Shown here: one piece after another, positions 1 through 64,000 of the stretch | How the letters are laid out: every line of letters starts with the position of its first letter | Numbering within the stretch: position 1 is the first letter of the stretch | Virus record (IMG/VR): IMGVR_UViG_3300005253_000455 | Location: 1-64,000 of that record | Length of the DNA: 64,000 nt | Source: a virus | Reading direction: 5' to 3' (one strand) | Translations under genes and position numbers: made by a program | Notes under the pieces: generated by a model | Told to the model about the DNA's origin: nothing | Seen by the model: only the letters and a program-made list of their open reading frames with translations | The model's database searches: none

Positions 1-545
1 AGGACTTGCATACAACTCCTGCCATGAGTGCTAGAATTAGATTTATCACATTAGCAGCAGATACAGCCCACGCAGTTAGATTAACATTATCAACTATTGG
101 AAAGGCAGTAAATGAGGATTTTGATGTAGGTTTTACAGCAGAAACAGAAGTTAGATGGGCAGATGACTCGGGAATCTTTACTCCTTGGAAGCAGTTGATT
201 TCAGTCAATAAAATCTTTGCCCGAAAAATTCAGTATCGGTTGCGATCTGATAATTCAGCCGGAATCGCTTTCTATTCTTCTTACACTGGCTCTGTTGATG
301 TTGAACCGAGAAGTGAAGGAGCAACAGATGTTGAAATTCCAATAGATGGATTAATAATAGAATTCACACTTCCATTCTTTGTTACTCCAAGAATCAAAGT
401 GACACCTGTTGGGATTATCGCTCGATATGCTGGTTTTACTGATCGAGATAAAGTACAATTTACTCTGCATCTAAGAGATTTCCTTGGTGCTCCTGTTGCT
501 GGGGTTGCTGATTGGGAAGCTACTACCTTTTCACTCAATGTTTAG
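1..545 (+). CDS. C-terminal part of a tail-tip-like structural protein (5' truncated)
   Basis: The frame is already open at base 3 and ends with TAG at 543-545, so about 180 C-terminal residues are visible and the true start lies before the window. A TTG at 6 could be read as a start, but no ribosome site can be seen for it. The sequence is rich in short beta-type stretches and has no catalytic motif. It lies directly before fibre-like genes, and the tape measure gene runs off the other end of the window, so it is probably the end of the central fibre or host-specificity protein. That assignment rests on position. Confidence 0.6.
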   Translation, partial: DLHTTPAMSARIRFITLAADTAHAVRLTLSTIGKAVNEDFDVGFTAETEVRWADDSGIFTPWKQLISVNKIFARKIQYRLRSDNSAGIAFYSSYTGSVDVEPRSEGATDVEIPIDGLIIEFTLPFFVTPRIKVTPVGIIARYAGFTDRDKVQFTLHLRDFLGAPVAGVADWEATTFSLNV

Positions 546-556
546 AGAGTTGCAAA

Positions 557-1453
557 ATGAGTCTTAAAGAACGATTAATAGCTGCTTATCAAGCTGTAAA
601 TGCGGCTGAGCCTCATGCTAGTCCTGCAGCAGCACAAGATAAACTTGCTGAGGAAACTGCTTTTGCTATAGGGTTATTTCTTCCAAAAGATGGCTCGGAA
701 AGCATGACCGGGACGCTGGTGTTCGACCCCGGCTCCGATGTGGATATGGATTTGCTGAAAGCCGGGTTTACGGGCGATTCGATACTCTCCCTGGATGTGA
801 GCGAGGATGCCTTTTCGTTCAATAAGGGTTTGCGGGTAACGAGTGGGGTTGTCGCTATTGGTGACATTGAATACATGTCGGGGTGGCTAAACGTTTCTGG
901 GGGCAGTGCCGGGAGAGAGAAAGGTATTTGGCTTCGGAGCCAGAGCGGCCAACGCATCCACCAAATTAACCCCAATGGCAACCTCCTTGAAATTGGGGCG
1001 GGCGGGACAATAGATACAGCGCCAGCCATGACGATAGATACAAATGCGGTTAACGCTTTTTTTCTCAATTCTTCCGGGCAACTTATTGTTGGAGCAGGCA
1101 CTTTTGGAGTGGCTACATCAAAAATATCTATTGTTGGCTCTGATGGGGCGGTCGCAAGTTTCCCCACAGTTGGCGCAAAGGATTTCTTAATCCTGGAGAA
1201 TGACGGTAATTGCAATATTAATCTTATTGCAGATGTTGCGAGTTTCAGTCAGATAAAATTCACGGATAGTGGAGCAGCGGGTTGGCGTGGTGCAATAACA
1301 TATTTTCATAGCGCTGATTTAATGACTTTTGCAACAGTGGGGCTGGAAAGGATACGGATTACCTCTGCTGGTGCTGTTACAATTACCAACTTAGCTGGGG
1401 CAGGCTCACGAACAGTTGTAGCAGATGCCAATGGCGTTCTTTCTGCTCCATAA
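557..1453 (+). CDS. Putative tail fibre / appendage protein
   Basis: 298 residues. I chose the ATG at 557 over an upstream in-frame start at 512 because the latter would run far into the preceding gene. Residues 1-45 are helical and charged. The rest is Gly/Ser/Thr-rich beta sequence, ending in a block around RIRITSAGAVTI that is typical of C-terminal parts of phage fibre proteins (family knowledge). From about 690 to 1060 base composition turns clearly GC-richer than on either side, so the middle of the gene looks exchanged or imported. Probable virion surface protein; no receptor can be inferred. Confidence 0.6.
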   Translation: MSLKERLIAAYQAVNAAEPHASPAAAQDKLAEETAFAIGLFLPKDGSESMTGTLVFDPGSDVDMDLLKAGFTGDSILSLDVSEDAFSFNKGLRVTSGVVAIGDIEYMSGWLNVSGGSAGREKGIWLRSQSGQRIHQINPNGNLLEIGAGGTIDTAPAMTIDTNAVNAFFLNSSGQLIVGAGTFGVATSKISIVGSDGAVASFPTVGAKDFLILENDGNCNINLIADVASFSQIKFTDSGAAGWRGAITYFHSADLMTFATVGLERIRITSAGAVTITNLAGAGSRTVVADANGVLSAP

Positions 1454-1463
1454 AGGATAAATT

Positions 1464-1625
1464 ATGAGGCCACTTGACGTAGTAGGAGTATTCAACATTG
1501 GCGCAGAGTTTGGGCAGCAACTTGAGATTGCATTGCAGGAAAACAAGCAACTCGAAGAAAAAATCACAGACTTGGAAGAAACGATAAAATTGTTAGAGGC
1601 AAAACCCACGGTGGAGGCCGGGTAA
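1464..1625 (+). CDS. Small coiled-coil protein, 53 aa
   Basis: ATG at 1464 is preceded by AAAGGATAAATT, a reasonable ribosome site (AAGGA, 6 nt). Residues 15-45 form a strong heptad-like run of Leu, Glu, Lys and Gln (QENKQLEEKITDLEETIKLL), so a short coiled coil is expected. It sits between two fibre-like genes in the same orientation and may be a chaperone or trimerisation partner for one of them; this is inference from position. No homologue recognised. Confidence 0.6.
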   Translation: MRPLDVVGVFNIGAEFGQQLEIALQENKQLEEKITDLEETIKLLEAKPTVEAG

Positions 1626-1694
1626 TAATAGCTCTCTGATTGCAGAAGATTAATTCAAGCCTTAAAAATAAGAAGAAAGAGAAAGGAATAAAAA

Positions 1695-3056
1695 ATGTCT
1701 GAGCAACCTGAATATAGACCTCCCAATTTTACAATTCAAGAAGCTTCTCAATATAAAGCTGATATAGATTCTTCCATCGCTCTTCTCGGGCGAATAGCAG
1801 CTGCTTTTGCTCCACATGAGAAGCCCGCGATTGCAAAGATCAGCGAAGTCACAACTGTTGCTGATGTAGCAGGAAATCTTGATGGAACTTATTTTACTTT
1901 TTCAAGCCCAACAACTGATTTCTATATTTGGTTCAATGCCACAGATCTTAGTGGTTCTTCAGATCCAGGTCTTAGTGGGGCAACAGGAATTCAAATAGAT
2001 TATACAAGTGATGATTCTGCTGCCACAATTGCAGCTGCTATGAATGCAGCGATTGATGCTTTAGCTGAACTTAATAGTTCAGTTGCTTCAGATATAGTTA
2101 CAATAAGTAATAGAGATCAAGGAAGTGCGACGGATATTGTTGATATAGACACTGGATTTAGTTTTGCTATAATCACACAAGGTGGTGATGGGCCAGATGA
2201 TTTAAGCCTTTATATAGATGAAGGATTTATCCTGAATAATCCTAATCTAATTGGAAACAATGGAATGGATACTATTGCTTCTCAGATTATATCTGAGGGA
2301 AGCGGAGGAATTGAGGCTCCTGGTGTGAACCCAAGAATAGATAGAGTTGTGATTAATCCTGATACTGGTGTTTATGAATTAGTATCAGGTACTGAAGCGA
2401 TTTCACCAACACCTCCTGATCTTCCACCAGAAAAGATTCCAAACTGTCAATTTAGATTAGAGACAAGTACAACAATTCTAAGAAATTCTTTGATCACAGA
2501 TGAACGAGTTGCAATATCTGCTTTCCGAACTACTCCTGGTCGAGAGTTAATAGAATCAAAGAATGTTTCAAATTTTACTACAGAGATAGATTTTACATCT
2601 TTTGGTGAGCATGTATTCTTTGGCAGATATGCTTCTTATGAATTTGTTTTAGTTGGAGTAAGAATACTTGGAACATCAAAGACCTTTGGAATTAGAATTA
2701 GTAGTGATGGAGGTATAACTTTTAAAGCTGGAGCATTAGATTATGCAAATATGAAATATTCTGAAATTGGAGCTTCAAATGATTCAGTAGATGATTTGGC
2801 TACGTCTTATCAAATATTAGGTGAGGTAGTTTCAGCAAGTAATCTTGGGATTAATTCCACGATAAAACTATTTAATTTTGGTGTTGATGTACTTGTTATG
2901 CATTGTATGGTCAGCGCTCAAGATTCTGGGGGTAATGAAATCTCATATCTATCAACTGGACAGTATACAGGTGGTGGTCTTCCAAATGCTGTGCGATTTT
3001 TTACATCAGGCACTTATATTTCTGGGCATATCAGTCTCTATGGAATAGTATCTTAA
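1695..3056 (+). CDS. Putative virion appendage / fibre protein
   Basis: 453 residues starting at ATG 1695 behind AAAGAGAAAGGAATAAAA. Residues about 45-165 form a Ser/Ala/Asp-rich module (tract YIWFNATDLSG, then a run ending DIDTGFSFAI) of a kind I associate with phage and phage-like structural proteins. A Pro-rich linker near residue 240 (PTPPDLPPEKIP) separates it from a C-terminal beta-rich domain. No enzyme motif. With the preceding fibre gene and the following lysin it fits a tail appendage; binding target unknown. Confidence 0.55.
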   Translation: MSEQPEYRPPNFTIQEASQYKADIDSSIALLGRIAAAFAPHEKPAIAKISEVTTVADVAGNLDGTYFTFSSPTTDFYIWFNATDLSGSSDPGLSGATGIQIDYTSDDSAATIAAAMNAAIDALAELNSSVASDIVTISNRDQGSATDIVDIDTGFSFAIITQGGDGPDDLSLYIDEGFILNNPNLIGNNGMDTIASQIISEGSGGIEAPGVNPRIDRVVINPDTGVYELVSGTEAISPTPPDLPPEKIPNCQFRLETSTTILRNSLITDERVAISAFRTTPGRELIESKNVSNFTTEIDFTSFGEHVFFGRYASYEFVLVGVRILGTSKTFGIRISSDGGITFKAGALDYANMKYSEIGASNDSVDDLATSYQILGEVVSASNLGINSTIKLFNFGVDVLVMHCMVSAQDSGGNEISYLSTGQYTGGGLPNAVRFFTSGTYISGHISLYGIVS

Positions 3057-3080
3057 TTTTTTTTAAGGAGATTAAAAGAA

Positions 3081-3587
3081 ATGGCTCTAGGAAAAAAATC
3101 CCGAGATTCTCTCAAAGGAGTCCATCCAGATTTGAAAAGACTCGCTTATGAAATGTCTCGAAGAATTGATGCTGAGAAAAAGCGAAGAAAAGGAATTTAT
3201 AAATTTGATTTCTCAGCCCGTGATGGAGTTCGTGGGGAGGCTGCACAAGATAAAGCTTTTGCTTCTGGAAATAGTAAAGTCAAATTCCCTGATTCAGAAC
3301 ACAATAAGAAGCCAAGCCAGGCAATTCATTTCTTGCCTTATCCAATGAGATGGCCCAATAAACCAGAACTTTACGTTGGAATGGGTACAGTGGATTTCAA
3401 GAAAACAAACAAGGAAATAAAAATCTACGCAAAACAACTTGGGCGATTCTATCAACTAGCTGGCTTTGTTCAAGCCGTCGCAATTGATCTAAATATCCAA
3501 GTTCGGTGGGGTGGGGATTGGAACAGAGATGGTAATATAATGGATCAGAACTTTGATGATCTTGCACATTGGGAAGTAGTTGTTTAG
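3081..3587 (+). CDS. Endolysin, M15-type (VanY/L-alanyl-D-glutamate) peptidase
   Basis: 168 residues, ATG 3081 after TAAGGAGATTAAAAGAA. The pattern S-x-H74-N-x2-P-S-x-A-I followed by PYP and the C-terminal D160-L-A-H163-W-E matches phage M15 peptidases, zinc enzymes that cut peptidoglycan stem peptides. In the family the first block normally ends in a zinc-binding Asp (A-V-D). Here that residue reads His83 (codon CAT), which may still bind metal or may lower activity. The N-terminus is highly basic. Followed at once by small membrane proteins, so this is the lysis region. Confidence 0.8.
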   Translation: MALGKKSRDSLKGVHPDLKRLAYEMSRRIDAEKKRRKGIYKFDFSARDGVRGEAAQDKAFASGNSKVKFPDSEHNKKPSQAIHFLPYPMRWPNKPELYVGMGTVDFKKTNKEIKIYAKQLGRFYQLAGFVQAVAIDLNIQVRWGGDWNRDGNIMDQNFDDLAHWEVVV

Positions 3588-3616
3588 CTTTTTTCTTGGG
3601 AGTTGAGGAGATTAAA

Positions 3617-3823
3617 ATGGCTAGTGATGATAACAACAATAACAATCGAAGATCTCCATCTTCATTCCAGATATTAATTAATGGAATGAACATAGCAACA
3701 TTTATAACAGTCATTTCCATTCTCGCCGTTGTTATGCGATGGACAGGAATTGTTGATACAAAGATCACCAATCTTGAGGAATGGAAAAATTCACACATCG
3801 CACAAAGGCATGGAGATCGTTGA
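3617..3823 (+). CDS. Small membrane protein, 68 aa (lysis region)
   Basis: ATG 3617 follows GTTGAGGAGATTAAA, a clear ribosome site. Residues 1-17 are polar (an Asn run, then Arg), about 20-42 form one transmembrane helix, and the tail is charged (KITNLEEWKNSHIAQRH). One helix with a polar N-terminus and amphipathic C-terminus would suit a holin partner, pinholin-like protein or spanin component. I cannot tell which. The stop at 3823 is two bases before the next start, so the two genes are probably coupled. Confidence 0.6.
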   Translation: MASDDNNNNNRRSPSSFQILINGMNIATFITVISILAVVMRWTGIVDTKITNLEEWKNSHIAQRHGDR

Positions 3824-3825
3824 AG

Positions 3826-4050
3826 ATGAGCAAAGAACTTGTTGCAATTTTAACTAATATTCCTGGATATGTTTTCCAAGGATTTGCCCTCTGGCTTCTT
3901 GTCAAATACTCATTGGATAGAAAACATCAAATTGAGAAACCGAAGAATTTGGCTGGATGGATCTATTATTTGAGAATAGAGATAATTTTCGCTTGTGTGT
4001 TGATTCCCCAATGGGCAGATTGGCTGCCTAAGGCTTTTGATAAATCTTAG
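3826..4050 (+). CDS. Two-helix membrane protein, candidate holin, 74 aa
   Basis: ATG 3826 starts two bases after the preceding stop. Two hydrophobic segments (about residues 8-28 and 46-66) are separated by a basic loop (DRKHQIEKPKN). Size, two helices and the place right after the endolysin fit a class II-type holin, which would form the membrane lesion that lets the lysin act. Position and topology are the only support; the neighbouring genes at 3617 and 4076 are competing candidates. Confidence 0.5.
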   Translation: MSKELVAILTNIPGYVFQGFALWLLVKYSLDRKHQIEKPKNLAGWIYYLRIEIIFACVLIPQWADWLPKAFDKS

Positions 4051-4075
4051 TTTCTTTTGAAAGGAAAGGAAAGAT

Positions 4076-4381
4076 ATGCTCGGAACAATACTTGAACTTA
4101 TACCTTTTGTTGGGCCAGTCATTTCTGTCATTGGATTGGTAAGTGATGCTGTTGCGGAGCCTAGTAGTGGTGGGGCAATGGTAGGATTAGTTACAACAGT
4201 TTTAACCGCTCATTTCATTTCTCCATATGCAGAGAAATTTGTTGAATGGACTGAGACTCCTTTTGATAACAAAGCGTGGAATGTATTTACGACAGTTTTG
4301 GGATGGGTGACAGAGGTTCTTGTGAAGCTTGGTAAGATTGATGCCAAGGAAATCAAAAGGGCCGTGATAAAAGAAGTGTAG
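4076..4381 (+). CDS. Hydrophobic membrane protein, alternative holin candidate, 101 aa
   Basis: ATG 4076 after GAAAGGAAAGGAAAGAT. Residues 5-25 and about 34-52 are strongly hydrophobic and Gly-rich; the C-terminus is basic (KIDAKEIKRAVIKEV). Last gene of this rightward operon, ending 27 bases before a hairpin terminator. The lysis cluster thus has three consecutive small membrane proteins, and one is probably the holin. Confidence 0.5.
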   Translation: MLGTILELIPFVGPVISVIGLVSDAVAEPSSGGAMVGLVTTVLTAHFISPYAEKFVEWTETPFDNKAWNVFTTVLGWVTEVLVKLGKIDAKEIKRAVIKEV

Positions 4382-4407
4382 TTCTTTTCTCTTTTTCCCT
4401 CCAAGAG

Positions 4408-4431
4408 AGGCCCGCGTTTTGTGGCGGGCCT
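4408..4431. terminator. Hairpin terminator between convergent operons
   Basis: Perfect 8-bp stem AGGCCCGC / GCGGGCCT (4408-4415 and 4424-4431) with an 8-nt loop. The right side is pyrimidine-rich (CCTTTCCCTTT). On the other strand the stem is followed by CTCTTGGAGGG, which is a poor U-tract. It lies in the 59-bp gap between the last rightward lysis gene and the last leftward gene, where a shared terminator is expected. Confidence 0.75.
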
Positions 4432-4440
4432 CCTTTCCCT

Positions 4441-4872
4441 TTAAGAATGAATAATAGCATCTTCTATACAAGCAATACATCCAGGACAAGAGCCGCATCT
4501 TTTATTTTCCATTTTAAGAGTGTGGTGATTTAGAATTTTAGAATAAACATTTCCATAACCATCACAGTTCTGCCAAACTATAACACCTGATTTTATTGAA
4601 GGAAACTCTTTCTCAACTTCCACAATTGATTTGGCACAGATTTGACAGTGTAAACCTTTTCTTCTTACATTCCCAAACGAAAAAGTTCTAGAAGCATTAG
4701 CCTCTCCATAGTTACAAACTTTCTTACCACACATTTTACACTTTCCAACAATTTTGCATAAAACACTTTTACCCTCAGAATCGGTATGTGGATTTGTACC
4801 AAAGACTACTGCATCAAACATACAATGATTTGTTTGATCACAATATTCTGGAATAGTAGCAAATTCAATCAT
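4441..4872 (-). CDS. Cys-rich putative zinc-binding protein, 143 aa
   Basis: Last gene of the leftward operon; its start overlaps the preceding stop (ATGA). Several CxxC pairs are visible: CKMCGKKVC in the first half, CQIC in the middle, and CGSCPGCIAC near the C-terminus. This suggests two or three zinc ribbons or a metal cluster. I do not recognise the family. It follows an APS-kinase-like gene, but nothing in its sequence ties it to sulfur metabolism. Confidence 0.6.
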   Translation of the reverse strand: MIEFATIPEYCDQTNHCMFDAVVFGTNPHTDSEGKSVLCKIVGKCKMCGKKVCNYGEANASRTFSFGNVRRKGLHCQICAKSIVEVEKEFPSIKSGVIVWQNCDGYGNVYSKILNHHTLKMENKRCGSCPGCIACIEDAIIHS

Positions 4873-5366
4873 TCCTTCTCCTTTCTAATTCCTCGTTGAC
4901 TAATTGGGACTCTTGAATCTTCTACTTTCAACTTAGTCCAGATAAAATTCTCAACTGCTTCTTCAAAGTTTCTTCTAAGAATAACCCTGAAATCTGCATC
5001 AATGTAAAGAGTTGGAGTTGTGAATATTCTCTGAGTATCAAGAAAAGGAGTTCTATTAACAGTGTCTAAAAAGACACAATGATCTGCAAGAAAAAGATTC
5101 CTAGTCCTAGGAGTTGGGCAGATAAAATCTGCAATAGCATATTCATGCCCAAGTTTAAGTGCCCAATCACAGAGAATTTTCATCCTTCTAGCTTGTCGAT
5201 TCCTTCCTCTTATTGTAAAATCATAGTCAAAGAATTGTGCCCGAACTTGGTCAGCATTGAAATAAGGGCATTTAAGTTTCTTCTGAAGAAGTTGGGAGAA
5301 GGTTGTTTTCCCTGAATCATTCAGTCCCATTATTAAGATTCTTTTTCCTTTAGGTTTGTTGGGCAT
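4869..5366 (-). CDS. APS-kinase-like P-loop kinase (adenylylsulfate kinase family)
   Basis: 165 residues from ATG 5366, chosen because AAAGGG precedes it and a complete small gene ends just upstream. P-loop GLNDSGKT at residues 14-21; a later NADQVR block corresponds to the GDNVR block of CysC, an Arg-rich stretch GRNRQARRM follows, and FICPTPRTR matches FISPxR of the family. APS kinase phosphorylates adenylyl sulfate to PAPS, the sulfate donor. Two sulfotransferase-like genes elsewhere in the window make that role plausible. A related nucleotide or polynucleotide kinase is the main alternative. Confidence 0.7.
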   Translation of the reverse strand: MPNKPKGKRILIMGLNDSGKTTFSQLLQKKLKCPYFNADQVRAQFFDYDFTIRGRNRQARRMKILCDWALKLGHEYAIADFICPTPRTRNLFLADHCVFLDTVNRTPFLDTQRIFTTPTLYIDADFRVILRRNFEEAVENFIWTKLKVEDSRVPISQRGIRKEKE

Positions 5367-5367
5367 T

Positions 5368-5526
5368 TTATCTAACCCTTTCAAAATGTGAACAATTAGT
5401 TCTTTTTTCTCGAATAGTCCCAGCGAGGAGTAAAACTGCAAACATTATCCCAAGTCCTATCATTCCACTAACCCAAAATAGATCAATAACTGCTTCGGTC
5501 AATAAAGATATTTGTTCTTCGCACAT
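5368..5526 (-). CDS. Small single-pass membrane protein, 52 aa
   Basis: ATG 5526 is preceded by AAGGGGAGAATGAG (AGGGGAG, 6 nt). Residues 16-37 form one hydrophobic helix (FWVSGMIGLGIMFAVLLLAG), followed by a basic tail. The TAA is one base before the start of the APS-kinase-like gene, so the two are probably co-translated. No family recognised. Confidence 0.6.
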   Translation of the reverse strand: MCEEQISLLTEAVIDLFWVSGMIGLGIMFAVLLLAGTIREKRTNCSHFERVR

Positions 5527-5538
5527 CTCATTCTCCCC

Positions 5539-6738
5539 TTAAAGAATTGGTGGCCCGATATAAGTATAAAGCCTATCACTATTATTATCAACCATCTCAA
5601 TCCTAGCATATTTCATTTGCTGCAAAGCAGTTTCAATTTCTTGAAGTTGTACAGTAGTTATATCAAATTTGAATTTCTCTAGGATTTGTGAACGTTTAAC
5701 TTTCTTATTAACTGCCAAGAACATGATGATCTTCTGAAGAACCGCACCTGTCAAAGAACTTCCAAGCCCACCGAAGACTCGATACATTTTCTTTTCTGTT
5801 TTCTCAAGAATAGTCAAAGCCCTATTAAAATCATCAATTCCAACTATTAGATCATCTGAATGAGAAGCACTTAGTACCATACCAATTTTTTTAATATGAG
5901 TTGCTCGCCTCTCACAATAAGAATTGAATCGAGGATCTGCAATAGGGTATTCTCCATTTCCCATTTTCTTATCTTCACTCTCATACCAATCTACATATAT
6001 CTGTTCTGCTTCTTCTGTGAATTTGAACTCACCAGCTAAATTCTTTATTTTTTGTAAATCAGCAATTAAAATTTTGCGTAAATTCTGGTCAGAGATTCGG
6101 GGCCTGGAAACAGTTTTCTTTTTATTCTCTTCTGATACAAAAATGATTCTAGCTGTGAATCCACCACCTATAGCTTCAAGTGGAAGCATAGAAGAAAACC
6201 AATCTGATGCTGTTCCACCCAAGAGATTATAACAGATTCCATGAATGTGATCATCACCCTTTCCTTTTGTTTCATATCTCCATGAATCATGTGAGTCATA
6301 CCAATCAGTTAGATCAGCAATGAATCCAATATCTTTCTGCCCAAGAAAGACAGAAAGTTCTTTTGAGAATGTTGTCAAAGAACAATGAAACTCAATGAAA
6401 CCAGATACTGGATTCTCATAATTGTTAATGCTATTCTTGAACACTTGAATGAGTTTTTCTTTGGTCATAGAATCTGCGGTTGTCTTTCCTCCCGCCTCTG
6501 TAAAGATATCCTGACCAATATCCATAGCTACCCCTTTCCTGGTTCGTCCACTGGGACCTACCAGTATTATATATAGGTTGGGGTAGATTTTAGAGTGGCC
6601 CCAAGGCATACAAACTTTTCTCTCAAGTGATCCTGCTATGAGAGAGATTGCAGTCCATATATGATATGACTCGGGCGGCTCTGTATCATCTGTGTATTCT
6701 ATATAATAAGATATCCAATCGCTCAGAGCTCTTGCCAC
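5539..6738 (-). CDS. DUF3987-like ATPase, putative replicative helicase
   Basis: 399 residues. The N-terminal WISYYIEYTDDTEPPESYHIWTA-type block and the P-loop variant VGPSGRTRKG (about residues 59-68), followed by SKELSVFLG and a long C-terminal helical part, resemble DUF3987 / phage helicase-primase proteins. The loop has RKG where classical Walker A has GKS/T, as I recall from relatives. Near the C-terminus a winged-helix-like stretch (RSQILEKFKFDITTVQLQEI) may bind DNA. It overlaps the dCMP deaminase gene by 16 bases and lies with the polymerase, so a replication role is likely. Confidence 0.6.
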   Translation of the reverse strand: MARALSDWISYYIEYTDDTEPPESYHIWTAISLIAGSLERKVCMPWGHSKIYPNLYIILVGPSGRTRKGVAMDIGQDIFTEAGGKTTADSMTKEKLIQVFKNSINNYENPVSGFIEFHCSLTTFSKELSVFLGQKDIGFIADLTDWYDSHDSWRYETKGKGDDHIHGICYNLLGGTASDWFSSMLPLEAIGGGFTARIIFVSEENKKKTVSRPRISDQNLRKILIADLQKIKNLAGEFKFTEEAEQIYVDWYESEDKKMGNGEYPIADPRFNSYCERRATHIKKIGMVLSASHSDDLIVGIDDFNRALTILEKTEKKMYRVFGGLGSSLTGAVLQKIIMFLAVNKKVKRSQILEKFKFDITTVQLQEIETALQQMKYARIEMVDNNSDRLYTYIGPPIL

Positions 6739-7259
6739 ACTTCCCTCGTATAGATGCGAAGATTAACTTGAGATTCTTCAAAGACCTGCTCACCACGCTT
6801 GAGTTCTTCCTTCCATCTAAGAATTAAATCAGTATCTCTTTCACGTTCAATTGAGACTACATTTTGCAATCCTGATTGAGCAATAAAACCTGCACATTTA
6901 TCACAAGGTGGAAATGGCCATGTATAGAGAATTGTGTCTTTGAGTCCTTTCTGAGCAAAGAGAATTGCATTTATTTCTGCATGAATCGTTAATGGGTATT
7001 TTTGTTCTCGATCATTTAATCTTGTTTCAGTGTCATGCACACCACGGGGGAATCCATTATAACCAACAGATACTACTCTATTCTCAGAATCAGCTATGAC
7101 TGCTCCAACTTGTGTTGAAGGATCTTTTGACCAGCTTGCAATGTGTTTTGCAAGGCTCAAAAACCTAAAATCCCATTTTTTGATTCGTCCTGAATAAAAT
7201 TTTGTTTGACTTGCCCCAATAGTGTTTATAAGGAAATTACTATCAATTCTTTGAATCAT
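6723..7259 (-). CDS. dCMP deaminase (ComEB-type cytidine deaminase family)
   Basis: 178 residues. The zinc site is complete: HAEINA carries the His and catalytic Glu, and PFPPCDKC the two Cys ligands. The N-terminal block SWSKDPSTQVGAVI is typical of dCMP deaminases. The enzyme turns dCMP into dUMP, the precursor of dTMP, and a thymidylate kinase gene at 25.5 kb would act further down the pathway. The start overlaps the upstream stop (ATGA). No thymidylate synthase was seen in the window. Confidence 0.9.
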   Translation of the reverse strand: MIQRIDSNFLINTIGASQTKFYSGRIKKWDFRFLSLAKHIASWSKDPSTQVGAVIADSENRVVSVGYNGFPRGVHDTETRLNDREQKYPLTIHAEINAILFAQKGLKDTILYTWPFPPCDKCAGFIAQSGLQNVVSIERERDTDLILRWKEELKRGEQVFEESQVNLRIYTREVWQEL

Positions 7260-7459
7260 ATCTTAGCCCTTTCTTTTTTCAATTTTAATCTCAAACATCC
7301 ACAACTTTTAGTTAATCCTGTAACAAGTCGGGCCTCTCTAACTCTTGTGAACTGCCCACAGTCACATCTACAACTATAGTAACAATGACTATCTTCTGCA
7401 ACATCAAGCAATTCTAGGACTAGAAGCCTCCCGAATTTCTGACCTTCTAGATTCCTCAT
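7256..7459 (-). CDS. Small zinc-binding DNA-binding-like protein, 67 aa
   Basis: ATG 7459 is chosen over an upstream start because GCAAAGGAGAAAC precedes it. The sequence LEGQKFGRLLVLE ... CRCDCGQ ... TKSCGCL is the N-terminal zinc domain commonly found before AP2 or HNH domains in phage homing proteins. The domain stands alone here, so it may be a remnant of a homing gene or a small DNA-binding protein. It overlaps the 3' end of the polymerase gene by 56 bases in another frame. Confidence 0.65.
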   Translation of the reverse strand: MRNLEGQKFGRLLVLELLDVAEDSHCYYSCRCDCGQFTRVREARLVTGLTKSCGCLRLKLKKERAKI

Positions 7460-10031
7460 GTTTCTCCTTTGCTTGCTCAATTATCCCTGGAAGTTCTAAT
7501 TCCAGATCACCAATTTGTTTGAAGTCTAAATCCTTTAATTCTATCATGTTCTTCCAATCAAATCCTATCTTGCAATCAGTTCTAATTGAAAATTGGCGGC
7601 CTTCCCATTCAAGAACATCGTGCATATGCTCTATTCCCGTGAAAATAACCTTTGATAAATCACGAAGATTAGAGAAAGGAGCCTGGCCTAGGTTTGAATC
7701 ATGGCCCTCAAGCAAAAGCTCAAACGGCCGCATCCAAGGTGTTCGATCATTATAAAGTCGAGTCATACCATTCTTATTATTCCTTGAAACTGTTGATTGA
7801 GGATTCCAGTCATAAGCTTCCTTGAATAGATCATCGCCCCATTCTCCAAGAAATGTTCTTTTGTCTTGATAGCAATTTTCAATGGTTCTGTTTTTATCCA
7901 ATTGGGCTTGTGTTCTTTTATACCAATGCTTTAGACCTGGATAGCCTTTGTGATAACCGTCATAGATTCTCTTAGAGAGATCAAGGTCAGTCTCATATTC
8001 CAGAGCAAAACGGGCCGCCTGCATATCGTAGTTGAAGCCGTGATTACTATGCTTTCCACATTGTCGAATTGAGTAACCACGCGGCCAAAAAGCATCAGGG
8101 TAGACTATGGATAGGGCTTCTCTGGTCCATTCAGGTTTGTTGGCTAAGCACCATTTATCCAGTTCAACGCGGGCCTTCTCAATATCTATTGGGTCCCGAG
8201 AATGCCCAACATATTTATCTTCCAGCTTAATATACTCAATGGGCAATCCTGTGATCATAGAGCCACTCACTGCATGAGCATCAAGTCTTCTTTCTACGAC
8301 CCTAATCATGTTTGCATCACCCGAAACAAAAGCTACAACAACCCATTCAGCCTGAACTTTATCCCACTCAATAAAGATTCTATCATCATCAGGAATTAAA
8401 TATGAGCGGAAAGATAAAGGAAGGTTCTGATGATTCATCCCTGTTCCATCAATCGTCTTACCACTAGCAAATCTATTATTCTTAGTTCCTCTTGGATTAT
8501 AAGCACATCGGAAGCGGCCATCTTTATCGAAGCCAATATCAAGATACGTAGAATTGAGTTTTCTTAGGCCCCGAATCCCTTGAATCAATTTTGCTTCTTG
8601 CAAAGGCTTTCTTGAGGTTGTACCTTTAGCAAGTCTTTCAAGAGACTTATCATCCAAGGTTGCAGAAGAGGTTTTCTTAACCTTATTGTATTTTGTGAAC
8701 GGAGTTATTTTCAGTTCTTCGTAAAAATATTCCTTGCATTGCTTTGGAGAATTTACATTGAATTCTCTTCCAGTTATAGTATTAAGTTCAATTTGTTGTT
8801 TATCTATATCCCTCTCAACTCTTTCTTTCTCGATTTTGATTGCACCTGGATCAACATGGATTCCTTTCCAGACCATGAAATTTATTGGGTCAAAATACTT
8901 CATTGTCTCCCGATAATAATGAAAGAATCCATCCTCCGTAATCTTATGCTTGATTGCATCCCAGACTTCAAAAGCATGAGTGCAATCTTTGCAATTATAG
9001 GTCCACCATTGACCCCAGTCTTTGATCTGATTCAGTTTCCATTGCTTCCCTTCATCTTTGTAATAAGGTTCTCCTTTGCACTGAAAAGATACAAGGAAGT
9101 CAAGACCTTTAGGGAAGTCGGGATAGAGAATATGATGGGCAATCATTATATCATCAATATATCCTTTTGTCTGGATTCGGTTGTGTGCAAGGATATAAGA
9201 GGTATCAAAAATTAAGTTCATTCCAAGTTTTGGAACTTGGGGGTCTTCCATGAGATTTGCTATTGCCCGCCATACATGGCCTTCTTGGCTTGGAGAATAG
9301 TTGTCTACAGGTATGCACATAGCCTCAGTTGGATTCGGGGCAAAGCCTATACAGGAGACTTCATTCTTAGTCACTTCTATATCCCAAGATACAGTTCCTC
9401 TTTCCTTCCTAAGATTATCTATATAATCAGTCGCATCCTGCCAAGAAGGTCTGATTATATAATTTCTTTCTAGAAGCCTGATCTCTGGGAAAGTTGATTG
9501 ATAGACAGATCGCCTCATATCCTCAACGATATAATAGCGAACCATGAAATTTCCATGGAGTGCTGAGGAAGGATGAATGGCGGGAATGACTTTTCTTCCG
9601 GGTAGAAGTGTGGACTCAAGAATTGAGCCTCTGTATTTTGTAATCTGTTGATGGCCAGTCAGGCAATAACAAGCAAGGCGGCCCATAGGCATAAGAACAT
9701 TTGCTGTTACACTTTGCAGTTCTTCTTTGAGTTTATCTTTCCAGTATTCTCCCAATTTGGTGAGACCGTTCCGGCCAATTAATTCTTCAATATTTTTCTC
9801 AATAGGTTTCTTTGAAACATTAGTTAGATATATCTCTGTTCTTGTTAAACCCGCCTGGTGGGCACATTGCTCTAAGACAAAGCCTGCTGGCCCAACCCAA
9901 GGCTTTCCTTTAGCTATTTCATTTCTAGCAGGAGCCTCTCCAATCATCGCAATTGCGGAGTTGGGGTCTCCATCCGGCGGGACAGTTCCCTCATTCATAG
10001 CAGGGAGATTTGGATAAGATACAAAGCCCAT
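7404..10031 (-). CDS. Fusion of family-4-like uracil-DNA glycosylase and family A DNA polymerase
   Basis: 875 residues. Residues about 25-170 form a UDG-like domain (GEAPARNEIAKGKPWVGPAG at 31-50, IHPSSALHG at 152-160). The Fe-S cysteines of family 4 are not evident. Residues 210-365 are a 3'-5' exonuclease with D217-I-E219, D276 and Y345/D349 in place. Residues about 370-800 are the polymerase: motif A with D557 and E562, motif B R656-x3-K660-x7-Y668, motif C H777-D778-S. This is the main replicative polymerase. It starts one base into the upstream stop (TAATG). Confidence 0.88.
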   Translation of the reverse strand: MGFVSYPNLPAMNEGTVPPDGDPNSAIAMIGEAPARNEIAKGKPWVGPAGFVLEQCAHQAGLTRTEIYLTNVSKKPIEKNIEELIGRNGLTKLGEYWKDKLKEELQSVTANVLMPMGRLACYCLTGHQQITKYRGSILESTLLPGRKVIPAIHPSSALHGNFMVRYYIVEDMRRSVYQSTFPEIRLLERNYIIRPSWQDATDYIDNLRKERGTVSWDIEVTKNEVSCIGFAPNPTEAMCIPVDNYSPSQEGHVWRAIANLMEDPQVPKLGMNLIFDTSYILAHNRIQTKGYIDDIMIAHHILYPDFPKGLDFLVSFQCKGEPYYKDEGKQWKLNQIKDWGQWWTYNCKDCTHAFEVWDAIKHKITEDGFFHYYRETMKYFDPINFMVWKGIHVDPGAIKIEKERVERDIDKQQIELNTITGREFNVNSPKQCKEYFYEELKITPFTKYNKVKKTSSATLDDKSLERLAKGTTSRKPLQEAKLIQGIRGLRKLNSTYLDIGFDKDGRFRCAYNPRGTKNNRFASGKTIDGTGMNHQNLPLSFRSYLIPDDDRIFIEWDKVQAEWVVVAFVSGDANMIRVVERRLDAHAVSGSMITGLPIEYIKLEDKYVGHSRDPIDIEKARVELDKWCLANKPEWTREALSIVYPDAFWPRGYSIRQCGKHSNHGFNYDMQAARFALEYETDLDLSKRIYDGYHKGYPGLKHWYKRTQAQLDKNRTIENCYQDKRTFLGEWGDDLFKEAYDWNPQSTVSRNNKNGMTRLYNDRTPWMRPFELLLEGHDSNLGQAPFSNLRDLSKVIFTGIEHMHDVLEWEGRQFSIRTDCKIGFDWKNMIELKDLDFKQIGDLELELPGIIEQAKEKHEESRRSEIREASSPRIA

Positions 10032-10240
10032 TAGGTTTTCCTTTTGTAATTAATCTCAAAAGAGCCAAGAACTTTTATCACTTTAATCGCTGAATCAAAT
10101 TGAAAGTTTTTACCTTCGGTTACTAAAAGATGGATAGTAGTATGTGGAACATTGCAAAGTTTTCCAAACTCTCGGTATGATATTTTATTCTTCTTCATAT
10201 AAGATTTAACTTTTCTTCTTAGTTCTGTTATTTCTTTCAT
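10031..10240 (-). CDS. Small helix-turn-helix protein, 69 aa
   Basis: ATG 10240 follows GGAGAAAAGCTA. Residues about 19-45 (ISYREFGKLCNVPHTTIHLLVTEG, read in two parts) form a Cro/CI-type HTH, with a basic N-terminus (RRKVKSYMKKNK). Its stop overlaps the polymerase start in TAATG, so it is translated just before the polymerase. It may repress or activate the replication operon or a control-region promoter; no operator evidence links it to either. Confidence 0.65.
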   Translation of the reverse strand: MKEITELRRKVKSYMKKNKISYREFGKLCNVPHTTIHLLVTEGKNFQFDSAIKVIKVLGSFEINYKRKT

Positions 10241-10254
10241 TAGCTTTTCTCCAA

Positions 10255-10401
10255 TTATGCTCTTGCTTTTTGAATTTCTGCATCAAAGAGTGATGATTTA
10301 AAAAGGATATGTTTAAGCATTAACTTTCTATATTCTTCCATGAGATATTCAATAAATTCATCTTTGCTTTCAATCACACGCATTGCCTCTTTTTTGGTCA
10401 T
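10255..10401 (-). CDS. Small charged protein, 48 aa
   Basis: ATG 10401 follows CTGGAGTAAAAC (GGAG, 7 nt). The sequence is helical and charged (TKKEAMRVIESKDEFIEYLM), without Cys or a membrane segment. It fills the gap between the ParB-methyltransferase gene and the HTH gene with 3 and 14 bases of spacing. Function unknown. Confidence 0.6.
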   Translation of the reverse strand: MTKKEAMRVIESKDEFIEYLMEEYRKLMLKHILFKSSLFDAEIQKARA

Positions 10402-10404
10402 GTT

Positions 10405-11748
10405 TTACTCCAGTTCAAATTTCTTCAAATAGCTTTTCCGAATCTCATAAAGATATTTCTCTTTATAATCTTCGTTGTTATCAAAGCCTAAAGTTTTATA
10501 CCCCATTTCTTTTGCAGCAATGATAGTAGCACCACTCCCGAGAAATGGAACCAGAACCTTGTTCATATAAGGAACAGTAGTTACTCCAAAAGTTTCGATT
10601 ATTTCTTTTATGAGTTCAAGAGGTCTTTGTGTTGGGTGGTATTTATCTCCAGCGAACACTGGATCAATAGCGAATTGATTACTTCTACCCTGTTTGAGAA
10701 CAACGGATTTCATTTCCTTTTTAGCACCATAGAAGAAAGTCTCATATGTTCTAGCAAGTCTTAGGAGTGGTTGATTTGTCTGGCCATTCTTTTTAGTCCA
10801 GAGAGCGGGTATTTCATCTATCACCCAACCAGCTTCAGTTAAGGCAGAATAAACTTCTTTATACCATTGATACCCGAACCAGAAAACTATCTTAGCATCT
10901 TTAGCAGATACTCTAAATAATTCTATGGCAAGATCATCTAGAAATTGCACATAATCACCTGCTGGAATCTCATTGTAGTTCTTTACTTGATCTTTAATTG
11001 CTGTTTTGGGTGGTCTTTTCTTTCCCTTAAAATCAATACCATAAGGCGGGTCAACCTCAATCAAGAAAATCTCCCTATCTTCATCAGGTAAAGAAGCAAG
11101 TCCTTCAAAAACATCTATTATCTTGTAATCTTCGTCAGCCCCTTTTAGGAGTTTTTCAAGAGTTTTATCTTTTGCAGTCTCTGGATCTTCTGTTCTTCTT
11201 CTCAGCTCATCAAGAGCAAGCTTCTCATAAATTGAATCAAGTGATTTCTTAGCTTGATCTGCTGTTTTTGCTTTTGCCAATTCTGGCATCTTCTCAAGTG
11301 CTTCTGCGAGTTGTAAATGTTGGGAGATTCCCCCAACTGAGCGTTCAAGAAGATCAGCGGTTTTTCTTCCCGACCAGTCTTGATTCTTCTCTGAATAAAG
11401 TCGGTGAATTTCAGCGGTGAGTTTCGCTTGTTCATCCCAAGCCAAATTCTCTCGCATCAAATTCTCAATCAATTCTACTTCTCTCGCATCCAGTTCATCT
11501 TTCGATTCCCGAATTATCACTGGAATCTCATCCCAATTGTCGGGATCTTCTTCTCTAAGAAGCTCAATAGCTTTTATCCTTCTTCCACCAGCAAGTAGAT
11601 TCAAGTTCTGATCTAAGACTGGAGGTTGAATGAGACCTTTGTCTTTGATAGAAAGAGCGAGATCATCTATTCCATTGTATTCAGTTCTGAATCGTTCTCC
11701 AATGACTATCTGTGAGAATCGAACATTACGTTGGACTATCTTATCCAT
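10405..11748 (-). CDS. ParB-domain / DNA methyltransferase fusion
   Basis: 447 residues. Residues 1-110 are a ParB/Srx-type domain (GLIQPPVL, AGGRRIKA, ENLMREN), followed by an HTH-like helical part. From about residue 225 there is an amino-methyltransferase with DPPYG (motif IV), then HPTQRPLELI, then FLGSGAT (motif I). This IV-before-I order is the beta class, methylating adenine N6 or cytosine N4. Such fusions occur in phages, where they probably protect DNA from host nucleases. The target site is unknown and no matching restriction gene is seen. Confidence 0.85.
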   Translation of the reverse strand: MDKIVQRNVRFSQIVIGERFRTEYNGIDDLALSIKDKGLIQPPVLDQNLNLLAGGRRIKAIELLREEDPDNWDEIPVIIRESKDELDAREVELIENLMRENLAWDEQAKLTAEIHRLYSEKNQDWSGRKTADLLERSVGGISQHLQLAEALEKMPELAKAKTADQAKKSLDSIYEKLALDELRRRTEDPETAKDKTLEKLLKGADEDYKIIDVFEGLASLPDEDREIFLIEVDPPYGIDFKGKKRPPKTAIKDQVKNYNEIPAGDYVQFLDDLAIELFRVSAKDAKIVFWFGYQWYKEVYSALTEAGWVIDEIPALWTKKNGQTNQPLLRLARTYETFFYGAKKEMKSVVLKQGRSNQFAIDPVFAGDKYHPTQRPLELIKEIIETFGVTTVPYMNKVLVPFLGSGATIIAAKEMGYKTLGFDNNEDYKEKYLYEIRKSYLKKFELE

Positions 11749-11785
11749 TAGGTTTTTCTCTTTTTAGTGTTGAATAGGAAAAAAT

Positions 11786-12001
11786 CTAAAGCCCAAATTT
11801 CTTTCTAAGTTCAGCTTTCTCTTCAGCTGATAAAGCTGATATTGCGCTCTTAGCACTCTTCCCTTGTGTTTTCTTCTTAACTGCTGCAACCCTAGTGATA
11901 CTCATAGATTGCTCTCGATTCCTTCCTATATCATGAATCCAAGCCATCAATTCATCATCATTCATTTCTTTTAAGTGTTGTTTATATTCCTCAAGATTCA
12001 T
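11786..12001 (-). CDS. Small hypothetical protein, 71 aa
   Basis: Starts with an ATGA overlap to the upstream gene. Acidic helical N-terminus (NLEEYKQHLKEMNDDELMAW), then a basic Ala/Ser-rich linker (KKKTQGKSAKSAISALSAEE). No recognised family. Its coupling to an RHH-like protein and its place before the ParB-methyltransferase suggest a DNA-related accessory role only by context. Confidence 0.6.
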   Translation of the reverse strand: MNLEEYKQHLKEMNDDELMAWIHDIGRNREQSMSITRVAAVKKKTQGKSAKSAISALSAEEKAELRKKFGL

Positions 12002-12264
12002 CGTTGTTCTCCCACTGTTTCTTTATTTTCTAGTTGTTTTGCAACTTCGTAGTTTGGTAGAATTATTAGTTTTGCTCTGCCGTTCAGTAAAGCAGTAAGA
12101 GTTTTATCCCTTCCTACTTCTTTTTCTAATTGTAGAATTTCTTTTAATAGATATCGCATGATTGCAGATAATCGTGAAGGCGGGATAATTGAGTGTATTA
12201 AAGCCTTTAACACAATAGGAACGTCAAAGGTTATTCTTCTAGTTCTCTCTTTATAAGAGGCCAT
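11998..12264 (-). CDS. Putative ribbon-helix-helix protein, 88 aa
   Basis: ATG 12264 after AGGATAAAACAA. Residues 8-50 fit a ribbon-helix-helix pattern: a basic beta strand (RTRRITFDVP), then two helices separated by a turn (LKALIHSIIPPSRLSAIMRYLLKEIL). Such proteins often autoregulate small operons. An internal terminator lies 40 bases upstream, so this gene begins a new transcription segment or one expressed by read-through. Confidence 0.55.
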   Translation of the reverse strand: MASYKERTRRITFDVPIVLKALIHSIIPPSRLSAIMRYLLKEILQLEKEVGRDKTLTALLNGRAKLIILPNYEVAKQLENKETVGEQR

Positions 12265-12303
12265 TTGTTTTATCCTGCTTTCATTGTTAGTTTTTATTTT
12301 GGG

Positions 12304-12336
12304 GGAAAAAAGAAGGGAGGCTTTTTAGGGCCTCCC
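12304..12336 (-). terminator. Rho-independent terminator inside the leftward operon
   Basis: On the minus strand GGGAGGC (12336-12330) pairs with GCCTCCC (12321-12315) around an 8-nt loop, followed by TTCTTTTTTCC. It is 13 bases after the stop of the gene at 12349-12750 and 40 bases before the next start. A strong stem plus U-tract makes it the best terminator of the leftward operon; downstream genes need read-through, antitermination or another promoter. Confidence 0.8.
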
Positions 12337-12348
12337 AATTTGAATTAA

Positions 12349-12750
12349 CTAAATCTGAATCTCGGGAAGGATCAAGCTAACTTGAGTCCTTCCTTGATCA
12401 TCTTTAGACTGCTTAGTCCTCGTTGCAGCCTGTTTCCCCAAGAAATCATCAGGGTCATATCCCTCATCATCAAAGGGAATATCAAAGTGAATCAAGAACC
12501 TCTTAGCCATAAGACCTTTAAACTCTTCGGCTTTGGGATCTCCGTCTGGATTTTGATCTCCAAGATAGTGGAAGACACCCTGCTTATCAGGCTGATCAGG
12601 GCAATCCAAGATTACCTCAGTCCTGAACTTAGTTGAGTCAGCCTTTCCCGCACCATGAGTTGCCTTGACGATACGCAAATTATGTACGTCATCCTCAAGG
12701 TGGGTGGGTTCTTGACGGTCGGCGATGCCTTTATATGCAACTTTAGCCAT
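12349..12750 (-). CDS. Hypothetical acidic protein, possible DUF669/ssDNA-binding type, 133 aa
   Basis: ATG 12750 after CAAGGAAAACAACA. Asp-rich, beta-type sequence (VHNLRIVKATHG, FRTEVILDCPD, RFLIHFDIPFDDEG) with an acidic middle. Size and place next to the RecA-fold ATPase recall small phage ssDNA-binding or DUF669-type proteins that accompany such ATPases, but no OB-fold signature can be read directly. Followed by a strong terminator, so it may be made in large amounts, as an SSB would be. Confidence 0.5.
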   Translation of the reverse strand: MAKVAYKGIADRQEPTHLEDDVHNLRIVKATHGAGKADSTKFRTEVILDCPDQPDKQGVFHYLGDQNPDGDPKAEEFKGLMAKRFLIHFDIPFDDEGYDPDDFLGKQAATRTKQSKDDQGRTQVSLILPEIQI

Positions 12751-12837
12751 TGTTGTTTTCCTTGTTGGAAATTTACCAAGATGGGTTCAAAAAATGAACA
12801 GATTAGTTAGATTTTTCTTTGCATCTTTCTCCTTTCT

Positions 12838-13191
12838 TTAAGAGGATTGTTCTTGTTGAACTCCTGAGGTTATCAAACTTTCAACCGTTGGATAGATTCT
12901 TTCCCAAGATTGATATTCGGGATTAGGTTCTGCATGGGGGCTCCTTACTTCCCATTCATCATCACCTAATCTTACAAGAGTTAGTTTTACCATTCTTCCA
13001 TGACAATAGTCAACGGAAATTCTTGCTTTGAAATTATCATCTCCCATCTCAATTGGGACAATCAAACCTAAATCTTCAAACTTATAATCTTTAGGTTCAA
13101 AATGCACGAATCCCAATCCCATTGGTTGACTTGCATTTACAGCGTTGCAGATTATCTGCTTGATCTGTTCTTCTGTAGCCCTAAATTTCAT
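12838..13191 (-). CDS. Hypothetical protein, 117 aa
   Basis: ATG 13191 with AAAGGAGAAAAGA upstream. Helical N-terminus (RATEEQIKQIICNAVNASQP), then a beta-rich middle (DNFKARISVDYCHGRMVKLTLVRLGD, split here) and a polar tail. No family recognised. It lies between the RecA-fold ATPase and the acidic protein at 12.4 kb. The 87-bp gap that follows holds only a weak GTTCA/TGAAC hairpin. Confidence 0.6.
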   Translation of the reverse strand: MKFRATEEQIKQIICNAVNASQPMGLGFVHFEPKDYKFEDLGLIVPIEMGDDNFKARISVDYCHGRMVKLTLVRLGDDEWEVRSPHAEPNPEYQSWERIYPTVESLITSGVQQEQSS

Positions 13192-13202
13192 TCTTTTCTC
13201 CT

Positions 13203-13310
13203 TTAAAATTCAGTTATGAGAAAACCTTTGCAGAGATTAATCCTTCGACTCAAAGAAGCAAATTCTTTTTCACAATCTTTTCTTATCTTTGTTGTATTCT
13301 TTCTACTCAT
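13203..13310 (-). CDS. Possible small basic protein, 35 aa
   Basis: ATG 13310 opens a 35-codon frame (SRKNTTKIRKDCEKEFASLS, ...) that is Arg/Lys-rich with two Cys. The ribosome site is weak, and a 21-codon TTG-initiated frame lies between it and the ATPase gene. It is kept because it fills an otherwise empty 190-bp gap and its composition resembles neighbouring small proteins. Low certainty. Confidence 0.35.
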   Translation of the reverse strand: MSRKNTTKIRKDCEKEFASLSRRINLCKGFLITEF

Positions 13311-13384
13311 GATTACATTAAGCTTTCGCCTGATCGCTGCGATTTCTCGCGTTGCAGAGATATGTTGGGTTTGTGCTCTTCAAT

Positions 13385-14200
13385 TCATGCTGCTTTCCCT
13401 CTCTTAATAAGATAACCAAGACCTGAGTTATGAGGACTTTGAAAATCTGAAATTGTAATATCTTGAATCCCTGTGATTCCCGGGATATTACTTTTCAGAT
13501 TCTCATTGTATTTATCCTTGATAGTTTGAATCGTGAATTTCTTCTTTCCATCTGCTTGTACATCATAGTCACAACGCCCAACGGTTGAGAAAAGTAGAGG
13601 TGCACGAACTTGAAGATCACCAGTTATGAGAATCTCATTCATCATTTTCATTGCAGTATCATTTTGCTTATACATAGTATGACCTGTGACTAGAAGAGTT
13701 TTTTCTAGAGCACAGAGGGCTCTCAAGATTCTAGAAATTTGAGTCTTAAGAACATTATAATGAGTGAGTTGTGGAGGATATCCAATCATACCTTCTCGGG
13801 CTAGAATATCATCCATTGCTATATCAGAGAGAGTAGTTACTGAATCAAGACCTATGGAATTATATTTCTCGAAGAAGCCACTATCAAGAGCTTCCATGAA
13901 ATGCTGTTCCCATTGAGCAAAAGCTTGAGCCTTAATTCTCTCCTCGCCTTTCTGCATTCCAATGGGAGTAGCCCCACCTTTAGGAATCGGGGCTACAGTT
14001 ATATTCAATTTATGAGGTAAGTATTCCTCAAAGTCTATGTCATGCCCTTGTATAGCATTAAATCCAGAAGGATCAAAAATATACATGAAAGCGGGCCGTG
14101 GGAGAGTAAGGAATTGAGTAGTTTTCCCACCACCAAGCTGACCGATGAGAAAGATCTTCTCAGCTTGGTCTCGTTCTTGTGGGTCTTTAGCGTTTGGCAT
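13385..14200 (-). CDS. RecA-fold ATPase (AAA_24/Sak4-like recombination protein)
   Basis: 271 residues. Walker A GQLGGGKTT at about residues 19-27, then YIFDPSGFNAI, a Walker-B-like SIGLDSVT, and LLVTGH as sensor strand. This layout matches phage AAA_24 proteins, which include Sak4-type single-strand annealing proteins and DNA-binding ATPases. With the PD-(D/E)XK nuclease at 19-20 kb it could form a phage recombination pair. It overlaps the upstream gene by 14 bases. A purely replicative ATPase role is possible. Confidence 0.75.
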   Translation of the reverse strand: MPNAKDPQERDQAEKIFLIGQLGGGKTTQFLTLPRPAFMYIFDPSGFNAIQGHDIDFEEYLPHKLNITVAPIPKGGATPIGMQKGEERIKAQAFAQWEQHFMEALDSGFFEKYNSIGLDSVTTLSDIAMDDILAREGMIGYPPQLTHYNVLKTQISRILRALCALEKTLLVTGHTMYKQNDTAMKMMNEILITGDLQVRAPLLFSTVGRCDYDVQADGKKKFTIQTIKDKYNENLKSNIPGITGIQDITISDFQSPHNSGLGYLIKRGKAA

Positions 14201-14417
14201 TAAATTCTCTTTCTTTTATCATAGCTGAAGCTTTTTCAGCATCAATAAAATCTATAGGTGCATCAATTGATAAAGGAAGAGGACTTTGTATATAGAATTC
14301 CTTTATGCTACCTTTAGGTGTTTTATACTCACCTAGAACTGCTCTGTTACTGGCACTTAAAGATACTCTTATCCAATCCTCATCCCCTTCATAGACTAAG
14401 ATTCTTATAACTTTCAT
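14187..14417 (-). CDS. Hypothetical protein, 76 aa
   Basis: ATG 14417 after AAAGGAGAAAG. Beta-rich start (KVIRILVYEGDEDWIRVSLS) with a helical end. No Cys, membrane segment or known motif. It overlaps the start of the RecA-fold ATPase by 14 bases, which suggests translational coupling. Confidence 0.6.
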   Translation of the reverse strand: MKVIRILVYEGDEDWIRVSLSASNRAVLGEYKTPKGSIKEFYIQSPLPLSIDAPIDFIDAEKASAMIKEREFNAKR

Positions 14418-14426
14418 CTTTCTCCT

Positions 14427-15092
14427 TTAGAATGAATAGTTAGAATATTCCAAATCAACTTGAAAATACTTCTCAACCCATTTCCTTCCCTGCTCGTTGT
14501 AAATCTTTCTATAGTCCTTTGGTCTTTTATGATCTTGCATATGAGGCAAGTGGAATTTACAGAGATCAGAAATTTCTTTAGTAGTTCCAATTTTTAATTC
14601 TGAAAAAACATGTTCGAGATCTTCCTTTAAATTTTCATATCTCCCAATAAACTTAGGAATTATTTTTGGGAGAGGGAATTGATTTGATTTGCATGGAGTA
14701 GAAGTTAACCAATCAAGTTGAGGTTTTTGGGTATTAGGAATTGCGCTCTCTCCTGGGAAAGTTTGCCTTCCTTCATAGATTTCTTCATTAGAGAAAAGCC
14801 AAGCATTGAAATCTTTTCCTTCGAGCTTCTCAGGCCATCTAACTTGAATGAAATGATAGAGAGAATGAAGCCTCTCAAAAGGATTTCGCACAAAGGAGAA
14901 GAAATAATACTCACCTGGTTCCTCTCCTTGCTGTGTTAAATAAGAACAAACATATCGGGCCGGGCTATGAGTTTTCAAAGGAGAAGGAGTTATAGCATCC
15001 TCATCTATCCTACTGAGTAAATCATGGATAGAAGTCCCAGCTGTCTTGGGAATATGGATAAAGACAAATCTGTACTTTTTAGAGATTAGCAT
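14427..15092 (-). CDS. Sulfotransferase family protein
   Basis: 221 residues. FIHIPKTAGTS near residues 11-21 is the 5'-phosphosulfate-binding loop of the Sulfotransfer_2 family, and FVRNPFERLHSLY about 65 residues later is the 3'-phosphate-binding motif. Both donor-site motifs are intact. These enzymes move sulfate from PAPS to a sugar or protein hydroxyl. It is the first of two sulfotransferase-like genes here, and an APS-kinase-like gene could supply donor. Acceptor unknown. It sits among DNA-metabolism genes, so it was probably acquired separately. Confidence 0.85.
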   Translation of the reverse strand: MLISKKYRFVFIHIPKTAGTSIHDLLSRIDEDAITPSPLKTHSPARYVCSYLTQQGEEPGEYYFFSFVRNPFERLHSLYHFIQVRWPEKLEGKDFNAWLFSNEEIYEGRQTFPGESAIPNTQKPQLDWLTSTPCKSNQFPLPKIIPKFIGRYENLKEDLEHVFSELKIGTTKEISDLCKFHLPHMQDHKRPKDYRKIYNEQGRKWVEKYFQVDLEYSNYSF

Positions 15093-15094
15093 CT

Positions 15095-15658
15095 TTATCT
15101 CTCCTTTCTTCTCTCCCCAAGAATATAAAGATTATTCTTGGTTTGAGCTCTGTTATTCATAAAATCAAGCATCATTAATTCACTTGTGAATCCAGGCTCT
15201 CCATTTAAGATATGAGGATAGTTTGGGTGATTGTAGATAACTCCCTCAAGTCTATAATAAGACCTTTTAGAACCTGTGTACAGAATTATCTCCCATTTTT
15301 CAATTCTTAGATCATAACTCCCACCAGTTATTGGTTGTGAATCTTTTCCCATTTTATTCTCCTTTTCTTTATATCCTATTATATTTCTAATATCACGTTT
15401 GAGTTCTTCATCTGCTTCACTGTGTTCTTCCGGATGCTCATTCTCCCACCATTCAAGACCATTGAGACAACTATCAATTAATTCTTCAAGCTTTAGGATA
15501 TGAAAGTAATGCGGGGCATTATTTTTAGTCATTGGAGTTAAGCATCTAATACACTGGTTTTTTCCTAGATGAAAAACATGAGGATAAGATAAGGCTTCAT
15601 CAGAAGCCCGACTCCAACTGAAAAGACAATAGCCCTCACTATGGTAGTTCCCCTTCAT
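15095..15658 (-). CDS. Hypothetical protein, 187 aa, possibly two genes fused
   Basis: ATG 15658 follows AAGGAGAATGAA. The first half holds CIRCL and an acidic helix; the second half begins at an in-frame ATG at 15352 preceded by AAAGGAGAATAAA, a perfect ribosome site of the kind this phage places between genes. The frame reads straight through this site as KEKENKMGK. Either the second half is also made alone (84 aa), or two once separate genes were joined by loss of an upstream stop. Functions unknown. Confidence 0.6.
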   Translation of the reverse strand: MKGNYHSEGYCLFSWSRASDEALSYPHVFHLGKNQCIRCLTPMTKNNAPHYFHILKLEELIDSCLNGLEWWENEHPEEHSEADEELKRDIRNIIGYKEKENKMGKDSQPITGGSYDLRIEKWEIILYTGSKRSYYRLEGVIYNHPNYPHILNGEPGFTSELMMLDFMNNRAQTKNNLYILGERRKER

Positions 15659-15659
15659 T

Positions 15660-15863
15660 TCATTCTCCTTTCTTCTCTCTAACTTCATAAACAATCTTGA
15701 AGTTCATCATACCATCAGCACCATTAAATTTATGCTTCCTTACAGCGATTCCAGCCAATTCTTTGAATTGAGAAGGCAGAGCAACAAGGGCTGCATTTAG
15801 AGCCTTAATTATTTTATTATTAGCTTCTTCACTGGGAGGCTTTGTGTAGATCCAAGTAATCAT
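15660..15863 (-). CDS. Hypothetical protein, 67 aa
   Basis: ATG 15863 overlaps the upstream stop (ATGA). Alternating pattern (MITWIYTKPPSEEANNKIIK) with a central helix and a beta-type end. No motif recognised. It ends 2 bases before the next gene's start. Confidence 0.55.
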   Translation of the reverse strand: MITWIYTKPPSEEANNKIIKALNAALVALPSQFKELAGIAVRKHKFNGADGMMNFKIVYEVREKKGE

Positions 15864-16189
15864 GGTTTTTTCCCTTTCCTCTTCTCAAGGTCTTGAACCA
15901 TTTTAAGAATTGCACAATGAAAACAGTGATCTGCTCCATGCCCTGTGCAATCATAGTATAGTTGCTTAGAAGAACCAGAATCTACAAGAAATTTCTTAAG
16001 CTTTTCTATTGCTTTCTCATAGCCATAGTCACAACCTCGAAACCAGGCGGGACAAGCAGCATCTGTTCCATCGAAAATTGTTCCCGGAAGTTTCCTTCCA
16101 TCTAATTCACCTTCAAAAGTTCCATTGCAAATAGCATCTTTTTTTCTTTTTTCTAACAGTAATTCTTGAGCAAAGCTATCATTCATCAC
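15860..16189 (-). CDS. Hypothetical Cys/His-containing protein, 109 aa
   Basis: Overlaps both the helicase gene (4 bases) and the following gene (ATGA). Contains five scattered Cys and the stretch CTGHGADHCFHCAIL, which could bind a metal. Ends in a Lys-rich tail. Function unknown. Coupling to the helicase start suggests co-translation. Confidence 0.6.
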   Translation of the reverse strand: MMNDSFAQELLLEKRKKDAICNGTFEGELDGRKLPGTIFDGTDAACPAWFRGCDYGYEKAIEKLKKFLVDSGSSKQLYYDCTGHGADHCFHCAILKMVQDLEKRKGKKP

Positions 16190-18399
16190 TCACCTCCTTC
16201 CTCTTCCTCAACTCCATACTCTTGATAAAAATCACTGAGCCAAGTGAATCTCTCTTGCATACCACTTTTCTCACAAGCTACCTTGAGCCCGAATTGTGTT
16301 CCAGCAAGAGTGACATTATATCTACCCCTAGTTATCCCAGTGTAAATTAGATTTCTAGAAAGCATAAAGCTATGAGCAGGGTGGACTAGAAGGATAACTT
16401 TCTTCCATTCACTTCCTTGACTTTTATGGATTGTGATAGCATAGGCATGTTGTACATCATAGATAGTATCCTTGTCTATCTCAATCATTTGACCACCTTC
16501 AAGTTCAACATTCATAATCGGACGTTTAACTTTGGTCAAATCTTCACCTTTGATATATCCTTGGTCTCCATTCATGTAATTCTGATCATAATTATTATGA
16601 ATTAGAATTATTTTATCTCCAACTGAGAAACCTTTGAACTTGCTAAGTTCTACTCCCTCACGATTGAGAGCATTTCTTAGAACTTCATTCAACTCTCCCG
16701 TCCCAATCGGGCCCTTCTTCTGTGGAGTGAGAACCTGAATCTCCTCAGGGAGATAATTAGTATCTTCCATGATTTCTCTCACAATCAATTGAGGGATATC
16801 CTCTGCTGTTCTCTCATCAATCATGCTCATCTGTTTTGCATCAAATTCTATATCATAGTTATTCCCTGAAAGAATACGCCCAGCATTGAGCGGAATAAGA
16901 GAATCATCATCAGTTCTCATTATCTTATTCAATGTAAATACAGGGAAGAAGTCGCTTTCGATTATATCTTGGAAAGGACGCCCAGCGCCTACCGGCGGGA
17001 GCTGGTTTTTATCCCCAACGAGAATCAGCTTTGTTCTGCTCTCATCAAGTCTTTTGAGAAGTTCATTCATAAGAACAGAATCAACCATTGAAGCTTCATC
17101 AATTATCAAGACATCATGCCACACTTCTTCCAAAGTAAATCCACCTTCATGGGGATTGTATTTCAGATACCTATGGATAGTAGAAGCAGATCGTCCTGTC
17201 ATCTCTTCTAAACGCTTGACAGCTTTCCCTGTTGGGCTAAGAAGCTGAACAGTGAGTTTATTCAATTGAGCAAGGCGAAGGATTTCTTTTGTGACAAAGG
17301 TTTTCCCGACTCCAGCTCCACCTGTGATTACACATATTGCAGATTCTCCATTGAAAACTTGTTTGACAGCTGAGGCTTGATCAAGATTTAAGATTTCATC
17401 AATCTCTACTTCTTTTGGTTCTTCTTTAGTATTTACGAGATTGATAGTTGTTCTCTCAATTTGTCGTTCTGCATTGTAGAGAGATTTTAGAGAGACTTGG
17501 CTTTTGGCTTTTATCTCATTCTGATAATTATCAAATAAGATAAAAACTTCATCTTGAGTATGAAGTTCTAGAATAGCAGTATCCATATCATCTTCAAGAA
17601 CTTGAGCACCAAGATAGTCTCTCATTCCTTTCTCATATTTGCCAGCACCCCATACTAACTTCTGTCTTGTGATATAAGTGTGACCACGGTTAGAAGCTTC
17701 GTATAGAACATGAGCTACCGCAGCTTGAATTCGATTGGGACTGTTTATATCATATCCCAATTGTCGGGCGATCTTATCAGATTTAAGAAAGCCGAATCCA
17801 TCTATATCTTTTATCAATTGATAGGGATTTTCTTGGATAACCTGGACGGTTTTATTTGCACTTCGATAAACTTCCATCAGTTTCTTGATCGCACCAGTTG
17901 TAATCTCATAAGAAGAAAGAACAGCTATTGCATCAGCATCTGCCCCATGCTCCTCAAGAGCACGTTTCATAGCTTCAACGGTTTCTTCTGGTATATCAAA
18001 TTTTAGAAGTTCCTCAGGTGCTTCTCGAATTACCTTGAAAGTATTTTCTCTAAATTCATCAATGATATGCTTAGTTTTCACAGGGCCGAGACCCTTCACA
18101 TAATTCATCAGGAATTTTTGTTGCCCCTCTTTTGAAACTTCAAAGTCTTCGACAATAACGGAGAATTTGAATTGCTCTCCATATTTGGCGTGAATAGTCC
18201 ATTCACCATGAAGCTTCAATTCACTTTTTATCTCTGGAATGCCATTAATAGCAGCACCAGTTATTGTCACTTTGTTCTTGAATTTAGATTCTTCATTGTT
18301 CTTCGTGGTTAATGTTCCTATAAAGAATCCATTTTCTTCATTACTAAAAACAATATAAGACAGTTGCCCACTCAGGCTGCTTGTTTCTTTTTCAGTCAT
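16186..18399 (-). CDS. recD2: RecD2-like DNA helicase (SF1)
   Basis: 737 residues, close to the usual RecD2 length. The N-terminal OB-type region is followed by a helical domain with helix-hairpin-helix features (YVKGLGPVKTKHIIDEF), then Walker A TGGAGVGKT around residue 350, Walker B LIIDEAS, motif III GDKNQLPPVGAGRPF and the C-terminal ITIHKSQGSEW and YTGITRGR motifs. All SF1B helicase motifs are visible. Likely 5'-3' helicase for replication or repair. No RecB or RecC partner is present, as is normal for RecD2. Confidence 0.92.
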   Translation of the reverse strand: MTEKETSSLSGQLSYIVFSNEENGFFIGTLTTKNNEESKFKNKVTITGAAINGIPEIKSELKLHGEWTIHAKYGEQFKFSVIVEDFEVSKEGQQKFLMNYVKGLGPVKTKHIIDEFRENTFKVIREAPEELLKFDIPEETVEAMKRALEEHGADADAIAVLSSYEITTGAIKKLMEVYRSANKTVQVIQENPYQLIKDIDGFGFLKSDKIARQLGYDINSPNRIQAAVAHVLYEASNRGHTYITRQKLVWGAGKYEKGMRDYLGAQVLEDDMDTAILELHTQDEVFILFDNYQNEIKAKSQVSLKSLYNAERQIERTTINLVNTKEEPKEVEIDEILNLDQASAVKQVFNGESAICVITGGAGVGKTFVTKEILRLAQLNKLTVQLLSPTGKAVKRLEEMTGRSASTIHRYLKYNPHEGGFTLEEVWHDVLIIDEASMVDSVLMNELLKRLDESRTKLILVGDKNQLPPVGAGRPFQDIIESDFFPVFTLNKIMRTDDDSLIPLNAGRILSGNNYDIEFDAKQMSMIDERTAEDIPQLIVREIMEDTNYLPEEIQVLTPQKKGPIGTGELNEVLRNALNREGVELSKFKGFSVGDKIILIHNNYDQNYMNGDQGYIKGEDLTKVKRPIMNVELEGGQMIEIDKDTIYDVQHAYAITIHKSQGSEWKKVILLVHPAHSFMLSRNLIYTGITRGRYNVTLAGTQFGLKVACEKSGMQERFTWLSDFYQEYGVEEEEGGE

Positions 18400-18416
18400 T
18401 TTAGGTTCCTTTTGGT

Positions 18417-18908
18417 TTAGCGGTTTTTTAGATCTCTCAACAATGCACTTCTTCTCACAGTCAATCGAACAAAAACTTCTAATAAGAAAACTTTTGCAAC
18501 TCTATAAATATCAACATTAGAAGTTTGTCGATTTCCCGCGACGTTTAGAATTTGAGGTTCAACTGATCTTATCCAATTCATAACTTCTTCTGGATTGGGA
18601 TTGCTAAGTTCAATAGTTAAATAAGGTTTTTTTCGTTGCTTCACCTGATTAATTGTAAGTTGGGTACCAAAAGACTTCATATTAAAAGCAAGAATCAAAG
18701 TAGCATCAGCCTCCTTTATATTCTCAATAGTTCGCTCTCGGTAGCCACCTGTATGCTCTTTCAAACCCAAATTTTTGAGAGATAGATCAGACCCATTCGT
18801 AGTCATCCAACCCTTTGGAGCCCAACCTCCTGTCTCCATCCCTTGTTCTCTTGCAAAGTCTAAAGCGGCTCTATCTACACCCGTTTGTCCACCAGAGATA
18901 ATTTTCAT
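18417..18908 (-). CDS. SLOG-type 'putative molybdenum carrier' family protein
   Basis: 163 residues. The start IISGGQTGVDRAALDFA and the later GYRERTIENIKEADATLIL match the cpYpsA / putative molybdenum carrier family, a Rossmann-like SLOG fold that binds nucleotides or related ligands. Despite the family name, metal transport is unproven. Several SLOG proteins act in nucleotide sensing or in phage-host conflict, which is only a hint here. It overlaps the upstream gene by 4 bases. Residues after about 135 are less conserved in type. Confidence 0.8.
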   Translation of the reverse strand: MKIISGGQTGVDRAALDFAREQGMETGGWAPKGWMTTNGSDLSLKNLGLKEHTGGYRERTIENIKEADATLILAFNMKSFGTQLTINQVKQRKKPYLTIELSNPNPEEVMNWIRSVEPQILNVAGNRQTSNVDIYRVAKVFLLEVFVRLTVRRSALLRDLKNR

Positions 18909-19207
18909 GCTATCTCCTTCTCTACTTTGAAAGCTTCATCAAGACGAATATCTGAAGATTGAACAATGTCACACATTTTATCAAAGACTAATTGGGATAC
19001 AGGAATTCTATTGTCTGGACCTTCATGATATTCTCCTGAATAGAAAGCTTTTTCAGCTTGAATTATTTTAAACTTATCTCCATTTGCAAGCCAATTAATC
19101 ATGAAGTGCATATGTTCACAGGCTTCATAAGAATCACCAAGGTTCTCAATTAATTCATGGTAAAAAGAACCATCAACATCACAACAATGACTATAAGAGC
19201 CTGCCAT
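18905..19207 (-). CDS. Hypothetical protein, 100 aa
   Basis: Overlaps neighbours at both ends (1 and 4 bases), so it is firmly embedded in the operon. His/Cys-bearing N-terminus (SYSHCCDVDGSFYHEL), then helical and acidic. No known family. Coupled between the PD-(D/E)XK nuclease and the SLOG protein. Confidence 0.6.
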   Translation of the reverse strand: MAGSYSHCCDVDGSFYHELIENLGDSYEACEHMHFMINWLANGDKFKIIQAEKAFYSGEYHEGPDNRIPVSQLVFDKMCDIVQSSDIRLDEAFKVEKEIA

Positions 19208-20193
19208 TATATCACCTCGCTTTCTACCTTCTCTGCCCCCATTGCTTTCTTCAATTCATCAAAAGAGAAAGGCTCCCATTTATCAAACTTATAACCTGCA
19301 GGTGCCTCATCAAAATCTTTATGTCCAGTTGTATAGTTACAAATCCCTTTATACTCACAGGCTCCATAGACTGTTCTGCAAGCACTAGGGCAATTCCGGG
19401 CATAGTGCTTTCCTTCCTCTGCTTCCTCAACCCTATCCCACCAGTAGATTGTATCTTCAAGCCATTGAGAAGCAAAGCCTACTGCTTTATTCACGGGAAT
19501 GAATTTGAAAATATCATGATGAGTCTTGTGAACAAGGGCCGCATCAACCAAGACACCCATAGACTTTGCACCATAGAGCATCTTAAGAGCATAGCCATAT
19601 CCATCTACTTGGGCATTAGGATCAAACATATCAGTGAAGCCTGCTTGCATCCCATGTTCGATTGAATAAAGTGAGTTTGTTTTATGTTCAACTACCCAAT
19701 GGTATCCCTTCTCTTTTATTATCTTATCAAGACGCCCGACCAACCAACGGTTAGGTTTATCAGGATCAATTGGGACAGCAAAAGGAAGTTCTACTTCAAC
19801 AAGTTCAAGAGTTTCAAGCCACTGGGTTCGAGTCTTAACATAATTCATGAGCATTTCCCGGGCCGTCCCAGGAGTCCTTGCCTTGAATTTAACTTCATCA
19901 CCTATTGGAATCTCAGGAGGATGCCCGAGTTCTGCCCATTCTTGCAAGAAGCCTTCAAAGGCTATCTTTCCCAATTCAATCCCTCGGATTCCATTCTCGA
20001 AGAAGTTGATATAGAGGAAGTCCATTCCCTTATGCCACGCAGAACCAAAGTCAAGAGGATAGCGTGGATAAGCAGGGACAAGATGTTGAATGTAATGGAA
20101 CCAGAACTTTCTTGGGCAAAGCTTGAACTCAGAGAGTCGGGAGTTGTCTTTGAAGTCTAAATTTAGTAGCAGCGGTGAAGCGGTTTCAGTCAT
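19207..20193 (-). CDS. PD-(D/E)XK nuclease, RecB/Cas4-like
   Basis: 328 residues. LCPRKFWFHY near residue 25 and a C-terminal Cys group (CPSACRTVYGACEYKGIC) resemble the Fe-S cluster cysteines of Cas4/AddB-type nucleases. The core reads WLVGRLDKII ... WVVEHKT, giving the G-x-x-D and E-x-K residues. Such enzymes are 5' or 3' exonucleases that process ends for recombination. With the RecA-fold ATPase and RecD2-like helicase it completes a phage recombination set. Confidence 0.85.
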   Translation of the reverse strand: MTETASPLLLNLDFKDNSRLSEFKLCPRKFWFHYIQHLVPAYPRYPLDFGSAWHKGMDFLYINFFENGIRGIELGKIAFEGFLQEWAELGHPPEIPIGDEVKFKARTPGTAREMLMNYVKTRTQWLETLELVEVELPFAVPIDPDKPNRWLVGRLDKIIKEKGYHWVVEHKTNSLYSIEHGMQAGFTDMFDPNAQVDGYGYALKMLYGAKSMGVLVDAALVHKTHHDIFKFIPVNKAVGFASQWLEDTIYWWDRVEEAEEGKHYARNCPSACRTVYGACEYKGICNYTTGHKDFDEAPAGYKFDKWEPFSFDELKKAMGAEKVESEVI

Positions 20194-20199
20194 TTTAAG

Positions 20200-20418
20200 T
20201 TATCCCCCTTTAAGTATATTTCTAAGAGTTAGTATTTCTTCTTCTCGTTCTTGCATCTTTGTTTTTAGTTTCTGAATAAAAGGAAGAATGTTTTCCCCAA
20301 TTGAGAAACCTATTGGCATATCTAATTCCCTTCCAATTTCTTGAAAAGGAATTTTATTGTGAAGTTCTCTTGTATGTAGGAGATTTTCAAGTTCTGTGGA
20401 AAATTCTTGAATATTCAT
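20200..20418 (-). CDS. Hypothetical coiled-coil-type protein, 72 aa
   Basis: ATG 20418 overlaps the upstream stop in TAATG. N-terminal helices, then a heptad-like C-terminus (KLKTKMQEREEEILTLRNIL). No motif known. It stops 7 bases before the nuclease start, so the two may be expressed together. Confidence 0.6.
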   Translation of the reverse strand: MNIQEFSTELENLLHTRELHNKIPFQEIGRELDMPIGFSIGENILPFIQKLKTKMQEREEEILTLRNILKGG

Positions 20419-20585
20419 TATTCTTTCTCCGTTTCAAAAGTTATATCAGCAATCTTCATTCCTGTTGGGCTAGTCCTAACTTTCATCTTTGCCCTAAATC
20501 CTTCTAAAGCTGATGTATCTATTGTTAAATCTTTCTTTCTCATTAAGTTTAGGAGATAATGAAAGTTTTCTAATATTTTATTCAT
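20418..20585 (-). CDS. Small hypothetical protein, 55 aa
   Basis: ATG 20585 after GAAGGAGCAGAGCA. Contains a basic middle (LMRKKDLTIDTSALEGFRAK) and a beta-type end. Its stop overlaps the next start (TAATG). It is the first gene after a long structured intergenic element, so that element may control it. Confidence 0.6.
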   Translation of the reverse strand: MNKILENFHYLLNLMRKKDLTIDTSALEGFRAKMKVRTSPTGMKIADITFETEKE

Positions 20586-20613
20586 TGCTCTGCTCCTTCA
20601 AAGAAGGGAAAAG

Positions 20614-20717
20614 GTTACAGTCCTCTCAAATGCATGATCCTTAAGTTCAAGAGTTAAAGGATTAAGCCTTGTTTCTCTTTTAATAAACTTAAGTGCTATT
20701 ATATTGAAGACTGCAAC
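20614..20717 (-). other. Long structured intergenic element H3
   Basis: Outer arms 20614-20622 (GTTACAGTC) and 20709-20717 (GACTGCAAC) pair over 9 bp with one G-U. Inside, 20640-20647 (CTTAAGTT) and 20686-20693 (AACTTAAG) pair perfectly over 8 bp. On the minus strand the element is followed by CTTTTCCC. It fills the 177-bp gap between two leftward genes. It could be an attenuator, weak terminator or stable RNA; see also H1 and H2. Confidence 0.5.
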
Positions 20718-20762
20718 CCTCTTTCTGAAAAACTAGAACTTAGCTAAGTCCTGATGAGAAAA

Positions 20763-21122
20763 CTACTCCGTCAAAGAGGCCATCAACAATTCTCGCTCTT
20801 CTTGAGTCATTTTCTCCATCAGAGCGGTAATCTTGGCCATGCGATTCGCGGCACGTGGTTTACCACTAGGCGGTGACCATTGATCCAGTTTACCACCCTC
20901 GCTCTTGATTTCATCCTCACTAAGGCCTTGCTGAATCCATTGACGCATTTGCCCTTGCAGTGCAACAGTGATAGAAGAAATAGCATGGCGATACACAACT
21001 TCAGCGCCAATTTCATTGATCATGGCGTTTGCATCTTCGCCAAACTCATATTCAACTTCGAGTTCACCACTGAATTTTTCATCATCTTTTTCCCAGTTGG
21101 CGGTAGCTTTTATCACAGTCAT
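20763..21122 (-). CDS. Hypothetical protein, 119 aa
   Basis: ATG 21122 follows TTGGAGTAAAAGCA. Start TVIKATANWEKDDEKFSGEL is beta-type; the C-terminal third is helical and Met/Glu-rich (ITALMEKMTQEERELLMASL). Base composition is slightly GC-richer than the neighbours. No family recognised. Followed by structured element H3. Confidence 0.6.
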   Translation of the reverse strand: MTVIKATANWEKDDEKFSGELEVEYEFGEDANAMINEIGAEVVYRHAISSITVALQGQMRQWIQQGLSEDEIKSEGGKLDQWSPPSGKPRAANRMAKITALMEKMTQEERELLMASLTE

Positions 21123-21165
21123 TGCTTTTACTCCAATTCAGATTGTGAGAGCTTTGCTCTCGGGA

Positions 21166-21783
21166 TTAGCCATCAGAGGGTTCAGTAGGTTTAACTAAAT
21201 CTTCTGACGGCTCTGTAGGTGTTTCTCCTTTCTTACTAAGGATTAACTCCCACATCTTACGGGCATTTGGAGTGCCCCAAATTTCCCGGGAAATTACCGA
21301 GTAAACTTCAAGCAATGAAGATTCTTTTCGAGAATCACCCTTAGCTTCAATTACAAGAACATCTTTCCCAGGAAGTTCTTCAAAGGTTAGAGCTTTTTCA
21401 CTCTCTCCTTCTTCATTTTCTGAATCATCTATTTGGATATTATCTACTGCGGAAGGGTCAATATCTTTTTTCACATCTGAGAATGAACTATCACCACCCT
21501 GCATCGTTCTTTCCAGTTGAACTGCCATATCCTCAATCTTATTAATGACTGAGTTTTTTAGGTCTGGAAAATACTCATCAAGTTTGGTGAGAAGTTCGGT
21601 CTCTGTATTGTATGTTGGGATCAGTTTATCATCTCTCATCCCATTTACAAAGGCCATAAGAACAAGAGATATAACGTTTTCTGCTTGTTGACCTCTTGGG
21701 TCTCCTCCATAGACTGAGAGCATATCATAGCAACCTAGAAGGACTTTGTGGTCTACGGTTATTAGAATTTTAGTTTCTGGCAT
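21166..21783 (-). CDS. Hypothetical protein, 205 aa
   Basis: ATG 21783 after AAAGGAGAAACTAAAAAACT. Residues 1-100 are structured, with a hydrophobic helix (VISLVLMAFVNGM); 105-140 are an acidic linker (DSENEEGESEK); the end is Pro/Glu/Thr-rich with EPSEDLVKPTEPSDG as a short repeat. No catalytic motif. Could be a scaffold or adaptor; unknown. Confidence 0.55.
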   Translation of the reverse strand: MPETKILITVDHKVLLGCYDMLSVYGGDPRGQQAENVISLVLMAFVNGMRDDKLIPTYNTETELLTKLDEYFPDLKNSVINKIEDMAVQLERTMQGGDSSFSDVKKDIDPSAVDNIQIDDSENEEGESEKALTFEELPGKDVLVIEAKGDSRKESSLLEVYSVISREIWGTPNARKMWELILSKKGETPTEPSEDLVKPTEPSDG

Positions 21784-21804
21784 AGTTTTTTAGTTTCTCC
21801 TTTT

Positions 21805-22074
21805 TTAGAATTTCTCCGAATAATCAATCCCATGAATTATCTCATAAGGTTGATTCTCGTTGTGTTTCATGATTAAACTTGAAGCACGCATATCAGGTTC
21901 CGGTTCCAAAATTGTCATTTCAAGAACTTCATGTCCTTGATTTGTATGACTTGCAACCCCCGCCTTAGTTTTTAGCTTGACATTACAGTCCCGACAATAA
22001 GGAACTATTGCTTCTATCTTTGTTTGAAAGATAGCTTGTTCTTGCTGGCCCCAAAATTTATGTTTTTCGGGCAT
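21805..22074 (-). CDS. C2H2-type zinc finger protein, 89 aa
   Basis: ATG 22074 is preferred to an upstream GTG because AAAGAGAAGAAATA precedes it. Residues about 37-58 give C-x2-C-x12-H-x4-H (YCRDCNVKLK ... SHTNQGH), the spacing of a classical zinc finger. Single fingers of this kind occur in some phage and bacterial DNA- or RNA-binding proteins. It lies directly after hairpin H1, the border to the GC-rich island. Confidence 0.6.
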   Translation of the reverse strand: MPEKHKFWGQQEQAIFQTKIEAIVPYCRDCNVKLKTKAGVASHTNQGHEVLEMTILEPEPDMRASSLIMKHNENQPYEIIHGIDYSEKF

Positions 22075-22096
22075 TATTTCTTCTCTTTTCAAAATG

Positions 22097-22164
22097 GGAA
22101 CCACAACCTCACAGCTAGGAAAAAAGGAGGAAAATCCTAGCGAGGGGAATGAGATTGTGGTTCC
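22097..22164 (-). other. Nested long hairpin H1 at edge of GC-rich island
   Basis: Arms 22097-22111 and 22150-22164 (GGAACCACAACCTCA against TGAGATTGTGGTTCC) pair over 15 positions with one G-U. Inside, GCTAGGA (22114-22120) pairs perfectly with TCCTAGC (22135-22141). T-rich tracts flank both sides (TTTTCTTTTT on plus, CATTTTG on minus), so it could terminate in either direction. It separates the AT-rich gene at 22074 from the island. Confidence 0.6.
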
Positions 22165-22185
22165 TTTTCTTTTTATTATTCTTAT

Positions 22186-22299
22186 TCATATCCGTACGAT
22201 GCACACACATTGGGCCTTGGGGTCGCACATGTACCGATAGGCCGTAGTGCTCGCTCTTGCCTTCTTCATTATATCCGGCAAAACCCCAAGGCTGTTCAT
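22186..22299 (-). CDS. Small Cys-containing protein, 37 aa
   Basis: ATG 22299 overlaps the upstream stop (AATGA). Ends with CDPKAQCVCIVRI and has a basic helix before it (MKKARASTTAYRYM). GC-rich codons as in the rest of the island. Last small gene before hairpin H1. Function unknown. Confidence 0.45.
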   Translation of the reverse strand: MNSLGVLPDIMKKARASTTAYRYMCDPKAQCVCIVRI

Positions 22300-22379
22300 T
22301 GACCGCTCATCCTGTCACTCAGTTTGCGTTGCATTTCTTCTATATCCCATTCCTGGCGGCTAATATCATATCCCATCAT
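22296..22379 (-). CDS. Very small protein, 27 aa
   Basis: The ATG at 22379 (or the next at 22376) opens MMGYDISRQEWDIEEMQRKL, followed by SDRMSGQ and a stop that overlaps the next start. The frame is open up to 22601, but upstream it overlays two better frames, so the short form is preferred. Charged helix; no function known. Confidence 0.4.
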   Translation of the reverse strand: MMGYDISRQEWDIEEMQRKLSDRMSGQ

Positions 22380-22396
22380 GTATGAGTGCCGTCCAC

Positions 22397-22459
22397 CTAC
22401 CGGCTCCGGCGGGTTCCTTGCTGATGGCCCCCGTATCTGACTCCCTTTGGCTGTGGCAT
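22397..22459 (-). CDS. Very small protein or remnant, 20 aa
   Basis: ATG 22459 follows AAGAAGGGATAACC, a good ribosome site. The peptide starts MPQPKGVRYGGHQQGT, close to the KG-x-RYGG-x-x-KGTPNK opening seen in several phage proteins, then ends early after RRSR. It may be a truncated relic of such a gene or a real micropeptide. Confidence 0.35.
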   Translation of the reverse strand: MPQPKGVRYGGHQQGTRRSR

Positions 22460-22461
22460 GG

Positions 22462-22641
22462 TTATCCCTTCTTTGACAGAACACTAGCCCACGCCTTGAA
22501 TGGGCCGATATGGATCCGTACTGAGAAAGGGAAAGCCTGAGGCCAATATCGAAGTGTAACTCCCAGACTGATCTGGTACGGGTAGAACGTGAACCCCCCA
22601 ACTACAGGTCCGATTTGATAGTCGAAATCTCTTGCCCTCAT
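22462..22641 (-). CDS. Small hypothetical protein, 59 aa
   Basis: ATG 22641 overlaps the upstream stop (ATGA). Beta-type sequence rich in aromatic residues (GGFTFYPYQISLGVTLRYWP), then FSVRIHIGPFKAWASVL. GC-rich codon use. No family recognised. The tight coupling on both sides supports it as a real gene. Confidence 0.55.
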   Translation of the reverse strand: MRARDFDYQIGPVVGGFTFYPYQISLGVTLRYWPQAFPFSVRIHIGPFKAWASVLSKKG

Positions 22642-22760
22642 GATGCTGCTTTCTGCTCGATCAGGCGTTTGGCTTTAAATAAATAATTTTCGCCAAGCCA
22701 TGATGTTTGCGTGATTATATGCCACCCCTTCTCTATCGCTTGAGCCAACCCTGTTAACAC
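22638..22760 (-). CDS. Small hypothetical protein, 40 aa
   Basis: GTG start at 22760 directly abuts the TAA of the upstream gene, and its stop overlaps the next ATG. The frame reads LTGLAQAIEKGWHIITQTSW and ends in a basic helix (LFKAKRLIEQKAAS). The layout points to coupled translation of island genes. Confidence 0.5.
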   Translation of the reverse strand: MLTGLAQAIEKGWHIITQTSWLGENYLFKAKRLIEQKAAS

Positions 22761-23006
22761 TTAACATAAGCTTCGCACGCCCATAACTGAATCAGCAGGC
22801 CAATCTTTGTAGCCCTCAGTTAAATGGAGATAGCTTTCTGTTTCGCGGAAAATTTCTGCTAGTAAGTCTCTCAATTCCTCAATCCTCTCATCGCGGGCGG
22901 CGAGTTGCTTGAGGAGGAATTTCACATCATCAGTGCTGTTGACAATAAGGTGGTAGCCACGCTTAACGTGGTTCTCAATCTCCTCTATCCGCTCTTGGTC
23001 TGTCAT
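22761..23006 (-). CDS. Hypothetical coiled-coil protein, 81 aa
   Basis: ATG 23006 overlaps the upstream stop by 4 bases. Residues 1-55 are strongly helical with heptads (QERIEEIENHVKRG, KQLAARDERIEELRDLLAEI). GC-rich codon use. It resembles the helical early proteins of unknown function found in temperate enterophages, but this is a loose likeness. Confidence 0.6.
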   Translation of the reverse strand: MTDQERIEEIENHVKRGYHLIVNSTDDVKFLLKQLAARDERIEELRDLLAEIFRETESYLHLTEGYKDWPADSVMGVRSLC

Positions 23007-23230
23007 GGGGTTGGCTCCTTTCGGATCAACTCCACTACATTCTCCATGCCCTCTACCGCAGCTTCAGGGCTGTTATAACATGCGTTTGAATTGAGTATAC
23101 TTTTATGTATTTCCCCACCGCGAAGCATGTAAATCCAGCCCTTATATTTCCCTTTGGAATCTGGGCCATGAGCCTCACAAAGCACTTCGTTTCCCTGGAT
23201 TTCAAGGGCTGTTATTCTACTAATTCCCAT
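23003..23230 (-). CDS. Hypothetical protein, 75 aa
   Basis: ATG 23230 is chosen because GAGGAGAATGACC gives a 7-nt spaced ribosome site; an ATG two codons earlier is too close to it. Beta-type protein (ITALEIQGNEVLCEAHG, KGWIYMLRGGEI) with a helical end. Overlaps the upstream gene by 11 bases. Confidence 0.55.
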   Translation of the reverse strand: MGISRITALEIQGNEVLCEAHGPDSKGKYKGWIYMLRGGEIHKSILNSNACYNSPEAAVEGMENVVELIRKEPTP

Positions 23231-23990
23231 GGTCATTCTCCTCGGTTTCCTGCTCCAGCGCGACAGAACAATTACAAGGCCCTTTTTGCTCACGGAAAAA
23301 GCAGCCTTTATCGTGGTCAATTAGTAGTTGCTCCGGCGCGTTTCGTTCTTCTAATTCACATAACTTGCAAGACTCACCCAATTCCTTACCGTGGGAACAT
23401 TTGTCCTCGATGTCTGGGCTTTTCTGCTCCGGCGCGGCGGGGAGGGCGGCTAATAAGCCACAAGAACATTCATTCTCTCCCTTGAATCGTGTATAGATTC
23501 TGCACGCATAGCTATGCTCTACAAATTCCATCAACTCCTCAACCTGCTCGGCGAGGGTGTCGCGCTCGGTCTCGATGGTGTTATACATCCCTGCCAATTT
23601 GTTATACCTGGTTACCCTGTTTTTCTTATCGGCCAGCAGTTCATTTCCTGCGGCGGTGAGGTTGGAGAGGGCTTTGTCGAAAGTACATTTCGGACAATCG
23701 CTATGACCACACCAGGAGGTGTGTGGATGGATACTCCAAATACAACTCAAATGTTCCAAAGTTGCTTCCGAAGCCTCCACCAGCGCCGCCAGTTGGGCCT
23801 GCAATGAGGCGTTTCTTCCAGCAGTTTCCCAACTGTCTTGAGATGCTTTTTCAGCTTTGGTCTCTGCCGCTTCGGCGCGTTCCCAAGCCACTCCGTTTTT
23901 TATTTCAGCCTCCAACTCCGCGATGCGCTCCAACAATTCATCATCCGTTTGTATTGGGTTTTCCCCACCTATTATATGTTTAATATCCAT
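23220..23990 (-). CDS. Hypothetical coiled-coil and Cys-rich protein, 256 aa
   Basis: ATG 23990 after TTGAAAGGAGTAGGTA. Residues 15-80 and 110-155 form Ala/Glu coiled coils; the stretch CGHSDCPKC and later pairs (CSCG, CKLCE, CNC) suggest zinc knots. The C-terminal half looks built of repeated Pro-Glu-Gln units (AAPEQKS, NAPEQLL) each before a His/Cys group. The architecture recalls Ea22-like prophage proteins. Largest gene of the GC-rich island. Confidence 0.6.
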   Translation of the reverse strand: MDIKHIIGGENPIQTDDELLERIAELEAEIKNGVAWERAEAAETKAEKASQDSWETAGRNASLQAQLAALVEASEATLEHLSCIWSIHPHTSWCGHSDCPKCTFDKALSNLTAAGNELLADKKNRVTRYNKLAGMYNTIETERDTLAEQVEELMEFVEHSYACRIYTRFKGENECSCGLLAALPAAPEQKSPDIEDKCSHGKELGESCKLCELEERNAPEQLLIDHDKGCFFREQKGPCNCSVALEQETEENDHGN

Positions 23991-24020
23991 TACCTACTCC
24001 TTTCAAGGTTTCTCAAAAAG

Positions 24021-24106
24021 GGAGAGTCTCTGGAACAATCAGTTCAATGGTAGAAGAACTTAATTGCACACACTTGGCAAAGGGGGGAGACCAAGAGAGA
24101 CTCTCC
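24021..24106 (-). other. Multi-stem intergenic element H2 at other edge of GC-rich island
   Basis: Outer arms GGAGAGTCTCT (24021-24031) and AGAGACTCTCC (24096-24106) pair perfectly over 11 bp. Inside are AGTTC/GAACT and CTTGG (24073-24077) / CCAAG (24091-24095), giving a cloverleaf-like layout. On the minus strand CTTTTTG follows. It lies between a small membrane protein gene and the first island gene, so it can terminate or attenuate the promoter at 24.4 kb. Confidence 0.6.
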
Positions 24107-24129
24107 TTGTTCTTTTTATTTCTATTTGC

Positions 24130-24258
24130 TCATCCGAACCAACCTTTAAGTAATGCTTCTCCAAACCCTTCAAGTATTTTTGAAACTATATAATAAGCAA
24201 TGATTGCACCTACTATAATCCCAAATAGAAAGACACAGACAAAGTAGAAAATGAACAT
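24130..24258 (-). CDS. Small membrane protein, 42 aa
   Basis: ATG 24258 after AGGAAAGGGATTTTT. One long hydrophobic helix (residues 2-25, FIFYFVCVFLFGIIVGAIIA) with a short polar C-terminus. First gene after the consensus promoter at 24.37 kb. Function unknown; small phage membrane peptides made early may act in superinfection exclusion or host takeover. Confidence 0.6.
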   Translation of the reverse strand: MFIFYFVCVFLFGIIVGAIIAYYIVSKILEGFGEALLKGWFG

Positions 24259-24365
24259 AAAAATCCCTTTCCTCTTAGGTGTTCAGATTCTGAATGCTAG
24301 TCTTAAATGGGTTCCTCTTTTTCTTTCCTTCAAGTCCTCTTTTTACTTTTCCATTGTAGGCGATT

Positions 24366-24412
24366 ATTATATCAAGACTTTTCTAGATTGTCAATACAAC
24401 GGGACGATTTTT
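24366..24412 (-). promoter_or_regulatory. Consensus promoter P1 with shared 12-bp upstream element
   Basis: Minus strand: TTGACA (24394-24389), 17-bp spacer, TATAAT (24371-24366), a perfect sigma-70 match. The element AAAAATCGTCCC lies at 24412-24401, 6 bp upstream of the -35 box. The same element with the same spacing precedes promoters at 36.8 and 38.9 kb. Drives the genes from 24258 leftward. Confidence 0.85.
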
Positions 24413-24426
24413 GTGATTTTCTGTTT

Positions 24427-24639
24427 TTAGTATTGGTAATTCGAACCATGAAAGGCCCCAATAACTGCATTATGATGAATTCCATATTGATCAATTATTT
24501 TCTGAAAATCATCACGAACGTAAGCCATGCTTTCACCTAGATGCTCGCGCTGCATGTTCTCAGCTTGCATTCCAAGAATCTCAGCTTGAGCACATACTAT
24601 CTGACCTTGAATATATACAATTTGTTGTTCTCTTGTCAT
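24427..24639 (-). CDS. Hypothetical helical protein, 70 aa
   Basis: ATG 24639, 3 bases after the upstream stop. Gln/Glu-rich helix (REQQIVYIQGQIVCAQAEIL) and an aromatic tail (FHGSNYQY). No motif. Ends 15 bases before the upstream element of promoter P1, so transcription that passes it runs straight into P1. Confidence 0.55.
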   Translation of the reverse strand: MTREQQIVYIQGQIVCAQAEILGMQAENMQREHLGESMAYVRDDFQKIIDQYGIHHNAVIGAFHGSNYQY

Positions 24640-24642
24640 GGC

Positions 24643-25293
24643 TTAAATCTCCCATAAAAGTTCATTCTTCTCAATTGAGTATTTCTCAAGGAAAATCTTT
24701 ATTCTCCTAATTATGTCCTTAAGATAAGAATATCTCTCTTTTGGAGAAAAAGGCTCTGAGTTAAGAATTCTTATTGCAGCAAAAAAGTTCGTTCGAGACA
24801 TTTGTAGAATTTGATTTCTTATCTTTACTTGTCTCTCAAAGAAACTTTGATTATAAAAACCTGTAACTGTCTTTGAGTATCCTGATTTTGGATGTCTTCT
24901 ATAATATCCAGAACCATAGCAATGAGAGACTGTTCTCACTGTTATTGGATAATCTCTTCTCAATAGATCTCGACTGCACCCCTTCAGAATCTTTAAAGAA
25001 TATTCTTTGTTCACTGATTTCTTGAAAAGATCTCCTGGGTTTCGGGAGATAGAGAAACCTTCTCTGACTGCTGTCCAATATTTGATTTGACACCGGCCCC
25101 AAGGCAGGCCGCCTTTCTGGTTTCTTACCTTTCCTACTGAGAAATCAGGAATGGGCTCACCTGGGGTTTCGACTTCATCACATATAATATCTCGCAAAAA
25201 AGGATAATCTATTTCTGCTCTAGCAGTCGGTTCTTTCTCAATAGAGAAAAAAAGAAGGATTGCTAGGGCTGTTATTTTAAGGAGTTCGATCAA
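24643..25293 (-). CDS. Exported protein, possible lytic transglycosylase-like
   Basis: 216 residues. A signal-like hydrophobic start (IELLKITALAILLFFS) ends near Ala25. The mature part has GGLPWGRCQIKYWTA near residue 65 and a later SHCYGSGYYRRH, which loosely match the G-x-x-Q-I and Y-N-x-G blocks of SLT-type transglycosylases; four to five Cys may form disulfides. If correct it would cut periplasmic peptidoglycan. The assignment is tentative because the catalytic Glu context is not clear. Confidence 0.5.
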   Translation of the reverse strand: MIELLKITALAILLFFSIEKEPTARAEIDYPFLRDIICDEVETPGEPIPDFSVGKVRNQKGGLPWGRCQIKYWTAVREGFSISRNPGDLFKKSVNKEYSLKILKGCSRDLLRRDYPITVRTVSHCYGSGYYRRHPKSGYSKTVTGFYNQSFFERQVKIRNQILQMSRTNFFAAIRILNSEPFSPKERYSYLKDIIRRIKIFLEKYSIEKNELLWEI

Positions 25294-25346
25294 GGGTTTT
25301 TCTCCGGTTATTTTTAAGAAGAGCCCCTAGGTTGTTTCAGTTGTTA

Positions 25347-25517
25347 TTATTCCTTTAAAGATTCCAGAAATTTCAGTTCACAATAAGCCACGATACAATT
25401 GAGAGAACAGATATTAAGAGCGGTTTTATAAAGAAAATTTGAATCTTGATCAGCTGGTTCCTCAAGATGAAAGACTGGAGGATCACAAGGCATCATGCAG
25501 ATATCACAATCTATCAT
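25347..25517 (-). CDS. Small Cys-rich protein, 56 aa
   Basis: ATG 25517 follows GGAAGGGGAATAATC. Seven Cys (CDICMMPC near the start, then C-SLN-C and a later C), so a small metal-binding fold is likely. Begins 2 bases after the thymidylate kinase stop. No family recognised. Confidence 0.6.
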   Translation of the reverse strand: MIDCDICMMPCDPPVFHLEEPADQDSNFLYKTALNICSLNCIVAYCELKFLESLKE

Positions 25518-25519
25518 GA

Positions 25520-26227
25520 TTATTCCCCTTCCAAAGTTAGATTAATCTGCCCCTTTATATATTTCTCAAAGACTTCCTCAGGAGTCTCCTCATTTTTTGG
25601 GACAACCGTGATTGTCGGGATTTCATCATTTACAAGGCCATGATAAAGAGTAGCATAGTTCTTTATCAGTTCTCCAATATAGTCATCAACAGCCCATAGT
25701 TTATGCTTTGCTTGAGTTTTCTTTTCTCCTTCTTTTTCCCGCTTCTCTATTCTTCTATAAGCTTCTTCTTTATCAAGTCCCATGATTATTACTAAATCAG
25801 GTTGGATTTGAAGAGGCTCAAATTGCTCGTAAAGATCCATTGCAGTTTCTTGAGAGACTGGCTTGATTGAGTTGTAGCAATATTGAGAATAGAGCCATTT
25901 ATCTGAGATTACATTCCTTCCATGATCTGTTAATTCTCTTACCCATCGAGCATTATGATAATGGTCAATGAAAAGAAGCAAGCCTTGTTCAACTTGATCA
26001 AGAGAAGATGAATAGGGTCTATGAAAGATCATTTCTCGAAGATCTCCTGTGAATTGAAGTAAGCTTGAGCCAGGTTCTTTTGTTAGAACTGTGTCAATCA
26101 CTCTCTCTTCGATTAGATAATCAAGAGCAAGTTGAGATTGCTTTGACTTTCCCATTCCATCAGGGCCTTCAAAGACAATAAACTTTCCTTTTTGTTTCGG
26201 TTGTTCTTGTTGATTAGTTGGGTTCAT
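25520..26227 (-). CDS. tmk: Thymidylate kinase
   Basis: 235 residues. P-loop FEGPDGMGKSKQSQ at about 19-32, the LTKEPGSS block (the DRX/EPG loop of dTMP kinases), LLLFIDHYHN, and VISDKWLYSQYCYN. LIVIMGLDKEEAYRRIEKR-type region near 150 holds the LID. It phosphorylates dTMP to dTDP, continuing the path served by dCMP deaminase. The N-terminal extension is Gln-rich. Start overlaps the upstream gene by 14 bases. Confidence 0.9.
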   Translation of the reverse strand: MNPTNQQEQPKQKGKFIVFEGPDGMGKSKQSQLALDYLIEERVIDTVLTKEPGSSLLQFTGDLREMIFHRPYSSSLDQVEQGLLLFIDHYHNARWVRELTDHGRNVISDKWLYSQYCYNSIKPVSQETAMDLYEQFEPLQIQPDLVIIMGLDKEEAYRRIEKREKEGEKKTQAKHKLWAVDDYIGELIKNYATLYHGLVNDEIPTITVVPKNEETPEEVFEKYIKGQINLTLEGE

Positions 26228-26486
26228 CGCTCCATTCTCCTTTTATTTTACCACCTTTAACATAAGTGGTTTTGTAATACTCTATTATAAGTTCCTCATC
26301 CCTAAAAGCTGCTCCTGTGGTATCTCCTGTGAAAACTATTTGTCCCCAATCATATCCATCTTGAACAACTTTCTCAATGAAATGCCTTGCTTCTTCTCTT
26401 GTATCAAAAGAATCTTTGAAGTCTTGCCAACCTCCAGGAGGATAGTAGTTCTCACCAATAAAAACTAAGTAAGGTTTAAGGTTCAT
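26214..26486 (-). CDS. Hypothetical protein, 90 aa
   Basis: ATG 26486 after GAAAGGGGAACAAT. Mixed alpha/beta sequence with aromatic residues (LVFIGENYYPPGGWQDFKDS) and a helix EEARHFIEKVVQDGY, the pattern of a small single-domain protein of unknown type. Overlaps thymidylate kinase by 14 bases. Confidence 0.6.
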   Translation of the reverse strand: MNLKPYLVFIGENYYPPGGWQDFKDSFDTREEARHFIEKVVQDGYDWGQIVFTGDTTGAAFRDEELIIEYYKTTYVKGGKIKGEWSDEPN

Positions 26487-26511
26487 ATTGTTCCCCTTTC
26501 TTATTTTTGAT

Positions 26512-26829
26512 TCACTTCATTTTAATGCCCCAAGGTGGGAATTGAACGATGTTATCTTTCTTGGCTTTCATTTCAGTTAGGCCTTTAGATTGCTGAATCC
26601 CTTCTCTTGCAAGGAGATCAGTTAGAGCCAATCCTTTTCTTGCTTTCTCATTCCCCATCCTAAATTCATCCAAGATCGGTTTGATTTGAAGATAAAAGAG
26701 TTCATCTGTTTCAAGAGCAATCAGTTCAATCCATGAAATTACAAGTAGAGCATTGTAGAGAATAGTATTTATCTCAGATGCTGAAATCTCATTAGCAATT
26801 ATCCGTTCAAGGATTTCTTCTTTGGTCAT
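26512..26829 (-). CDS. Hypothetical helical protein, 105 aa
   Basis: ATG 26829 with GGGAGGAAGA upstream. Nearly all helical (KEEILERIIANEISASEINT, ELFYLQIKPILDEF), ending in a basic tail. No motif or family recognised. Confidence 0.6.
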   Translation of the reverse strand: MTKEEILERIIANEISASEINTILYNALLVISWIELIALETDELFYLQIKPILDEFRMGNEKARKGLALTDLLAREGIQQSKGLTEMKAKKDNIVQFPPWGIKMK

Positions 26830-26839
26830 TCTTCCTCCC

Positions 26840-26917
26840 TTAGTTAAAGAATATAATTCTGATATAGATAGCTGTTGCCATAGTTGCTATATATCCAAGT
26901 AAGATTGCTTCAATCAT
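26840..26917 (-). CDS. Membrane micropeptide, 25 aa
   Basis: ATG 26917 after AAGGAGAAAAAGA. Sequence IEAILLGYIATMATAIYIRI is one hydrophobic helix. It overlaps the end of the upstream gene by 8 bases and stops 11 bases before the next start. A good ribosome site and tight packing support it as real. Confidence 0.5.
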   Translation of the reverse strand: MIEAILLGYIATMATAIYIRIIFFN

Positions 26918-27179
26918 TCTTTTTCTCCTTCCTCAAGCTTTCAAGATATTTCCTAGAATCATGCTTCAAAGCAGTATGAGCACGATGGAGTTGTTTCAGG
27001 CTTGAAGCTTGATCTTTCACTTTTCGTCTGAGTCGAGCGTTTTGAGAATTACCAAAGATTTCCTCGATCATTTTGGCAGTCGTTGTAATAAACTCATTTT
27101 TATCTTTAACAGTATCTCCAAGATAAAAGGTATCAGCAATTTGTTTAGCAAGTTCTATTGATTCATTGTTTAGTTTCAT
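26910..27179 (-). CDS. Hypothetical basic helical protein, 89 aa
   Basis: ATG 27179 is chosen because AAGGAGAAGAAG precedes it; an upstream in-frame start would overlap the previous gene. C-terminal half is Lys/Arg-rich (ARLRRKVKDQASSLKQLHRA), suitable for nucleic acid or protein binding. No family known. Confidence 0.55.
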   Translation of the reverse strand: MKLNNESIELAKQIADTFYLGDTVKDKNEFITTTAKMIEEIFGNSQNARLRRKVKDQASSLKQLHRAHTALKHDSRKYLESLRKEKKND

Positions 27180-27381
27180 CTTCTTCTCCTTTTCCTTCAA
27201 AGACATGAAAAACAAGAGCACCTTCATTTAACAAGAAAGTTCCTACAAATTCAAAATCTGAATACTTCTCGTCAATATGGTGGCCAGTTCCAAAAGTTAT
27301 ATATGTACGAAGCTCCAATCCCTTAATATCCTCATTATCCAAAAGAACCCAAAACTGAGTGATCTGAAAAGTTAAACTCAC
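27163..27381 (-). CDS. Hypothetical protein with GTG start, 72 aa
   Basis: The frame begins at GTG 27381. The ribosome site AAGGAGAATAAA points to an ATG four bases earlier, whose frame stops after 16 codons. So either GTG is used or a small indel has displaced the original start. Beta-type sequence with LELRTYITFGTGHHID and an acidic tail. Overlaps the next gene by 17 bases. Confidence 0.5.
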   Translation of the reverse strand: MSLTFQITQFWVLLDNEDIKGLELRTYITFGTGHHIDEKYSDFEFVGTFLLNEGALVFHVFEGKGEEDETKQ

Positions 27382-27401
27382 TCATTTTATTCTCCTTTTC
27401 T

Positions 27402-27791
27402 TTAGCAGGAAATACGAGAAACCCAAGGATGTGCATCTTCTCCAATACCGAAAGTATGCCCAATTTCATGTCTTAGAACTTCGTATCTACAATTAGAATT
27501 TGGGTTGATATATATAGTCCAGCGAGAAGCTTCCAAACCTAATTTACTTTTTCTACTTCTATAAGTTATAGTAAGTCCTGCAAATTCTAAATTTGGATCA
27601 TAAAGAACTGGATTATCCCCATCTGCTTCACAATCCTTTCCCCATTCATTTCGGGCCAAGCAATAAAGCCCTGCATCTCTTTCAGAGATTTGAGAAAGAT
27701 CTGCTCCGCCTGCTTCTTCAAGCAAAGCGCAGCTCTGAAAAATAAAAAAAGAAAAAAAGAGAAGAAAAAGAGTTAAAAGAAAAGATCTCAT
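27402..27791 (-). CDS. Exported metzincin-like metalloprotease, probable lipoprotein
   Basis: 129 residues. Hydrophobic signal (RSFLLTLFLLFFSFFIFQSC) ends at a Cys that could be lipidated, though the -3 residue is Phe rather than Leu. Near the C-terminus RHEIGHTFGIGEDAH gives H-E-x2-H-x2-G, the zinc site of metzincins; the third ligand would be a nearby Glu, Asp or His. The mature part is only about 110 residues, small for the family. It would act in the envelope; the substrate is unknown. Confidence 0.65.
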   Translation of the reverse strand: MRSFLLTLFLLFFSFFIFQSCALLEEAGGADLSQISERDAGLYCLARNEWGKDCEADGDNPVLYDPNLEFAGLTITYRSRKSKLGLEASRWTIYINPNSNCRYEVLRHEIGHTFGIGEDAHPWVSRISC

Positions 27792-27809
27792 TTTGTTTTC
27801 CTTTCTTTA

Positions 27810-28082
27810 TTAATGGTCATTGAGATATTGTTCTAGAAGAATATTATCTTCTTTCCTAGAAGTAATTTTTAATGTAAAGGAATCTCCAAAACAGTTTAGG
27901 TGCTCTCCTTCTTTTCCTACCATCCCCGCTCCTAAAATGGTAAAAGGAAAGCCTACATAGGATTCATAATTTTTTCTTAAAGCATCTGCTATAGTAGAAT
28001 GATCTAAGATAAAGTCAAACAGTATTAAATGTTCAAATTCTTCCCCAAGAGAGAATGAGATATATTTCATATGTTGACTCAT
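27810..28082 (-). CDS. Hypothetical protein, 90 aa
   Basis: ATG 28082 overlaps the upstream stop (ATGA). Alpha/beta pattern (KYISFSLGEEFEHLILFDFI, then GFPFTILGAGMVG) without known motif. Coupled to the gene at 28079-28294. Confidence 0.55.
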   Translation of the reverse strand: MSQHMKYISFSLGEEFEHLILFDFILDHSTIADALRKNYESYVGFPFTILGAGMVGKEGEHLNCFGDSFTLKITSRKEDNILLEQYLNDH

Positions 28083-28294
28083 GTTACCCCCTTATCTGGA
28101 AATGGGTCTGTGTAAATGATTGCTTGTATCTCGGGATTGCTTTCTCCAAGGAAATGATTTTGAAGTAAGACATCTTTCCGCAATCCAACTTCGTCTGGAA
28201 GAACTTGAATTGATTCCCCTTTCTCTTTGAATCTAAGAATCTCAAGTTGAATCTTTAGACGCTCAATGTTTCTCATTCTTTCTTTTAAAGTCAT
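28079..28294 (-). CDS. Hypothetical protein, 71 aa
   Basis: ATG 28294 after GGAAGGAACAAAGCT. Basic helix at the N-terminus (TLKERMRNIERLKIQLEILR), then a Pro-containing C-terminal half. No family recognised. Overlaps the next gene by 4 bases. Confidence 0.55.
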   Translation of the reverse strand: MTLKERMRNIERLKIQLEILRFKEKGESIQVLPDEVGLRKDVLLQNHFLGESNPEIQAIIYTDPFPDKGVT

Positions 28295-28319
28295 AGCTTT
28301 GTTCCTTCCTTGGAAAGTT

Positions 28320-28499
28320 TTAATCTACAACAACTACTAAAACACCAACAGGTTTATATCCAATCTCGGAAATTTCTTGATGTTCTTGGGCCTGTTCTTT
28401 ACGGTCAAAGAGCCAACCAGTTGATTTGGGATTTATACCTTCATAGAGGAATCCATGTTGTTCTTCGTGAATGAAGAGTGAAACGAATTTGACTTCCAT
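28320..28499 (-). CDS. Small hypothetical protein, 59 aa
   Basis: ATG 28499 follows AGAAAGGGGAACAAA. Beta-alpha pattern EVKFVSLFIHEEQHGFLYEG ... EQAQEHQEISEIGYKP and a Val-rich end. No Cys or membrane segment. Placed between two other small genes with short gaps; function unknown. Confidence 0.6.
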   Translation of the reverse strand: MEVKFVSLFIHEEQHGFLYEGINPKSTGWLFDRKEQAQEHQEISEIGYKPVGVLVVVVD

Positions 28500-28526
28500 T
28501 TTGTTCCCCTTTCTCTTTAGATTTAA

Positions 28527-28802
28527 TTACTTAATATTGAGTTCATATTCAATCAATTCAACTGGTGTTTTATTTGGATAAAGTGTAATTCCTCCTTGTT
28601 CTAGATTAACCACAAAACAGTGGTGATACTTTTTCTCGGTAATAATTCCAAAATCATCTTTGAAATCACTAGAAGGATAAACCTTTATGTGTATCCTTTT
28701 ATTCCCCCTGAAATCTCCTTTAAACCGAAAAGGAGTTACGTGCTTTATATCCTGCAAAGTCACATCTTCCTCAAATCTCTGACCTGTTCTATTGATTTTC
28801 AT
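28527..28802 (-). CDS. Hypothetical protein, paralogue A, 91 aa
   Basis: ATG 28802 after GGAAAGGAGAGATA. It shares with the protein at 29024-29326 the start KINR, a central I-x-IKVYP-x3-F block, a VV-x4-G block and the ending V-E-YEL or V-E-YNL. The two genes are separated by one small gene, so this is a local duplication that has diverged. Function unknown. Confidence 0.6.
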   Translation of the reverse strand: MKINRTGQRFEEDVTLQDIKHVTPFRFKGDFRGNKRIHIKVYPSSDFKDDFGIITEKKYHHCFVVNLEQGGITLYPNKTPVELIEYELNIK

Positions 28803-28817
28803 TATCTCTCCTTTCCT

Positions 28818-29027
28818 TTAATCAGTAAGATGCGTGAACATCGGTTGATTGGTCAAAAGAACATCATGGCATCTTATGCAGTTTATCCCGAATTTCTTGA
28901 TTTCTTTGGCAGCTTCTCCTTCACCAACAATAACTGTTTTATCTGCCCATCCTGCACGACGGTACCAGTGTTGGCTTTTGTTGCAAGCTTTTGTTGCTTC
29001 TTGTTGTTCTTGTTTGTTCATATTCAT
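28818..29027 (-). CDS. Hypothetical protein with CxxC, 69 aa
   Basis: ATG 29027 overlaps the upstream stop (ATGA). Polar N-terminus (NKQEQQEATKACNKSQHWYR), then EIKKFGINCIRCHDV with one CxxC-H group. Too few Cys for a full zinc ribbon unless C15 and a His join. Lies between the two paralogues. Confidence 0.55.
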   Translation of the reverse strand: MNMNKQEQQEATKACNKSQHWYRRAGWADKTVIVGEGEAAKEIKKFGINCIRCHDVLLTNQPMFTHLTD

Positions 29028-29326
29028 TCCATTTCTCCTATCTCAAGATTATATTCAACGAGTTGAATTGAGGCTTTGATATTAATGTTTGCCAATCTTC
29101 CTTTCTTAATATCCACTACCATTTTCGTATTGCAAGATTCCTTAGCCAATACTCTGAACTTTTGATGGAAAGAGTTTGTAGGATAAACCTTTATCCAGAT
29201 AGTATTCTGTACCCTGTGAGAAAATGGAGCATGTCCACTAGGCAAGAACATAAAAGGACAACCTGGTTCAATATCCTCAAGTAGCATTTCTCCTTTTTTC
29301 TTCTTTTCAACTCTGTTGATTTTCAT
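29024..29326 (-). CDS. Hypothetical protein, paralogue B, 100 aa
   Basis: ATG 29326 is chosen because GAAGGAGGAAGAAG precedes it; the frame is open further upstream but overlaps the previous gene. Counterpart of the protein at 28527-28802 (KINR start, WIKVYPTNSF block, LVEYNLEI end). Overlaps the previous gene by 20 bases and the next by 4. Confidence 0.6.
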   Translation of the reverse strand: MKINRVEKKKKGEMLLEDIEPGCPFMFLPSGHAPFSHRVQNTIWIKVYPTNSFHQKFRVLAKESCNTKMVVDIKKGRLANINIKASIQLVEYNLEIGEME

Positions 29327-29522
29327 CTTCTTCCTCCTTCTTTCTTGATTCCTCTCGCTCATAGGCTTGAAGAATAGTTTCTTTTTCTACTTCTTTTCCC
29401 CGACCTCTTGCCATGTCCCGAATCCCCTCATCAAAAACTCCAGGAGAATTGAGGAAATTCCATTCAAGTAAACTTTGTTGAAGTTCCAAATCAGTCATTC
29501 TTTCTTTCTTTGCTGCGGCCAT
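29307..29522 (-). CDS. Hypothetical acidic/basic protein, 71 aa
   Basis: ATG 29522 after AAAGGAGAATAAAA. Helical with charged C-terminus (ILQAYEREESRKKEEEDENQ). It contains GVFDEGIRDMARGRGKEV but no recognised motif. Follows the GHKL-protease gene after 15 bases. Confidence 0.55.
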   Translation of the reverse strand: MAAAKKERMTDLELQQSLLEWNFLNSPGVFDEGIRDMARGRGKEVEKETILQAYEREESRKKEEEDENQQS

Positions 29523-29537
29523 TTTTATTCTCCTTTC

Positions 29538-30881
29538 TTATTCTTTCTCAATAAGATAATTGAACAGACCAATGATTGCGTTATCATTTCCCTGATGAAA
29601 ATCTAATCCGTGCCCTGGATATTCTGCATGGCACATTTCATGGATTAAGACAAGCATCAACTTTCCAACAGACTCAAGAACTTTTGCAGAAAGAGCTATC
29701 TCATTCATATCAGGACTATAAGAACCAAGAATATTTGGGTCTGTGAAAAGAACAGTTGAGATTTTCATATCTTTTATTCGGGATATAAGATAAATATATC
29801 TAGCATCTGTGCAATCTGCCAAGATTTTTATAACCCTATCTATTCGTTTTGCTTCTTCTTCTGTTGGCTTATACTCTTTTCTATGAATCCCACGATTTGC
29901 TACAACTTGTCGTAATTCATCCTTATCTTTCTGTCCCCCATTAAGGATTGCATAACCTGTTTTGGTTTTCATTCTAATAGGAATAAAACCAGCATTTTCT
30001 ACTAATCCAAGCATTTCTTCTGAGACACTAGATTCAACAGCATGAGCAAATTCTCCATATTTCTTTTTAAACTCATTTCTTACTGCTGTAAGAGTTTGTC
30101 CTGAAAAGAAATAAGATGGTATCTGAGAAAATTCGGGATAAGGAGTCATGATAGCATCATATATTTCTTCTGATGTTGCATCTTGTTCAAGGATTTTAAC
30201 AGTAGCATCCCTTAAAGAGCGAGGATCTACCATCCCCCTATCTCGATCAAGTTTCAAATCTGCTGGAAAGATATTATAGCCCCAATGATAACAATCTTCA
30301 AGCTTCTCCTGACCAAGATCAAGAGAAAGATACAATCCACCAGAATAAACTCTTCCAGGTTTATTCCTTAGAAGCCTTGGATCATGTGGTCGGTCAAGAA
30401 GAATGAGTGATTTAAGCCAAGACTCAGAGACTTTCCTTTTAGGGAAGGATATCTTGATTCCTGCGGGAAAGGTTGTTCCTTTATCCCACTTAAACATGAG
30501 AAGATCAGTTTGGAATTGATTTGAGAAGCCAATGAAGGGAATGATAGTTCCTTCAGGAGAGGAGATTTCAACTGGGATATCTTCACGGGTTAGAACGAGG
30601 CAGGCCAGTTTATAACCTTCCCCAAATTGACCAATCTCTTCTTCTTTATCAGCTTTTGTTGAGACACCAAGGAGAAGTGTTCTGATGGGAAGAGAGGCTC
30701 CCCAGTTTATCAATTGAATCCAGTTTTCTCTTTCTGGATCTTCAGAGATCTCCATAGTGAGACCCTGAGTATCTGCATCAAGGGCATTCTGTAGGAATTC
30801 TCTGAGAGCAGCAGCCACTGACCAGTGTGGAATGTAATCAGAGGTTATGGACATTTCCAAGATTTCGATGTTTTCTTCCAT
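29538..30881 (-). CDS. GHKL-type ATPase fused to a putative zinc metalloprotease
   Basis: 447 residues. N-box E28-F-L-Q-N32-A-L-D35 and G-box I-G84-Q-F-G87-E-G89 identify a Bergerat-fold (GHKL) ATP-binding domain; the D-x-G position reads N-W-G. The C-terminus carries LVLIHEMCHAEYPGHG with H414-E-x2-H418, a gluzincin-like zinc motif, in a roughly 130-residue domain. In general GHKL domains undergo ATP-driven closure, so ATP-gated proteolysis is possible. No established phage family comes to mind beyond the loose link to GHKL proteins such as T4 rIIA. Target unknown. Confidence 0.75.
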   Translation of the reverse strand: MEENIEILEMSITSDYIPHWSVAAALREFLQNALDADTQGLTMEISEDPERENWIQLINWGASLPIRTLLLGVSTKADKEEEIGQFGEGYKLACLVLTREDIPVEISSPEGTIIPFIGFSNQFQTDLLMFKWDKGTTFPAGIKISFPKRKVSESWLKSLILLDRPHDPRLLRNKPGRVYSGGLYLSLDLGQEKLEDCYHWGYNIFPADLKLDRDRGMVDPRSLRDATVKILEQDATSEEIYDAIMTPYPEFSQIPSYFFSGQTLTAVRNEFKKKYGEFAHAVESSVSEEMLGLVENAGFIPIRMKTKTGYAILNGGQKDKDELRQVVANRGIHRKEYKPTEEEAKRIDRVIKILADCTDARYIYLISRIKDMKISTVLFTDPNILGSYSPDMNEIALSAKVLESVGKLMLVLIHEMCHAEYPGHGLDFHQGNDNAIIGLFNYLIEKE

Positions 30882-30910
30882 TTTGTTTTCCCCTTCTTTT
30901 GTTGTTGTTC

Positions 30911-31162
30911 TTAGTCTTTGGTAATAAAACCAAGGTTAAGCAAGCCTTGAACATCAATTTTCATGATCTGACTATCAGGAATCTTAGCTATAACTTTTGC
31001 ATTCTCCCAATGATCTTCTGGATTCATAGGACGACCAAGTTGTGCTTTGCAAAAAACCTGAAAATGTGGAAACTTCTTTGGATTAAAGTTATCAGAATCA
31101 GAAGGTGTTTTCATTCCTGCTTGTTCTGCTGCACCCATCAACATTTCTGGAAATACTAGCAT
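30911..31162 (-). CDS. Hypothetical protein, 83 aa
   Basis: ATG 31162 after GAAAGGGGAATGAA. Short N-terminal hydrophobic part, Pro-rich middle (NPKKFPHFQVFCKAQLGRP), beta-type C-terminus. No motif. Ends 29 bases before the GHKL-protease start and could be its partner by position only. Confidence 0.55.
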   Translation of the reverse strand: MLVFPEMLMGAAEQAGMKTPSDSDNFNPKKFPHFQVFCKAQLGRPMNPEDHWENAKVIAKIPDSQIMKIDVQGLLNLGFITKD

Positions 31163-31176
31163 TTCATTCCCCTTTC

Positions 31177-31659
31177 TTAAAATTTCTTCAAAAGAGCCCG
31201 ATACAGAATGGCATCTTTACGTGAGACAGATTTAAAGAATCCCTCAAGTTCCTCATCATTCAAACTCCTCAAAAGAACCACCATCTTCTTCTGTGGATCT
31301 TCCATTTTCTTTGCAGTAACTTTCTTGCTCTCTTTAATCTTTGCAACTCCCTCAGTTGCTTCAACGGCCCGTATCTCATCTTCACAAGAAGGACAGCGAC
31401 CCTTGAGGAGATTCTCATAATAATTGAGAATCCCACAGGTCTTACATTTAAGTCGGGGCTTGAGAACGGGGTGGGAATGTTTCTTGTTCCATTCCTTTAA
31501 GACGCGAGTGGCCTCAAGGAGATCAGATAGTTTTATAGAAACAGTAAATTCATCTAACTCATTTGAAGAAACAGAGCAAGCTTGGGCTAGATCTTCTAGG
31601 TTGTTGAGAAGAGCCGCGAAAGGTTGAAGAGCCATGATTGCTTCGGTGTGTTTGTTCAC
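31177..31659 (-). CDS. Zinc-ribbon protein, 160 aa
   Basis: ATG 31659 begins just after the upstream stop. Helical N-terminal 65 residues, then a zinc ribbon C-K-T-C ... C-P-S-C (about 73-92), then a Lys-rich linker and a helical end. The spacing fits a rubredoxin-like ribbon as in RNA- or DNA-binding factors. Function unknown. Confidence 0.6.
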   Translation of the reverse strand: MNKHTEAIMALQPFAALLNNLEDLAQACSVSSNELDEFTVSIKLSDLLEATRVLKEWNKKHSHPVLKPRLKCKTCGILNYYENLLKGRCPSCEDEIRAVEATEGVAKIKESKKVTAKKMEDPQKKMVVLLRSLNDEELEGFFKSVSRKDAILYRALLKKF

Positions 31660-31660
31660 T

Positions 31661-31867
31661 TTAGTTCCCCTTCTCTTCTAACTCATGCCAGCCTTCTTGT
31701 TCTAATATTGGGTCTCTTGTTGGTTCTTCTTCTTTAAAATCTTCGCCAGCCTTTATACATTCATCACAGAGACTCCAACCTGAATCTGAAATTTCCCCTT
31801 CCATCCATCTTCCACAACATCCACAGTGGCTACCTCTAGCTATTAATTCTGGAGTTCCCCAAACCAT
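31661..31867 (-). CDS. Small zinc-finger-like protein, 68 aa
   Basis: ATG 31867 after AAAGGGGGAACAAA. CGCCGRWM and LCDEC form two Cys pairs 17-19 residues apart, a small zinc ribbon, followed by an acidic tail. Stop is one base before the next start. One of several small zinc proteins in this operon. Confidence 0.6.
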   Translation of the reverse strand: MVWGTPELIARGSHCGCCGRWMEGEISDSGWSLCDECIKAGEDFKEEEPTRDPILEQEGWHELEEKGN

Positions 31868-31891
31868 TTTGTTCCCCCTTTCTTAGAAGTC

Positions 31892-32110
31892 TTAGTAATT
31901 CTTATGCAACTCAATTCTTATCATAGGATAAGGAGCATTTGGAGGCTGCCCTTCAAAACCGAGAAGATGTGTAATTGAAACTACTTTCAAGCTTTTCTCA
32001 TGACATTGGGTAAGAACTTTATCCCCAATATTAGGAACTGAGCAGAAAAGTTCTGGCCAGGAATATCTTTGGTACCCATCCAGATTTGTGTGGCAATATC
32101 CCTTTATCAT
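31892..32110 (-). CDS. Hypothetical protein, paralogue C, 72 aa
   Basis: ATG 32110 after AGAAGGGGAATAAG. Shares with the preceding gene (32123-32428) the pattern C-x-TNL, W-P-x2-F, V-P-x2-GD, THL/THG and PMI-x-IEL near the end. It lacks the first 40 residues of its neighbour, so it is a shortened duplicate or the other is extended. Function unknown. Confidence 0.6.
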   Translation of the reverse strand: MIKGYCHTNLDGYQRYSWPELFCSVPNIGDKVLTQCHEKSLKVVSITHLLGFEGQPPNAPYPMIRIELHKNY

Positions 32111-32122
32111 CTTATTCCCCTT

Positions 32123-32428
32123 CTATTTGTTTAGTTCAATAGTAATCATGGGATTCTTATTCCCATCTTTCCCATGCGTTACTTGAACAATCTCCAAGGT
32201 AATCTTTCCACCTTCTGAGACTATGCTGTCCCCAACTCGCGGGACAATCTTGAAATATCGGGGCCAGAATTCCTCCCTGTAAGCAAAGAGATTGGTGAAA
32301 CATCTGACTTCTATTTCCCCATTCTCATTCTCCCCTTCAATGACTTTCTTGATTGGTTCAGGAGTAAGAATACCAAGAGATCTTTTATCTCTTTCAGGTT
32401 TCATCGCTCTTTCAAGGTACTCTTTCAT
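32123..32428 (-). CDS. Hypothetical protein, paralogue D, 101 aa
   Basis: ATG 32428, preceded by GGAACAGG. Residues 1-40 are charged (KEYLERAMKPERDKRSLG); residues 42-101 match the neighbouring gene at 31892-32110. The conserved part is beta-type with VPRVGDSIVSEGG, which recalls small KOW/SH3-like barrels. No function known. Confidence 0.6.
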   Translation of the reverse strand: MKEYLERAMKPERDKRSLGILTPEPIKKVIEGENENGEIEVRCFTNLFAYREEFWPRYFKIVPRVGDSIVSEGGKITLEIVQVTHGKDGNKNPMITIELNK

Positions 32429-32436
32429 CCTGTTCC

Positions 32437-32643
32437 TTAATTCAAAAACTTGTTTTCATCAATCCAACTTGCCGCCTCATCCAAAGTTTTGGCAAAGATA
32501 TGAGTGATGTAGCGGAGTTTAACCTCGGGAGTTCCAAGGTTAGCCATCTCAAGAACAAGTGCCTCAGTAGCTTCACTTATTCGCTTCTCGAAATCCTTAT
32601 TTCGAGAAAGGTTTAGGTATTTGCTTTTATCTTTTCTAGCCAT
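32437..32643 (-). CDS. Hypothetical helical protein, 68 aa
   Basis: ATG 32643 is chosen because TTGAAAGGGAAACTA precedes it. Basic start (ARKDKSKYLNLSRNKDFEKR), then helices ending DEAASWIDENKF. No family recognised. Starts 12 bases after the preceding stop. Confidence 0.55.
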   Translation of the reverse strand: MARKDKSKYLNLSRNKDFEKRISEATEALVLEMANLGTPEVKLRYITHIFAKTLDEAASWIDENKFLN

Positions 32644-32654
32644 TAGTTTCCCTT

Positions 32655-32831
32655 TCAATAAAGATCAGTGTTACAACGTTCACAGAGAAGATCATCAGTA
32701 GAATCTTCTTCTAGATCAATCATTTTAGGCATATTTGCTAAAGCAGAAGACTGCCCATTAAAAAGATCAACCACAAGAGAGACAGTACATCTAAAACAGT
32801 ACGGTAATCCATTAAGTGTTACAACCTTCAT
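32655..32831 (-). CDS. Small zinc-ribbon-like protein, 58 aa
   Basis: ATG 32831 follows TTGAAGGGGAATCTA. Two pairs, CFRC near residue 13 and CERC near 51, could share one zinc. First gene downstream of two consensus promoters at 32.9-33.1 kb, so it heads a strongly transcribed early segment. Confidence 0.6.
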   Translation of the reverse strand: MKVVTLNGLPYCFRCTVSLVVDLFNGQSSALANMPKMIDLEEDSTDDLLCERCNTDLY

Positions 32832-32873
32832 TAGATTCCCCTTCAATTAAGGATGCTCCTTTTTCCTAACTTT

Positions 32874-32903
32874 CCCGCCCAACCAAGATTCCCCGCCCAA
32901 CCA
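32874..32903 (-). repeat. G-rich direct repeat in promoter leader
   Basis: The plus-strand unit CCCGCCCAACCA occurs at 32874-32885 and again at 32892-32903, 18 bp apart. The transcript of P4 therefore carries TGGTTGGGCGGG twice, with G-runs of 3-4, just after its start. This could fold as a two- or three-layer G-quadruplex or bind a regulator. Confidence 0.6.
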
Positions 32904-32931
32904 ACTACGCCAAATGAACCACCAGAGGTTC

Positions 32932-32960
32932 ATTATACAGCAATGCAAAGCAAATGTCAA
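32932..32960 (-). promoter_or_regulatory. Consensus promoter P4
   Basis: Minus strand TTGACA (32960-32955), 17-bp spacer, TATAAT (32937-32932): a perfect sigma-70 match. The expected transcript start is about 95 bases upstream of the gene at 32831. It lacks the 12-bp element of P1-P3 but shares AATTGACATTTG with the neighbouring P5. Confidence 0.85.
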
Positions 32961-33063
32961 TTGAGTTATTCATTTTTATCAGTTGGTTTTTTATAGCAAC
33001 TTTTGCATTTTCTTTATCTTTTTCTTTCAATTCCATCTTGCCGATGTGCCTTTTAAGAAGCAC

Positions 33064-33092
33064 ATTTTAACACATTTTTAACCAAATGTCAA
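33064..33092 (-). promoter_or_regulatory. Near-consensus promoter P5
   Basis: Minus strand TTGACA (33092-33087), 17-bp spacer, TAAAAT (33069-33064), one mismatch. Lies 132 bp upstream of P4 and points the same way. Tandem promoters downstream of the reductase gene suggest extra expression of the small genes that follow. Confidence 0.8.
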
Positions 33093-33132
33093 TTAGATTT
33101 TGATATTAATTGAGTTGTTCATTTTAACAACT

Positions 33133-33237
33133 TTAAGCCTTATTCCACTTCTTCAAAGCTGCTACTTCTTTCTCTCCTAGCTTTTCCTTTCTCTTAAAGA
33201 AGCTTTTGAAAAGAGCCCTAAATCTCACAACTATCAT
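33133..33237 (-). CDS. Possible small basic protein, 34 aa
   Basis: ATG 33237 opens MIVVRFRALFKSFFKRKEKL ... ALKKWNKA, overlapping the last 20 bases of the reductase gene in another frame. Amphipathic and very basic. The ribosome site is weak (GAGAATG context), which keeps confidence low; coupling to the reductase stop is possible. Confidence 0.4.
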   Translation of the reverse strand: MIVVRFRALFKSFFKRKEKLGEKEVAALKKWNKA

Positions 33238-35380
33238 TCTCACAATAGAGCGTAGCATCTGGATTCTCCATCTTTCCTAAGCTGTTATAATTAGAGAAAT
33301 CTATAGGTTTGATTTTTCTCTTCAATTCAATGAATTGCTCAGATGAAATTCCCTCATAAGGCATCTGCTTAAAGGCTCCTTTGGGGCTATGAGGAAGGAG
33401 AGAAACAGATTTAATTAAGGGAGCGAACTGTCCGAGCATTTGCTCGATTTGATTCTTCTCCGTTTCAGGGTTCCAATACACTGTGCATGAAACCATGTTA
33501 TCGGACCACTCACGTTGAAGCATAGCGAGAAGTGCAAATTGCTCCCACGCACTCACCTTAGTTGCTGGTCTTGTTTTCCCTTGATTGATTGGATAAGAGA
33601 AAACATTAGTATTCACTTGAGCTATATCAGGTTCCCAAGGAATATTAGCGGCTTTCATTAATTCACCAAGAGGAGAATCTATGCTTATTCTTATTCGACG
33701 AATAGCGTATTGGAATGTTGGGAAGTGCATTCCGCTGCTCACCCCAGCAAGTTGGGAGATAGTTCCACTCGGCTTAACTGTGGTGACTCTAATTGGCTCA
33801 GGGACGCCGCTTTCTTGGGCCATTGCCCTAGCTGTCTGTCGAACAACTAGATAGACTTCTCGGAAGATCTTAGTGAGACGAGCCGCTCCTTGTTGATCTA
33901 GCCAGTCAGCAATGCCAGAAATAGAGACTCCTATTCTTCTGTTCTTTGAAAGAACAGAATTGGTCTCATAAGAGTGAGTCATTAAAAGGGAAACTGACTG
34001 AGCATAGATTGTGGCGATGCGAGCAACTACTTTCAATTCCTGAACACTCTCACAACGGGTCGGGAACAGTTCAACCAGATTGCAGAGCTCTTTATCCTCC
34101 AACGGGATTTCCCCGCAAGGGTTACAAGAGGTTGCGTGATCAAGCCTAAGATAATCATTATCCGTATAACGGTGACCGAATCGGCCATACCGTTGAATGT
34201 TCATTACGTTGATCATACCCATATCTACAAAGTCTGCATTCTTTTGAGCAATAGTTTCAAGATAAGAGAATGAAGATGCTGAATCTAGAAAGCATGAGTT
34301 GTTGGAAAGGCTAGAAATGTTAAGGCGATCAGCAAGATAAGATTCAGAAGGGAGGTCATTATTGTTAAGGTAATTAAGACAATCATCATATCCTTCACCT
34401 CTGTTATCTCCCGTCTTAGAATACTCAAAGGTGCGTTCATGAACTCTTTGGATTTTAGTGGCTGTTTCATTATCGGTGTGTACCTTGTAATTCTTAAGAT
34501 CAAGAAAGGTTAGATCATTCGGGCTTCCTATTATAATCTGAGCCCCGCGACGAACATTACCTGAGACTACACAAGTCCCAACTGCATTGATTAAATCACA
34601 GATAAATCGAGTTTTGTTTATCTTTCCTTCTTGGTAGAGTTTAAAGAAATGTCTTATTCTACAGTGAAGAATCATCAATGGGGCGGGACCGGAAGCTACA
34701 CCTCCAAAGCCTTTAATCGGTTCTCCGAAGGCTCGAATCGAATCATAATCAAATTCAAAATCGAAACCTTTTAATTGAGCCTTTATAAGATCATGAACTG
34801 AATTAACCCAACCTTCTCGAGTGTCAGGAATGACATCAAAAGAATTAAGAGCCTTTGGATTTACCTGAATTACTAAAGGTCCACTTATCTCTAGTTTATA
34901 CCCAACTCCACAACCACACATGAGAGCATCCATAGACCAAGCAAGATCATCAGCAAGAGAATCACAGCTTATATTTGTATTGGCGCAGTTGTTTAAGGCC
35001 ATTGAGCCAATATTAAAGACATGCTCACTTCCCATAGAAAACAAACCCCGACCCGGGGCTAGGAATTTCATTTGATAGAGATATTCAAGCATTTGGCGGG
35101 CAATAGCTTGCCACTTAGCTTCCTCCCACTTCAGACCAATTTTGTAGTACCAGTCCTTGCGGATTGAGAAGCATCCTTCTACTACTCGGACGCAAGTATC
35201 TAGCCAAGTTTCATTCTTCGTTTCTGGTCTTTCTATTGGAGAGTCTAAATCAATAGGCCGTGAATATGTTCTATAATAAACAATCTCCCCAAATCCACCA
35301 AAGCCAAAGGAAGGCTTAAAGCGAGCAGCTACTTCTGCAATGATGGATTGGGGCAAGTGAAATCGCTTCTCAACTATCAT
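33218..35380 (-). CDS. nrdJ: Class II (adenosylcobalamin-dependent) ribonucleotide reductase
   Basis: 720 residues, near the usual length of monomeric class II enzymes. The substrate-site region MALNNCANTNIS holds the first redox Cys; CNPCGEIPLEDKELCNL holds the thiyl-radical Cys and its partner; the C-terminus ends C713-x4-C718, the shuttle pair. FLAPGRGLFSMGS and NVRRGAQI are typical of the RTPR type. It makes deoxynucleotides with B12 instead of an oxygen-dependent radical, so the host must provide cobalamin. Start overlaps the previous stop (ATGA). Confidence 0.92.
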   Translation of the reverse strand: MIVEKRFHLPQSIIAEVAARFKPSFGFGGFGEIVYYRTYSRPIDLDSPIERPETKNETWLDTCVRVVEGCFSIRKDWYYKIGLKWEEAKWQAIARQMLEYLYQMKFLAPGRGLFSMGSEHVFNIGSMALNNCANTNISCDSLADDLAWSMDALMCGCGVGYKLEISGPLVIQVNPKALNSFDVIPDTREGWVNSVHDLIKAQLKGFDFEFDYDSIRAFGEPIKGFGGVASGPAPLMILHCRIRHFFKLYQEGKINKTRFICDLINAVGTCVVSGNVRRGAQIIIGSPNDLTFLDLKNYKVHTDNETATKIQRVHERTFEYSKTGDNRGEGYDDCLNYLNNNDLPSESYLADRLNISSLSNNSCFLDSASSFSYLETIAQKNADFVDMGMINVMNIQRYGRFGHRYTDNDYLRLDHATSCNPCGEIPLEDKELCNLVELFPTRCESVQELKVVARIATIYAQSVSLLMTHSYETNSVLSKNRRIGVSISGIADWLDQQGAARLTKIFREVYLVVRQTARAMAQESGVPEPIRVTTVKPSGTISQLAGVSSGMHFPTFQYAIRRIRISIDSPLGELMKAANIPWEPDIAQVNTNVFSYPINQGKTRPATKVSAWEQFALLAMLQREWSDNMVSCTVYWNPETEKNQIEQMLGQFAPLIKSVSLLPHSPKGAFKQMPYEGISSEQFIELKRKIKPIDFSNYNSLGKMENPDATLYCENDSCEI

Positions 35381-35634
35381 TCTTGTTCTCCTCTTTTCGG
35401 TTGTTCTACTTCTTCTTTCAAATTAATAACAGTTCCATTTCTATCTATCTGGTACCGCTTATGAATTCCGGGAATTGCATTCCTAGCTTGAAGAGATAAA
35501 GGATGAAAGCCCCGCGCCCTAGCAGGAAAAACCCTATGCTTATTTGATCGGTTAGGGTTTTTTACTCCCCAACCCTTTTTCTTCATTTTGTTCGGTCTGC
35601 ACTTTTTAGCTTTTGAGGCTTTACAAGTTGCCAT
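35377..35634 (-). CDS. Basic Arg/Lys-rich protein, 85 aa
   Basis: ATG 35634 is chosen over an upstream in-frame start because AAAGGGCTAGGA precedes it. Very basic (KASKAKKCRPNKMKKKGWG, RSNKHRVFPARARG) with an HPLSLQARN segment. Could bind nucleic acid. Overlaps the reductase start by 4 bases and the upstream gene by 14. Confidence 0.55.
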   Translation of the reverse strand: MATCKASKAKKCRPNKMKKKGWGVKNPNRSNKHRVFPARARGFHPLSLQARNAIPGIHKRYQIDRNGTVINLKEEVEQPKRGEQE

Positions 35635-36067
35635 TCCTAGCCCTTTCAAGATATGTTCCAAGTCTAGTTTTAGCTATTAGTCTTACAATAACTGATAGCT
35701 TATTCACACTCTCAATAGTTTCTGCAGTCTCTTCTTCCTCTCCCTTAACTGAAGCTCGCCTCTCCCAATCCCTATAACCTAATTCCTTAGCCCGCTTCTT
35801 TCCAAGAGCCCGAACCTTTGCAGGAATATAAGGCTTACCTTGCTCAATCCTTTGCCGAATGTAGTAACGCTTTGAGCGCTTAGCCTTCCCACTAAGTTCC
35901 TCATTCTCAATTTGTTTTAACAAACCCTGCTCTCTGAAAATTTGATCGAGATGTTTAGGAATAAAGGGAGCAAGGGGAGTTGGGACAGTTAAAGCCTCTT
36001 CTTGTTCCTCTGCAACTCCTTCTGTTGCCTCTCTTATAATTCTCTGCTTGATACTTTCCTCATTCAT
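35621..36067 (-). CDS. Hypothetical charged protein, 148 aa
   Basis: ATG 36067 after GGTGGAGTTAGAAGA. Acidic start (NEESIKQRIIREATEGVAEE), a basic centre (GKAKRSKRYYIRQRIEQGKP, RALGKKRAKELG) and a helical end. No family recognised; the basic centre may contact DNA or RNA. It heads the reductase group. Confidence 0.55.
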   Translation of the reverse strand: MNEESIKQRIIREATEGVAEEQEEALTVPTPLAPFIPKHLDQIFREQGLLKQIENEELSGKAKRSKRYYIRQRIEQGKPYIPAKVRALGKKRAKELGYRDWERRASVKGEEEETAETIESVNKLSVIVRLIAKTRLGTYLERARNGNL

Positions 36068-36145
36068 TCTTCTAACTCCACCAAAGTTTGGAGAAATATA
36101 AAACTAGATTGGCTCATTTAAGTTCCCTGTTCAATGGGTGAATGA

Positions 36146-36319
36146 TTAGTTGGATTCGTTCTGTTCTTTTTCATATCTTGTTCTAGCCTCATTATCCAAT
36201 CTCTTATAATGGAATAAAAGCTCCTTCAAATCAATCTTCCTTACTCTTATTGTTTGCTCATCTAAACCTCTTTCAGTTAAAGCATCTTCTAATCTTTGTA
36301 AGACATTAAGGAAACTCAT
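36146..36319 (-). CDS. Small helical protein, 57 aa
   Basis: ATG 36319 follows TAAAGGAGAAAGAA, better than the upstream in-frame start at 36424, which runs through a Cys/Pro-rich stretch. Helical, heptad-like (SFLNVLQRLEDALTERGLDE). The 80 bases after it hold no gene. Function unknown. Confidence 0.55.
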   Translation of the reverse strand: MSFLNVLQRLEDALTERGLDEQTIRVRKIDLKELLFHYKRLDNEARTRYEKEQNESN

Positions 36320-36417
36320 TTCTTTCTCCTTTAAAACTTGAACTGCTGCAAAGCAGCTGAAGAAGCAAGGGGGAGGGTAGACTCTCATTGCTTCTAAAAG
36401 AAGCCCCCTACCCCTCT

Positions 36418-36507
36418 CTACCATTCATGATCTTCATCTGATTTAGCAGCAAGCCATATAATTGGAATCATGATTAGGAAGAATATTATGATAATAATTA
36501 CTTTCAT
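36418..36507 (-). CDS. Membrane micropeptide, 29 aa
   Basis: ATG 36507 is preceded by AAGGAGCAAGGAG, with the first AAGGAG 7 nt away. Residues 3-21 are one hydrophobic helix (VIIIIIFFLIMIPIIWLAA) and the tail is acidic. First frame after promoter P2, so it would be made early. Function unknown. Confidence 0.5.
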   Translation of the reverse strand: MKVIIIIIFFLIMIPIIWLAAKSDEDHEW

Positions 36508-36616
36508 CTCCTTGCTCCTTGCTCTTGCCATCTAGCCCGACCAAAGCGCCTAGCTAGACCCTTTAGATGGGGTATGGTGAATTTCAATTTGAATTTGAAC
36601 ACAGTACATAGTATTA

Positions 36617-36636
36617 TTTTTTTTTTTTTTTTTTTT
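36617..36636. repeat. Homopolymer run of 20 T
   Basis: Twenty T on the plus strand, so 20 A in the leader of the P2 transcript, about 140 bases after its start. No GC-rich stem precedes it on the plus strand, so it is not a standard terminator there. Length may vary by slippage. Confidence 0.85.
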
Positions 36637-36778
36637 AAGAAGAAGTCTCCCTTTCTCTTAGTTAGTAGGTATAGATAGGGGTGGTGGCAAGTTGTTGTAC
36701 AACAGCAAATGCAAGGGGTAGCCTTAGGGGTCCAGCTAGACGTATTGGTCGGTTAAGACATTAGATTGCTAGATTATA

Positions 36779-36825
36779 ATTCTAGCAGGTTGGCCCCGAG
36801 AAGTCAATATATGGGGACGATTTTT
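36779..36825 (-). promoter_or_regulatory. Promoter P2 with shared 12-bp upstream element
   Basis: Minus strand TTGACT (36807-36802), 17-bp spacer, TAGAAT (36784-36779), two mismatches in all. AAAAATCGTCCC lies at 36825-36814, again 6 bp upstream of the -35 box. It is the main start for the long leftward operon, with a leader of about 270 bases before the first frame. Confidence 0.8.
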
Positions 36826-37081
36826 ATTTCATAGTTCTTATTAATTCCAACTACGTTCATTTTCTGAACAATCGCAAAGTTGAATATTCAGCAAAACTAA
36901 TTCAGTTAATGAAAAAACAGCCCCGAGAATCTTTTGAATCGGTCTAGGAAAAAACAACAAAGGCGAGATAGGAGCGGGGAGAATCTTAATAGAAATGTTG
37001 GTATATTATATTAACTTATTAGTTAAAATAAAAAATTTCAATTAGGCGAGATGAACGGAAAAAAGTTCAATTAGATAGGTA

Positions 37082-37118
37082 TGAAAAAAGGCCTAACCTA
37101 ATCAATATAGGTTAGGCC
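37082..37118 (-). terminator. Rho-independent terminator Ta
   Basis: Minus strand: GGCCTAACCTA (37118-37108) pairs with TAGGTTAGGCC (37100-37090) over 11 bp, loop 7 nt, then TTTTTTCAT. Seven bases after the stop of the gene at 37125. Nearly the same stem recurs at 37378-37406. Confidence 0.85.
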
Positions 37119-37124
37119 ATAAAG

Positions 37125-37346
37125 CTAAGCTTTTCGCGCCTTACTATGTCCTTGCTCCACATTCAACAGAACCTGTACTTTATCCTCAATTGTTTGCATT
37201 TCCGCAAGCATGTTAAGGACACAATCCTTAGCCTCTCCAGGCCTTACATCCTCAGCATATGCTGTCAATGCAGTATAGAGAAGTTCAGATTCCATTTCAT
37301 TGTAATGCGAAACAACCGATATTTCCCGCTTTACTTCTATAAACAT
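37125..37346 (-). CDS. Hypothetical protein, 73 aa
   Basis: ATG 37346 after AATTGAGGCACAAA; the frame is open upstream but passes through terminator Tb, so the short form is preferred. Helical (EMESELLYTALTAYAEDVRP, CVLNMLAEMQTIEDKVQVLL) with a basic end. It lies between two look-alike terminators and has no promoter of its own that I can see. Confidence 0.6.
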   Translation of the reverse strand: MFIEVKREISVVSHYNEMESELLYTALTAYAEDVRPGEAKDCVLNMLAEMQTIEDKVQVLLNVEQGHSKARKA

Positions 37347-37371
37347 TTTGTGCCTCAATTCGCATGGTATG

Positions 37372-37406
37372 AAAAAAGGCCTAACTTTCGATTGACAAGT
37401 TAGGCC
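37372..37406 (-). terminator. Rho-independent terminator Tb
   Basis: Minus strand: GGCCTAACTT (37406-37397) pairs with AAGTTAGGCC (37387-37378) over 10 bp, then TTTTTTCATACC. Shares the GGCCTAAC core and U-tract with Ta. Lies 10 bases after the stop at 37416. Confidence 0.85.
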
Positions 37407-37415
37407 CATTTTATG

Positions 37416-37496
37416 CTAATCTTGCTTCCAATGTATCCATACGGAAACAATGATTAACACGATAACAAGGAAGACAAAATAGGGGTCATCGAACAT
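37416..37496 (-). CDS. Membrane micropeptide, 26 aa
   Basis: ATG 37496 after TTGGGGTGCATAAT. Sequence FDDPYFVFLVIVLIIVSVWI is one transmembrane helix with a short polar end. Between a 56-aa gene and terminator Tb. Early leftward gene of unknown function. Confidence 0.5.
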   Translation of the reverse strand: MFDDPYFVFLVIVLIIVSVWIHWKQD

Positions 37497-37512
37497 ATTA
37501 TGCACCCCAAAT

Positions 37513-37683
37513 TTAGCCTTCCGGCGAATCTTTCATTTCGGAAGCTAAGAATCTGGCGAGACTCTTATCCGCTCCGATTGAAGTAAAATATGCGATACAA
37601 TCGCTGAAAGACATAGTCTCAAAGCTTATGTATTCGCATGGTTCAGGAGCATCGCGTTTCATACATTCCATATAAGATTCCAT
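37513..37683 (-). CDS. Small hypothetical protein, 56 aa
   Basis: ATG 37683 after GTAAGGGGGTAAAA, a strong ribosome site. Contains three Cys (ECMKRD, EPCEY, FSDCIAYF) and a helical end (SLARFLASEMKDSPEG). Third gene from promoter P6. No family recognised. Confidence 0.6.
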   Translation of the reverse strand: MESYMECMKRDAPEPCEYISFETMSFSDCIAYFTSIGADKSLARFLASEMKDSPEG

Positions 37684-37747
37684 TTTTACCCCCTTACTTA
37701 TAAGATGGAATTATCGTTTTTTCCACGTTACAACAAGGATGGAATCC

Positions 37748-38290
37748 TTAGGATTGCTTGTGATTCTTCTTGACCTGGCCCTCAGTCTTTTTACCAGACT
37801 TTTGCTGAACTTTGAAAGCATCCAATTGCTTCTTCAAATCGGAAGCTTTAGCTTTTTGCTCAACCATTGCATCCATGACAGCCTGTACTTCTGGACTGCC
37901 AGCCTCATATTCCTCCGCCCACTTCTGTGCGGCAACATTCATTTGAGGCTTGAACGTATCAGCGAAAATCTTGATTTCCTGCATACTATGCAGAAAATCC
38001 GATTCATCTTTCCACATCCGAACCTTGCCTTTGACTTCAGAGGTATCGACAGTGATACCATCTCTCAGGAGCAAACTTCTTGCCCGCAAAACGTTCTGAA
38101 TGCGGACAAGTATGGACGTTCCTGTAAGCGCATCTTGTATGAAGTCCGCCTTGTAAAACTCAAGGTTTTCCTCATACGTATCGAACAGATTGACAGGCAT
38201 GCCCGTATAGGTACGGGTGTTGAGAGCAATCTTTTTCTCATTGTCAACCTGAAAAAGATTAGCTTTGAACTCAATAGATATTTTAGACAT
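37748..38290 (-). CDS. Hypothetical early protein, 180 aa
   Basis: ATG 38290 (MSKISIEF) is chosen; GAGAAATATAACC gives a weak ribosome site, and an ATG 15 bases upstream is an alternative. N-terminal half beta-type (KKIALNTRTYTGMPVNLFDT), C-terminal half helical, ending in a Lys-rich tail (QQKSGKKTEGQVKKNHKQS). First gene after promoter P6, with a long leader. Not recognised; may be a DNA-binding or host-takeover protein. Confidence 0.6.
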   Translation of the reverse strand: MSKISIEFKANLFQVDNEKKIALNTRTYTGMPVNLFDTYEENLEFYKADFIQDALTGTSILVRIQNVLRARSLLLRDGITVDTSEVKGKVRMWKDESDFLHSMQEIKIFADTFKPQMNVAAQKWAEEYEAGSPEVQAVMDAMVEQKAKASDLKKQLDAFKVQQKSGKKTEGQVKKNHKQS

Positions 38291-38613
38291 GGTTATATTT
38301 CTCATTAGTGGATTAAAATAAATCCTCAGCCTCACACCAAATAGAATGGCCGAGGATGCTTAGGCTGCCATACATAACGTATGACAGGACAGGATATGCT
38401 TCTGGTCCTTAATAGTACCATACGAAAAGTATACCCTAACTGCGATACTTATAATCGCTTTTCAAAGATCGCCCGTGCAATGATTGGCTAGGAAAAAACG
38501 CTACTATGGCATAAAGCAATGGTTCAGAAAGATAATCAAATAAACCTAAACTAATCGTGGTCTGAACCTTATAAAAGCCGTATAAGTATCCCGTAAATCC
38601 TTAGCTTTTCATC

Positions 38614-38796
38614 CATACTATGTATTATAAATTAGACTATAACACTACCTCAATAGTATCATGCCTAAGTGCTAATGTCAACCCTGATAAGATTAAATAA
38701 ATGCTTAGTGTTTTGGCTCATACTATGCGCCCCAAAGGCTAAGCCTCAAGGCCTAATGGTTCCATTGACAGACTTAGCCCCCTTGGGCATAGTATG
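38614..38796. promoter_or_regulatory. Putative operator cluster, CATA(C/G)TATG
   Basis: The 9-bp near-palindrome CATACTATG occurs at 38614-38622 and 38719-38727, and its reverse CATAGTATG at 38788-38796. One lies just downstream of the P6 start and two upstream. The last two are also the ends of an imperfect inverted repeat with TAAG/CTTA arms inside. This is the layout of a repressor-controlled promoter; the regulator is not identified. Confidence 0.55.
38653..38681 (-). promoter_or_regulatory. Leftward promoter P6
   Basis: Minus strand TTGACA (38681-38676), 17-bp spacer, TACTAT (38658-38653), one mismatch. It would transcribe the genes at 38290, 37683 and 37496 up to terminator Tb. It lacks the 12-bp element of P1-P3 but is surrounded by the CATA(C/G)TATG sites. 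Confidence 0.75.
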
Positions 38797-38943
38797 CGAC
38801 CCCATCTTCATAATACTACTTCACTTTTTCAGCTTTTAGTTGGGGTGGGGTTAGTAGTTTCAAAATTAATAAACTTGAGCCTGTTCATTTTTTGAGCATA
38901 GTTAGTGGGGGAAGGATCTTGGGAGGGTAGGAAAGATGATAAG

Positions 38944-38989
38944 AAAAATCGTCCCGTTTTATTGACAATCCCAGAAATTTCCGTATTAT
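38944..38989 (+). promoter_or_regulatory. Rightward promoter P3 with shared 12-bp upstream element
   Basis: AAAAATCGTCCC at 38944-38955, then TTGACA at 38962-38967, 16-bp spacer, TATTAT at 38984-38989. Starts the structural operon about 60 bases before the terminase small subunit gene. The only rightward member of the P1-P3 class. Confidence 0.8.
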
Positions 38990-39055
38990 GCTATACACCA
39001 AGATGGGTTCAAGCTTATTGTAAGTATTGTTACTTTCTCAAAAGGTAAATCAGAG

Positions 39056-39931
39056 ATGGAAGCCTCAGCAAACATTTCCAAGATCGAAAGACTCTTGGCT
39101 GGACAATTCTCAGGTAACACTGAAAAGATGTTTCAAGCTCTTAAAAGTCAGCTGAAAAAAGAAGCTGTCAAGAAAGAGGATTGTTCTCTTGAAGGTGGAA
39201 CTAATAGAGGCATCTATCTACGAGCCTTCATCAAAGGTTTGAATCAAATTGAGAGAGAAAGACAGAAAGCCTCAGACTTAACAGAAAGTGATAATCTTTA
39301 TTCTTTCCCAACAGGAGGGAATAGTAGTGGGAATGGGAATGGGAACGTGAGTCGGGCAGTTGAACCTCTCGGAGCTTCAATGCACGTTGGAGGAACTTCT
39401 TCTGCCCGACTCTTTTCTTTCCCCATGCCTAGTATTTCCTCTGTAGCCCGACACCTCACTGACTTCACCGAAGTAAAAGTTATCCGCAGTAAACACCTCA
39501 AAATTTTACAACTAGATCTTCAAGGGATTTACTCTCGAAAAGAAATTGCGAGAATGGTAGGCTGTTCAGAACCTACCATTACAAACGTAATTTCCAGCGA
39601 AGCTGTGCAGCAATTCAAAAGGCGAGCACAGTCCCAAATGGAAGATGAATACTCTAGCCTGATGGCTCCAGTTATCTCCGCAATTCGGGAAAGCCTGCAT
39701 CCAGACTTTGCTGATCTACCACTAAGACAAGACACAGCTTTCAAATACCTCAAAACTCAGGGCCGAGGTATTCAAGGTTCTCACATTGAACATAATCACA
39801 GACATACAGTTACAGGAAGGAATGGTGGCCCTATTGAGGTTTCCGATGTGAAACAGAAAATGCTTCAAAAACTCGGTTATTCTCTTGACAAGATTGTTGA
39901 GGCAGACTTCAAAGAGGTTCCAAGTGATTAA
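39056..39931 (+). CDS. terS: Putative terminase small subunit
   Basis: 291 residues. A helix-turn-helix is visible at about 160-185 (GIYSRKEIARMVGCSEPTIT), preceded by a Gly/Asn/Ser linker and followed by a helical domain. First gene of the rightward operon, two genes before the large subunit, as is usual for DNA packaging modules. The small subunit would recognise the packaging site. Motif and position agree; family not certain. Confidence 0.7.
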   Translation: MEASANISKIERLLAGQFSGNTEKMFQALKSQLKKEAVKKEDCSLEGGTNRGIYLRAFIKGLNQIERERQKASDLTESDNLYSFPTGGNSSGNGNGNVSRAVEPLGASMHVGGTSSARLFSFPMPSISSVARHLTDFTEVKVIRSKHLKILQLDLQGIYSRKEIARMVGCSEPTITNVISSEAVQQFKRRAQSQMEDEYSSLMAPVISAIRESLHPDFADLPLRQDTAFKYLKTQGRGIQGSHIEHNHRHTVTGRNGGPIEVSDVKQKMLQKLGYSLDKIVEADFKEVPSD

Positions 39932-40646
39932 GAATATACAAGATTTTAGTGAAGGCATTAATACGCTGGGAGAAGATGGTATTATAGAAGCTATCTTCAA
40001 ACAGATTGGGACAGAAAGTAAATACTATGTTGAGTTTGGAATCACTGATGGTTGGGGTGATAATACTCGAGTTTTAAAGGAGAAAGAAAACTGGAATGGT
40101 CTATGGATGGACTGGAATAAAATAACCCCAGTTTTTGAAGTGAATAAACAAGGGATGCCTAATGGGATTCAAATAGGGGAAAGAGATAAATCTCCAGATG
40201 TAAAAATTCATACAATAACTGCTGAGAATATCAATTCATTATTTCAAAAGTATGAAGTTCCTAAATCTTTTGATCTCTTAGTGATAGATGTTGATTTCAA
40301 TGACTTTTATCTCTGGAAAGCCTTAATTGATTATGAACCTCGTGTGGTGATGATAGAATATAATGCCTGTTATCCTCCACCAGTTTCTATAGTTATAAAG
40401 TATGAACCAGAGACTATCGCAAATACTGATATGTATTTTGGGGCAAGTTTCTGCGCAATGGTTAAATTAGGAAAGGAAAAAGGTTACACAGCAATTGGCT
40501 GTGACCTTTCCGGTTCTAATATCTTCTTTATAAGAGACGATCTCGTAGAAGGTAATTTTACGGTTCCCGAGAACTCCAGCTCTCTTTACCAAGCACCTAT
40601 TTATATATTTCCTCCTCCGACAAGTAGACCAATGCTGGAGTATTAA
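39924..40646 (+). CDS. FkbM-like SAM-dependent methyltransferase
   Basis: 240 residues from GTG 39924, which follows AAAGAGGTTCCAA and overlaps the upstream stop. YYVEFGITDGWGDNT near residue 35 fits the SAM-binding motif I of FkbM-type methyltransferases (V-E/D-x-G-x-x-D-G ... NT), and WNGLWMDWNK the following acidic strand. FDLLVIDVDFNDFYLW corresponds to motif IV. Such enzymes O-methylate sugars. An odd tenant between the two terminase genes; probably a moron. Confidence 0.65.
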   Translation: MIKNIQDFSEGINTLGEDGIIEAIFKQIGTESKYYVEFGITDGWGDNTRVLKEKENWNGLWMDWNKITPVFEVNKQGMPNGIQIGERDKSPDVKIHTITAENINSLFQKYEVPKSFDLLVIDVDFNDFYLWKALIDYEPRVVMIEYNACYPPPVSIVIKYEPETIANTDMYFGASFCAMVKLGKEKGYTAIGCDLSGSNIFFIRDDLVEGNFTVPENSSSLYQAPIYIFPPPTSRPMLEY

Positions 40647-40648
40647 TC

Positions 40649-41575
40649 ATGGAAATAGATAATAAAGCTTTATTCGAGAGGGTTCAATCCTTTGATGGAA
40701 TTTCGGTATTATCCAGAGAGTTCACTGACTCCCCATTTACAGCTTTTTATCCCGACCGTTTGGATGAAATAGAAATTCATATCTCTGGGCACGGGATTGG
40801 TGATGCTATGAGGATTGCAGCCGCTCATAAAGAACGGATGGACCCGACAAAAAAGCAAATTGTTTTAGTTGAGGATACTCCTAGAACAGGGATGATTGCA
40901 ATTGCAAACTTCTCTTTCGTCGATTATGTAATTGGTATCCCTAGTGAGTATTGGAGATTCAGTCCAAGCCCGAATCGATGTCTTTGGTTACTTGAAACTG
41001 TCGGGCTAGAACAACATGATTATCTAGTTGCTCTTATCTTTGGAACAAGTACTGAGGGAGAGATTAGATTAGAACTTGAGGATCTTAGAGTTCAAGAAGC
41101 TTCTGTTGAACTTCCAGAAAAATATGCAGTTATCCAACCGACTACAACGCTGTTTAAAGGTTGGTCATTAGACTTCACAGAGGTAAATAAATTGATTTGG
41201 GAGAACTTGAATCTTCCAATCATCCTAATGGGAAGTAAAGAAGATAAAGACTTGGTTCCTGATATTGAAGCAGACCTTGATTTACGAGGAGTAGTAGGTC
41301 TTGAAGAATCTATTTGGATTACAATAACTGCTGACTTTGTTGCAGCTATTGAGTCCTGGTCTACAAATGCTTCTGCCACATTCGGAGTGAAATCATTAGT
41401 CTTTTGCAGCCCCGAGACAATGGATATTCATAAACTAAGATGGAATGAATATTGGAAAACTCCGCTTGAAATGGTCTTGTTCCATTGGTCAGAAAATAAG
41501 GTACATAATAATATTGATTCAAAACAGCTTAATCAATATTTTGATGGAATTAATCAGGGTTTTTCAGGAAAATAA
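40649..41575 (+). CDS. Glycosyltransferase family 9-like protein
   Basis: 308 residues. GHGIGDAMRIAAAH near residue 48 resembles the Gly-x-Gly-D loop of heptosyltransferase-type GT-B enzymes, and YAVIQPTTTLFKGWSLDF plus LPIILMGSKEDKDL and AIESWSTNASATFG match the donor half (the S-x-x-x-H/N-x-A pattern). It should act on a nucleotide sugar. Starts 3 bases after the methyltransferase stop, so the two form a pair inside the packaging module. Confidence 0.65.
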   Translation: MEIDNKALFERVQSFDGISVLSREFTDSPFTAFYPDRLDEIEIHISGHGIGDAMRIAAAHKERMDPTKKQIVLVEDTPRTGMIAIANFSFVDYVIGIPSEYWRFSPSPNRCLWLLETVGLEQHDYLVALIFGTSTEGEIRLELEDLRVQEASVELPEKYAVIQPTTTLFKGWSLDFTEVNKLIWENLNLPIILMGSKEDKDLVPDIEADLDLRGVVGLEESIWITITADFVAAIESWSTNASATFGVKSLVFCSPETMDIHKLRWNEYWKTPLEMVLFHWSENKVHNNIDSKQLNQYFDGINQGFSGK

Positions 41576-41585
41576 TGGGAAATAA

Positions 41586-44099
41586 ATGGAAACTCAGGCA
41601 ACACAAAATGTTGATTTCACGGAACTGATTAACAACCTTCCTATCCGTAAAATCAAGAAAATGGTTGGGGATGAAGCTTTCTTCGATTATCTCCAAACAC
41701 TTCCAGATCATACAGTAGAGGATTTACTTTATGACTGGAGAAGCTGGGCAAGGCCGGAGCAAATCTCCCCGCCTGGTCTTTGGAGTATCTGGCTTTATCT
41801 TGCAGGAAGAGGAAGTGGGAAAGCTCTTGCTCTTGATACTCCTATTCCAACAATGGAAGGTTGGAAATCAATGGGTTCTTTAATTCCTGGAGATGTTATT
41901 TTTGATGAATCTGGAAAACAATGCAAAGTTCTTGAAGCTTATCCAGTTCAATATAATAAATCTTGTTATAATGTGCATTTTTCAGATGGAGCAAAAATAA
42001 CTGCTGATGCTGAGCATCTTTGGTTTACAGAGGATAAGGCTTCTCGAAAAGGTGAAGCTAGAAGAATTGGAGGGGGAACTGTTCCACAAAGAATGCCAAC
42101 CCGATTTCCTCAGATAAGAACAACTGAGGAAATTCTCTCTACCATCTCAATACCAAGAAGTGATGGAGCCTTTGAATTAAATCACTCAATTCCTGTTGCC
42201 AAGGCTTTAAGTTGTAATTTACAATATCTTCTGATCGACCCTTATTTTCTCGGTATTTGGTTAGGAGATGGTGATTCAAAAAGTTCTGCTATAACGACAG
42301 AAGATCCAGAAATTTTAGAAGAAATTCTAAATGTTGGATATCCTATTGAGAAACTAAATACTCCATCAAATAATAGATATACAATTGGGACTGTTGAATC
42401 AGAAAGAGATGGGGTTGGGAGATTTACTCGAAATACCTCTATTCATTCTTTTCTTAAAGATTTAAATGTTCTAAACAATAAACACATTCCCCAAATTTAT
42501 TTGAGGGCATCTAAATCTCAAAGACTTGCTCTTCTTCAAGGTTTAATGGATTCCGATGGTTATATAGATGGAGGTGGAACTTGTGAATTTACCTCAACAA
42601 AAGAAAGGCTTGCTCTAGAAACTTGGGAACTTTGTTTATCTCTTGGTTTAAAAGCTACCATTGCAGTTGGAAGAGCAATGCTTTATGGTAAAGATTGTGG
42701 CCCAAAATACAGAGTTTGTTTCACAACTTACAAAACAACTCCAGTTTTTAGACTTTCTCGAAAGTTAAACAGATTAAAAGAACCAGGGAAACAAGCTAAG
42801 AGACAATCTCGAAGATATATAAAAGCTGTGATAAAAACTGAATCTGTCCCGGTTCGTTGTATAACTGTTGATTCTCCATCGAATCTTTTCCTTGCTGGTT
42901 GGCAGATGATTCCAACACATAATACTAGAGCAGGAGCAGAATGGATCAAAGAAAGAGTCGAGAAAGGGGATGCCCGATTCATAGCCCTAGTCTCTCAGTC
43001 AGCGGCGGACGCACGTGACGTCATGGTTGAGGGAGAGTCGGGCATCCTTTCTGTATATCCAGATGGAAAGAAGCCAAAGTATGAACCTTCAAAAAGAAGA
43101 ATAGTTTGGCCAAACGGAGCGCAGGCAACGATTTACACAGCTGAAGACCCTGATCAACTTCGAGGCCCGAATCATGATACAGCATGGGCTGATGAGATTG
43201 CAGCCTTCCGACACCTCGATGATCTTTGGTCAAACTTAATGTTAGGGCTCAGGCTCGGTGATTCTAAATGTTTCATTTCTACTACGCCTCGGGCGATCAA
43301 ATTCATCAAGGATTTAATTATAAGATCTATCAATCTTGATGCTAATAAAGAACTAAACACTCTGGAGAAATTCCCAGAAGATAGAATCCGTGACACGTTT
43401 GTAACAAAAGGAACTACCTATGATAATAAGGAGAATTTGAGCAAGACGTTCATGAATCAAATCATTACCCAATATGAGGGAACAAGACTTGGTCAACAAG
43501 AACTTCTTGCTCAAATCCTTCAAGATGTAGAAGGGGCTCTTTGGAATCGAGAACTTCTATCTGCAAATCGAGTTAAAGCAGATGAAATAAGAACTGAAGA
43601 TTTAACTAAGATAATAGTCGCAATTGACCCAACTGTTGCAAAAGCTGAGAATGCAACAGAGACTGGAATTATAGTAATGGGGAAACACAAGAATGGTCAT
43701 GGTTATACTATGGCAGATAGAAGTCTTGTTGCTAGCCCCGATGGTTGGGCCAAAGCCGCTGTTGCAGCTTATGAGGCTTATGAAGCTGATAAGATAGTAG
43801 CAGAAAAGAATAATGGCGGTGAGATGGTTTCTTTAACTATTGGAACTGTCAATGACAAAATACCTGTAAAACTTGTTTGGGCAAGTCGGGGAAAAATAAC
43901 AAGAGCTGAGCCGGTTGCTGCTCTCGATGAACAACATAAACTCCATTTAGTAGGTGAGTTCTCGAAACTTGAAGATGAACTTTGTACCTATGATGGAGAG
44001 GGTGATTCACCTAATAGGCTTGATGCTTATGTATGGGCCGCCACAGAGTTGTTCCTTGGGAAGAGGCGCAGCAGAGGCTTAGTCTTTGGTAGAGGTTAA
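41586..44099 (+). CDS. terL: Terminase large subunit interrupted by an intein
   Basis: 837 residues as encoded, about 470 after splicing. The N-extein ends GRGSGK at residue 79 and the C-extein resumes TRAGAEW, so the intein splits the Walker A motif and the precursor cannot bind ATP until it splices. TAWADEIA is Walker B; IVAIDPTV and the later D-A-Y-V-W-A are nuclease residues. The enzyme packages DNA into the prohead. Stop is 3 bases before the portal gene. Confidence 0.93.
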   Translation: METQATQNVDFTELINNLPIRKIKKMVGDEAFFDYLQTLPDHTVEDLLYDWRSWARPEQISPPGLWSIWLYLAGRGSGKALALDTPIPTMEGWKSMGSLIPGDVIFDESGKQCKVLEAYPVQYNKSCYNVHFSDGAKITADAEHLWFTEDKASRKGEARRIGGGTVPQRMPTRFPQIRTTEEILSTISIPRSDGAFELNHSIPVAKALSCNLQYLLIDPYFLGIWLGDGDSKSSAITTEDPEILEEILNVGYPIEKLNTPSNNRYTIGTVESERDGVGRFTRNTSIHSFLKDLNVLNNKHIPQIYLRASKSQRLALLQGLMDSDGYIDGGGTCEFTSTKERLALETWELCLSLGLKATIAVGRAMLYGKDCGPKYRVCFTTYKTTPVFRLSRKLNRLKEPGKQAKRQSRRYIKAVIKTESVPVRCITVDSPSNLFLAGWQMIPTHNTRAGAEWIKERVEKGDARFIALVSQSAADARDVMVEGESGILSVYPDGKKPKYEPSKRRIVWPNGAQATIYTAEDPDQLRGPNHDTAWADEIAAFRHLDDLWSNLMLGLRLGDSKCFISTTPRAIKFIKDLIIRSINLDANKELNTLEKFPEDRIRDTFVTKGTTYDNKENLSKTFMNQIITQYEGTRLGQQELLAQILQDVEGALWNRELLSANRVKADEIRTEDLTKIIVAIDPTVAKAENATETGIIVMGKHKNGHGYTMADRSLVASPDGWAKAAVAAYEAYEADKIVAEKNNGGEMVSLTIGTVNDKIPVKLVWASRGKITRAEPVAALDEQHKLHLVGEFSKLEDELCTYDGEGDSPNRLDAYVWAATELFLGKRRSRGLVFGRG
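41823..42923 (+). mobile_element. Class 3 intein with LAGLIDADG endonuclease in terL
   Basis: 367 residues, from Ala (GCT 41823) to Asn (AAT 42921). Position 1 is Ala rather than Cys or Ser. Block B has DAEHLWFT with Trp, block F VRCITVD with Cys, and block G IPTHN with Thr before His-Asn: this is the W-C-T triplet that marks class 3 inteins, which splice through the internal Cys. Between the splicing halves are two LAGLIDADG motifs, LGIWLGDGD and LLQGLMDSDG, so the element looks able to home. Confidence 0.9.
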
Positions 44100-44102
44100 A
44101 AG

Positions 44103-45617
44103 ATGGCAGAAGAAAGAACAGAAGAAAGAACAGAAGAAGTAAAAGCTGATGGGAATGGCTCAGAGGCTACTTTGAGTTTGAACAAAGGGCAGCTGAGAGC
44201 CTTGACTACGAGCCTAATAACTCGGGGCCGCCTTGCAGCTGAACTTGGCCAAACTTATGCGGGCAATCGAGACGTTTATGAAGTTCTTGGGTATGACAAG
44301 ACTTTAACTTTTGAGATGCTTGAGGCCCGATATAAGCGTGAGCATATTGCAAAGAGAATAGTCAATGCACCAGCAGCAGCCACTTGGAATAATCCTCCTG
44401 AAATCGTGCCAAAAGAAGATGGGGATAATAAAAGGAAGGGCAAAGAATTCTTGGAAATTTGGGAAAAGTTAATCAATCGCATCCACTTGTATTCAAAGAT
44501 TGAACGTGCAGATAAACTGGCGGGAATAGGTGAATTTGGCATTCTCTTAATTGGCCTTCGTGGTGGGGGTTCCCTTGAACATCCAGTATCCCGAAAGTTT
44601 ACAGCTGATGATCTGATGTATCTTTCTCCTTTCTCTCAAAAGGCTGCAACGGTTGAAACCTTCAGCCAAGATCCAACAAATGAAAGATTTGGAGAGCCTG
44701 ACCATTACAGAATACAAACTGGAAAGAATCTTGAGAATTTCAGAAGCTTTCAAGTAAAAACTCATTGGTCTCGAGTTATCCACCTAGCTGATGGCTTGCT
44801 TGAAAATGAAGTTTATGGAACTCCCCGCCTTGAGGCAGTTTTCAACCTTTTCAATGATCTTGCAAAAGTAGTGGGTGGCTCTGCTGAATTTTACTGGAGA
44901 ATTGCAGATCGTGGGCTTCATGCAGATATTACAGATCCAGAAGCAGAATTTGGGGAAGAGGATGAGAAAGCTCTTTCTACTGAAATCTCCAATTACATCC
45001 ATGGTCTTGATAGAGTCCTACAAACTCGTGGTGTTACTGTAAAGAGTCTTGGAGCAGAAACAGCAGACCCTCGTGGGCCTTTCCAGAATATAATCTCTTT
45101 GATTGCAGGTGCTTCTGGAATCCCACAAAGACTTCTTATGGGAAGTGAGAAAGGTCAATTGGCTTCTTCTCAAGACAAAGCAAGTTGGAACTCAGTGATA
45201 GAAGAAAGACAGCGCCTCTATGCTGAGCCTTATATTCTTCGTCCCTTTGTCGATAGATTAATTAAATGGGACATGCTTCCTGATATTGAGTATGAGGTCA
45301 GATGGCCTGTTGTCTTTCCACAGACTGAGGAAGAACGTTCTATCATTGCTGTTAGGATTTCAAGTGCCGCGAATAATATGGCCAAAGCTAAATCTCAAGG
45401 CGGGAAAGTAATCGCAGACAAGGAATTCAGAGATAAATATCTAGGCCTTAAAGATGAAGCTGAGATTCCTGAATTAGAAGAAGCTGAAAGAAAACAAAAA
45501 GAATTGGATGCTGAAATGAAGAAACAAGGAATAGTTCCTGGGATGCCGATTCCTGGAGAAGAAGGCAAAGAAGATGAGGGAGATAAAGATGAACAGGGTA
45601 ACACAGGAGATGCGTGA
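44103..45617 (+). CDS. Portal protein (DUF1073-like)
   Basis: 504 residues. ARYKREHIAKRIVNAPAAAT, ERADKLAGIGEFGILLIGL and FQNIISLIAGASGIPQRLLMG are blocks I associate with the DUF1073 family of phage portals. The C-terminal 50 residues are acidic and Lys/Glu-rich. It forms the dodecameric channel at the capsid vertex for DNA entry and tail attachment. Position after terL fits. Confidence 0.85.
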   Translation: MAEERTEERTEEVKADGNGSEATLSLNKGQLRALTTSLITRGRLAAELGQTYAGNRDVYEVLGYDKTLTFEMLEARYKREHIAKRIVNAPAAATWNNPPEIVPKEDGDNKRKGKEFLEIWEKLINRIHLYSKIERADKLAGIGEFGILLIGLRGGGSLEHPVSRKFTADDLMYLSPFSQKAATVETFSQDPTNERFGEPDHYRIQTGKNLENFRSFQVKTHWSRVIHLADGLLENEVYGTPRLEAVFNLFNDLAKVVGGSAEFYWRIADRGLHADITDPEAEFGEEDEKALSTEISNYIHGLDRVLQTRGVTVKSLGAETADPRGPFQNIISLIAGASGIPQRLLMGSEKGQLASSQDKASWNSVIEERQRLYAEPYILRPFVDRLIKWDMLPDIEYEVRWPVVFPQTEEERSIIAVRISSAANNMAKAKSQGGKVIADKEFRDKYLGLKDEAEIPELEEAERKQKELDAEMKKQGIVPGMPIPGEEGKEDEGDKDEQGNTGDA

Positions 45618-45702
45618 TAGAGCATGGCTTAAAGTAATGCACTATAGAAACCGTGCTCTCTTTGTAAGAATTCGAATTCTTGAAAAACGACTTTGGGGAT
45701 AA
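45610..45702 (+). CDS. Possible small basic protein, 30 aa
   Basis: ATG 45610 overlaps the end of the portal gene by 8 bases and reads RDRAWLKVMHYRNRALFVRI, then RILEKRLWG. Very basic. Upstream GGAG is directly next to the ATG, so initiation would rely on coupling. It fills the gap before the protease gene. Confidence 0.4.
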   Translation: MRDRAWLKVMHYRNRALFVRIRILEKRLWG

Positions 45703-45707
45703 ATAAC

Positions 45708-47258
45708 ATGAGAATAATGAAAGCAGCCACTGAGACTGTCCGACAGGAGACTTTTCAGGGCCGAGAATTTACAGTGGTTCCTGTCATTGCTCTCATTGAA
45801 GGAGTTATGCACGCGGCTAACTCATCGCAACCTGAACTTATCAAAGCCTCTGAGTTTGAGCCTGCTACCTGGAATGGTCGTCCTATTACCTTTGGGCACC
45901 CTGCTATAGGTGAAGTTCTAGTATCTGCAGCTGCTTCTCCTGAGGTTTTCGAGAAGGTAGCAGTTGGAACAATCTTCAACGCAACAATCATTAATGGTCA
46001 GAAGCTTCGGGTTGAGGCTTGGATTGATAATGAGAAGGTTGAAGATCAAGGAGAAGAAGCTGTTAAGGCTTTTGAAAGGCTCAAAGCAGGCGAAGCCATG
46101 GAGGTTTCCACAGGTTATTTTGCGGACACTGTTGCAGAGTCTGGCAAGTTCAATGGAGAAACTTTTGAGGCTATCCAGAAGGATATTAAACCAGATCACT
46201 TAGCTATTCTTCTTGGAGAAGATATTGGGGCCTGTTCTCTTGAAGATGGCTGTGGAACAAACAGAGTCAATTCAATCAGCTTTGAGAATTTCATGCAAGT
46301 TTGTGATCTCTCAAAAGAGCAAGTTGAAGTAGTGATTACTACGAACCAGGCCCAAAATGGAGAGACAACTTGGTATCCAGGAATTACTGGTTCAGTTGAA
46401 CCGGCAGAAGAAAAAAACAAAAACCTTTCAAAGATTCTCGCTAATTTGGAACTAAGATATAATGGTGAAATCTCTGATATGGATGTTCGAAGTGCTATCT
46501 CGTCAGCACTAGAAGCTAAGGGCGAGTTTTTCTGGAGTGTAGTTGCGGTGTTCCAAAGCAACTTCGTTTATGAGAAAGATTTTGGAACACTTAAAAGACG
46601 GGAGTATTCAATAGCAGAAGATGGAACGGTATCTCTTTCGGATGAAAGTGAAATCGTCCGACCTGTTACTGAATTTATACCTGTAAAAACCAATCAGGAG
46701 ACAGAAATGTCAAAGAAAGATGAAATGATCAAGGATCTCATTGCAAATGAGGCAACTCAATTCGCGGAAGGTGATCGAGAATTCTTGTCTACTTTGGATG
46801 AGACCAAACTCGGAATTTTGGCTCCAGTTGTGGTTGAAGCTGAGAAAGAAGGTGAGGATGAAGAAGCTGCAAAAGCAAAAGCAGTTGCTGAGGCCAAAAC
46901 TGAAACCGAGGAAGAAAAAGAATCTCAAGAGGTGAAAGATCCTGTGACAACTGAAGAATTCATCGCAGGTGCTCCTGAAGAGATTCAAGAAGTTCTGAAC
47001 CAAGGAGTAAGGTTGCAGAAAAAGCAACGTTCAACCTTTGTGAAAGCTATCACGAGTAATCAAGCTTCTGGTTTCACCGAAGAAGATTTGAAAGATTACT
47101 CAATGGAGCATCTTGAGAAACTGGCGCGAGCAACTGCCCCGAATGATTTCTCAATAAGAAGCAATCCTGTTTCCAATTTGGAAGATGATGCAGGAAAAAT
47201 TCCTTCGGCCCGACCTATCTGGGATCCGAAAGGTCAGAAAGTGAAACAAGCTTCTTAG
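45708..47258 (+). CDS. Prohead protease/scaffold fusion (DUF2213-like)
   Basis: 516 residues from ATG 45708, after TTTGGGGATAAATAAC. Residues 1-170 fit DUF2213 proteins (WNGRPITFGHP, HLAILLGEDIGACSLEDG), seen between portal and capsid genes and thought to be maturation proteases. Residues 334-516 are Glu/Lys/Ala-rich and helical, like scaffolding proteins. An in-frame internal start (46707) could release the scaffold part. It helps assemble and mature the prohead. Confidence 0.75.
   Translation: MRIMKAATETVRQETFQGREFTVVPVIALIEGVMHAANSSQPELIKASEFEPATWNGRPITFGHPAIGEVLVSAAASPEVFEKVAVGTIFNATIINGQKLRVEAWIDNEKVEDQGEEAVKAFERLKAGEAMEVSTGYFADTVAESGKFNGETFEAIQKDIKPDHLAILLGEDIGACSLEDGCGTNRVNSISFENFMQVCDLSKEQVEVVITTNQAQNGETTWYPGITGSVEPAEEKNKNLSKILANLELRYNGEISDMDVRSAISSALEAKGEFFWSVVAVFQSNFVYEKDFGTLKRREYSIAEDGTVSLSDESEIVRPVTEFIPVKTNQETEMSKKDEMIKDLIANEATQFAEGDREFLSTLDETKLGILAPVVVEAEKEGEDEEAAKAKAVAEAKTETEEEKESQEVKDPVTTEEFIAGAPEEIQEVLNQGVRLQKKQRSTFVKAITSNQASGFTEEDLKDYSMEHLEKLARATAPNDFSIRSNPVSNLEDDAGKIPSARPIWDPKGQKVKQAS
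46707..47258 (+). CDS. Predicted nested scaffold protein (internal in-frame start)
   Basis: ATG 46707 lies in the frame of the gene above and is preceded by CAGGAGACAGAA, a ribosome site as good as those of separate genes here. It would give 183 residues (SKKDEMIKDLIANEATQFAE ...), mostly charged helix. Lambda C/Nu3 uses the same arrangement. Inferred from the ribosome site and composition. Confidence 0.6.
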   Translation: MSKKDEMIKDLIANEATQFAEGDREFLSTLDETKLGILAPVVVEAEKEGEDEEAAKAKAVAEAKTETEEEKESQEVKDPVTTEEFIAGAPEEIQEVLNQGVRLQKKQRSTFVKAITSNQASGFTEEDLKDYSMEHLEKLARATAPNDFSIRSNPVSNLEDDAGKIPSARPIWDPKGQKVKQAS

Positions 47259-47284
47259 AACTTTTTTGAGAATTGTTCTAAGAA
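47252..47284 (+). other. Hairpin after scaffold gene
   Basis: TTCTTAGAAC (47252-47261) pairs perfectly with GTTCTAAGAA (47275-47284) around a T-rich 13-nt loop. The stem includes the TAG of the scaffold gene. No U-tract follows, so it is more likely an RNA processing or stability element that lets capsid genes be expressed more than upstream ones. Confidence 0.5.
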
Positions 47285-47316
47285 CTAACTAAAAATTTCT
47301 ATTGGAGAACGAGAAA

Positions 47317-47763
47317 ATGGCAGATAATATGATTCAACTCAAAGGTGAATTTATCCGAAAAGAATTGGCGGCTGCGGCTGGCATTTCTCCTGGACACCTT
47401 GTAGAACGTGATTCAAGTGGTGAGTTTGCTGTTCATTCAACCGCTTCGGGGCCGCATGGTAGTTGCTTCGCGGTTGAGAATGAACTGGAAGGCAGTAATC
47501 CTGATGTTGACTACACTGCGGGTGAGCGTGTTCAAGTCAACTATCAGGTGAAGGGAAATGAAGTAATGGCCATTCTTGCTGCTGTTCAGAATGTGGCAAT
47601 TGGAGCCTATCTCGAATCTGCTGGTGATGGAACCTTGCAAGCGCTCACAGCGCATGCTTCTGGTTCGGGGACAGATAGACAACCTGTTGGGGTAGCTCTT
47701 GAGGCAGTTGATCTTTCTGGCTCTGGTGCTGTTGATACGCCAATCAAGATCGAAATTGTCTAA
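47317..47763 (+). CDS. Putative capsid decoration protein
   Basis: 148 residues from ATG 47317 (an in-frame ATG at 47302 is possible). Beta-type, Gly/Ala/Ser-rich (GDGTLQALTAHASGSGTDRQ, AAAAGISPGHLVERDSSG), like DUF2190/head-stabilising proteins encoded just before the capsid gene. Placed between scaffold and major capsid genes. Would coat the outer capsid surface. Confidence 0.65.
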   Translation: MADNMIQLKGEFIRKELAAAAGISPGHLVERDSSGEFAVHSTASGPHGSCFAVENELEGSNPDVDYTAGERVQVNYQVKGNEVMAILAAVQNVAIGAYLESAGDGTLQALTAHASGSGTDRQPVGVALEAVDLSGSGAVDTPIKIEIV

Positions 47764-47831
47764 TTGATCTAACCATCTGTTTTTATATCTTCTGGGGCTG
47801 ATGAAGAACTAATCATTGGAGATAAGAAAAA

Positions 47832-48830
47832 ATGCCAGAAGAAATTGTACTAAATGCTCAGATAACGAGTGCCAAAGATTTAATGGCACAAAGTTCTACC
47901 GCGAGTATTCTCCTTGCTAATGGAATGAATGCAGAAGCATTGAGAACAAACGCTGCTCTGCGGAAAGATGAATGGGAAAGCTTCGATGAGGCTTTGATTG
48001 AAGAAGTGACCCAAAGGATGGTCGGAGTTGATGATTTGATGAGTCGTGGGCTCGTTCATAATATCCCGAATGGTATGGGTTCAACTACCATTGAATGGGA
48101 AACCGTGGATGAGACGAGAGAAGCTGAGGTCAATATGGATGGGATTGCAAGAGCGCAATCTGACCGTCTTGACTTTCAAACGTACAGCTTGCCTTTGCCC
48201 ATCATTCACAGGGATTTCTATATCAACTCTCGCGTCTTGGCTGCTTCAAGAACTCGTGGTGAGTCTCTTGATACAACCAATATGCGAATCGCTGCCCGCA
48301 AGGTTAGTGAGAAGGTTGAGCAGATTCTCTTTAATGGTATTTCCTATGAATTTGCTGGTGGGAATATCTATGGATATACCACCCATCCTCAAAGGAACAC
48401 TGTATCTCTCGGGACAAGTTGGACTGCTTCAGGTGTTGATGGTGATGATATTTTGGAGCAAGTTTTGAGCATGATCAATGCTGCTCATGGTGATCGAATG
48501 TTTGGGCCATATATCATGTATGTCCCGACTGCTTACTGGGTGAAGCTGCTTGAGGATTTCAAGACGAATTCTGATAAGTCGATCATGTCTCGTCTCATGG
48601 AAATCCCGACTTTGACGGATATCAAGGTAGCTGATTTCTTGACTGTTGACAACGTTCTTCTGATTCAAATGACGCAGGACGTTGTGGATATGGTAGTTGG
48701 GATGCAGCCTTCTACGGTTCAATGGGATACCCAAGGTGGGTTCTTGCTGAATTTCAAAGTGCTGACTATTATGATTCCGCGGATAAAAAGGACTGATGCG
48801 GGACGTAGTGGTATAGTGCATTTGAGCTAA
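47832..48830 (+). CDS. Major capsid protein (HK97 fold)
   Basis: 332 residues after TTGGAGATAAGAAAAA. LVHNIPNGMGSTTIEWETVD, SLPLPIIHRDFYINSRVL and the loop GYTTHPQRNTVSL are characteristic of encapsulin-like HK97-fold capsid proteins. No N-terminal protease delta domain is evident beyond residues 1-45. Position after scaffold and decoration genes supports it. Confidence 0.88.
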   Translation: MPEEIVLNAQITSAKDLMAQSSTASILLANGMNAEALRTNAALRKDEWESFDEALIEEVTQRMVGVDDLMSRGLVHNIPNGMGSTTIEWETVDETREAEVNMDGIARAQSDRLDFQTYSLPLPIIHRDFYINSRVLAASRTRGESLDTTNMRIAARKVSEKVEQILFNGISYEFAGGNIYGYTTHPQRNTVSLGTSWTASGVDGDDILEQVLSMINAAHGDRMFGPYIMYVPTAYWVKLLEDFKTNSDKSIMSRLMEIPTLTDIKVADFLTVDNVLLIQMTQDVVDMVVGMQPSTVQWDTQGGFLLNFKVLTIMIPRIKRTDAGRSGIVHLS

Positions 48831-48854
48831 TAATCACTAGGGAGATTAAGAGCT

Positions 48855-49322
48855 ATGCCAAAGTATCGTGTTAAGCCAAACCATAAACATTGGCACGGTG
48901 GAATCCTTTATCAAGGGAAAGTTCCTGGGAAACCAGCAGAGCATCCTGATGTATTAGACCTTGATGAAGAACGAGCTGGTAGGATTGCAAATAAGCTGGA
49001 ACTTCTTGGGGCACCTGTTCTACAAGAACTAGCTTCTGAGCAATCTAAAGTTGAAGAACCTGAGGAGAAGGCTCCAGAGACTGAATCTGAAGTTTCGGCG
49101 GTGCCTTCAGATTCGGAGCAAGCTCCGGAAGATTCAGATAAGGATTCAGAAGCACTCTCTGCGACTGAGCCTAAATCTGATAAACCGGCAGATGAGTCTT
49201 CTCCTCTTTCTGCTATTCATATTGGTAGCGGGAAATGGAATGTCATTCGAGATGGAAGATCCATCAATGATGTTCCTCTCACTGAAGAGGTTGCAAAGGC
49301 CCTAGCTGAAGGAGGTAATTAG
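48855..49322 (+). CDS. Hypothetical virion protein with acidic linker, 155 aa
   Basis: ATG 48855 after AGGGAGATTAAGAGCT. Residues 1-55 are a small beta domain (PKYRVKPNHKHWHGGILYQG), 58-118 a Glu/Ser/Asp-rich linker, 120-155 a short folded end. Between capsid and connector genes, so a capsid- or neck-associated protein is likely. Confidence 0.6.
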   Translation: MPKYRVKPNHKHWHGGILYQGKVPGKPAEHPDVLDLDEERAGRIANKLELLGAPVLQELASEQSKVEEPEEKAPETESEVSAVPSDSEQAPEDSDKDSEALSATEPKSDKPADESSPLSAIHIGSGKWNVIRDGRSINDVPLTEEVAKALAEGGN

Positions 49323-49324
49323 AG

Positions 49325-49699
49325 ATGAGTATTAGGGTTGATGAGCACGAAGTTCAGTTGATCGTCGATGTTCCTTCTGGTGAAGATATGAGTCTCTTTA
49401 TTGAAGTTGCTAGTCGCTATGTTGATAATGTTTTTGCTTCAACAACGTTAACGGCTGATCAACTTCGAGACATTGAACTCTATCTTAGTGCTCATCTTGC
49501 AACCCTGACAATTGATGGTGGCGGAGTGAGTTTGGAAAGGATAGGTTCAAGTTCCATTCAATATGCTCAGCTACAAGGCGATAAATTGTATTTGACACGC
49601 TTTGGACAACTAGCTATAATGCTTGATACAACTGGTAAGCTTGTAGCTAGTTCCAAAGAGAAAGCAAGATTCAGATCTTTTGGAGCAACGGTGTCATGA
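49325..49699 (+). CDS. Putative head-tail connector/adaptor
   Basis: 124 residues, starting 3 bases after the previous stop. LIVDVPSGEDMSLFIEVASR and a helix ELYLSAHLATLT, typical of small adaptor proteins that bind under the portal (gp6/gp15-like). The assignment relies on size, helices and position. Its 3' end contains a perfect promoter for the cassette that follows. Confidence 0.6.
   Translation: MSIRVDEHEVQLIVDVPSGEDMSLFIEVASRYVDNVFASTTLTADQLRDIELYLSAHLATLTIDGGGVSLERIGSSSIQYAQLQGDKLYLTRFGQLAIMLDTTGKLVASSKEKARFRSFGATVS
49592..49620 (+). promoter_or_regulatory. Consensus promoter P7 inside connector gene
   Basis: TTGACA at 49592-49597, 17-bp spacer, TATAAT at 49615-49620, all matching consensus, within coding sequence. 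About 120 bases upstream of the enzyme cassette that begins at 49749. No 12-bp element upstream. It could transcribe the cassette at times when the late operon is off. Confidence 0.75.
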
Positions 49700-49748
49700 T
49701 TGATGAATTTCCAATCTGAAAAAGAAAGAACAAACCTAGGGGCTATAT

Positions 49749-50363
49749 ATGGAATGGACAGTTCCAAAGATGTGGCCAGGGGCTACTTGTTATATTCTTG
49801 GAGGTGGCCCCTCAATGGCATATTTAGAGAAAGAAGATTTCGAGATAATCAAAAAGAAAAGAACTATTGTCACAAATAATGCTTACCAACTCGCTCCTTG
49901 GAGTGAAGTTCTTTTCTTTATGGACCATGATTGGTTCAAAAAACATGAAGTAAGTCTTGCTTCTTATCATGGTCTAAAAGTTACTATTGCAGTTCAGATG
50001 AAAGAGGGCAAAGGTATTAAATGGCTTAAAAGAGGATCAAAGGCTATGATCTCTCTTGACCCTTGTATTGTTAATAATGGTAATAACTCTGGACACTGTG
50101 CTGTCAATTTGGCCTACCATTTTGGTGTTAGTAAGATAATTCTTGTGGGCTTTGACATGAGAATTGTGGAAAGCAAACATAATTACCATGATAAGCATCA
50201 CCGGAAAATGAAAGATTCAATCTACCAAGATGAGTATATTCCGAATCTAGAGAGTATGAAGGAACCTCTTGAGAAGCAAAGTGTTCAGATTTTGAATGCT
50301 ACTCCTGAAAGTGCCTTGAAAGCTTTTCCATTTGTTGATCTCAAAAACACAATTAACCTTTGA
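49749..50363 (+). CDS. DUF115-like glycan enzyme
   Basis: 204 residues. CYILGGGPSMAYLEKEDFEI near residue 14 and NNSGHCAVNLAYHFGVSKII with VGFDM later are the two blocks of DUF115 (MptE-like / flagellin glycosylation-type) proteins, a Rossmann-like fold that handles nucleotide-activated sugars or pterins. First gene of the cassette and just downstream of promoter P7. Confidence 0.7.
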   Translation: MEWTVPKMWPGATCYILGGGPSMAYLEKEDFEIIKKKRTIVTNNAYQLAPWSEVLFFMDHDWFKKHEVSLASYHGLKVTIAVQMKEGKGIKWLKRGSKAMISLDPCIVNNGNNSGHCAVNLAYHFGVSKIILVGFDMRIVESKHNYHDKHHRKMKDSIYQDEYIPNLESMKEPLEKQSVQILNATPESALKAFPFVDLKNTINL

Positions 50364-50390
50364 TCAAAATTTGAACGAGTAGTTAAATCT

Positions 50391-51140
50391 ATGGCTAATC
50401 TAAAACCATCATTAATTAAATCATGCCTCTGTGGAAGATCAAATTTTATTCATTTCATTCACCAAAGTGATTCTTCCCAAATTCCAATCAGAGAATGTCT
50501 AGGTTGTGGAATTAAGCATCAACTTGTTCATTTGAATTATGAAGAATATCTGCAACAGTATATTTCCGATTATAGCCATTTTACTGGAAAAGATGGTGGT
50601 GAGTTAATATCTTCAGAACGATATTTGCATGATTTTAAATTAGCAGAGATAAGATATGAATCTTATAAACCATTTCTCCCAACCCAATCTGTTTTGCTTG
50701 ATGTTGGTTCTAGTAATGGGGCCTTTGTTGATTTTATGAACCAAACAGGAATGTGTACTGCAAGAGGTCTTGAAATTTGTGAAGAATATAATAATCGAAA
50801 AGTAACTTACTCAGGAGATTTCTTAGATGTTGAATTGCAAGATGATGCATTTGATGTGATTACAATGCATGATATTCTTGAACATTTTGTTAATCCTAGT
50901 GATGCTTTACTAAGATGTAATAGAATATTAAGAAAGGATGGTATTCTGATAATTGACTTTCCCGACTTCTTTTCCCGTTCTGGTTTTCATCATTGGAAAG
51001 TTATTGAGCATCTTTGGATGCTTCGCTTAAAAGATCTTAGATGGTTACTCAAAAATCATGGTTTCAAGATGATCAGAATTGATAAACCTATTCCTTCAAA
51101 GTTTGTTCTTATTTGTGGGTTTGGGGAGGAACATGAATAA
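50391..51140 (+). CDS. Class I SAM methyltransferase with N-terminal zinc knuckle
   Basis: 249 residues. Cys pairs CLCG and CLGCG at the start form a small zinc domain seen in sugar C-methyltransferases. LLDVGSSNGAFVDF is motif I, FDVITMHDILEHFVNPSDAL motif IV/post-IV with the D-x-L-E-H common in Methyltransf_23. Probably methylates a sugar or lipid-linked glycan. Overlaps the radical SAM gene by 8 bases. Confidence 0.8.
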   Translation: MANLKPSLIKSCLCGRSNFIHFIHQSDSSQIPIRECLGCGIKHQLVHLNYEEYLQQYISDYSHFTGKDGGELISSERYLHDFKLAEIRYESYKPFLPTQSVLLDVGSSNGAFVDFMNQTGMCTARGLEICEEYNNRKVTYSGDFLDVELQDDAFDVITMHDILEHFVNPSDALLRCNRILRKDGILIIDFPDFFSRSGFHHWKVIEHLWMLRLKDLRWLLKNHGFKMIRIDKPIPSKFVLICGFGEEHE

Positions 51141-52869
51141 AAATAGAATACTCTTTGGAGCATCTTATTCTGCAATTGAACCTCTTGGCCTCCTTCACTT
51201 AGGAGGTCTTGCTCGAGATTTAGGTTGGGAGCGATCTTATCACTTAGTTAAGGATCATAATTTTGAAGACTTTTTTGAGATTGTAAATGATTATAAACCT
51301 TTTGTGGTTGGTTTTAATGTTTACACAGGTAATCATTTACAACTGAAAGAAGCCTTTGAGCATTTAAAGAAAGATTATCCCGGGATAATGATAATTGTAG
51401 GTGGCCCACATCCTACATATTTTCCAAGAGAATCTAAAATCTTTGCAGATTATGTTGTGATGAGCGAAGGCTTTTATGCTCTTAAAGGAATATTAGAAGG
51501 TAGATTTAAATCAGCTATTTGGCCACCAAGAAAATCGGAAAGATTCCCTCATCCTGATAGAAAAACCTTCTATGATCTTTACCCTGAGCATGCAAATAGT
51601 AAAATCAAAAGCATCATAACAATGACGGGTTGCCCGTACACTTGCACTTATTGCTACAACTCTTCAAAACCTGAAGATATTGATGCACCTGAACTTTTAT
51701 CTGGAGTGACAGGCCGGCTCTTTCCTAATAACATTCGACCAGTTGAAGATGTAATCAAAGAAGGGTTAGAAATAAAAGAAAACTGGCCAACAGAAATTAT
51801 CTATTGCCAAGATGATGTTCATGGAATGGATACTAAGCATTGGCTTCCTGAATTTGTAAAGGAATGGAAGTCTAAAGTTAATCTTCCTTATCATGCTCAA
51901 ATGCGTTGGGAAATGACTAAAGGAGCAAATGGAACTCAAAGACTTGAAATGCTTAGAGAAGCCGGATGCTTCGGCTTGACTCTTGCTATTGAGTCTGCTG
52001 ATAAAGTAATAAGAAAAGAGATTCTTTCTCGTGGAATGGATCAGAGTACAATGTTCACAGGAATGAAAAAGTTAATCGACTTTGGATTCAAGGTAAGAAC
52101 TGAGCAAATTACTGGTCTGCCTTATGGAGCAACAAGTGAAATAACTCCAATGAATCTCCGAGCAGATTTAGACTTAGTTAAATTAAATGTAGATTTGAAG
52201 AAAATAACAGGTGGCCCGACAATGGCTTGGGCGTCAACCTTTGCTCCTTATCGAGGGACTAAGCTAGGAAGCTACTGTGAAAAGATGGGTCATTATTCAG
52301 GAGATAACAGTGATGTTCCTGATACATTTTTTGAAGAATCTATTTTGCGATTCCCAAGAAAATGGGTGGGTCTAGGTCTTGAACATTTCAAACACAATAA
52401 TGAACTTTGGTTAAGTGAATCTGAACTTAGTAAATATCGAAAACAGAACGCTGAATTACGGAGGATTTTCAATTTTGTATGTCTCGTTCCACGAGGGGAT
52501 GAATTGGCAGAGAATTACTTATTAACTGCTTCTGAGTTTAATTTCAATTGGCTTTCTATTTTCACAGATACTCATTTTCAAAACTTAGCAGCTTCTGGTG
52601 ACTATGAAGCTATTAAAACTCTTGATCTTTCAGAAAATTTGGAAAAACTCGGTGCTAAGAAAGATGTATCTCTCTATCTGGCTTGTTTACCGAAGGCTTC
52701 GTTGGCAGTTAGTAAAGTACAGGGATTGATTGATGAAAAATCTTTCTCAACAGCTATTCGTCATCATCTTTATGATAATGTTCTTTATAAAGATGATAAT
52801 ATGATTAATGAAATAGATTCATCCAGGGCATCAGATGGACGAAAAGACAACTTCAATATTAGTTCCTAG
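51133..52869 (+). CDS. B12-binding radical SAM protein
   Basis: 578 residues from ATG 51133 after GGGGAGGAAC. N-terminal 160 residues have the cobalamin-binding Rossmann pattern (GLLHLGGLARDLGW, VGFNVYTGN, IIVGGPHPTYF). TGCPYTCTYCYN gives the C-x3-C-x2-C that binds the [4Fe-4S] cluster, followed by a TIM-barrel (FGLTLAIESADKVIRKEILS). Such enzymes methylate unreactive carbons or rearrange substrates. Substrate unknown, probably a sugar or lipid. Confidence 0.85.
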   Translation: MNKNRILFGASYSAIEPLGLLHLGGLARDLGWERSYHLVKDHNFEDFFEIVNDYKPFVVGFNVYTGNHLQLKEAFEHLKKDYPGIMIIVGGPHPTYFPRESKIFADYVVMSEGFYALKGILEGRFKSAIWPPRKSERFPHPDRKTFYDLYPEHANSKIKSIITMTGCPYTCTYCYNSSKPEDIDAPELLSGVTGRLFPNNIRPVEDVIKEGLEIKENWPTEIIYCQDDVHGMDTKHWLPEFVKEWKSKVNLPYHAQMRWEMTKGANGTQRLEMLREAGCFGLTLAIESADKVIRKEILSRGMDQSTMFTGMKKLIDFGFKVRTEQITGLPYGATSEITPMNLRADLDLVKLNVDLKKITGGPTMAWASTFAPYRGTKLGSYCEKMGHYSGDNSDVPDTFFEESILRFPRKWVGLGLEHFKHNNELWLSESELSKYRKQNAELRRIFNFVCLVPRGDELAENYLLTASEFNFNWLSIFTDTHFQNLAASGDYEAIKTLDLSENLEKLGAKKDVSLYLACLPKASLAVSKVQGLIDEKSFSTAIRHHLYDNVLYKDDNMINEIDSSRASDGRKDNFNISS

Positions 52870-53749
52870 TGGAATTGGAGATATCTTTTGGATAATGGCA
52901 AAGATGGAATCTTTTCTCAAAGAACAAAATATTTCTAATCCCGAAATCTTTATTCAACAAGGTAATGGGGCGGATGGGATTATGAAACAAAGAGCTCTTC
53001 CTTTTATTGAGAAATTTTCCTTTGTAAAAGCTGGTGGTTATCTTATAACAGGGAATCAATTTCAAGCATTTAAGGATGGATATCTCCATGATAAAGCGAA
53101 TCTCTTTTACGATATTGCAGGATGTGATCTTTTTCTTACCTTTAATGGAAGCCTCAGAATGGGTAGGGAATTAGCTGATGTTTCTCCACAGTGGGAAACT
53201 AATTGGTATCCTGAAATGATTCGCTCAGATTATCAAATTCAGAAAGGAAAAGAATATAGTTCTAATTACGGCTCTTATGTAGTTGCTTACTTTGTTCCAC
53301 ATGGAATGTACCAAGGATGGTTAGTCCAGTTTCAAAAAGAAAAAATCTATGAATCAATGAAATCTATTGTTCGAGAAACTGGAAAGAAAATAATTCTTAT
53401 TGGAGCAACTTGGGATGATACTGAATTAAAAGATTTTTTTCTCCAAAAAGCAAAACAAGATAATCTTCAAGATTCTTTTATAAATCTAGTTGGGGAAACA
53501 AGTCTTGATGATATTCTTGCTCTCGTTGAAAATTGCAGTTTAATGTATGGGTTTCCATCTGGGGTTTCTTTCTTAGCTCCTTACTATAAAAAGCAAACTT
53601 TGATTCTTTGGAATGATTATTTCTGTGAGGATTTTCATTGGAATTGTGTTGTTCCTGAATCAAGAACTAATTGGTATCACGCACTTCAAACTTATAAACA
53701 TGATCTTAGAGTAGTTACTAAGAAACTCTTGGAGTGCTGTGATGCTTAG
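52835..53749 (+). CDS. Glycosyltransferase family 9-like protein
   Basis: 304 residues. ILVPSGIGDIFWIMAKMESF at the start is the GT9-type Gly-x-Gly-D loop; KIILIGATWDDTELKDFF and INLVGETSLDDILALVENCS with MYGFPSGVSFLAPYY form the donor domain. Overlaps the radical SAM gene by 35 bases and the next by 8. Similar in type to the gene at 40649. Confidence 0.7.
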   Translation: MDEKTTSILVPSGIGDIFWIMAKMESFLKEQNISNPEIFIQQGNGADGIMKQRALPFIEKFSFVKAGGYLITGNQFQAFKDGYLHDKANLFYDIAGCDLFLTFNGSLRMGRELADVSPQWETNWYPEMIRSDYQIQKGKEYSSNYGSYVVAYFVPHGMYQGWLVQFQKEKIYESMKSIVRETGKKIILIGATWDDTELKDFFLQKAKQDNLQDSFINLVGETSLDDILALVENCSLMYGFPSGVSFLAPYYKKQTLILWNDYFCEDFHWNCVVPESRTNWYHALQTYKHDLRVVTKKLLECCDA

Positions 53750-54437
53750 CTTTGAACATACTAATACTTTTCTTCTTTCCTGTGTGATGAAAAGTGGTGG
53801 AGATTTCAGTTGGGATCACGTTCGTAGATTGAAGATTGATCTTGATAAACACTTAACTTTACCTTTCATATTGTTTGTTCTTTCAGATCAAGCAATGCCA
53901 GAAGATTTATTGAAACAAAACTGTCAGTTAATTTTTCTAAGGCATAACTGGCCCGGCTGGTGGTCGAAAATTGAGTTATTTCGTTGCTTTGATGAATCGT
54001 TTTATTTTGATCTTGACACAGCTATTATTGACAATATTAATCATCTTGTTTCTTTTTCTCACAGGTTTTCTGCTCTACGTGGCTTCTATGGACGACCTTT
54101 CGGAAGTGGATTAATGGCTTGGAGTGGGAATTATAGATTTATCTATGAGGAATTTAAATTGGGGAATCCTCAAGTAATAATGAATTATTACAGACAAAAG
54201 AAATGGGGAGATCAAGAGTTTATTGGGGCAAGAATCAAAGAGCCACTCATTTTCCAAGATCAGTTTAAAGACGAAATAGTTTCTTATAAACTCCATGTGC
54301 AAGGGAAAGAACTTCCCAAGAAAGCTAAAATAGTTTGCTTCCATGGAAAACCAAGAATCCAAGATGTGAGTGAATCATGGTTAGAACAAAAAATATATTT
54401 AAAGCCTTTGCAGGAATCGCAGTTGCTACTCTTTTAG
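53742..54437 (+). CDS. GT-A-type glycosyltransferase
   Basis: 231 residues from ATG 53742. SFYFDLDTAIIDNINHL contains a D-x-D motif that would bind metal and nucleotide sugar; WPGWWSKIELFRC precedes it, and FGSGLMAWSGNYRFIY and WGDQEFIGAR follow, as in small GT-A transferases of phages and capsule loci. Its last 61 bases also encode, in another frame, the start of a lipoprotein. Confidence 0.7.
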   Translation: MLSFEHTNTFLLSCVMKSGGDFSWDHVRRLKIDLDKHLTLPFILFVLSDQAMPEDLLKQNCQLIFLRHNWPGWWSKIELFRCFDESFYFDLDTAIIDNINHLVSFSHRFSALRGFYGRPFGSGLMAWSGNYRFIYEEFKLGNPQVIMNYYRQKKWGDQEFIGARIKEPLIFQDQFKDEIVSYKLHVQGKELPKKAKIVCFHGKPRIQDVSESWLEQKIYLKPLQESQLLLF

Positions 54438-54514
54438 GGTGTTCACTTTCATCTTCAGATCCTAGCTTAGCAGATTTAGAAAAACAAAAAGAAGAAAGGC
54501 CTCTTTATATCTAG
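54377..54514 (+). CDS. Small lipoprotein, 45 aa, overlapping the glycosyltransferase end
   Basis: ATG 54377 in a different frame. A basic start (VRTKN), a hydrophobic segment and the lipobox T-L-L-G-C22 predict lipidation at Cys22, leaving a 24-residue mature peptide (SLSSSDPSLADLEKQKEER ...). Comparable to phage Rz1/o-spanin or superinfection-exclusion lipoproteins. The ribosome site is weak (GAGTGAATC), so expression may be coupled. Confidence 0.55.
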   Translation: MVRTKNIFKAFAGIAVATLLGCSLSSSDPSLADLEKQKEERPLYI

Positions 54515-54724
54515 ATGCACTGGGAATTTGAAGGGGCCATAGGATTAGATTCGCTCAATGAATGGGCATGGGAACATAGATGCAGAGCAATTGGTGGTAT
54601 TCCTGATTGGGCAAGAATTACAGTGAAGAAAGAAAAAGAGATGCAATTTATAGCTATGGGTTGTTTTTCTCCTGATGTTCTTCAAAAGATAAAGGAAAGA
54701 AAAAGGAAGGAGGGAAGAAAATGA
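54515..54724 (+). CDS. Hypothetical protein, 69 aa
   Basis: ATG 54515 directly abuts the lipoprotein stop. Aromatic N-terminal half (HWEFEGAIGLDSLNEWAWEH), basic C-terminus (KIKERKRKEGRK). No family recognised. Overlaps the sulfotransferase start by 4 bases. Confidence 0.55.
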   Translation: MHWEFEGAIGLDSLNEWAWEHRCRAIGGIPDWARITVKKEKEMQFIAMGCFSPDVLQKIKERKRKEGRK

Positions 54725-55380
54725 CAGTTGCCACCCCAATTCTAATTACTGGTGTCCCAAGAAGTGGGACTTCTATGGTTGCTGGTTGCTTTTCTATTTC
54801 TGGTGCTTGGACTGGAGAGACTATTGGTCCAGGTAAAGATAATACTAAGGGATTCTTTGAAAACAAAAAAATAAGGAAGCAAGTAGTTAAAAGCTATTTG
54901 AGATCAAATCCATTTGATCCTATGGGCCAAATAAACTTTCCACCTTTGAGACATTCAATAGGCCCGCAAGACCATCATCATTCTTCTTTTGTGCTTAGAC
55001 AAGTTAATGGAATCCTAGAAAATGAAGGATATAAAGAAGGTCCTTGGCTTTACAAAGATGCAAAACTTGCTCTTATGTGGACACTTTGGGCTGCAACTTA
55101 TAGAACTGCTAAATGGATTCTAGTGAGAAGGGATGAAAGAGAGATTACAGCCTCTTGCCTGAAAACTGGATTCATGAGAGTTCATAATACTGAAGAGAAT
55201 TGGATTGGGTGGATCAGAGAATATGAAAAAAGATTTGAGCCTTTAAAAGAAAGCTGCCAGGTCTATGAACTCTGGCACCATGATATAGTTGATGGAAGCT
55301 TCGAACCACTTGAGGTTGCAATTAAAAGTTGTGGCTTGAATTGGGATGAAGAGAAAATCAAGGACTTTATCATTAAATAA
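54721..55380 (+). CDS. Sulfotransferase family protein
   Basis: 219 residues. ITGVPRSGTSMVAG at 8-21 is the phosphosulfate-binding loop; WILVRRDEREITAS near 137 matches the 3'-phosphate site (R-D/N-P-x-x-x). FENKKIRK and YKDAKLAL add family resemblance. Last gene of the cassette: it could sulfate a glycan made by the preceding transferases. A different subfamily from the gene at 14427. Confidence 0.8.
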   Translation: MTVATPILITGVPRSGTSMVAGCFSISGAWTGETIGPGKDNTKGFFENKKIRKQVVKSYLRSNPFDPMGQINFPPLRHSIGPQDHHHSSFVLRQVNGILENEGYKEGPWLYKDAKLALMWTLWAATYRTAKWILVRRDEREITASCLKTGFMRVHNTEENWIGWIREYEKRFEPLKESCQVYELWHHDIVDGSFEPLEVAIKSCGLNWDEEKIKDFIIK

Positions 55381-55435
55381 ATTAATGTTTATTTTCATCA
55401 AGAGTTCTTGTGAATAAAAATAATAAGGTAGTCTA

Positions 55436-56539
55436 ATGTCTTTAATCCGTATAACTGAAAATGATGTAATCCCTCTCGCCTTGCAATTGGAAGATGGTGA
55501 CGTAGGAAAATTTCCTCAAGCTATAGTTCGAGATGATGGTGGAAATGAACTTGGCGGCAGCCCATATGATCTTACACATAAAGGAGATGGATTTTATAGT
55601 TCAACATCTTTAGTTATGACAAGTGATCCTTTTATCAGTGCAGTTTACATAGTTTACAATGAAATTGGTCACACTACTGAAAGTGTTAGTCATTTAAGAT
55701 CAAATGATATTTTTCTCTTAAACACAAGCATCGTTTGGGATGAAGTAGTTGCTGATCACCAAGGCGATGGTACTTATGGTGGTGAAGTAGCAACCAAAGC
55801 AGATATACAAGCAGCTACAAGTACTCTTGAAGTAGTTGCCGATTCAGGTACAGCCGTTCAAGGTACTGTAATTTCTGGGACTTATGTTTCAACTGCAGTT
55901 AGAGATAATACATACTGGCAAATACAAGAGGACGCATCAAATGGTATCACAGTGGAATTTATATTCACGATGTCTGATCCTGACTGTAAGCCTGGAGTAT
56001 TTGAAGTTTTTGGTAGGTATGAAGGTGTGCCTAGTAAATCTCATTACCAAGAATTGTGGGCATGGAATGTTGAAAGTGCAGCATGGGAGCAACTGATTGA
56101 GATATTTATGCCAGGAGGAATCACAAGTGATGCCACCTTCCAGCATGAATACTACGAACGACATATTAATAGGCCAACTCAGGAAGTTAAAATTAGAGTA
56201 ATCCATAATATCACTTCTTATAATGGTACTCATAATATATACTTTGATTCAGTACGCTTAAGTTGTATAATAGTAATAACTGCCGCTGATATAGCGGATG
56301 CTGTCTGGGAAGAAGCTGCGGCAGATCATGAAATAGCAGGAACCACTGGGGCCAAGTTGAGACTGATGGAACAGATTTTAAGAAACAAAATTGTCACTGA
56401 CCCAGTAACTGGAATCATGACTCTTTATGATGATGCTGGAGGGGTTCTTTTGACTGCTCAATTATATGAAGAAACTGGAACTGGTCAAGCTTATCGTGGG
56501 CAAGGAGCAGAAAGACGTGAAAGGCTTGAGGAGCCATGA
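55436..56539 (+). CDS. Putative virion structural protein, 367 aa
   Basis: ATG 55436 after AATAAGGTAGTCTA. N-terminal 90 residues form an Ig-like beta domain (IPLALQLEDGDVGKFPQAIV), then a linker TSIVWDEVVADHQG and a carbohydrate-binding-like beta sandwich (NTYWQIQEDASNGITVEF). The stretch VWDEV-ADH recurs near residue 290 as VWEEA-ADH. Ends with a charged tail. Between cassette and head-tail genes; likely a capsid or neck appendage. Confidence 0.6.
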   Translation: MSLIRITENDVIPLALQLEDGDVGKFPQAIVRDDGGNELGGSPYDLTHKGDGFYSSTSLVMTSDPFISAVYIVYNEIGHTTESVSHLRSNDIFLLNTSIVWDEVVADHQGDGTYGGEVATKADIQAATSTLEVVADSGTAVQGTVISGTYVSTAVRDNTYWQIQEDASNGITVEFIFTMSDPDCKPGVFEVFGRYEGVPSKSHYQELWAWNVESAAWEQLIEIFMPGGITSDATFQHEYYERHINRPTQEVKIRVIHNITSYNGTHNIYFDSVRLSCIIVITAADIADAVWEEAAADHEIAGTTGAKLRLMEQILRNKIVTDPVTGIMTLYDDAGGVLLTAQLYEETGTGQAYRGQGAERRERLEEP

Positions 56540-56694
56540 TAGTAACAAGAGGAATAGGAGGCCCGAGAAATGGGAGTATAGTTGCCTCAGGTTACACTAT
56601 CGCGGCTTTGGCTATTATTGTTACTACTTTTAGAGATCTTATTAGATTCACTTTGAGAGTTGGTCAATCAATCAAATTTAATTTAGAAAGGTAA
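56536..56694 (+). CDS. Small membrane-type protein, 52 aa
   Basis: ATG 56536 overlaps the upstream stop (ATGA). Gly-rich start, hydrophobic helix at 16-31 (VASGYTIAALAIIVTT), then a basic amphipathic end SIKFNLER. Its tail resembles the end of the 489-aa protein at 58944 (SFNLEL). Not in a lysis context; function unknown. Confidence 0.55.
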   Translation: MIVTRGIGGPRNGSIVASGYTIAALAIIVTTFRDLIRFTLRVGQSIKFNLER

Positions 56695-56697
56695 ATA

Positions 56698-57114
56698 ATG
56701 GCTAATTTTAGAATTACAGATTTAACGCGCAATCAATTAGTGCAGCAAATACAGATTGATATTGATGCAGGTGCGGGGCCGGGAACTATCAAGATTTATG
56801 ATGGAGCACAACCAGCAGATGCAGATGATTCTCTTCCTTCTGGTACAACTTTATTGGCTCAACTTACATTCAATGATCCTTCTGCTCCAGGGGCAGCCGC
56901 TGGTGTACTTACTTTTAGCGCGATTACAGAAGATTCTTCAGCGGACGATACAGGTACAGCAACCTGGGCACGGATTGAGGACAGTGACGGTAATACAATT
57001 TTTGACTGCGATGTGGGAATAGCAGCAGCCACAATTATTCTGAATAGTGTGGCTATTGTGATCGGGGGACCGGTTGATATTACTAGTTTCACTGTAACTG
57101 TTCCGGCTGGTTAA
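56698..57114 (+). CDS. Phage structural protein, 138 aa
   Basis: Starts 3 bases after the previous stop. The pattern IKIYDGAQPADADDSLPSGT ... LAQLTF ... TGTATWARIEDSDG ... DCDVG is a common phage structural family (jelly-roll-type, unknown exact role) that I recognise by its conserved order. Probably on the capsid or tail surface. Confidence 0.7.
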   Translation: MANFRITDLTRNQLVQQIQIDIDAGAGPGTIKIYDGAQPADADDSLPSGTTLLAQLTFNDPSAPGAAAGVLTFSAITEDSSADDTGTATWARIEDSDGNTIFDCDVGIAAATIILNSVAIVIGGPVDITSFTVTVPAG

Positions 57115-57148
57115 TCTTGAATGTGCTTTTGACAGGAGAAGATGTGTA

Positions 57149-57475
57149 ATGTTTCAACTAACAATCATGACACCTGAAGGAAAGAAAGCGGACTACACTT
57201 TCTCGGAAACGAGGTTTGAGACAATCCGCAATTTCTGTAAGGCGTGCAAACAGGAATACCACGGCGGAACATATATCGGCGTTGATTTCACAGCACCTGC
57301 TCACGCTCGCGTCGAATTTGACAACGGAAAACGCTACATTGTGCCACCCGATGCGCTCGCGAAATTAACAAGTTACTTGACGACTGTGGAAATAGCGGAA
57401 TGGGAACGGTGGGGATCGAAAGAGGCCAAACTTATGTCGGTTTTTTCTGACGACATCCAGAAGGATGGCTCCTAA
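57149..57475 (+). CDS. Hypothetical protein, 108 aa, GC-rich codon use
   Basis: ATG 57149 after CAGGAGAAGATGTGTA. Mixed alpha/beta (FETIRNFCKACKQEYHGGTY, ARVEFDNGKRYIVPPDALAK) with CKAC. Codons are noticeably GC-richer than in the genes before and after, so it is part of an imported block with the first two thirds of the next gene. Function unknown. Confidence 0.6.
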   Translation: MFQLTIMTPEGKKADYTFSETRFETIRNFCKACKQEYHGGTYIGVDFTAPAHARVEFDNGKRYIVPPDALAKLTSYLTTVEIAEWERWGSKEAKLMSVFSDDIQKDGS

Positions 57476-58944
57476 TGGCTCAACTCAGCACAGTCTACGC
57501 AGAGGAAAATACCACGCAGACACATACAGGAGACTTAAATTGGCTGACCGCACTTACTGTTCCGGGGGCCTCGTTTGAAGATTCCACGAATTATCTTATG
57601 TTGGTGCGAGCCCAGGTAACAGGCAACAACACTAGCCAGCTTTTCGGCTGGCGCACACAGATCGGAGGGGTGACGCCAAAAGGAGCGTTGCATATTCAGG
57701 AGCCAGCAAGTTCTCTTCCAACTCGCCGCTATAGTTACATTTTCTTACACAAATTCACAACGGCGGCAACTGCCGAGGACGTAACATTTGATATTCAGAA
57801 CTTCACCGATGCGACAAAAATTGTACTAGCAGATACGATTACAGTTTTTGCAATAAATCTGGACGAATTGACGGAAACGGATTGGTACTATGGCGAGGAC
57901 ACCACAACCGAAGATCACCCCACCATTTCAACATGGCAGGATCAGGCATCAATAACATTTACACCTGGAAACGCGTCTGACGATTGGTTAATTTTGGCAG
58001 GGGGCGGCGTGATAGTAAATAACACCACGAAGGAATGGCGTTATCGAATAAACTTTGATTCAGACACAGAGATTGTACCTGATCTAGCACAAGAAGGTGA
58101 AGATACAGCCGAATTAATATCATGGATGTTGGCACGGCCTTACACGTTATCCACTGCGGAACACACCTTCACTGTGCAATCAAATGATGATAGTGATGTC
58201 GGGGATGAAAACCAACATGACATAAGCAAGATATTTGCCCTGCGTCTCAACGCATTTAAAGAGCATGCGGTATTTTGGAGCGAAGTTGAAATCCCAGGAA
58301 CTCTTGGATTCAGCGAAATTGCTGATATGGTATTCACTCCAACAGATACAGGAAACGGTGTTCTCATCGGGTCAGCTGAATTTGGTACGGCAAAATTCGG
58401 CCCGGTTACTATTCGCACACAAGTTGATGATATAAGTGTGCCAGAAGGGAATGACGGCGCTTTTATTGCCGATTCATTCGATAATTCCGACATTCTTTTT
58501 ACACCAGCCTTAGCGCGTTTTCCAACTACTGCAGATGTGGAAGCGGATGTTGATGTTGATGCCGCAGTCTTTCAAGTGCCGGAACACACCATAGTGTATC
58601 GCGGATTTGCTTCATGGTCACTTGAATTGGTGTCGGTTGGAGGCTTTACCGGCACAGGTGATGGAACTCTTGATGCTCTTATCGGAGTAGCATTTGGAAC
58701 ACATGGCCAAATAGGTATTGGAACTGGAGATATAGATGCTATTATTGGATCTGCTTCTGGCAACATAGGAGTTACTGGAGTTATTACAGATTCAGAGATT
58801 ATAAGATTCAATTTGAAAATGGCCCAAAATCCATCTTACATTCAAAAGGTGAATCAATCTCCCAAATCAAATTTGATGATAAGAAAGAATCTTTCTTTTG
58901 AAAGAGAAATAGGAAGAAACAATTCATTTAACTTGGAACTCTAA
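57475..58944 (+). CDS. Large structural protein, 489 aa, mosaic composition
   Basis: ATG 57475 overlaps the previous stop. Residues 1-385 form repeated beta-sandwich units (DWLILAGGGVIVNNTTKEWR, GVLIGSAEFGTAKFGPVTIR) with GC-rich codons. From about 58620 a Gly-rich repeat (GTGDGTLDALIG, GTGDIDAIIGSASG) and a basic tail follow in AT-rich codons like the rest of the genome. The C-terminal piece therefore seems original and the N-terminal part grafted on. Surface role likely. Confidence 0.6.
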   Translation: MAQLSTVYAEENTTQTHTGDLNWLTALTVPGASFEDSTNYLMLVRAQVTGNNTSQLFGWRTQIGGVTPKGALHIQEPASSLPTRRYSYIFLHKFTTAATAEDVTFDIQNFTDATKIVLADTITVFAINLDELTETDWYYGEDTTTEDHPTISTWQDQASITFTPGNASDDWLILAGGGVIVNNTTKEWRYRINFDSDTEIVPDLAQEGEDTAELISWMLARPYTLSTAEHTFTVQSNDDSDVGDENQHDISKIFALRLNAFKEHAVFWSEVEIPGTLGFSEIADMVFTPTDTGNGVLIGSAEFGTAKFGPVTIRTQVDDISVPEGNDGAFIADSFDNSDILFTPALARFPTTADVEADVDVDAAVFQVPEHTIVYRGFASWSLELVSVGGFTGTGDGTLDALIGVAFGTHGQIGIGTGDIDAIIGSASGNIGVTGVITDSEIIRFNLKMAQNPSYIQKVNQSPKSNLMIRKNLSFEREIGRNNSFNLEL

Positions 58945-58945
58945 A

Positions 58946-59266
58946 ATGCATGATGAAATACACCAGAATGATATTGGAACTAAGTTCACAGTTTTCTTAG
59001 TAGATGAAAATCAAACACCTCCAGAAGTTGATTTAGAGGGAGCAACAATTCTTGAGATTCGGTTCAAGAAACCTGGTGGAGCAGTAGTCGTTCAGACAGC
59101 TTCGATTCCTTCTGCTTCTGGAACAGTAGATGGAGAGATTGAATACATCACAGTAGATGGAGATTTAGATGAAGTTGGCATGTGGAAGATAAGAGGAAGA
59201 GTGGTTCTTCCAACAGGAACATGGACTTCTTCTGAGGATACATTTAAAGTGAATGCGATTTTCTAA
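58946..59266 (+). CDS. BppU-like / Ig-like tail-associated protein, 106 aa
   Basis: Starts one base after the previous stop. TKFTVFLVDENQTPPEVDLE, ILEIRFKKPGG and WKIRGRVVLPTGTWTSSEDT match the small beta-sandwich found in BppU N-terminal domains and phage Ig-like proteins. Precedes the head-closure gene. Probable minor structural component. Confidence 0.65.
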   Translation: MHDEIHQNDIGTKFTVFLVDENQTPPEVDLEGATILEIRFKKPGGAVVVQTASIPSASGTVDGEIEYITVDGDLDEVGMWKIRGRVVLPTGTWTSSEDTFKVNAIF

Positions 59267-59288
59267 CTTAAGATTTAAAGGGTGAACG

Positions 59289-59624
59289 ATGAGTTTTTTG
59301 ACCAAAAATCTTAGACAGAAAGTAACTCTTTGGAGGCAGGCTGCAGCCAAAGATGATTATGGGAACTTGACTTATTCTACTCCCATAGTGATAAAAGGAA
59401 GGTGGGAAGAACGAGCAGTTCTAAGAAAGGATTTAGATGGCCGAGAGATAGTTGCAAATGCAATGGTTTTCTTAGCTATTGATGTAAAGAAAGGGGATTA
59501 TTTATTTCTTGGGATTGATACAACTGCTTCTCCTGTGACTGTAGATGGGGCGAATGAAGTTCAAGATTTCAAGAAAACTCCTTCTTTAAATGGAAGAAGG
59601 TTCGAGCGAGTTGCGATTCTTTAG
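59289..59624 (+). CDS. Head closure / head-tail joining protein (SPP1 gp16-like)
   Basis: 111 residues. LRQKVTLWRQAAAKDDYGNL and VIKGRWEERAVLRKDLDGRE are typical of head-tail joining proteins that close the connector after packaging. Followed by HK97 gp10-like and tail terminator genes in the standard order. Confidence 0.8.
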   Translation: MSFLTKNLRQKVTLWRQAAAKDDYGNLTYSTPIVIKGRWEERAVLRKDLDGREIVANAMVFLAIDVKKGDYLFLGIDTTASPVTVDGANEVQDFKKTPSLNGRRFERVAIL

Positions 59625-59641
59625 TTCAACTGAGAGGAACA

Positions 59642-60121
59642 ATGCCAGGTAAAGTTAACAAATCATCTCGAGCATTTCGAATAAGTAAACAACATCTTGA
59701 TCGAGATTTGAAGAATATAGAATTCAATTTCAAAAGAGAACTTGCTGGCATTGAGATGGGTGTGAATCGAGGAGTTGAGATTGCAGCTTTGAAATTGCTC
59801 AATCGAGCTCTTGAATTGACCCCCATAGATACAGGTGCTTTGCGTGCAAGTGGATTTATTGAGAGTCTTAGTGCAGCTGCTAATCCAGCGAAACCAGATG
59901 GAATCAATCCATTTATGATGGTTGGTTTTGATAGAAATAATGAGGCTCCACATGCAGTCTTTGTTCATGAGAGAGTTGATCAAAATCATAAAAGCCCGAC
60001 TCAGGCAAAATTCTTGACGACTGCAATTAATGAAATGATACCTCAACTTATTGCAATTCTCAGGAAACATGCAGGAATTAAAAAAGGTGGAAGAACTGCA
60101 CGCAAAGGAAAGGTTAGATAA
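59642..60121 (+). CDS. HK97 gp10-like neck protein
   Basis: 159 residues. LKLLNRALELTPIDTGALRA is the hallmark of the HK97 gp10 family, and HAVFVHERVDQNHKSPTQAK follows as usual. It helps join head and tail. Basic C-terminus. Starts 17 bases after the head-closure gene. Confidence 0.85.
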   Translation: MPGKVNKSSRAFRISKQHLDRDLKNIEFNFKRELAGIEMGVNRGVEIAALKLLNRALELTPIDTGALRASGFIESLSAAANPAKPDGINPFMMVGFDRNNEAPHAVFVHERVDQNHKSPTQAKFLTTAINEMIPQLIAILRKHAGIKKGGRTARKGKVR

Positions 60122-60123
60122 AC

Positions 60124-60543
60124 ATGGCACTTAATCCTCCATCATTTGATATAGCTGCCTTCTTAGAAGCTCAAGGGGCTGGAACTGTTGGAACAGATAT
60201 TTTTGTTGGGATGGAACCTTCAGAACCTGATGCAACCATCACAGTTTATGATACTGGAGGGATTGCCCCAAATCCTAAGTTCTTAAGAGACGAGCCACAG
60301 GTTCAAGTCAGAGTTCGTGGAGCAGTGAATGACTATCAAAACGCATGGATAAAAGCACAAGAAATAAAAGATATTCTTCTTGGGGCTCAACCACAAATCT
60401 TAAATGGAACTGACTATGTTCTGTTTGTTCAGATAGGAGAAATGATAGCTCTTGGAAGGGATGAAAACAACCGTCCACTGATTGTAAGTAATTGGCAATT
60501 GGTTAGGGAAATGGCTTCTGGCGGGAATAGAGAAGCCTTCTAG
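60124..60543 (+). CDS. Tail terminator / minor capsid-type protein
   Basis: 139 residues, 2 bases after the previous stop. AFLEAQGAGTVGTDIFVGME, ITVYDTGG and VQVRVRGAVNDYQNAWIKAQ match small phage proteins encoded between gp10-like and tail tube genes, which cap the tail at its head-proximal end. Confidence 0.75.
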   Translation: MALNPPSFDIAAFLEAQGAGTVGTDIFVGMEPSEPDATITVYDTGGIAPNPKFLRDEPQVQVRVRGAVNDYQNAWIKAQEIKDILLGAQPQILNGTDYVLFVQIGEMIALGRDENNRPLIVSNWQLVREMASGGNREAF

Positions 60544-60582
60544 ATTGAAACAGAAAAGAAACTCTAATGGAGAGAAAAAAGA

Positions 60583-61641
60583 ATGGCTGCAAAAACTGTA
60601 AAAGTTGCGCTGACTGCAAGTGGTTCAAGCTTCAATACTTTGCCCGGGAATACGGCGGATTTGAACAGAGAAGGTAATCAGATAGATGATACCATCTTTG
60701 GTCAGATTTTCCAATCAAATCAACCTGGGTTGATAAATTGGGGCATAACCGCAAATGCTCTTTATAAAGGGTTTGCTGGTTATGTTGCGACTCTGAAGAA
60801 ACAAGGGACTTCGACTAGTTTCACTGGTGAGGCTATGACAAATGTTTCTGGGAATCTTTATAAGATGACTGATGCCACAAAGAATCTTTGGGATAGAGGC
60901 GTGGCATTGGTTTTCCATGATGGTGATTCTGGAGAGCCTGTTATTCCAGCAGGGAATGTTAAAACCATTAATCATCTTCTTGGCCAAGTAGAATTTTTGG
61001 CTTCTGAATCTGAGCCAATCACAGTAGATGGAAGCTATCTTCCGCTTGCTGCTTTTGGTAAGGCCAATTCATTCAACTTGACACAGACTGCTGATACGAT
61101 TGATAAAACTGCGTTTGAAGATGCCCAAGCCAATTCTGGCTTTAATATCTTCGAGCAGACTTTGCTGACTGTCAATCTAGAACTCAGTGGTTTCTACCAA
61201 GTCTCAAATGCTTTTCAGCAACTTTTGATTGATCGAGCTGAGATTGTGATCGAGATTAATCCTGATGGGAATGATCTTTCTTTCTGTCGGGGTTTCTTCA
61301 AAGCTGTCACTGATAATCAAACTGGTGATGTGGCAGGTAGTGAGACAGAGACAATCACTTTCGTGTTGAACGTGCCTGAAGGTCTTGGGCTTGGAACGGT
61401 TGAAGCTGCTCCATTCATTTGGAACCATGAAGTTGGTTCAACTCTTAGCCAAGCTATTCAAGATCTGTTAACCGTCTGGCAGACGCAAGCAGAAGTTCAA
61501 GTTCAGTATTTAGTTGATGGAACTAATGGTTTTGATGGCCTTGCTAATGTGACAGATATTAGTTTGGCTGGTGGAATCGAAGTGATGAATGAATTTTCAG
61601 TTTCTTTGCAAGGAACTGGTAAAGTTACTTCTTTCCCGTAA
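60583..61641 (+). CDS. Major tail tube protein
   Basis: 352 residues after TGGAGAGAAAAAAGA. Starts KTVKVALTASGSSFNTLPG; alternates short beta strands with Asp/Gly turns, and ends VMNEFSVSLQGTGKVTSF, typical of tube proteins. It is longer than many siphovirus tube proteins and may carry an extra Ig-like domain near 275-300. Directly precedes the chaperone genes. Confidence 0.8.
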   Translation: MAAKTVKVALTASGSSFNTLPGNTADLNREGNQIDDTIFGQIFQSNQPGLINWGITANALYKGFAGYVATLKKQGTSTSFTGEAMTNVSGNLYKMTDATKNLWDRGVALVFHDGDSGEPVIPAGNVKTINHLLGQVEFLASESEPITVDGSYLPLAAFGKANSFNLTQTADTIDKTAFEDAQANSGFNIFEQTLLTVNLELSGFYQVSNAFQQLLIDRAEIVIEINPDGNDLSFCRGFFKAVTDNQTGDVAGSETETITFVLNVPEGLGLGTVEAAPFIWNHEVGSTLSQAIQDLLTVWQTQAEVQVQYLVDGTNGFDGLANVTDISLAGGIEVMNEFSVSLQGTGKVTSFP

Positions 61642-61704
61642 TCTGATTTAGGTTAGAAGTTTGAAAACCTAAAAAAGCTGGAAATCTAACTAGGGAGTTT
61701 TCTC

Positions 61705-62106
61705 ATGAGTAGTGAAGAAAGAAATAAAATCAGGGCAAAAACGGTTGGCTCGAATAAGGTATTCAAATCTAAAATTGTGAAATTTGATGGTTTGGATATT
61801 GAGATTCGAGAACCTTCAGTCAAGGTTTGGGGCCAGATCCTAAAGGCTGTTATGACTATGGAGCCTGATGGAGGAACTGGTAAAATGGAGATGGATAAGT
61901 ATTTGATCTGGAGTGTTATCCATTGTGCTTTTGTTCCTCAAACAGATGAGAAGGTGTATGAAGAAGAAGATTATGCCTCTCTTGAAGGTTGCCCGAGAAG
62001 TGGTTTTGTTGGGGAATTTTCAGAAATAGCAATGGATATGATGAACTCTGATCAAGAGGCAACCGAAAAAAACTCCAACGAGACAGCTATAGACAATCTG
62101 TCTTAG
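61705..62106 (+). CDS. Tail assembly chaperone, short form (gpG-like)
   Basis: 133 residues. FKSKIVKFDGLDIEIREPSV and WSVIHCAFVPQTDEKVYEEE fit tail chaperones made before the tape measure. Ends with a polar tail read in frame 0. Just before its end the heptamer A-AAA-AAC at 62067-62073 is in the right frame for -1 slippage into a longer product. Confidence 0.8.
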   Translation: MSSEERNKIRAKTVGSNKVFKSKIVKFDGLDIEIREPSVKVWGQILKAVMTMEPDGGTGKMEMDKYLIWSVIHCAFVPQTDEKVYEEEDYASLEGCPRSGFVGEFSEIAMDMMNSDQEATEKNSNETAIDNLS

Positions 62107-62264
62107 CTGTCGCTGAAAAGATTGGAAAGTTTGCTTGGGAGGTTGAGGAAGAAATGTCACTTAGTGAGTTTGCTGATTGGTTAGCCTTCTTCAACATTCG
62201 GTATAAAGAAGAGATGAGACGAGCGAATAGGCCCGTTTCAAGTCATAAGCGCGGAAGGAGATAA
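61705..62264 (+). CDS. Tail assembly chaperone, frameshifted long form (gpGT-like)
   Basis: Read 61705-62073 in frame 0, step back one base, and continue from 62073 to TAA 62262-62264. The result is 186 residues: 123 shared plus 63 new. The added T domain (AEKIGKFAWEVEEEMSLSEF, then ADWLAFFNIRYKEE) has the WE-x-E and WLAFF look of such domains. It binds the tape measure, whose gene starts 3 bases after the stop. Confidence 0.82.
62067..62073 (+). promoter_or_regulatory. Slippery heptamer A-AAA-AAC for -1 frameshift
   Basis: Bases 62067-62073 read A AAA AAC with the zero-frame codons GAA, AAA, AAC, the canonical X-XXY-YYZ arrangement. It is 33 bases before the zero-frame stop. No strong downstream pseudoknot was identified by eye; an A-AAA-AAC site can work with a modest stimulator. 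Confidence 0.8.
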
Positions 62265-62266
62265 CT

Positions 62267-64000
62267 GTGGCAAAAGGTGTGCCTAGAGGAAGTCTTGGAA
62301 GTCTGAGTGTAGCAGTTGGTGCTAATACTGAGGGACTTACTGAGGTTGTTGGTGAGTTGCGAAAGGTAGCAACTGCTATTCGCAGTCTTTCAACTCGTGT
62401 TAGTAATCAAAGTAAAAAGATGGAAGCTGCCTTTGGGAAGGCTGCAAAGGCTTCTAAGAATCTTTCTACTCAAACTAACAAAGCTACTAATTCTGCGAAA
62501 AGACAAGAGTCTGCTCTTCTAAAAGAATCAAAAGCTCTTGCTGCTGCTGAGAATAAAACGCTTAATTTAGTGGCAGCAATGCGACGGGCTGGTGCTTCTA
62601 GTTCTGAGATTAGAAGGCTTGGAGAAGCAACACGGCAATTCAGGAGACAAATAAAAGCAGCTCGTGGTAATACAGTAGCATTTTCAGCGGCTCAGGCTAG
62701 ATTGGCAAAAACGAGTAATGATGCGAGAAGAAGGCTTACAACTTTCAATTCAGCTGTTAGAAAACAAGAACTGACAAAAGCAGCTACAGAGACTAAATTG
62801 TTTAGGAATAAGATGCAAGATCTTACTAAATCTGTGACTCTTGCTCTTGGGCCTTTGTCTGGGGTGGCCTCCCGTCTCACAGCATTTGCGGGGTTGGCCA
62901 ATAAAAACACTGTTGCAATTGCAGGGATGATCGGAGCAGTTATTGGGCTTGGGTTTGTAATCAAGAAAGCAATTACAGCAGGCTCAGTCTTTGAAGTTCA
63001 GTTTAGAAGGATAGAAGCTCAATTAGAAATTACTGGTCGATCAGCAGAATTCTCAGCAGCAGAAATTAATAAGTTTGCAGAAGAAGTAGCGGATGCTACA
63101 CTCACTAATGCTAAAACTGCAAGGCAAGCATCATCTGCACTTTTATTCTTTGGACAAGTCTCAAAAGAAAATTTCAAAACTGTTCTAAATCTTGCGCAAA
63201 GTTTATCTACAGTTCTCGGTGGAGATTTGGTACAATCAGCTAAAAGAATCGGTCGGGCCTTGGAAGACCCAGGAGAGGGTCTAAGTTCATTGAATAGGCA
63301 GCTTGCTCTACTTACACCAAGAGAGGAAGAAGTTGCCAAAGGCTTGGCCGCGATGGGGGAAGAGGCTAGAGCGACAAGATTCATTTTAGAAAAATTAGGT
63401 AAAAAACTTGGTGATCTTGGAGTCAAAGAAGCCGCAGGGGTTGCTGGAGCCTTTGATACCCTTGTTGAGAGAATTGGAAGATTCCTTGAAATTGCAGGAG
63501 AAGCTGGTGGGATTCTTCAACCAATTACTGAGAGTTTTGGGAGAATGAGTAAACAGTTGGAAAAGGTTAATAAGGGTCTAAAAGGTATGCCTTTAGGATT
63601 GAGGGTTGTTGGTCAAATCATCAAAGCAGTTACAAAAACTTTTGAGGTGTTCATCTTCAATTTAGATATTATTACATCAACTATTGGAATTCTTCTTGTT
63701 ATTAAATTGATTGTGAAGCTTGTTGCAGCTATGAAAGTTTTGATTGTCACTGTTACCCTTGCTACTGCGGGTATGAAGGCATTGGCTATAGTATCTGCAA
63801 TAGCTAATCCTTGGCTTATACTAGCTGCAGCGGTTGGTGCTGTTGCAATTAAGATGAAGTTTTTCAATGATGAAGTTGATAGAACATCAGCTAGTGGTTT
63901 AGAAGCGGAAATCAAAAGAGTTAAAAGAGAGTTAAAAGGACTTGAAGATAGTTTTCTGAAAATTAAAACTGGATTAGTCCTTGGTGGAAAATTCATAGAT
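62267..64000 (+). CDS. Tail tape measure protein (3' truncated by window)
   Basis: Starts at GTG 62267 after GGAAGGAGATAACT and stays open for 578 codons to the window end. The N-terminal 250 residues are coiled-coil and Ala/Lys/Ser-rich (KKMEAAFGKAAKASKNLSTQ). Around residues 245-400 lies the TMP_2-type domain (FEVQFRRIEAQLEITG, then ALLFFGQVSKENFKTVLNLA), followed by hydrophobic segments near 490-530. It sets tail length. The rest of the gene lies outside the window. Confidence 0.9.
   Translation, partial: MAKGVPRGSLGSLSVAVGANTEGLTEVVGELRKVATAIRSLSTRVSNQSKKMEAAFGKAAKASKNLSTQTNKATNSAKRQESALLKESKALAAAENKTLNLVAAMRRAGASSSEIRRLGEATRQFRRQIKAARGNTVAFSAAQARLAKTSNDARRRLTTFNSAVRKQELTKAATETKLFRNKMQDLTKSVTLALGPLSGVASRLTAFAGLANKNTVAIAGMIGAVIGLGFVIKKAITAGSVFEVQFRRIEAQLEITGRSAEFSAAEINKFAEEVADATLTNAKTARQASSALLFFGQVSKENFKTVLNLAQSLSTVLGGDLVQSAKRIGRALEDPGEGLSSLNRQLALLTPREEEVAKGLAAMGEEARATRFILEKLGKKLGDLGVKEAAGVAGAFDTLVERIGRFLEIAGEAGGILQPITESFGRMSKQLEKVNKGLKGMPLGLRVVGQIIKAVTKTFEVFIFNLDIITSTIGILLVIKLIVKLVAAMKVLIVTVTLATAGMKALAIVSAIANPWLILAAAVGAVAIKMKFFNDEVDRTSASGLEAEIKRVKRELKGLEDSFLKIKTGLVLGGKFID

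Follow-up and report, generated by a model that had tools for sequence, protein, structure and literature searches.

What kind of intein splits the ATP-binding loop of a phage terminase large subunit, and is it likely to be a working element? The locus that raises this question lies in the virus record IMGVR_UViG_3300005253_000455, and the stretch of DNA analysed here (the window) covers the first 64,000 of its 69,883 bases. An earlier reading made from the letters alone (the sequence-only reading) had proposed a class 3 intein within the terminase Walker A motif, armed with an intact homing endonuclease, and had described class 3 inteins as uncommon. We sought to place this element relative to characterized inteins and to weigh that proposal against other explanations.

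A terminase gene interrupted within Walker A

The host gene occupies 41586..44099 on the plus strand and encodes an 837-aa precursor, intein included, identified as a terminase large subunit from the ORF call, Pfam and PHROG. Pfam detects Terminase_6N (1.6e-23) from residue 447 of the precursor onward and Terminase_6C (6.9e-7) further toward the C-terminus, the product matches terminase large subunit families in PHROG, and a portal gene lies directly downstream at 44103. The presence of a Terminase_6N ATPase, whose Walker A becomes complete when the residues on either side of the intein are joined, together with an RNase H-like nuclease domain, places the protein among Terminase_6-family large subunits. 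Elsewhere in the window, the minus strand encodes an 875-aa protein (7404-10031) with a uracil-DNA-glycosylase superfamily region (residues 18-161), a 3'-5' exonuclease (199-364) and a family A DNA polymerase (from 402), as well as a 447-aa protein (10405-11748) in which a ParB N-terminal domain is fused to an N6/N4 DNA methylase.

Sequence, alignment to the structure of the Mycobacterium smegmatis DnaBi1 intein (Msm DnaBi1; 6BS8) and an AlphaFold model delimit the intein at 41823..42923 on the plus strand. These 1101 nt supply 367 in-frame, stop-free codons (codons 80-446 of the terminase), running from Ala1 to Asn367, with ALALDTPIPT at the start and MIPTHN at the end. The preceding N-extein (41586..41822, plus strand) contributes 79 aa and terminates in AGRGSGK of Walker A, where intein-less relatives run on without a gap as GKTR. 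Pfam and the relatives' alignment define the 391-aa C-extein (42924..44096, plus strand), which opens with TRAGAEW; its first residue, the +1 Thr (codon at 42924), is the Walker A Thr. The insertion point, AGRGSGK/T, is exactly where the sequence-only reading had put it.

The empty site is well represented among related viruses. Scanning viral contigs in IMG/VR with the C-extein returned 80 loci, and nearly all of the closer loci that reach the P-loop read AGRG(F/W)GK-TR with no insert. The joined exteins are 45-52% identical to four relatives (L038, L039, L043 and L123), with a gap-free junction in each. This continuity defines the empty site and reveals that Walker A is split between its invariant Lys and the Thr; judged from these alignments, precise excision of the intein would restore the motif. 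Third-position GC is 16% in the intein versus 38% and 32% in the exteins (Fisher p 3e-8), which is weak evidence for recent acquisition, as 13 of 16 related inteins also fall below their own exteins.

Assignment to class 3

Class 3 inteins are defined by Trp at block B position 12, Cys at block F position 4 and Thr at block G position 5 (PMC3196547). The N-terminal splicing region of the terminase intein (41823..42038, plus strand; blocks A and B), aligned to residues 1-73 of 6BS8, includes Cys48 and a block B of D62-A-E-H65-L-W67. The C-terminal splicing region (42822..42923, plus strand; blocks F and G) aligns to residues 105-139 (SVPVRCVEVD...MVPTHN), with VPVRC346ITVD as block F and T365-H366-N367 as block G. 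Position 1, immediately after the Walker A Lys, is Ala rather than Cys, Ser or Thr. Trp67, Cys346 and Thr365 fall at B12, F4 and G5 and align with Trp67, Cys118 and Thr137 of Msm DnaBi1, and Asp62, His65 and Cys48 carry identical residue numbers in the two inteins. The block B His65, the terminal His366-Asn367 and a nucleophilic Thr+1 are likewise present. The features listed in the sequence-only reading (the Ala start, the Trp of DAEHLWFT, the Cys of VRCITVD, the Thr of IPTHN and two LAGLIDADG motifs) are thus each found where they were said to be.

The Trp-Cys-Thr triplet alone is no proof of class 3, because a block F Cys also occurs in some class 1 inteins (PMC3196547) and a class 1 intein converted to carry the triplet splices poorly (PMC7664689). 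The grouping with class 3 rather than class 1 draws on phmmer comparison with solved structures, in which Msm DnaBi1 (6BS8, E 8.6e-24) and Mch DnaB1 (6RIX) were the top matches. The class 3 DnaB inteins ranged from E 8.6e-24 to 1.7e-22, versus 3.5e-4 for wild-type class 1 gp41-1 and 1.4e-5 for its engineered, triplet-bearing C1A/F65W/D107C variant. This ranking bears on an alternative in which the element is class 2-like, or a divergent class 1 intein minus its first nucleophile, in which Thr+1 would itself attack the N-junction, leaving Cys346 a purely structural role. Ala1 is compatible with such a scheme, since class 2 inteins also have no nucleophile at residue 1 (PMC3196547), but the triplet at B12, F4 and G5, the closest structures being class 3 (E about 1e-23) and the fact that KlbA is the sole known example of class 2 (PMC3196547) make it exceedingly improbable. 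A search of NCBIfam gave weak matches to intein-containing proteins via the endonuclease part and no intein-specific family.

The class 3 assignment also gains from the biochemistry of its nearest matches. Class 3 splicing of Msm DnaBi1 has been proven by experiment, with Cys118 as first nucleophile and C118A abolishing splicing (PMC6195587), and Mch DnaB1 has a catalytic Cys-His-Thr arrangement (PMC7664689), all residues of which are found in the terminase intein. All 11 homologues share His65 and Trp67, while Cys346 and Thr365 are missing from just one of them, L009, a fragment that ends ahead of blocks F and G. The pattern as a whole is not a chance one, given that both ends align to Msm DnaBi1 (E 8.6e-24), that Pfam detects LAGLIDADG_3 (4.5e-8) between them, and that intein-less relatives are gap-free across the junction.

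Predicted fold and homing endonuclease

An AlphaFold model of the intein, built on an 11-sequence alignment, had a mean pLDDT of 85. Superposing its splicing domain on 6BS8 gave 1.3 A across 125 residues (46% identity, Z 20.8); class 1 gp41-1 ranked behind (26%, Z 17.8). The whole model matched PI-SceI end to end (Z about 27, 330-340 residues), one alignment covering 334 residues at Z 27. A Foldseek search agreed, and in a viral structure library the best matches were other phage helicase and terminase inteins. Together with Ala1 and the triplet aligned to 6BS8, the fold match upholds the class 3 call at the level of sequence and model; very probably, this phage terminase ATPase carries a full-length class 3 intein in its P-loop.

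Pfam and the model's match to PI-SceI place the LAGLIDADG homing endonuclease region at approximately 42219..42731 (plus strand), with LAGLIDADG_3 accompanied by Hom_end (2.7e-5). Both motifs keep their acidic residue, Asp149 in FLGIWLGDG (residues 142-150) and Asp245 in LLQGLMDSDG (237-246). The prediction of an apparently intact homing endonuclease is therefore sustained, again from sequence and model. A decaying intein that has already lost splicing or cutting, leaving the gene dead or reliant on another terminase copy, has precedents: inactive class 3 inteins are known (Arsp-FB24 Arth_1007; PMC3196547), and the second LAGLIDADG Asp is substituted in one relative, L007. Here, however, no splicing or endonuclease residue has been lost, the frame stays open over all 837 codons, both exteins retain intact terminase domains, and an intein search of the virus's own genome found only the copy at 41823-42923. 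We consider decay very improbable.

Relatives and frequency

The claim that class 3 inteins are uncommon did not hold. A tblastn search of 50,697 phage records found relatives of the intein in 752, with >=80% query coverage in 522 and many in terminases; 39 plasmid records also had them. In cluster E mycobacteriophages, a Trp-Cys-Thr intein already occupies the homologous Lys/Thr site. Full inteins at or near terminase and helicase P-loops (L002-L008, L010, L117, L119, L120 and L124-L127) all carry the block F Cys and the THN end. Matches inspected in Salmonella phage helicases share only the endonuclease part (about residues 137-310) and are not treated as class 3 here. By these sequence comparisons, phage genomes commonly carry class 3-type inteins, and the terminase Lys/Thr site is among their locations. 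None of the relatives searched was near-identical to the intein in the window.

A splicing-domain tree based on about 109 residues groups the window intein with those of L125 and L037, on long branches and with local support of 0.84-0.86. Lacking a class 1 outgroup, this small tree adds no weight to the grouping with class 3 over class 1, and given the moderate support and long branches we do not claim a shared ancestor for the window intein and the L037 mini-intein.

Several relatives vary at residue 1 or in the endonuclease. In L125 (Rhodobacter phage RcDurkin), L127 (Stenotrophomonas phage SOVA965) and L120 (Gordonia phage Zipp), the residue after the P-loop Lys is Arg, Pro or Leu while the block F Cys and THN are kept, which fits a catalytically idle residue 1. 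The terminase inteins of L006 and L007 (each at 2998-4143 of its contig) show features of both class 1 and class 3, combining a Cys start with the Trp-Cys-Thr triplet (KATQLGF/CLKLDT...PTHN/TEL). The second LAGLIDADG Asp is Asn in L007 and retained in its near-twin L006, which suggests on sequence grounds that the L007 endonuclease was recently disabled.

Proposed splicing and homing

By homology to characterized class 3 inteins, we infer that the terminase intein splices, cleaves and homes. Cys346, at block F position 4, would attack the Lys-Ala1 junction with assistance from His65 and Thr365 to give a block F branched intermediate, from which the N-extein would pass to Thr+1. Cyclization of Asn367, assisted by His366, and an acyl shift would then yield an uninterrupted GRGSGKT Walker A. 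Prior to splicing, the ATPase would be expected to lack normal ATP binding, and packaging should wait for splicing; the earlier statement that packaging depends on splicing is a prediction soundly drawn from the interrupted P-loop. In co-infecting phages, the LAGLIDADG domain would most likely cleave intein-less terminase genes at the GK/T site, allowing the intein to be copied in.

In addition to class 3 splicing, the intein might act as a regulatory switch, with oxidation linking Cys48 to Cys346 and holding back terminase maturation unless the host cytoplasm is reducing. Cys48 matches the residue number in Msm DnaBi1, where a Cys48-Cys118 disulfide inhibits splicing (PMC6195587), and Cys is also found at position 48 in L037, L002, L003, L004, L006 and L007. 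Conservation may instead be structural, as splicing of DnaBi1 itself needs Cys48 and every tested change there abolishes it (PMC6195587), and the position is Met, Ile, Val and Val in L005, L008, L009 and L010, respectively. Such a redox gate seems unlikely.

Comparison with known systems

Msm DnaBi1 shares with the window intein an ATPase P-loop position, Ala1, the Trp-Cys-Thr triplet, DxxH, the terminal HN and Cys48, but resides in the replicative helicase DnaB, has a +1 Ser and is a 139-aa mini-intein without endonuclease. Mycobacteriophage terminase inteins are known to splice, and cleavage of the intein-less partner gene has been shown for TerL1-b of BAKA and TerL1-c of Bethlehem (PMC5050341). 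Endonuclease activity of a class 3 terminase intein was shown in 2016. Bethlehem gp10 TerL1-c is a class 3 terminase intein that splices and cuts (PMC5050341), although its position within the ATPase domain is elsewhere, outside Walker A. The name TerL1-a denotes the Lys/Thr Walker A insertion site (PMC5050341), and from the matching site we infer that the intein of Bruin gp8 (L119, a cluster E mycobacteriophage) is TerL1-a. This 331-aa intein, starting ALDVETPILT, shares the terminase Walker A Lys/Thr site and has the triplet at the block positions; it is 36.8% identical to the window intein, and its host belongs to a different terminase family, Terminase_1 (PMC5050341) as opposed to Terminase_6.

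The closest terminase in the IMG/VR scan was L037 (IMGVR_UViG_3300005253_001301), with 65% identity over the C-extein and 51% for the portal. It has the same terminase family, Lys/Thr site, Ala1, Trp-Cys-Thr triplet and Cys48, but its intein is a 148-aa mini-intein without a LAGLIDADG domain. More distantly, Methanosarcina virus MetMV (L117) carries an intein at the Lys/Thr site (AGRRSGK/AQ...THN/T) of a related packaging ATPase, annotated as a gene transfer agent terminase. The triplet residues are present there, but the intein is only 27% identical and its host is an archaeal virus.

Phage terminases and helicases were established hosts of class 3 inteins before this, and that general picture is unchanged. 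To it, the window adds a well-formed class 3 intein, its endonuclease apparently intact, at the Walker A Lys/Thr site of a Terminase_6-family packaging ATPase. The full-length intein in the window, the mini-intein at the same site in L037 and the empty sites in L038 and L039 form a natural series that is suited to a test of the homing cycle.

Follow-up and report, generated by a model that had tools for sequence, protein, structure and literature searches.

A variable gene cassette beside the capsid genes of a phage lineage, predicted to build unusual glycans that may decorate the virion

The window analysed here is a stretch of 64,000 nucleotides of viral DNA (IMG/VR record IMGVR_UViG_3300005253_000455, positions 1 to 64,000). 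Wedged among its head-building genes, at 49749-55380, lies a cassette of eight genes, all on the plus strand. It is situated 3' of the plus-strand gene for a head-tail adaptor-like protein, Ad1 (49325-49699; phrog_302, 8.5e-5), homologs of which adjoin cassettes in relatives, and 5' of structural-type genes and neck and tail genes. In order, the cassette encodes a DUF115/MptE-like glycosyltransferase (49749-50363; phrog_4603, 2.6e-42); a class I SAM methyltransferase, or MT (50391-51140; Methyltransf_23, Pfam 1e-17); a B12-binding radical SAM enzyme (51133-52869; B12-binding 9e-18, Radical_SAM 4e-14); a GT9-like (heptosyltransferase) glycosyltransferase (52835-53749; heptsyl_trn_II 5e-5); a GT8-type glycosyltransferase related to PmgQ of phage P1 (53742-54437; phrog_1962, 1e-35); a 45-amino acid lipoprotein, recognized by its LLGC lipobox (54377-54514); a 69-amino acid protein, p69 (54515-54724), for which family searches gave no convincing match; and a PAPS-type sulfotransferase, or ST (54721-55380; Sulfotransfer_3, 2.1e-6), the cassette's usual last gene. 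A first-pass annotation had placed a glycan-modifying gene set here, between head genes, and all of its enzyme families are confirmed, as is the overlapping of the genes. Five of the seven internal junctions overlap (MT/radical SAM by 8 nt, radical SAM/GT9 by 35, GT9/GT8 by 8, GT8/lipoprotein by 61 and p69/ST by 4); the DUF115 and MT genes are separated by a 27-nt gap without overlap, and the lipoprotein and p69 genes abut.

The DUF115 protein has a sialyltransferase-type fold (GT42/CstII) together with GGGPS and SG...GxDM motifs. Searches of the PDB by phmmer with the single DUF115 and radical SAM proteins gave no reliable match, and profiles were therefore used. The DUF115 profile matches CstII (2e-5), which is also the top Foldseek match (prob 1.00) of its AF2 model (pLDDT 89.7); against the Pfam MptE-like family the protein scores 33.4 bits, slightly below the 34.6 cut-off. 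No genes for NulO synthesis were seen in the window cassette. We regard this enzyme as likely to be the first transferase of the pathway, the one that chooses the acceptor. The GT9 sequence alone falls under the Pfam cut-off, and its profile matches the ADP-heptose heptosyltransferase II structure 1psw (1.6e-5) over ~80 residues only. The GT8-type enzyme is of the GT-A, DxD type: its profile matches GT8/glycogenin structures (0.002-0.005), and the DLD motif is mostly conserved. The methyltransferase is likely to act as a sugar O-methyltransferase. The sulfotransferase scores 28.6 bits against a cut-off of 27, and both its 5'-PSB (RSGTS-type) and 3'-PSB (RR...S) motifs are conserved in 14 homologs. 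A kinase gene at 4869-5441 is a lead only as the source of PAPS (APS_kinase match 0.0036, under the cut-off). The window enzymes are soluble, with a highest 19-residue hydropathy of 1.44, and no flippase, polymerase or lipid-carrier transferase was seen among the annotated genes. The lipoprotein, by itself, suggests a Gram-negative host.

A perfect sigma-70 promoter (TTGACA-17-TATAAT) lies on the plus strand at 49592-49620, inside the Ad1 gene and 128 nt 5' of the DUF115 start, where it had been noticed in the first reading of the sequence. The window contains three such perfect sites, where 0.05 would be expected; besides this one there are two minus-strand copies, both intergenic. By this count the cassette's own promoter is statistically real. 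It is not conserved, however: in relatives this promoter is not enriched 5' of DUF115.

The history of the locus was traced on a tree of the major capsid protein (MCP) from 62 phages. A scan of IMG/VR with a single MCP sequence found nothing, and relatives were therefore sought with an MCP alignment. A version of the cassette, led by DUF115 and lying between the major capsid and neck genes, is present in 46 of the 62, and presence and absence on the 62-tip tree require only three changes of state. The locus is therefore old, variable and lineage-wide. Complete MCP-to-neck intervals number 49, and 33 of these contain DUF115: 19 as part of a multi-gene cassette (median 5.5 kb) and 14 as a lone gene at the same spot. 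Cassette content is highly variable among relatives, and the extra genes are those of sugar chemistry, but the genes follow one another almost invariably as DUF115-MT-GT9-GT8-ST-adaptor. When 56 non-redundant loci were scanned independently, with GT9 as the anchor, this order recurred: DUF115 before GT9 in 29:0, GT9 before ST in 35:1 and ST before Ad1 in 32:1. Fusion proteins are frequent in these 56 loci (MT+GT9+GT8 in 31, MT+GT9 in 17). Because the order is conserved and the three enzymes are so often a single polypeptide, MT, GT9 and GT8 appear to act in a common pathway, and the proposal that the cassette specifies one glycan pathway is supported.

The cassette had also been described as a moron inserted as one piece. 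Its presence in 46 of 62 relatives, with three state changes, contradicts this, and to call the block inserted is only partly apt, since it is a locus of the whole lineage. An empty site does exist in MaInes: there the counterparts of Ad1 and of the head closure gene, Hc1, are direct neighbours. A related possibility is that the head-gene junction is simply a tolerant insertion site, and the cassette mobile cargo whose target has nothing to do with the virion. The G+C content of the cassette (0.356, versus 0.430 in the upstream, flanking head genes) is the lowest among 117 windows of equal size, its content varies strongly among relatives, and it is missing from the neighbouring clade (L009, MaInes and L038), all of which speak for such cargo. 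The small number of presence changes, the nearly fixed gene order and the retention, in 14 intervals, of a lone DUF115 gene at this position argue the other way, and we consider this explanation quite unlikely.

The radical SAM protein consists of a B12-binding domain followed by a CxxxCxxC radical SAM domain, in which CPYxCTYC (residues 167-174) is invariant. A structure model, built from five sequences only, reached a pLDDT of 57 and was discarded. The protein's profile makes partial, weak matches to two B12-linked radical SAM enzymes, AprD4 (1.6e-4) and TokK (8e-4). AprD4 acts in the biosynthesis of apramycin, an aminoglycoside sugar, whereas the genomic context of the window enzyme's family is ADP-heptose genes: these adjoin its archaeal homologs in six of six loci. 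Because of this, and because the radical SAM gene adjoins the GT9 gene in the window, we predict that the enzyme modifies a heptose. The cassette of one relative, L011, encodes a heptose-7-phosphate kinase (7.9e-81).

DUF115 genes also stand next to MCP genes in unrelated head modules, namely those of Pseudomonas phage D3, of Tetraselmis virus S20 and of the T4 type; in the last, the major head protein (phrog_138) is encoded 1.8 kb from DUF115. This placement, the solubility of the enzymes and the lack of a thymidylate-synthase-type hydroxymethylase in the window record and 11 relatives lead us to favour, at somewhat better than even odds, the late glycosylation of virion proteins. Since the block recurs, reshuffled, at this position in most relatives, the cassette probably coats the virus particle with unusual sugars. 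Closeness to the capsid genes could, on the other hand, reflect merely a shared late timing.

The principal competing explanation, to which we assign a low probability, is that the cassette alters a surface glycan of the host (the LPS inner core), and so changes receptors, which would block superinfection or ease the release of progeny. GT9 resembles LPS heptosyltransferases, which are active on the cytosolic face; CstII, the top structural match of DUF115, sialylates lipooligosaccharide; the block encodes a lipoprotein; and its own promoter could permit earlier expression. Yet the genes stay beside capsid and neck genes across unrelated head modules, membrane enzymes and a flippase are absent among the annotated cassette genes, and the late operon position in relatives would leave little time for exclusion.

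Phage operons with glycosyltransferases and sulfotransferases have been predicted to serve DNA modification (Iyer et al. 2013, as cited in PMC10829341), and here, too, the transferases might decorate hydroxymethylated bases. The window does encode a ParB-methylase fusion. However, PF00303, the thymidylate-synthase-type hydroxymethylase, is absent from the window record and from 11 relatives, in searches that detected the positive controls; there was no TET/JBP or HMUDK match either, in a search run without a positive control; and the genes sit with head genes rather than replication genes. We consider DNA hypermodification highly improbable.

If virion glycosylation is correct, a late-expressed, soluble pathway would decorate at least one virion protein in the cytoplasm, either ahead of assembly or while it proceeds. 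DUF115, like the flagellin-glycosylating Maf enzymes, would place the first sugar on a head or neck protein; GT9, probably adding a heptose, and GT8 would extend the chain; the B12 radical SAM enzyme would alter this heptose, either while it is still a nucleotide sugar or once it has been transferred; and the methyltransferase and sulfotransferase would cap the glycan. Because phages exchange the middle genes of the cassette, each would have its own glycan. The probable gain is in the surface chemistry of the particle (stability, masking or attachment). This scheme gives the lipoprotein no role. Candidate acceptors include the products of the structural-type genes at 55436-59266 (plus strand), between the cassette and the head closure gene; one of these, 56698-57114, belongs to phrog_3758, virion structural protein (1.2e-29), and no family matches were found for the others. 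The plus-strand gene 3' of the MCP gene (48855-49322) encodes another candidate acceptor, or a docking protein. By raw counts, a C-terminal domain of ~36 amino acids in its product occurs only in cassette-bearing phages, but in a phylogeny-aware comparison only three to four supported independent pairs agree, and the association is not significant (p 0.125). A Ser/Thr-rich linker in this MCP-neighbour protein was considered as the glycan acceptor and rejected, its presence having no association with the cassette (p 0.82).

Glycosylation of phage virions is already known; the sulfated, heptose/radical-SAM version predicted here is new. The capsid and tail tube proteins of mycobacteriophages carry glycans by experiment (Freeman et al. 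2023, as cited in PMC12619734), whereas the window cassette, with its DUF115, GT9, GT8, methyltransferase, B12 radical SAM and sulfotransferase genes, is predicted from genes. Among the open-access papers searched, we found no description of a system with these genes. The earlier impression that no described phage system has this set holds for the exact set, which turned up nowhere else, but shorter sets exist in named genomes. Two of these occupy the same place. In D3 and D3-like phages, a single DUF115-type gene of putative function (orf7 in D3) lies between the major head gene and Ad1, an arrangement also seen in the window phage's relatives; the head module is unrelated. Tetraselmis viridis virus S20 (TVGG_00041-00049) has, in the stretch from the capsid gene region to Hc1, two DUF115 genes, two glycosyltransferases and one methyltransferase, but no annotated B12 radical SAM, GT9 or sulfotransferase, and a different head module. 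Others lie elsewhere among late genes. P1 pmgO, pmgP and pmgQ (P7 hdmB-D) combine DUF115-type and GT8/PmgQ-type genes, as the window does, but in the tail/late region and with a phosphatase; heptose, radical SAM and sulfotransferase genes are not annotated there. The dispensability of these three genes for lytic growth (PMC10695390) fits what is expected of decoration. CcrColossus has a similar set (gp126-131) between tail and lysis genes, away from the capsid gene, an arrangement that counts against a virion role. Maf flagellin glycosyltransferases and their flagellar islands (PMC13317340) resemble the proposed system in that a cytoplasmic transferase modifies a structural protein that self-assembles, and in their hypervariable neighbouring sugar genes; they differ in being cellular, in targeting flagellin and in using nonulosonic acid donors.

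More broadly, and as a tentative suggestion, a large lineage and several unrelated ones may have fixed a serotype-like, hypervariable glycan island beside their capsid genes. Their virions would then display diverse sulfated and methylated sugars; in this phage these would include a heptose changed by a B12 radical SAM enzyme of a new family, one shared with DPANN archaea. For biochemistry, what this family predicts is specific: a heptose that has been modified. The DUF115 genes of D3 and P1 have database names only, such as 'alpha-2,3-sialyltransferase' or 'putative morphogenetic function'. If the virions of whole lineages do carry variable glycans specified by capsid-locked genes, the surface chemistry of the particle would be a trait under selection, and one missed by sequence surveys.

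The cassette (49749-55380; the virus record totals 69,883 bases, of which the window takes 1-64000) consists of eight plus-strand genes flanked by an adaptor-like gene (49325-49699) and by structural-type genes from 55436. In order, they encode a DUF115/MptE-like protein, a methyltransferase (MT), a B12 radical SAM enzyme, GT9-like and GT8-like proteins, a 45-aa lipoprotein, a 69-aa unknown protein and a sulfotransferase (ST), and they overlap, as the first-pass annotation had claimed, at 5 of 7 internal junctions. The G+C content of the cassette, 0.356, is the minimum among 117 same-size windows of the sequence; that of the head genes upstream is 0.430. At the 2-kb scale, G+C peaks at 22001-24000 (0.478, versus 0.39 for the window overall).

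The strongest evidence that these enzymes share one pathway, as had been proposed, comes from fusion proteins and gene order. A second scan, which used GT9 instead of the capsid as its anchor, returned 56 non-redundant loci; MT, GT9 and GT8 form a single fused protein in 31 of these, and MT and GT9 are fused in 17/56. Order is near-constant: DUF115 precedes GT9 (29:0), GT9 precedes GT8 (43:4) and ST (35:1), and ST precedes the adaptor gene, Ad1 (32:1). Relatives' cassettes also carry GT-D, GT2 and GT29 transferases, FkbM methyltransferases, radical SAM enzymes, UDP-glucose dehydrogenases, transketolase halves, dehydrogenases and a heptose-7-phosphate kinase. Four (L013, L015, L017 and L034) contain split transketolase, zinc dehydrogenase and SDR genes, possibly a phage pathway for an unusual ketose or branched sugar.

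The DUF115 profile (23 homologs) matches the sialyltransferase CstII (2e-5), and Foldseek, given a good AlphaFold model (pLDDT 89.7), ranks CstII top, then M. jannaschii HPPK and human ST8SiaIII. The profile of the GT9-like protein hits ADP-heptose heptosyltransferase II (1.6e-5), with a weak second match (0.054) to the glycosyltransferase TibC, a protein heptosyltransferase; that of the GT8-like protein hits GT8 enzymes and glycogenin; both PAPS motifs of ST are conserved across 14 homologs; and the radical SAM profile matches AprD4 and TokK weakly. Hydropathy finds no membrane segments in the DUF115, GT9-like, GT8-like, ST or radical SAM enzymes of the window. Distant from the cassette are a second sulfotransferase (14427-15092, minus strand; Sulfotransfer_2, 2.3e-12) and a P-loop kinase (4869-5441, minus strand; APS kinase match below threshold, 0.0036) that may be relevant to how PAPS is supplied.

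Few members of the radical SAM family exist: it occurs on one more viral contig (L002, 62% identical where sequence is available) and in a few genomes. At the cut-off used, it is present in 6 of 371 genomes from the phylum to which the Pacearchaeota relative belongs. Each of the six archaeal loci examined has ADP-heptose genes (RfaE domains I or II, GmhB, GmhA) and heptosyltransferase-like genes near it, and the window's own copy overlaps the GT9-like gene. We infer, therefore, that the enzyme modifies a heptose; methylation, dehydration and rearrangement are all possible. A B12-dependent ribonucleotide reductase (33218-35380, minus strand), together with this enzyme, suggests a host with cobalamin. 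The gammaproteobacterial radical SAM copy (L091:559-3171) contains an intein (1.5e-13) close to its CxxxCxxC motif. The window's TerL gene (41586-44099) likewise seems to be interrupted by an intein, which carries a LAGLIDADG domain (LAGLIDADG_3, 3e-7) and sits at the Walker A motif (GSGK...T). The two genes just upstream of TerL (39885-41575; G+C 0.37) comprise one with no family match (39885-40646) and one weakly GT9-like (40649-41575; hhalign E 1e-4, prob 58). Domain fusions elsewhere in the window, both on the minus strand, join DNA polymerase A to uracil-DNA glycosylase (7404-10031) and a DNA methylase to ParB (10405-11748).

An IMG/VR scan with the major capsid protein (MCP) alignment yielded 80 loci and 49 complete, non-redundant MCP-to-neck intervals. 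DUF115 is accompanied by GT8 or ST genes in 19 (median 5.5 kb) and stands alone in 14 (1.4 kb); 15 have neither DUF115 nor GT8 (0.87 kb). To the first-pass annotation the cassette looked like one inserted moron. Brevundimonas phage MaInes (L003) offers an empty site, since adaptor and head closure counterparts adjoin there, but against a single inserted moron the block is present in 46/62 tips of the MCP tree, with three state changes. It is absent from the outgroup of 12 and from the window's tree neighbours, L009, MaInes and L038, although the node uniting these with the window is weakly supported (93/38). The cassette lies upstream of the adaptor gene in most relatives; the window and L122 (MCP 53% and DUF115 46% identical to the window's) have it downstream instead.

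Among 80 loci from a DUF115-anchored scan, 25 have the window-type MCP, 15 D3/S20-type genes, 34 a T4-type arrangement (assigned by ORF-length patterns, with one member, L200, checked) and 6 others. In L200 the major head protein gene (phrog_138) is 1.8 kb from DUF115; D3 has orf7 between major head protein and Ad1; and Tetraselmis virus S20 has a DUF115/GT/MT set upstream of head closure gene Hc1. Because DUF115 repeatedly adjoins unrelated capsid genes, we consider a virion target likelier than host LPS or DNA; such placement is not proof, since shared late expression would look alike. A thymidylate-synthase-type hydroxymethylase was not found in the window's record or 11 relatives, by a search that gave matches in MaInes and 9 control genomes. 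The gene following MCP bears a C-terminal domain of ~36 aa (49215-49322; GxYDVIN..G.PIND..L) with homologs in L019, L023, L029, L039 and others; it occurs only in loci that bear the cassette.

The perfect TTGACA-17-TATAAT promoter reported for the cassette is present, at 49592-49620. With spacers of 16-18 allowed, the window holds three perfect sigma-70 sites versus 0.05 expected, all with 17-base spacers; the others are intergenic, on the minus strand (24366-24394 and 32932-32960). Weight rests on perfect sites because an ordinary scan of 44000-60000 gave chance levels (38 versus 35.5 expected). In the 300 bases upstream of DUF115 in relatives, promoter-like sites are no commoner than in random stretches, and so the promoter belongs to this phage rather than to the locus.

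The P1 genes pmgO, pmgP and pmgQ are not needed for lytic growth (PMC10695390). Among the open-access papers searched, we found no account of the capsid-side cassette, of its hypervariability or of the heptose/radical SAM version. Virion glycosylation itself is established in mycobacteriophages (Freeman et al. 2023, cited in PMC12619734). Glycosylation of virions by phages is already known; the sulfated heptose/radical SAM version predicted here would be new.
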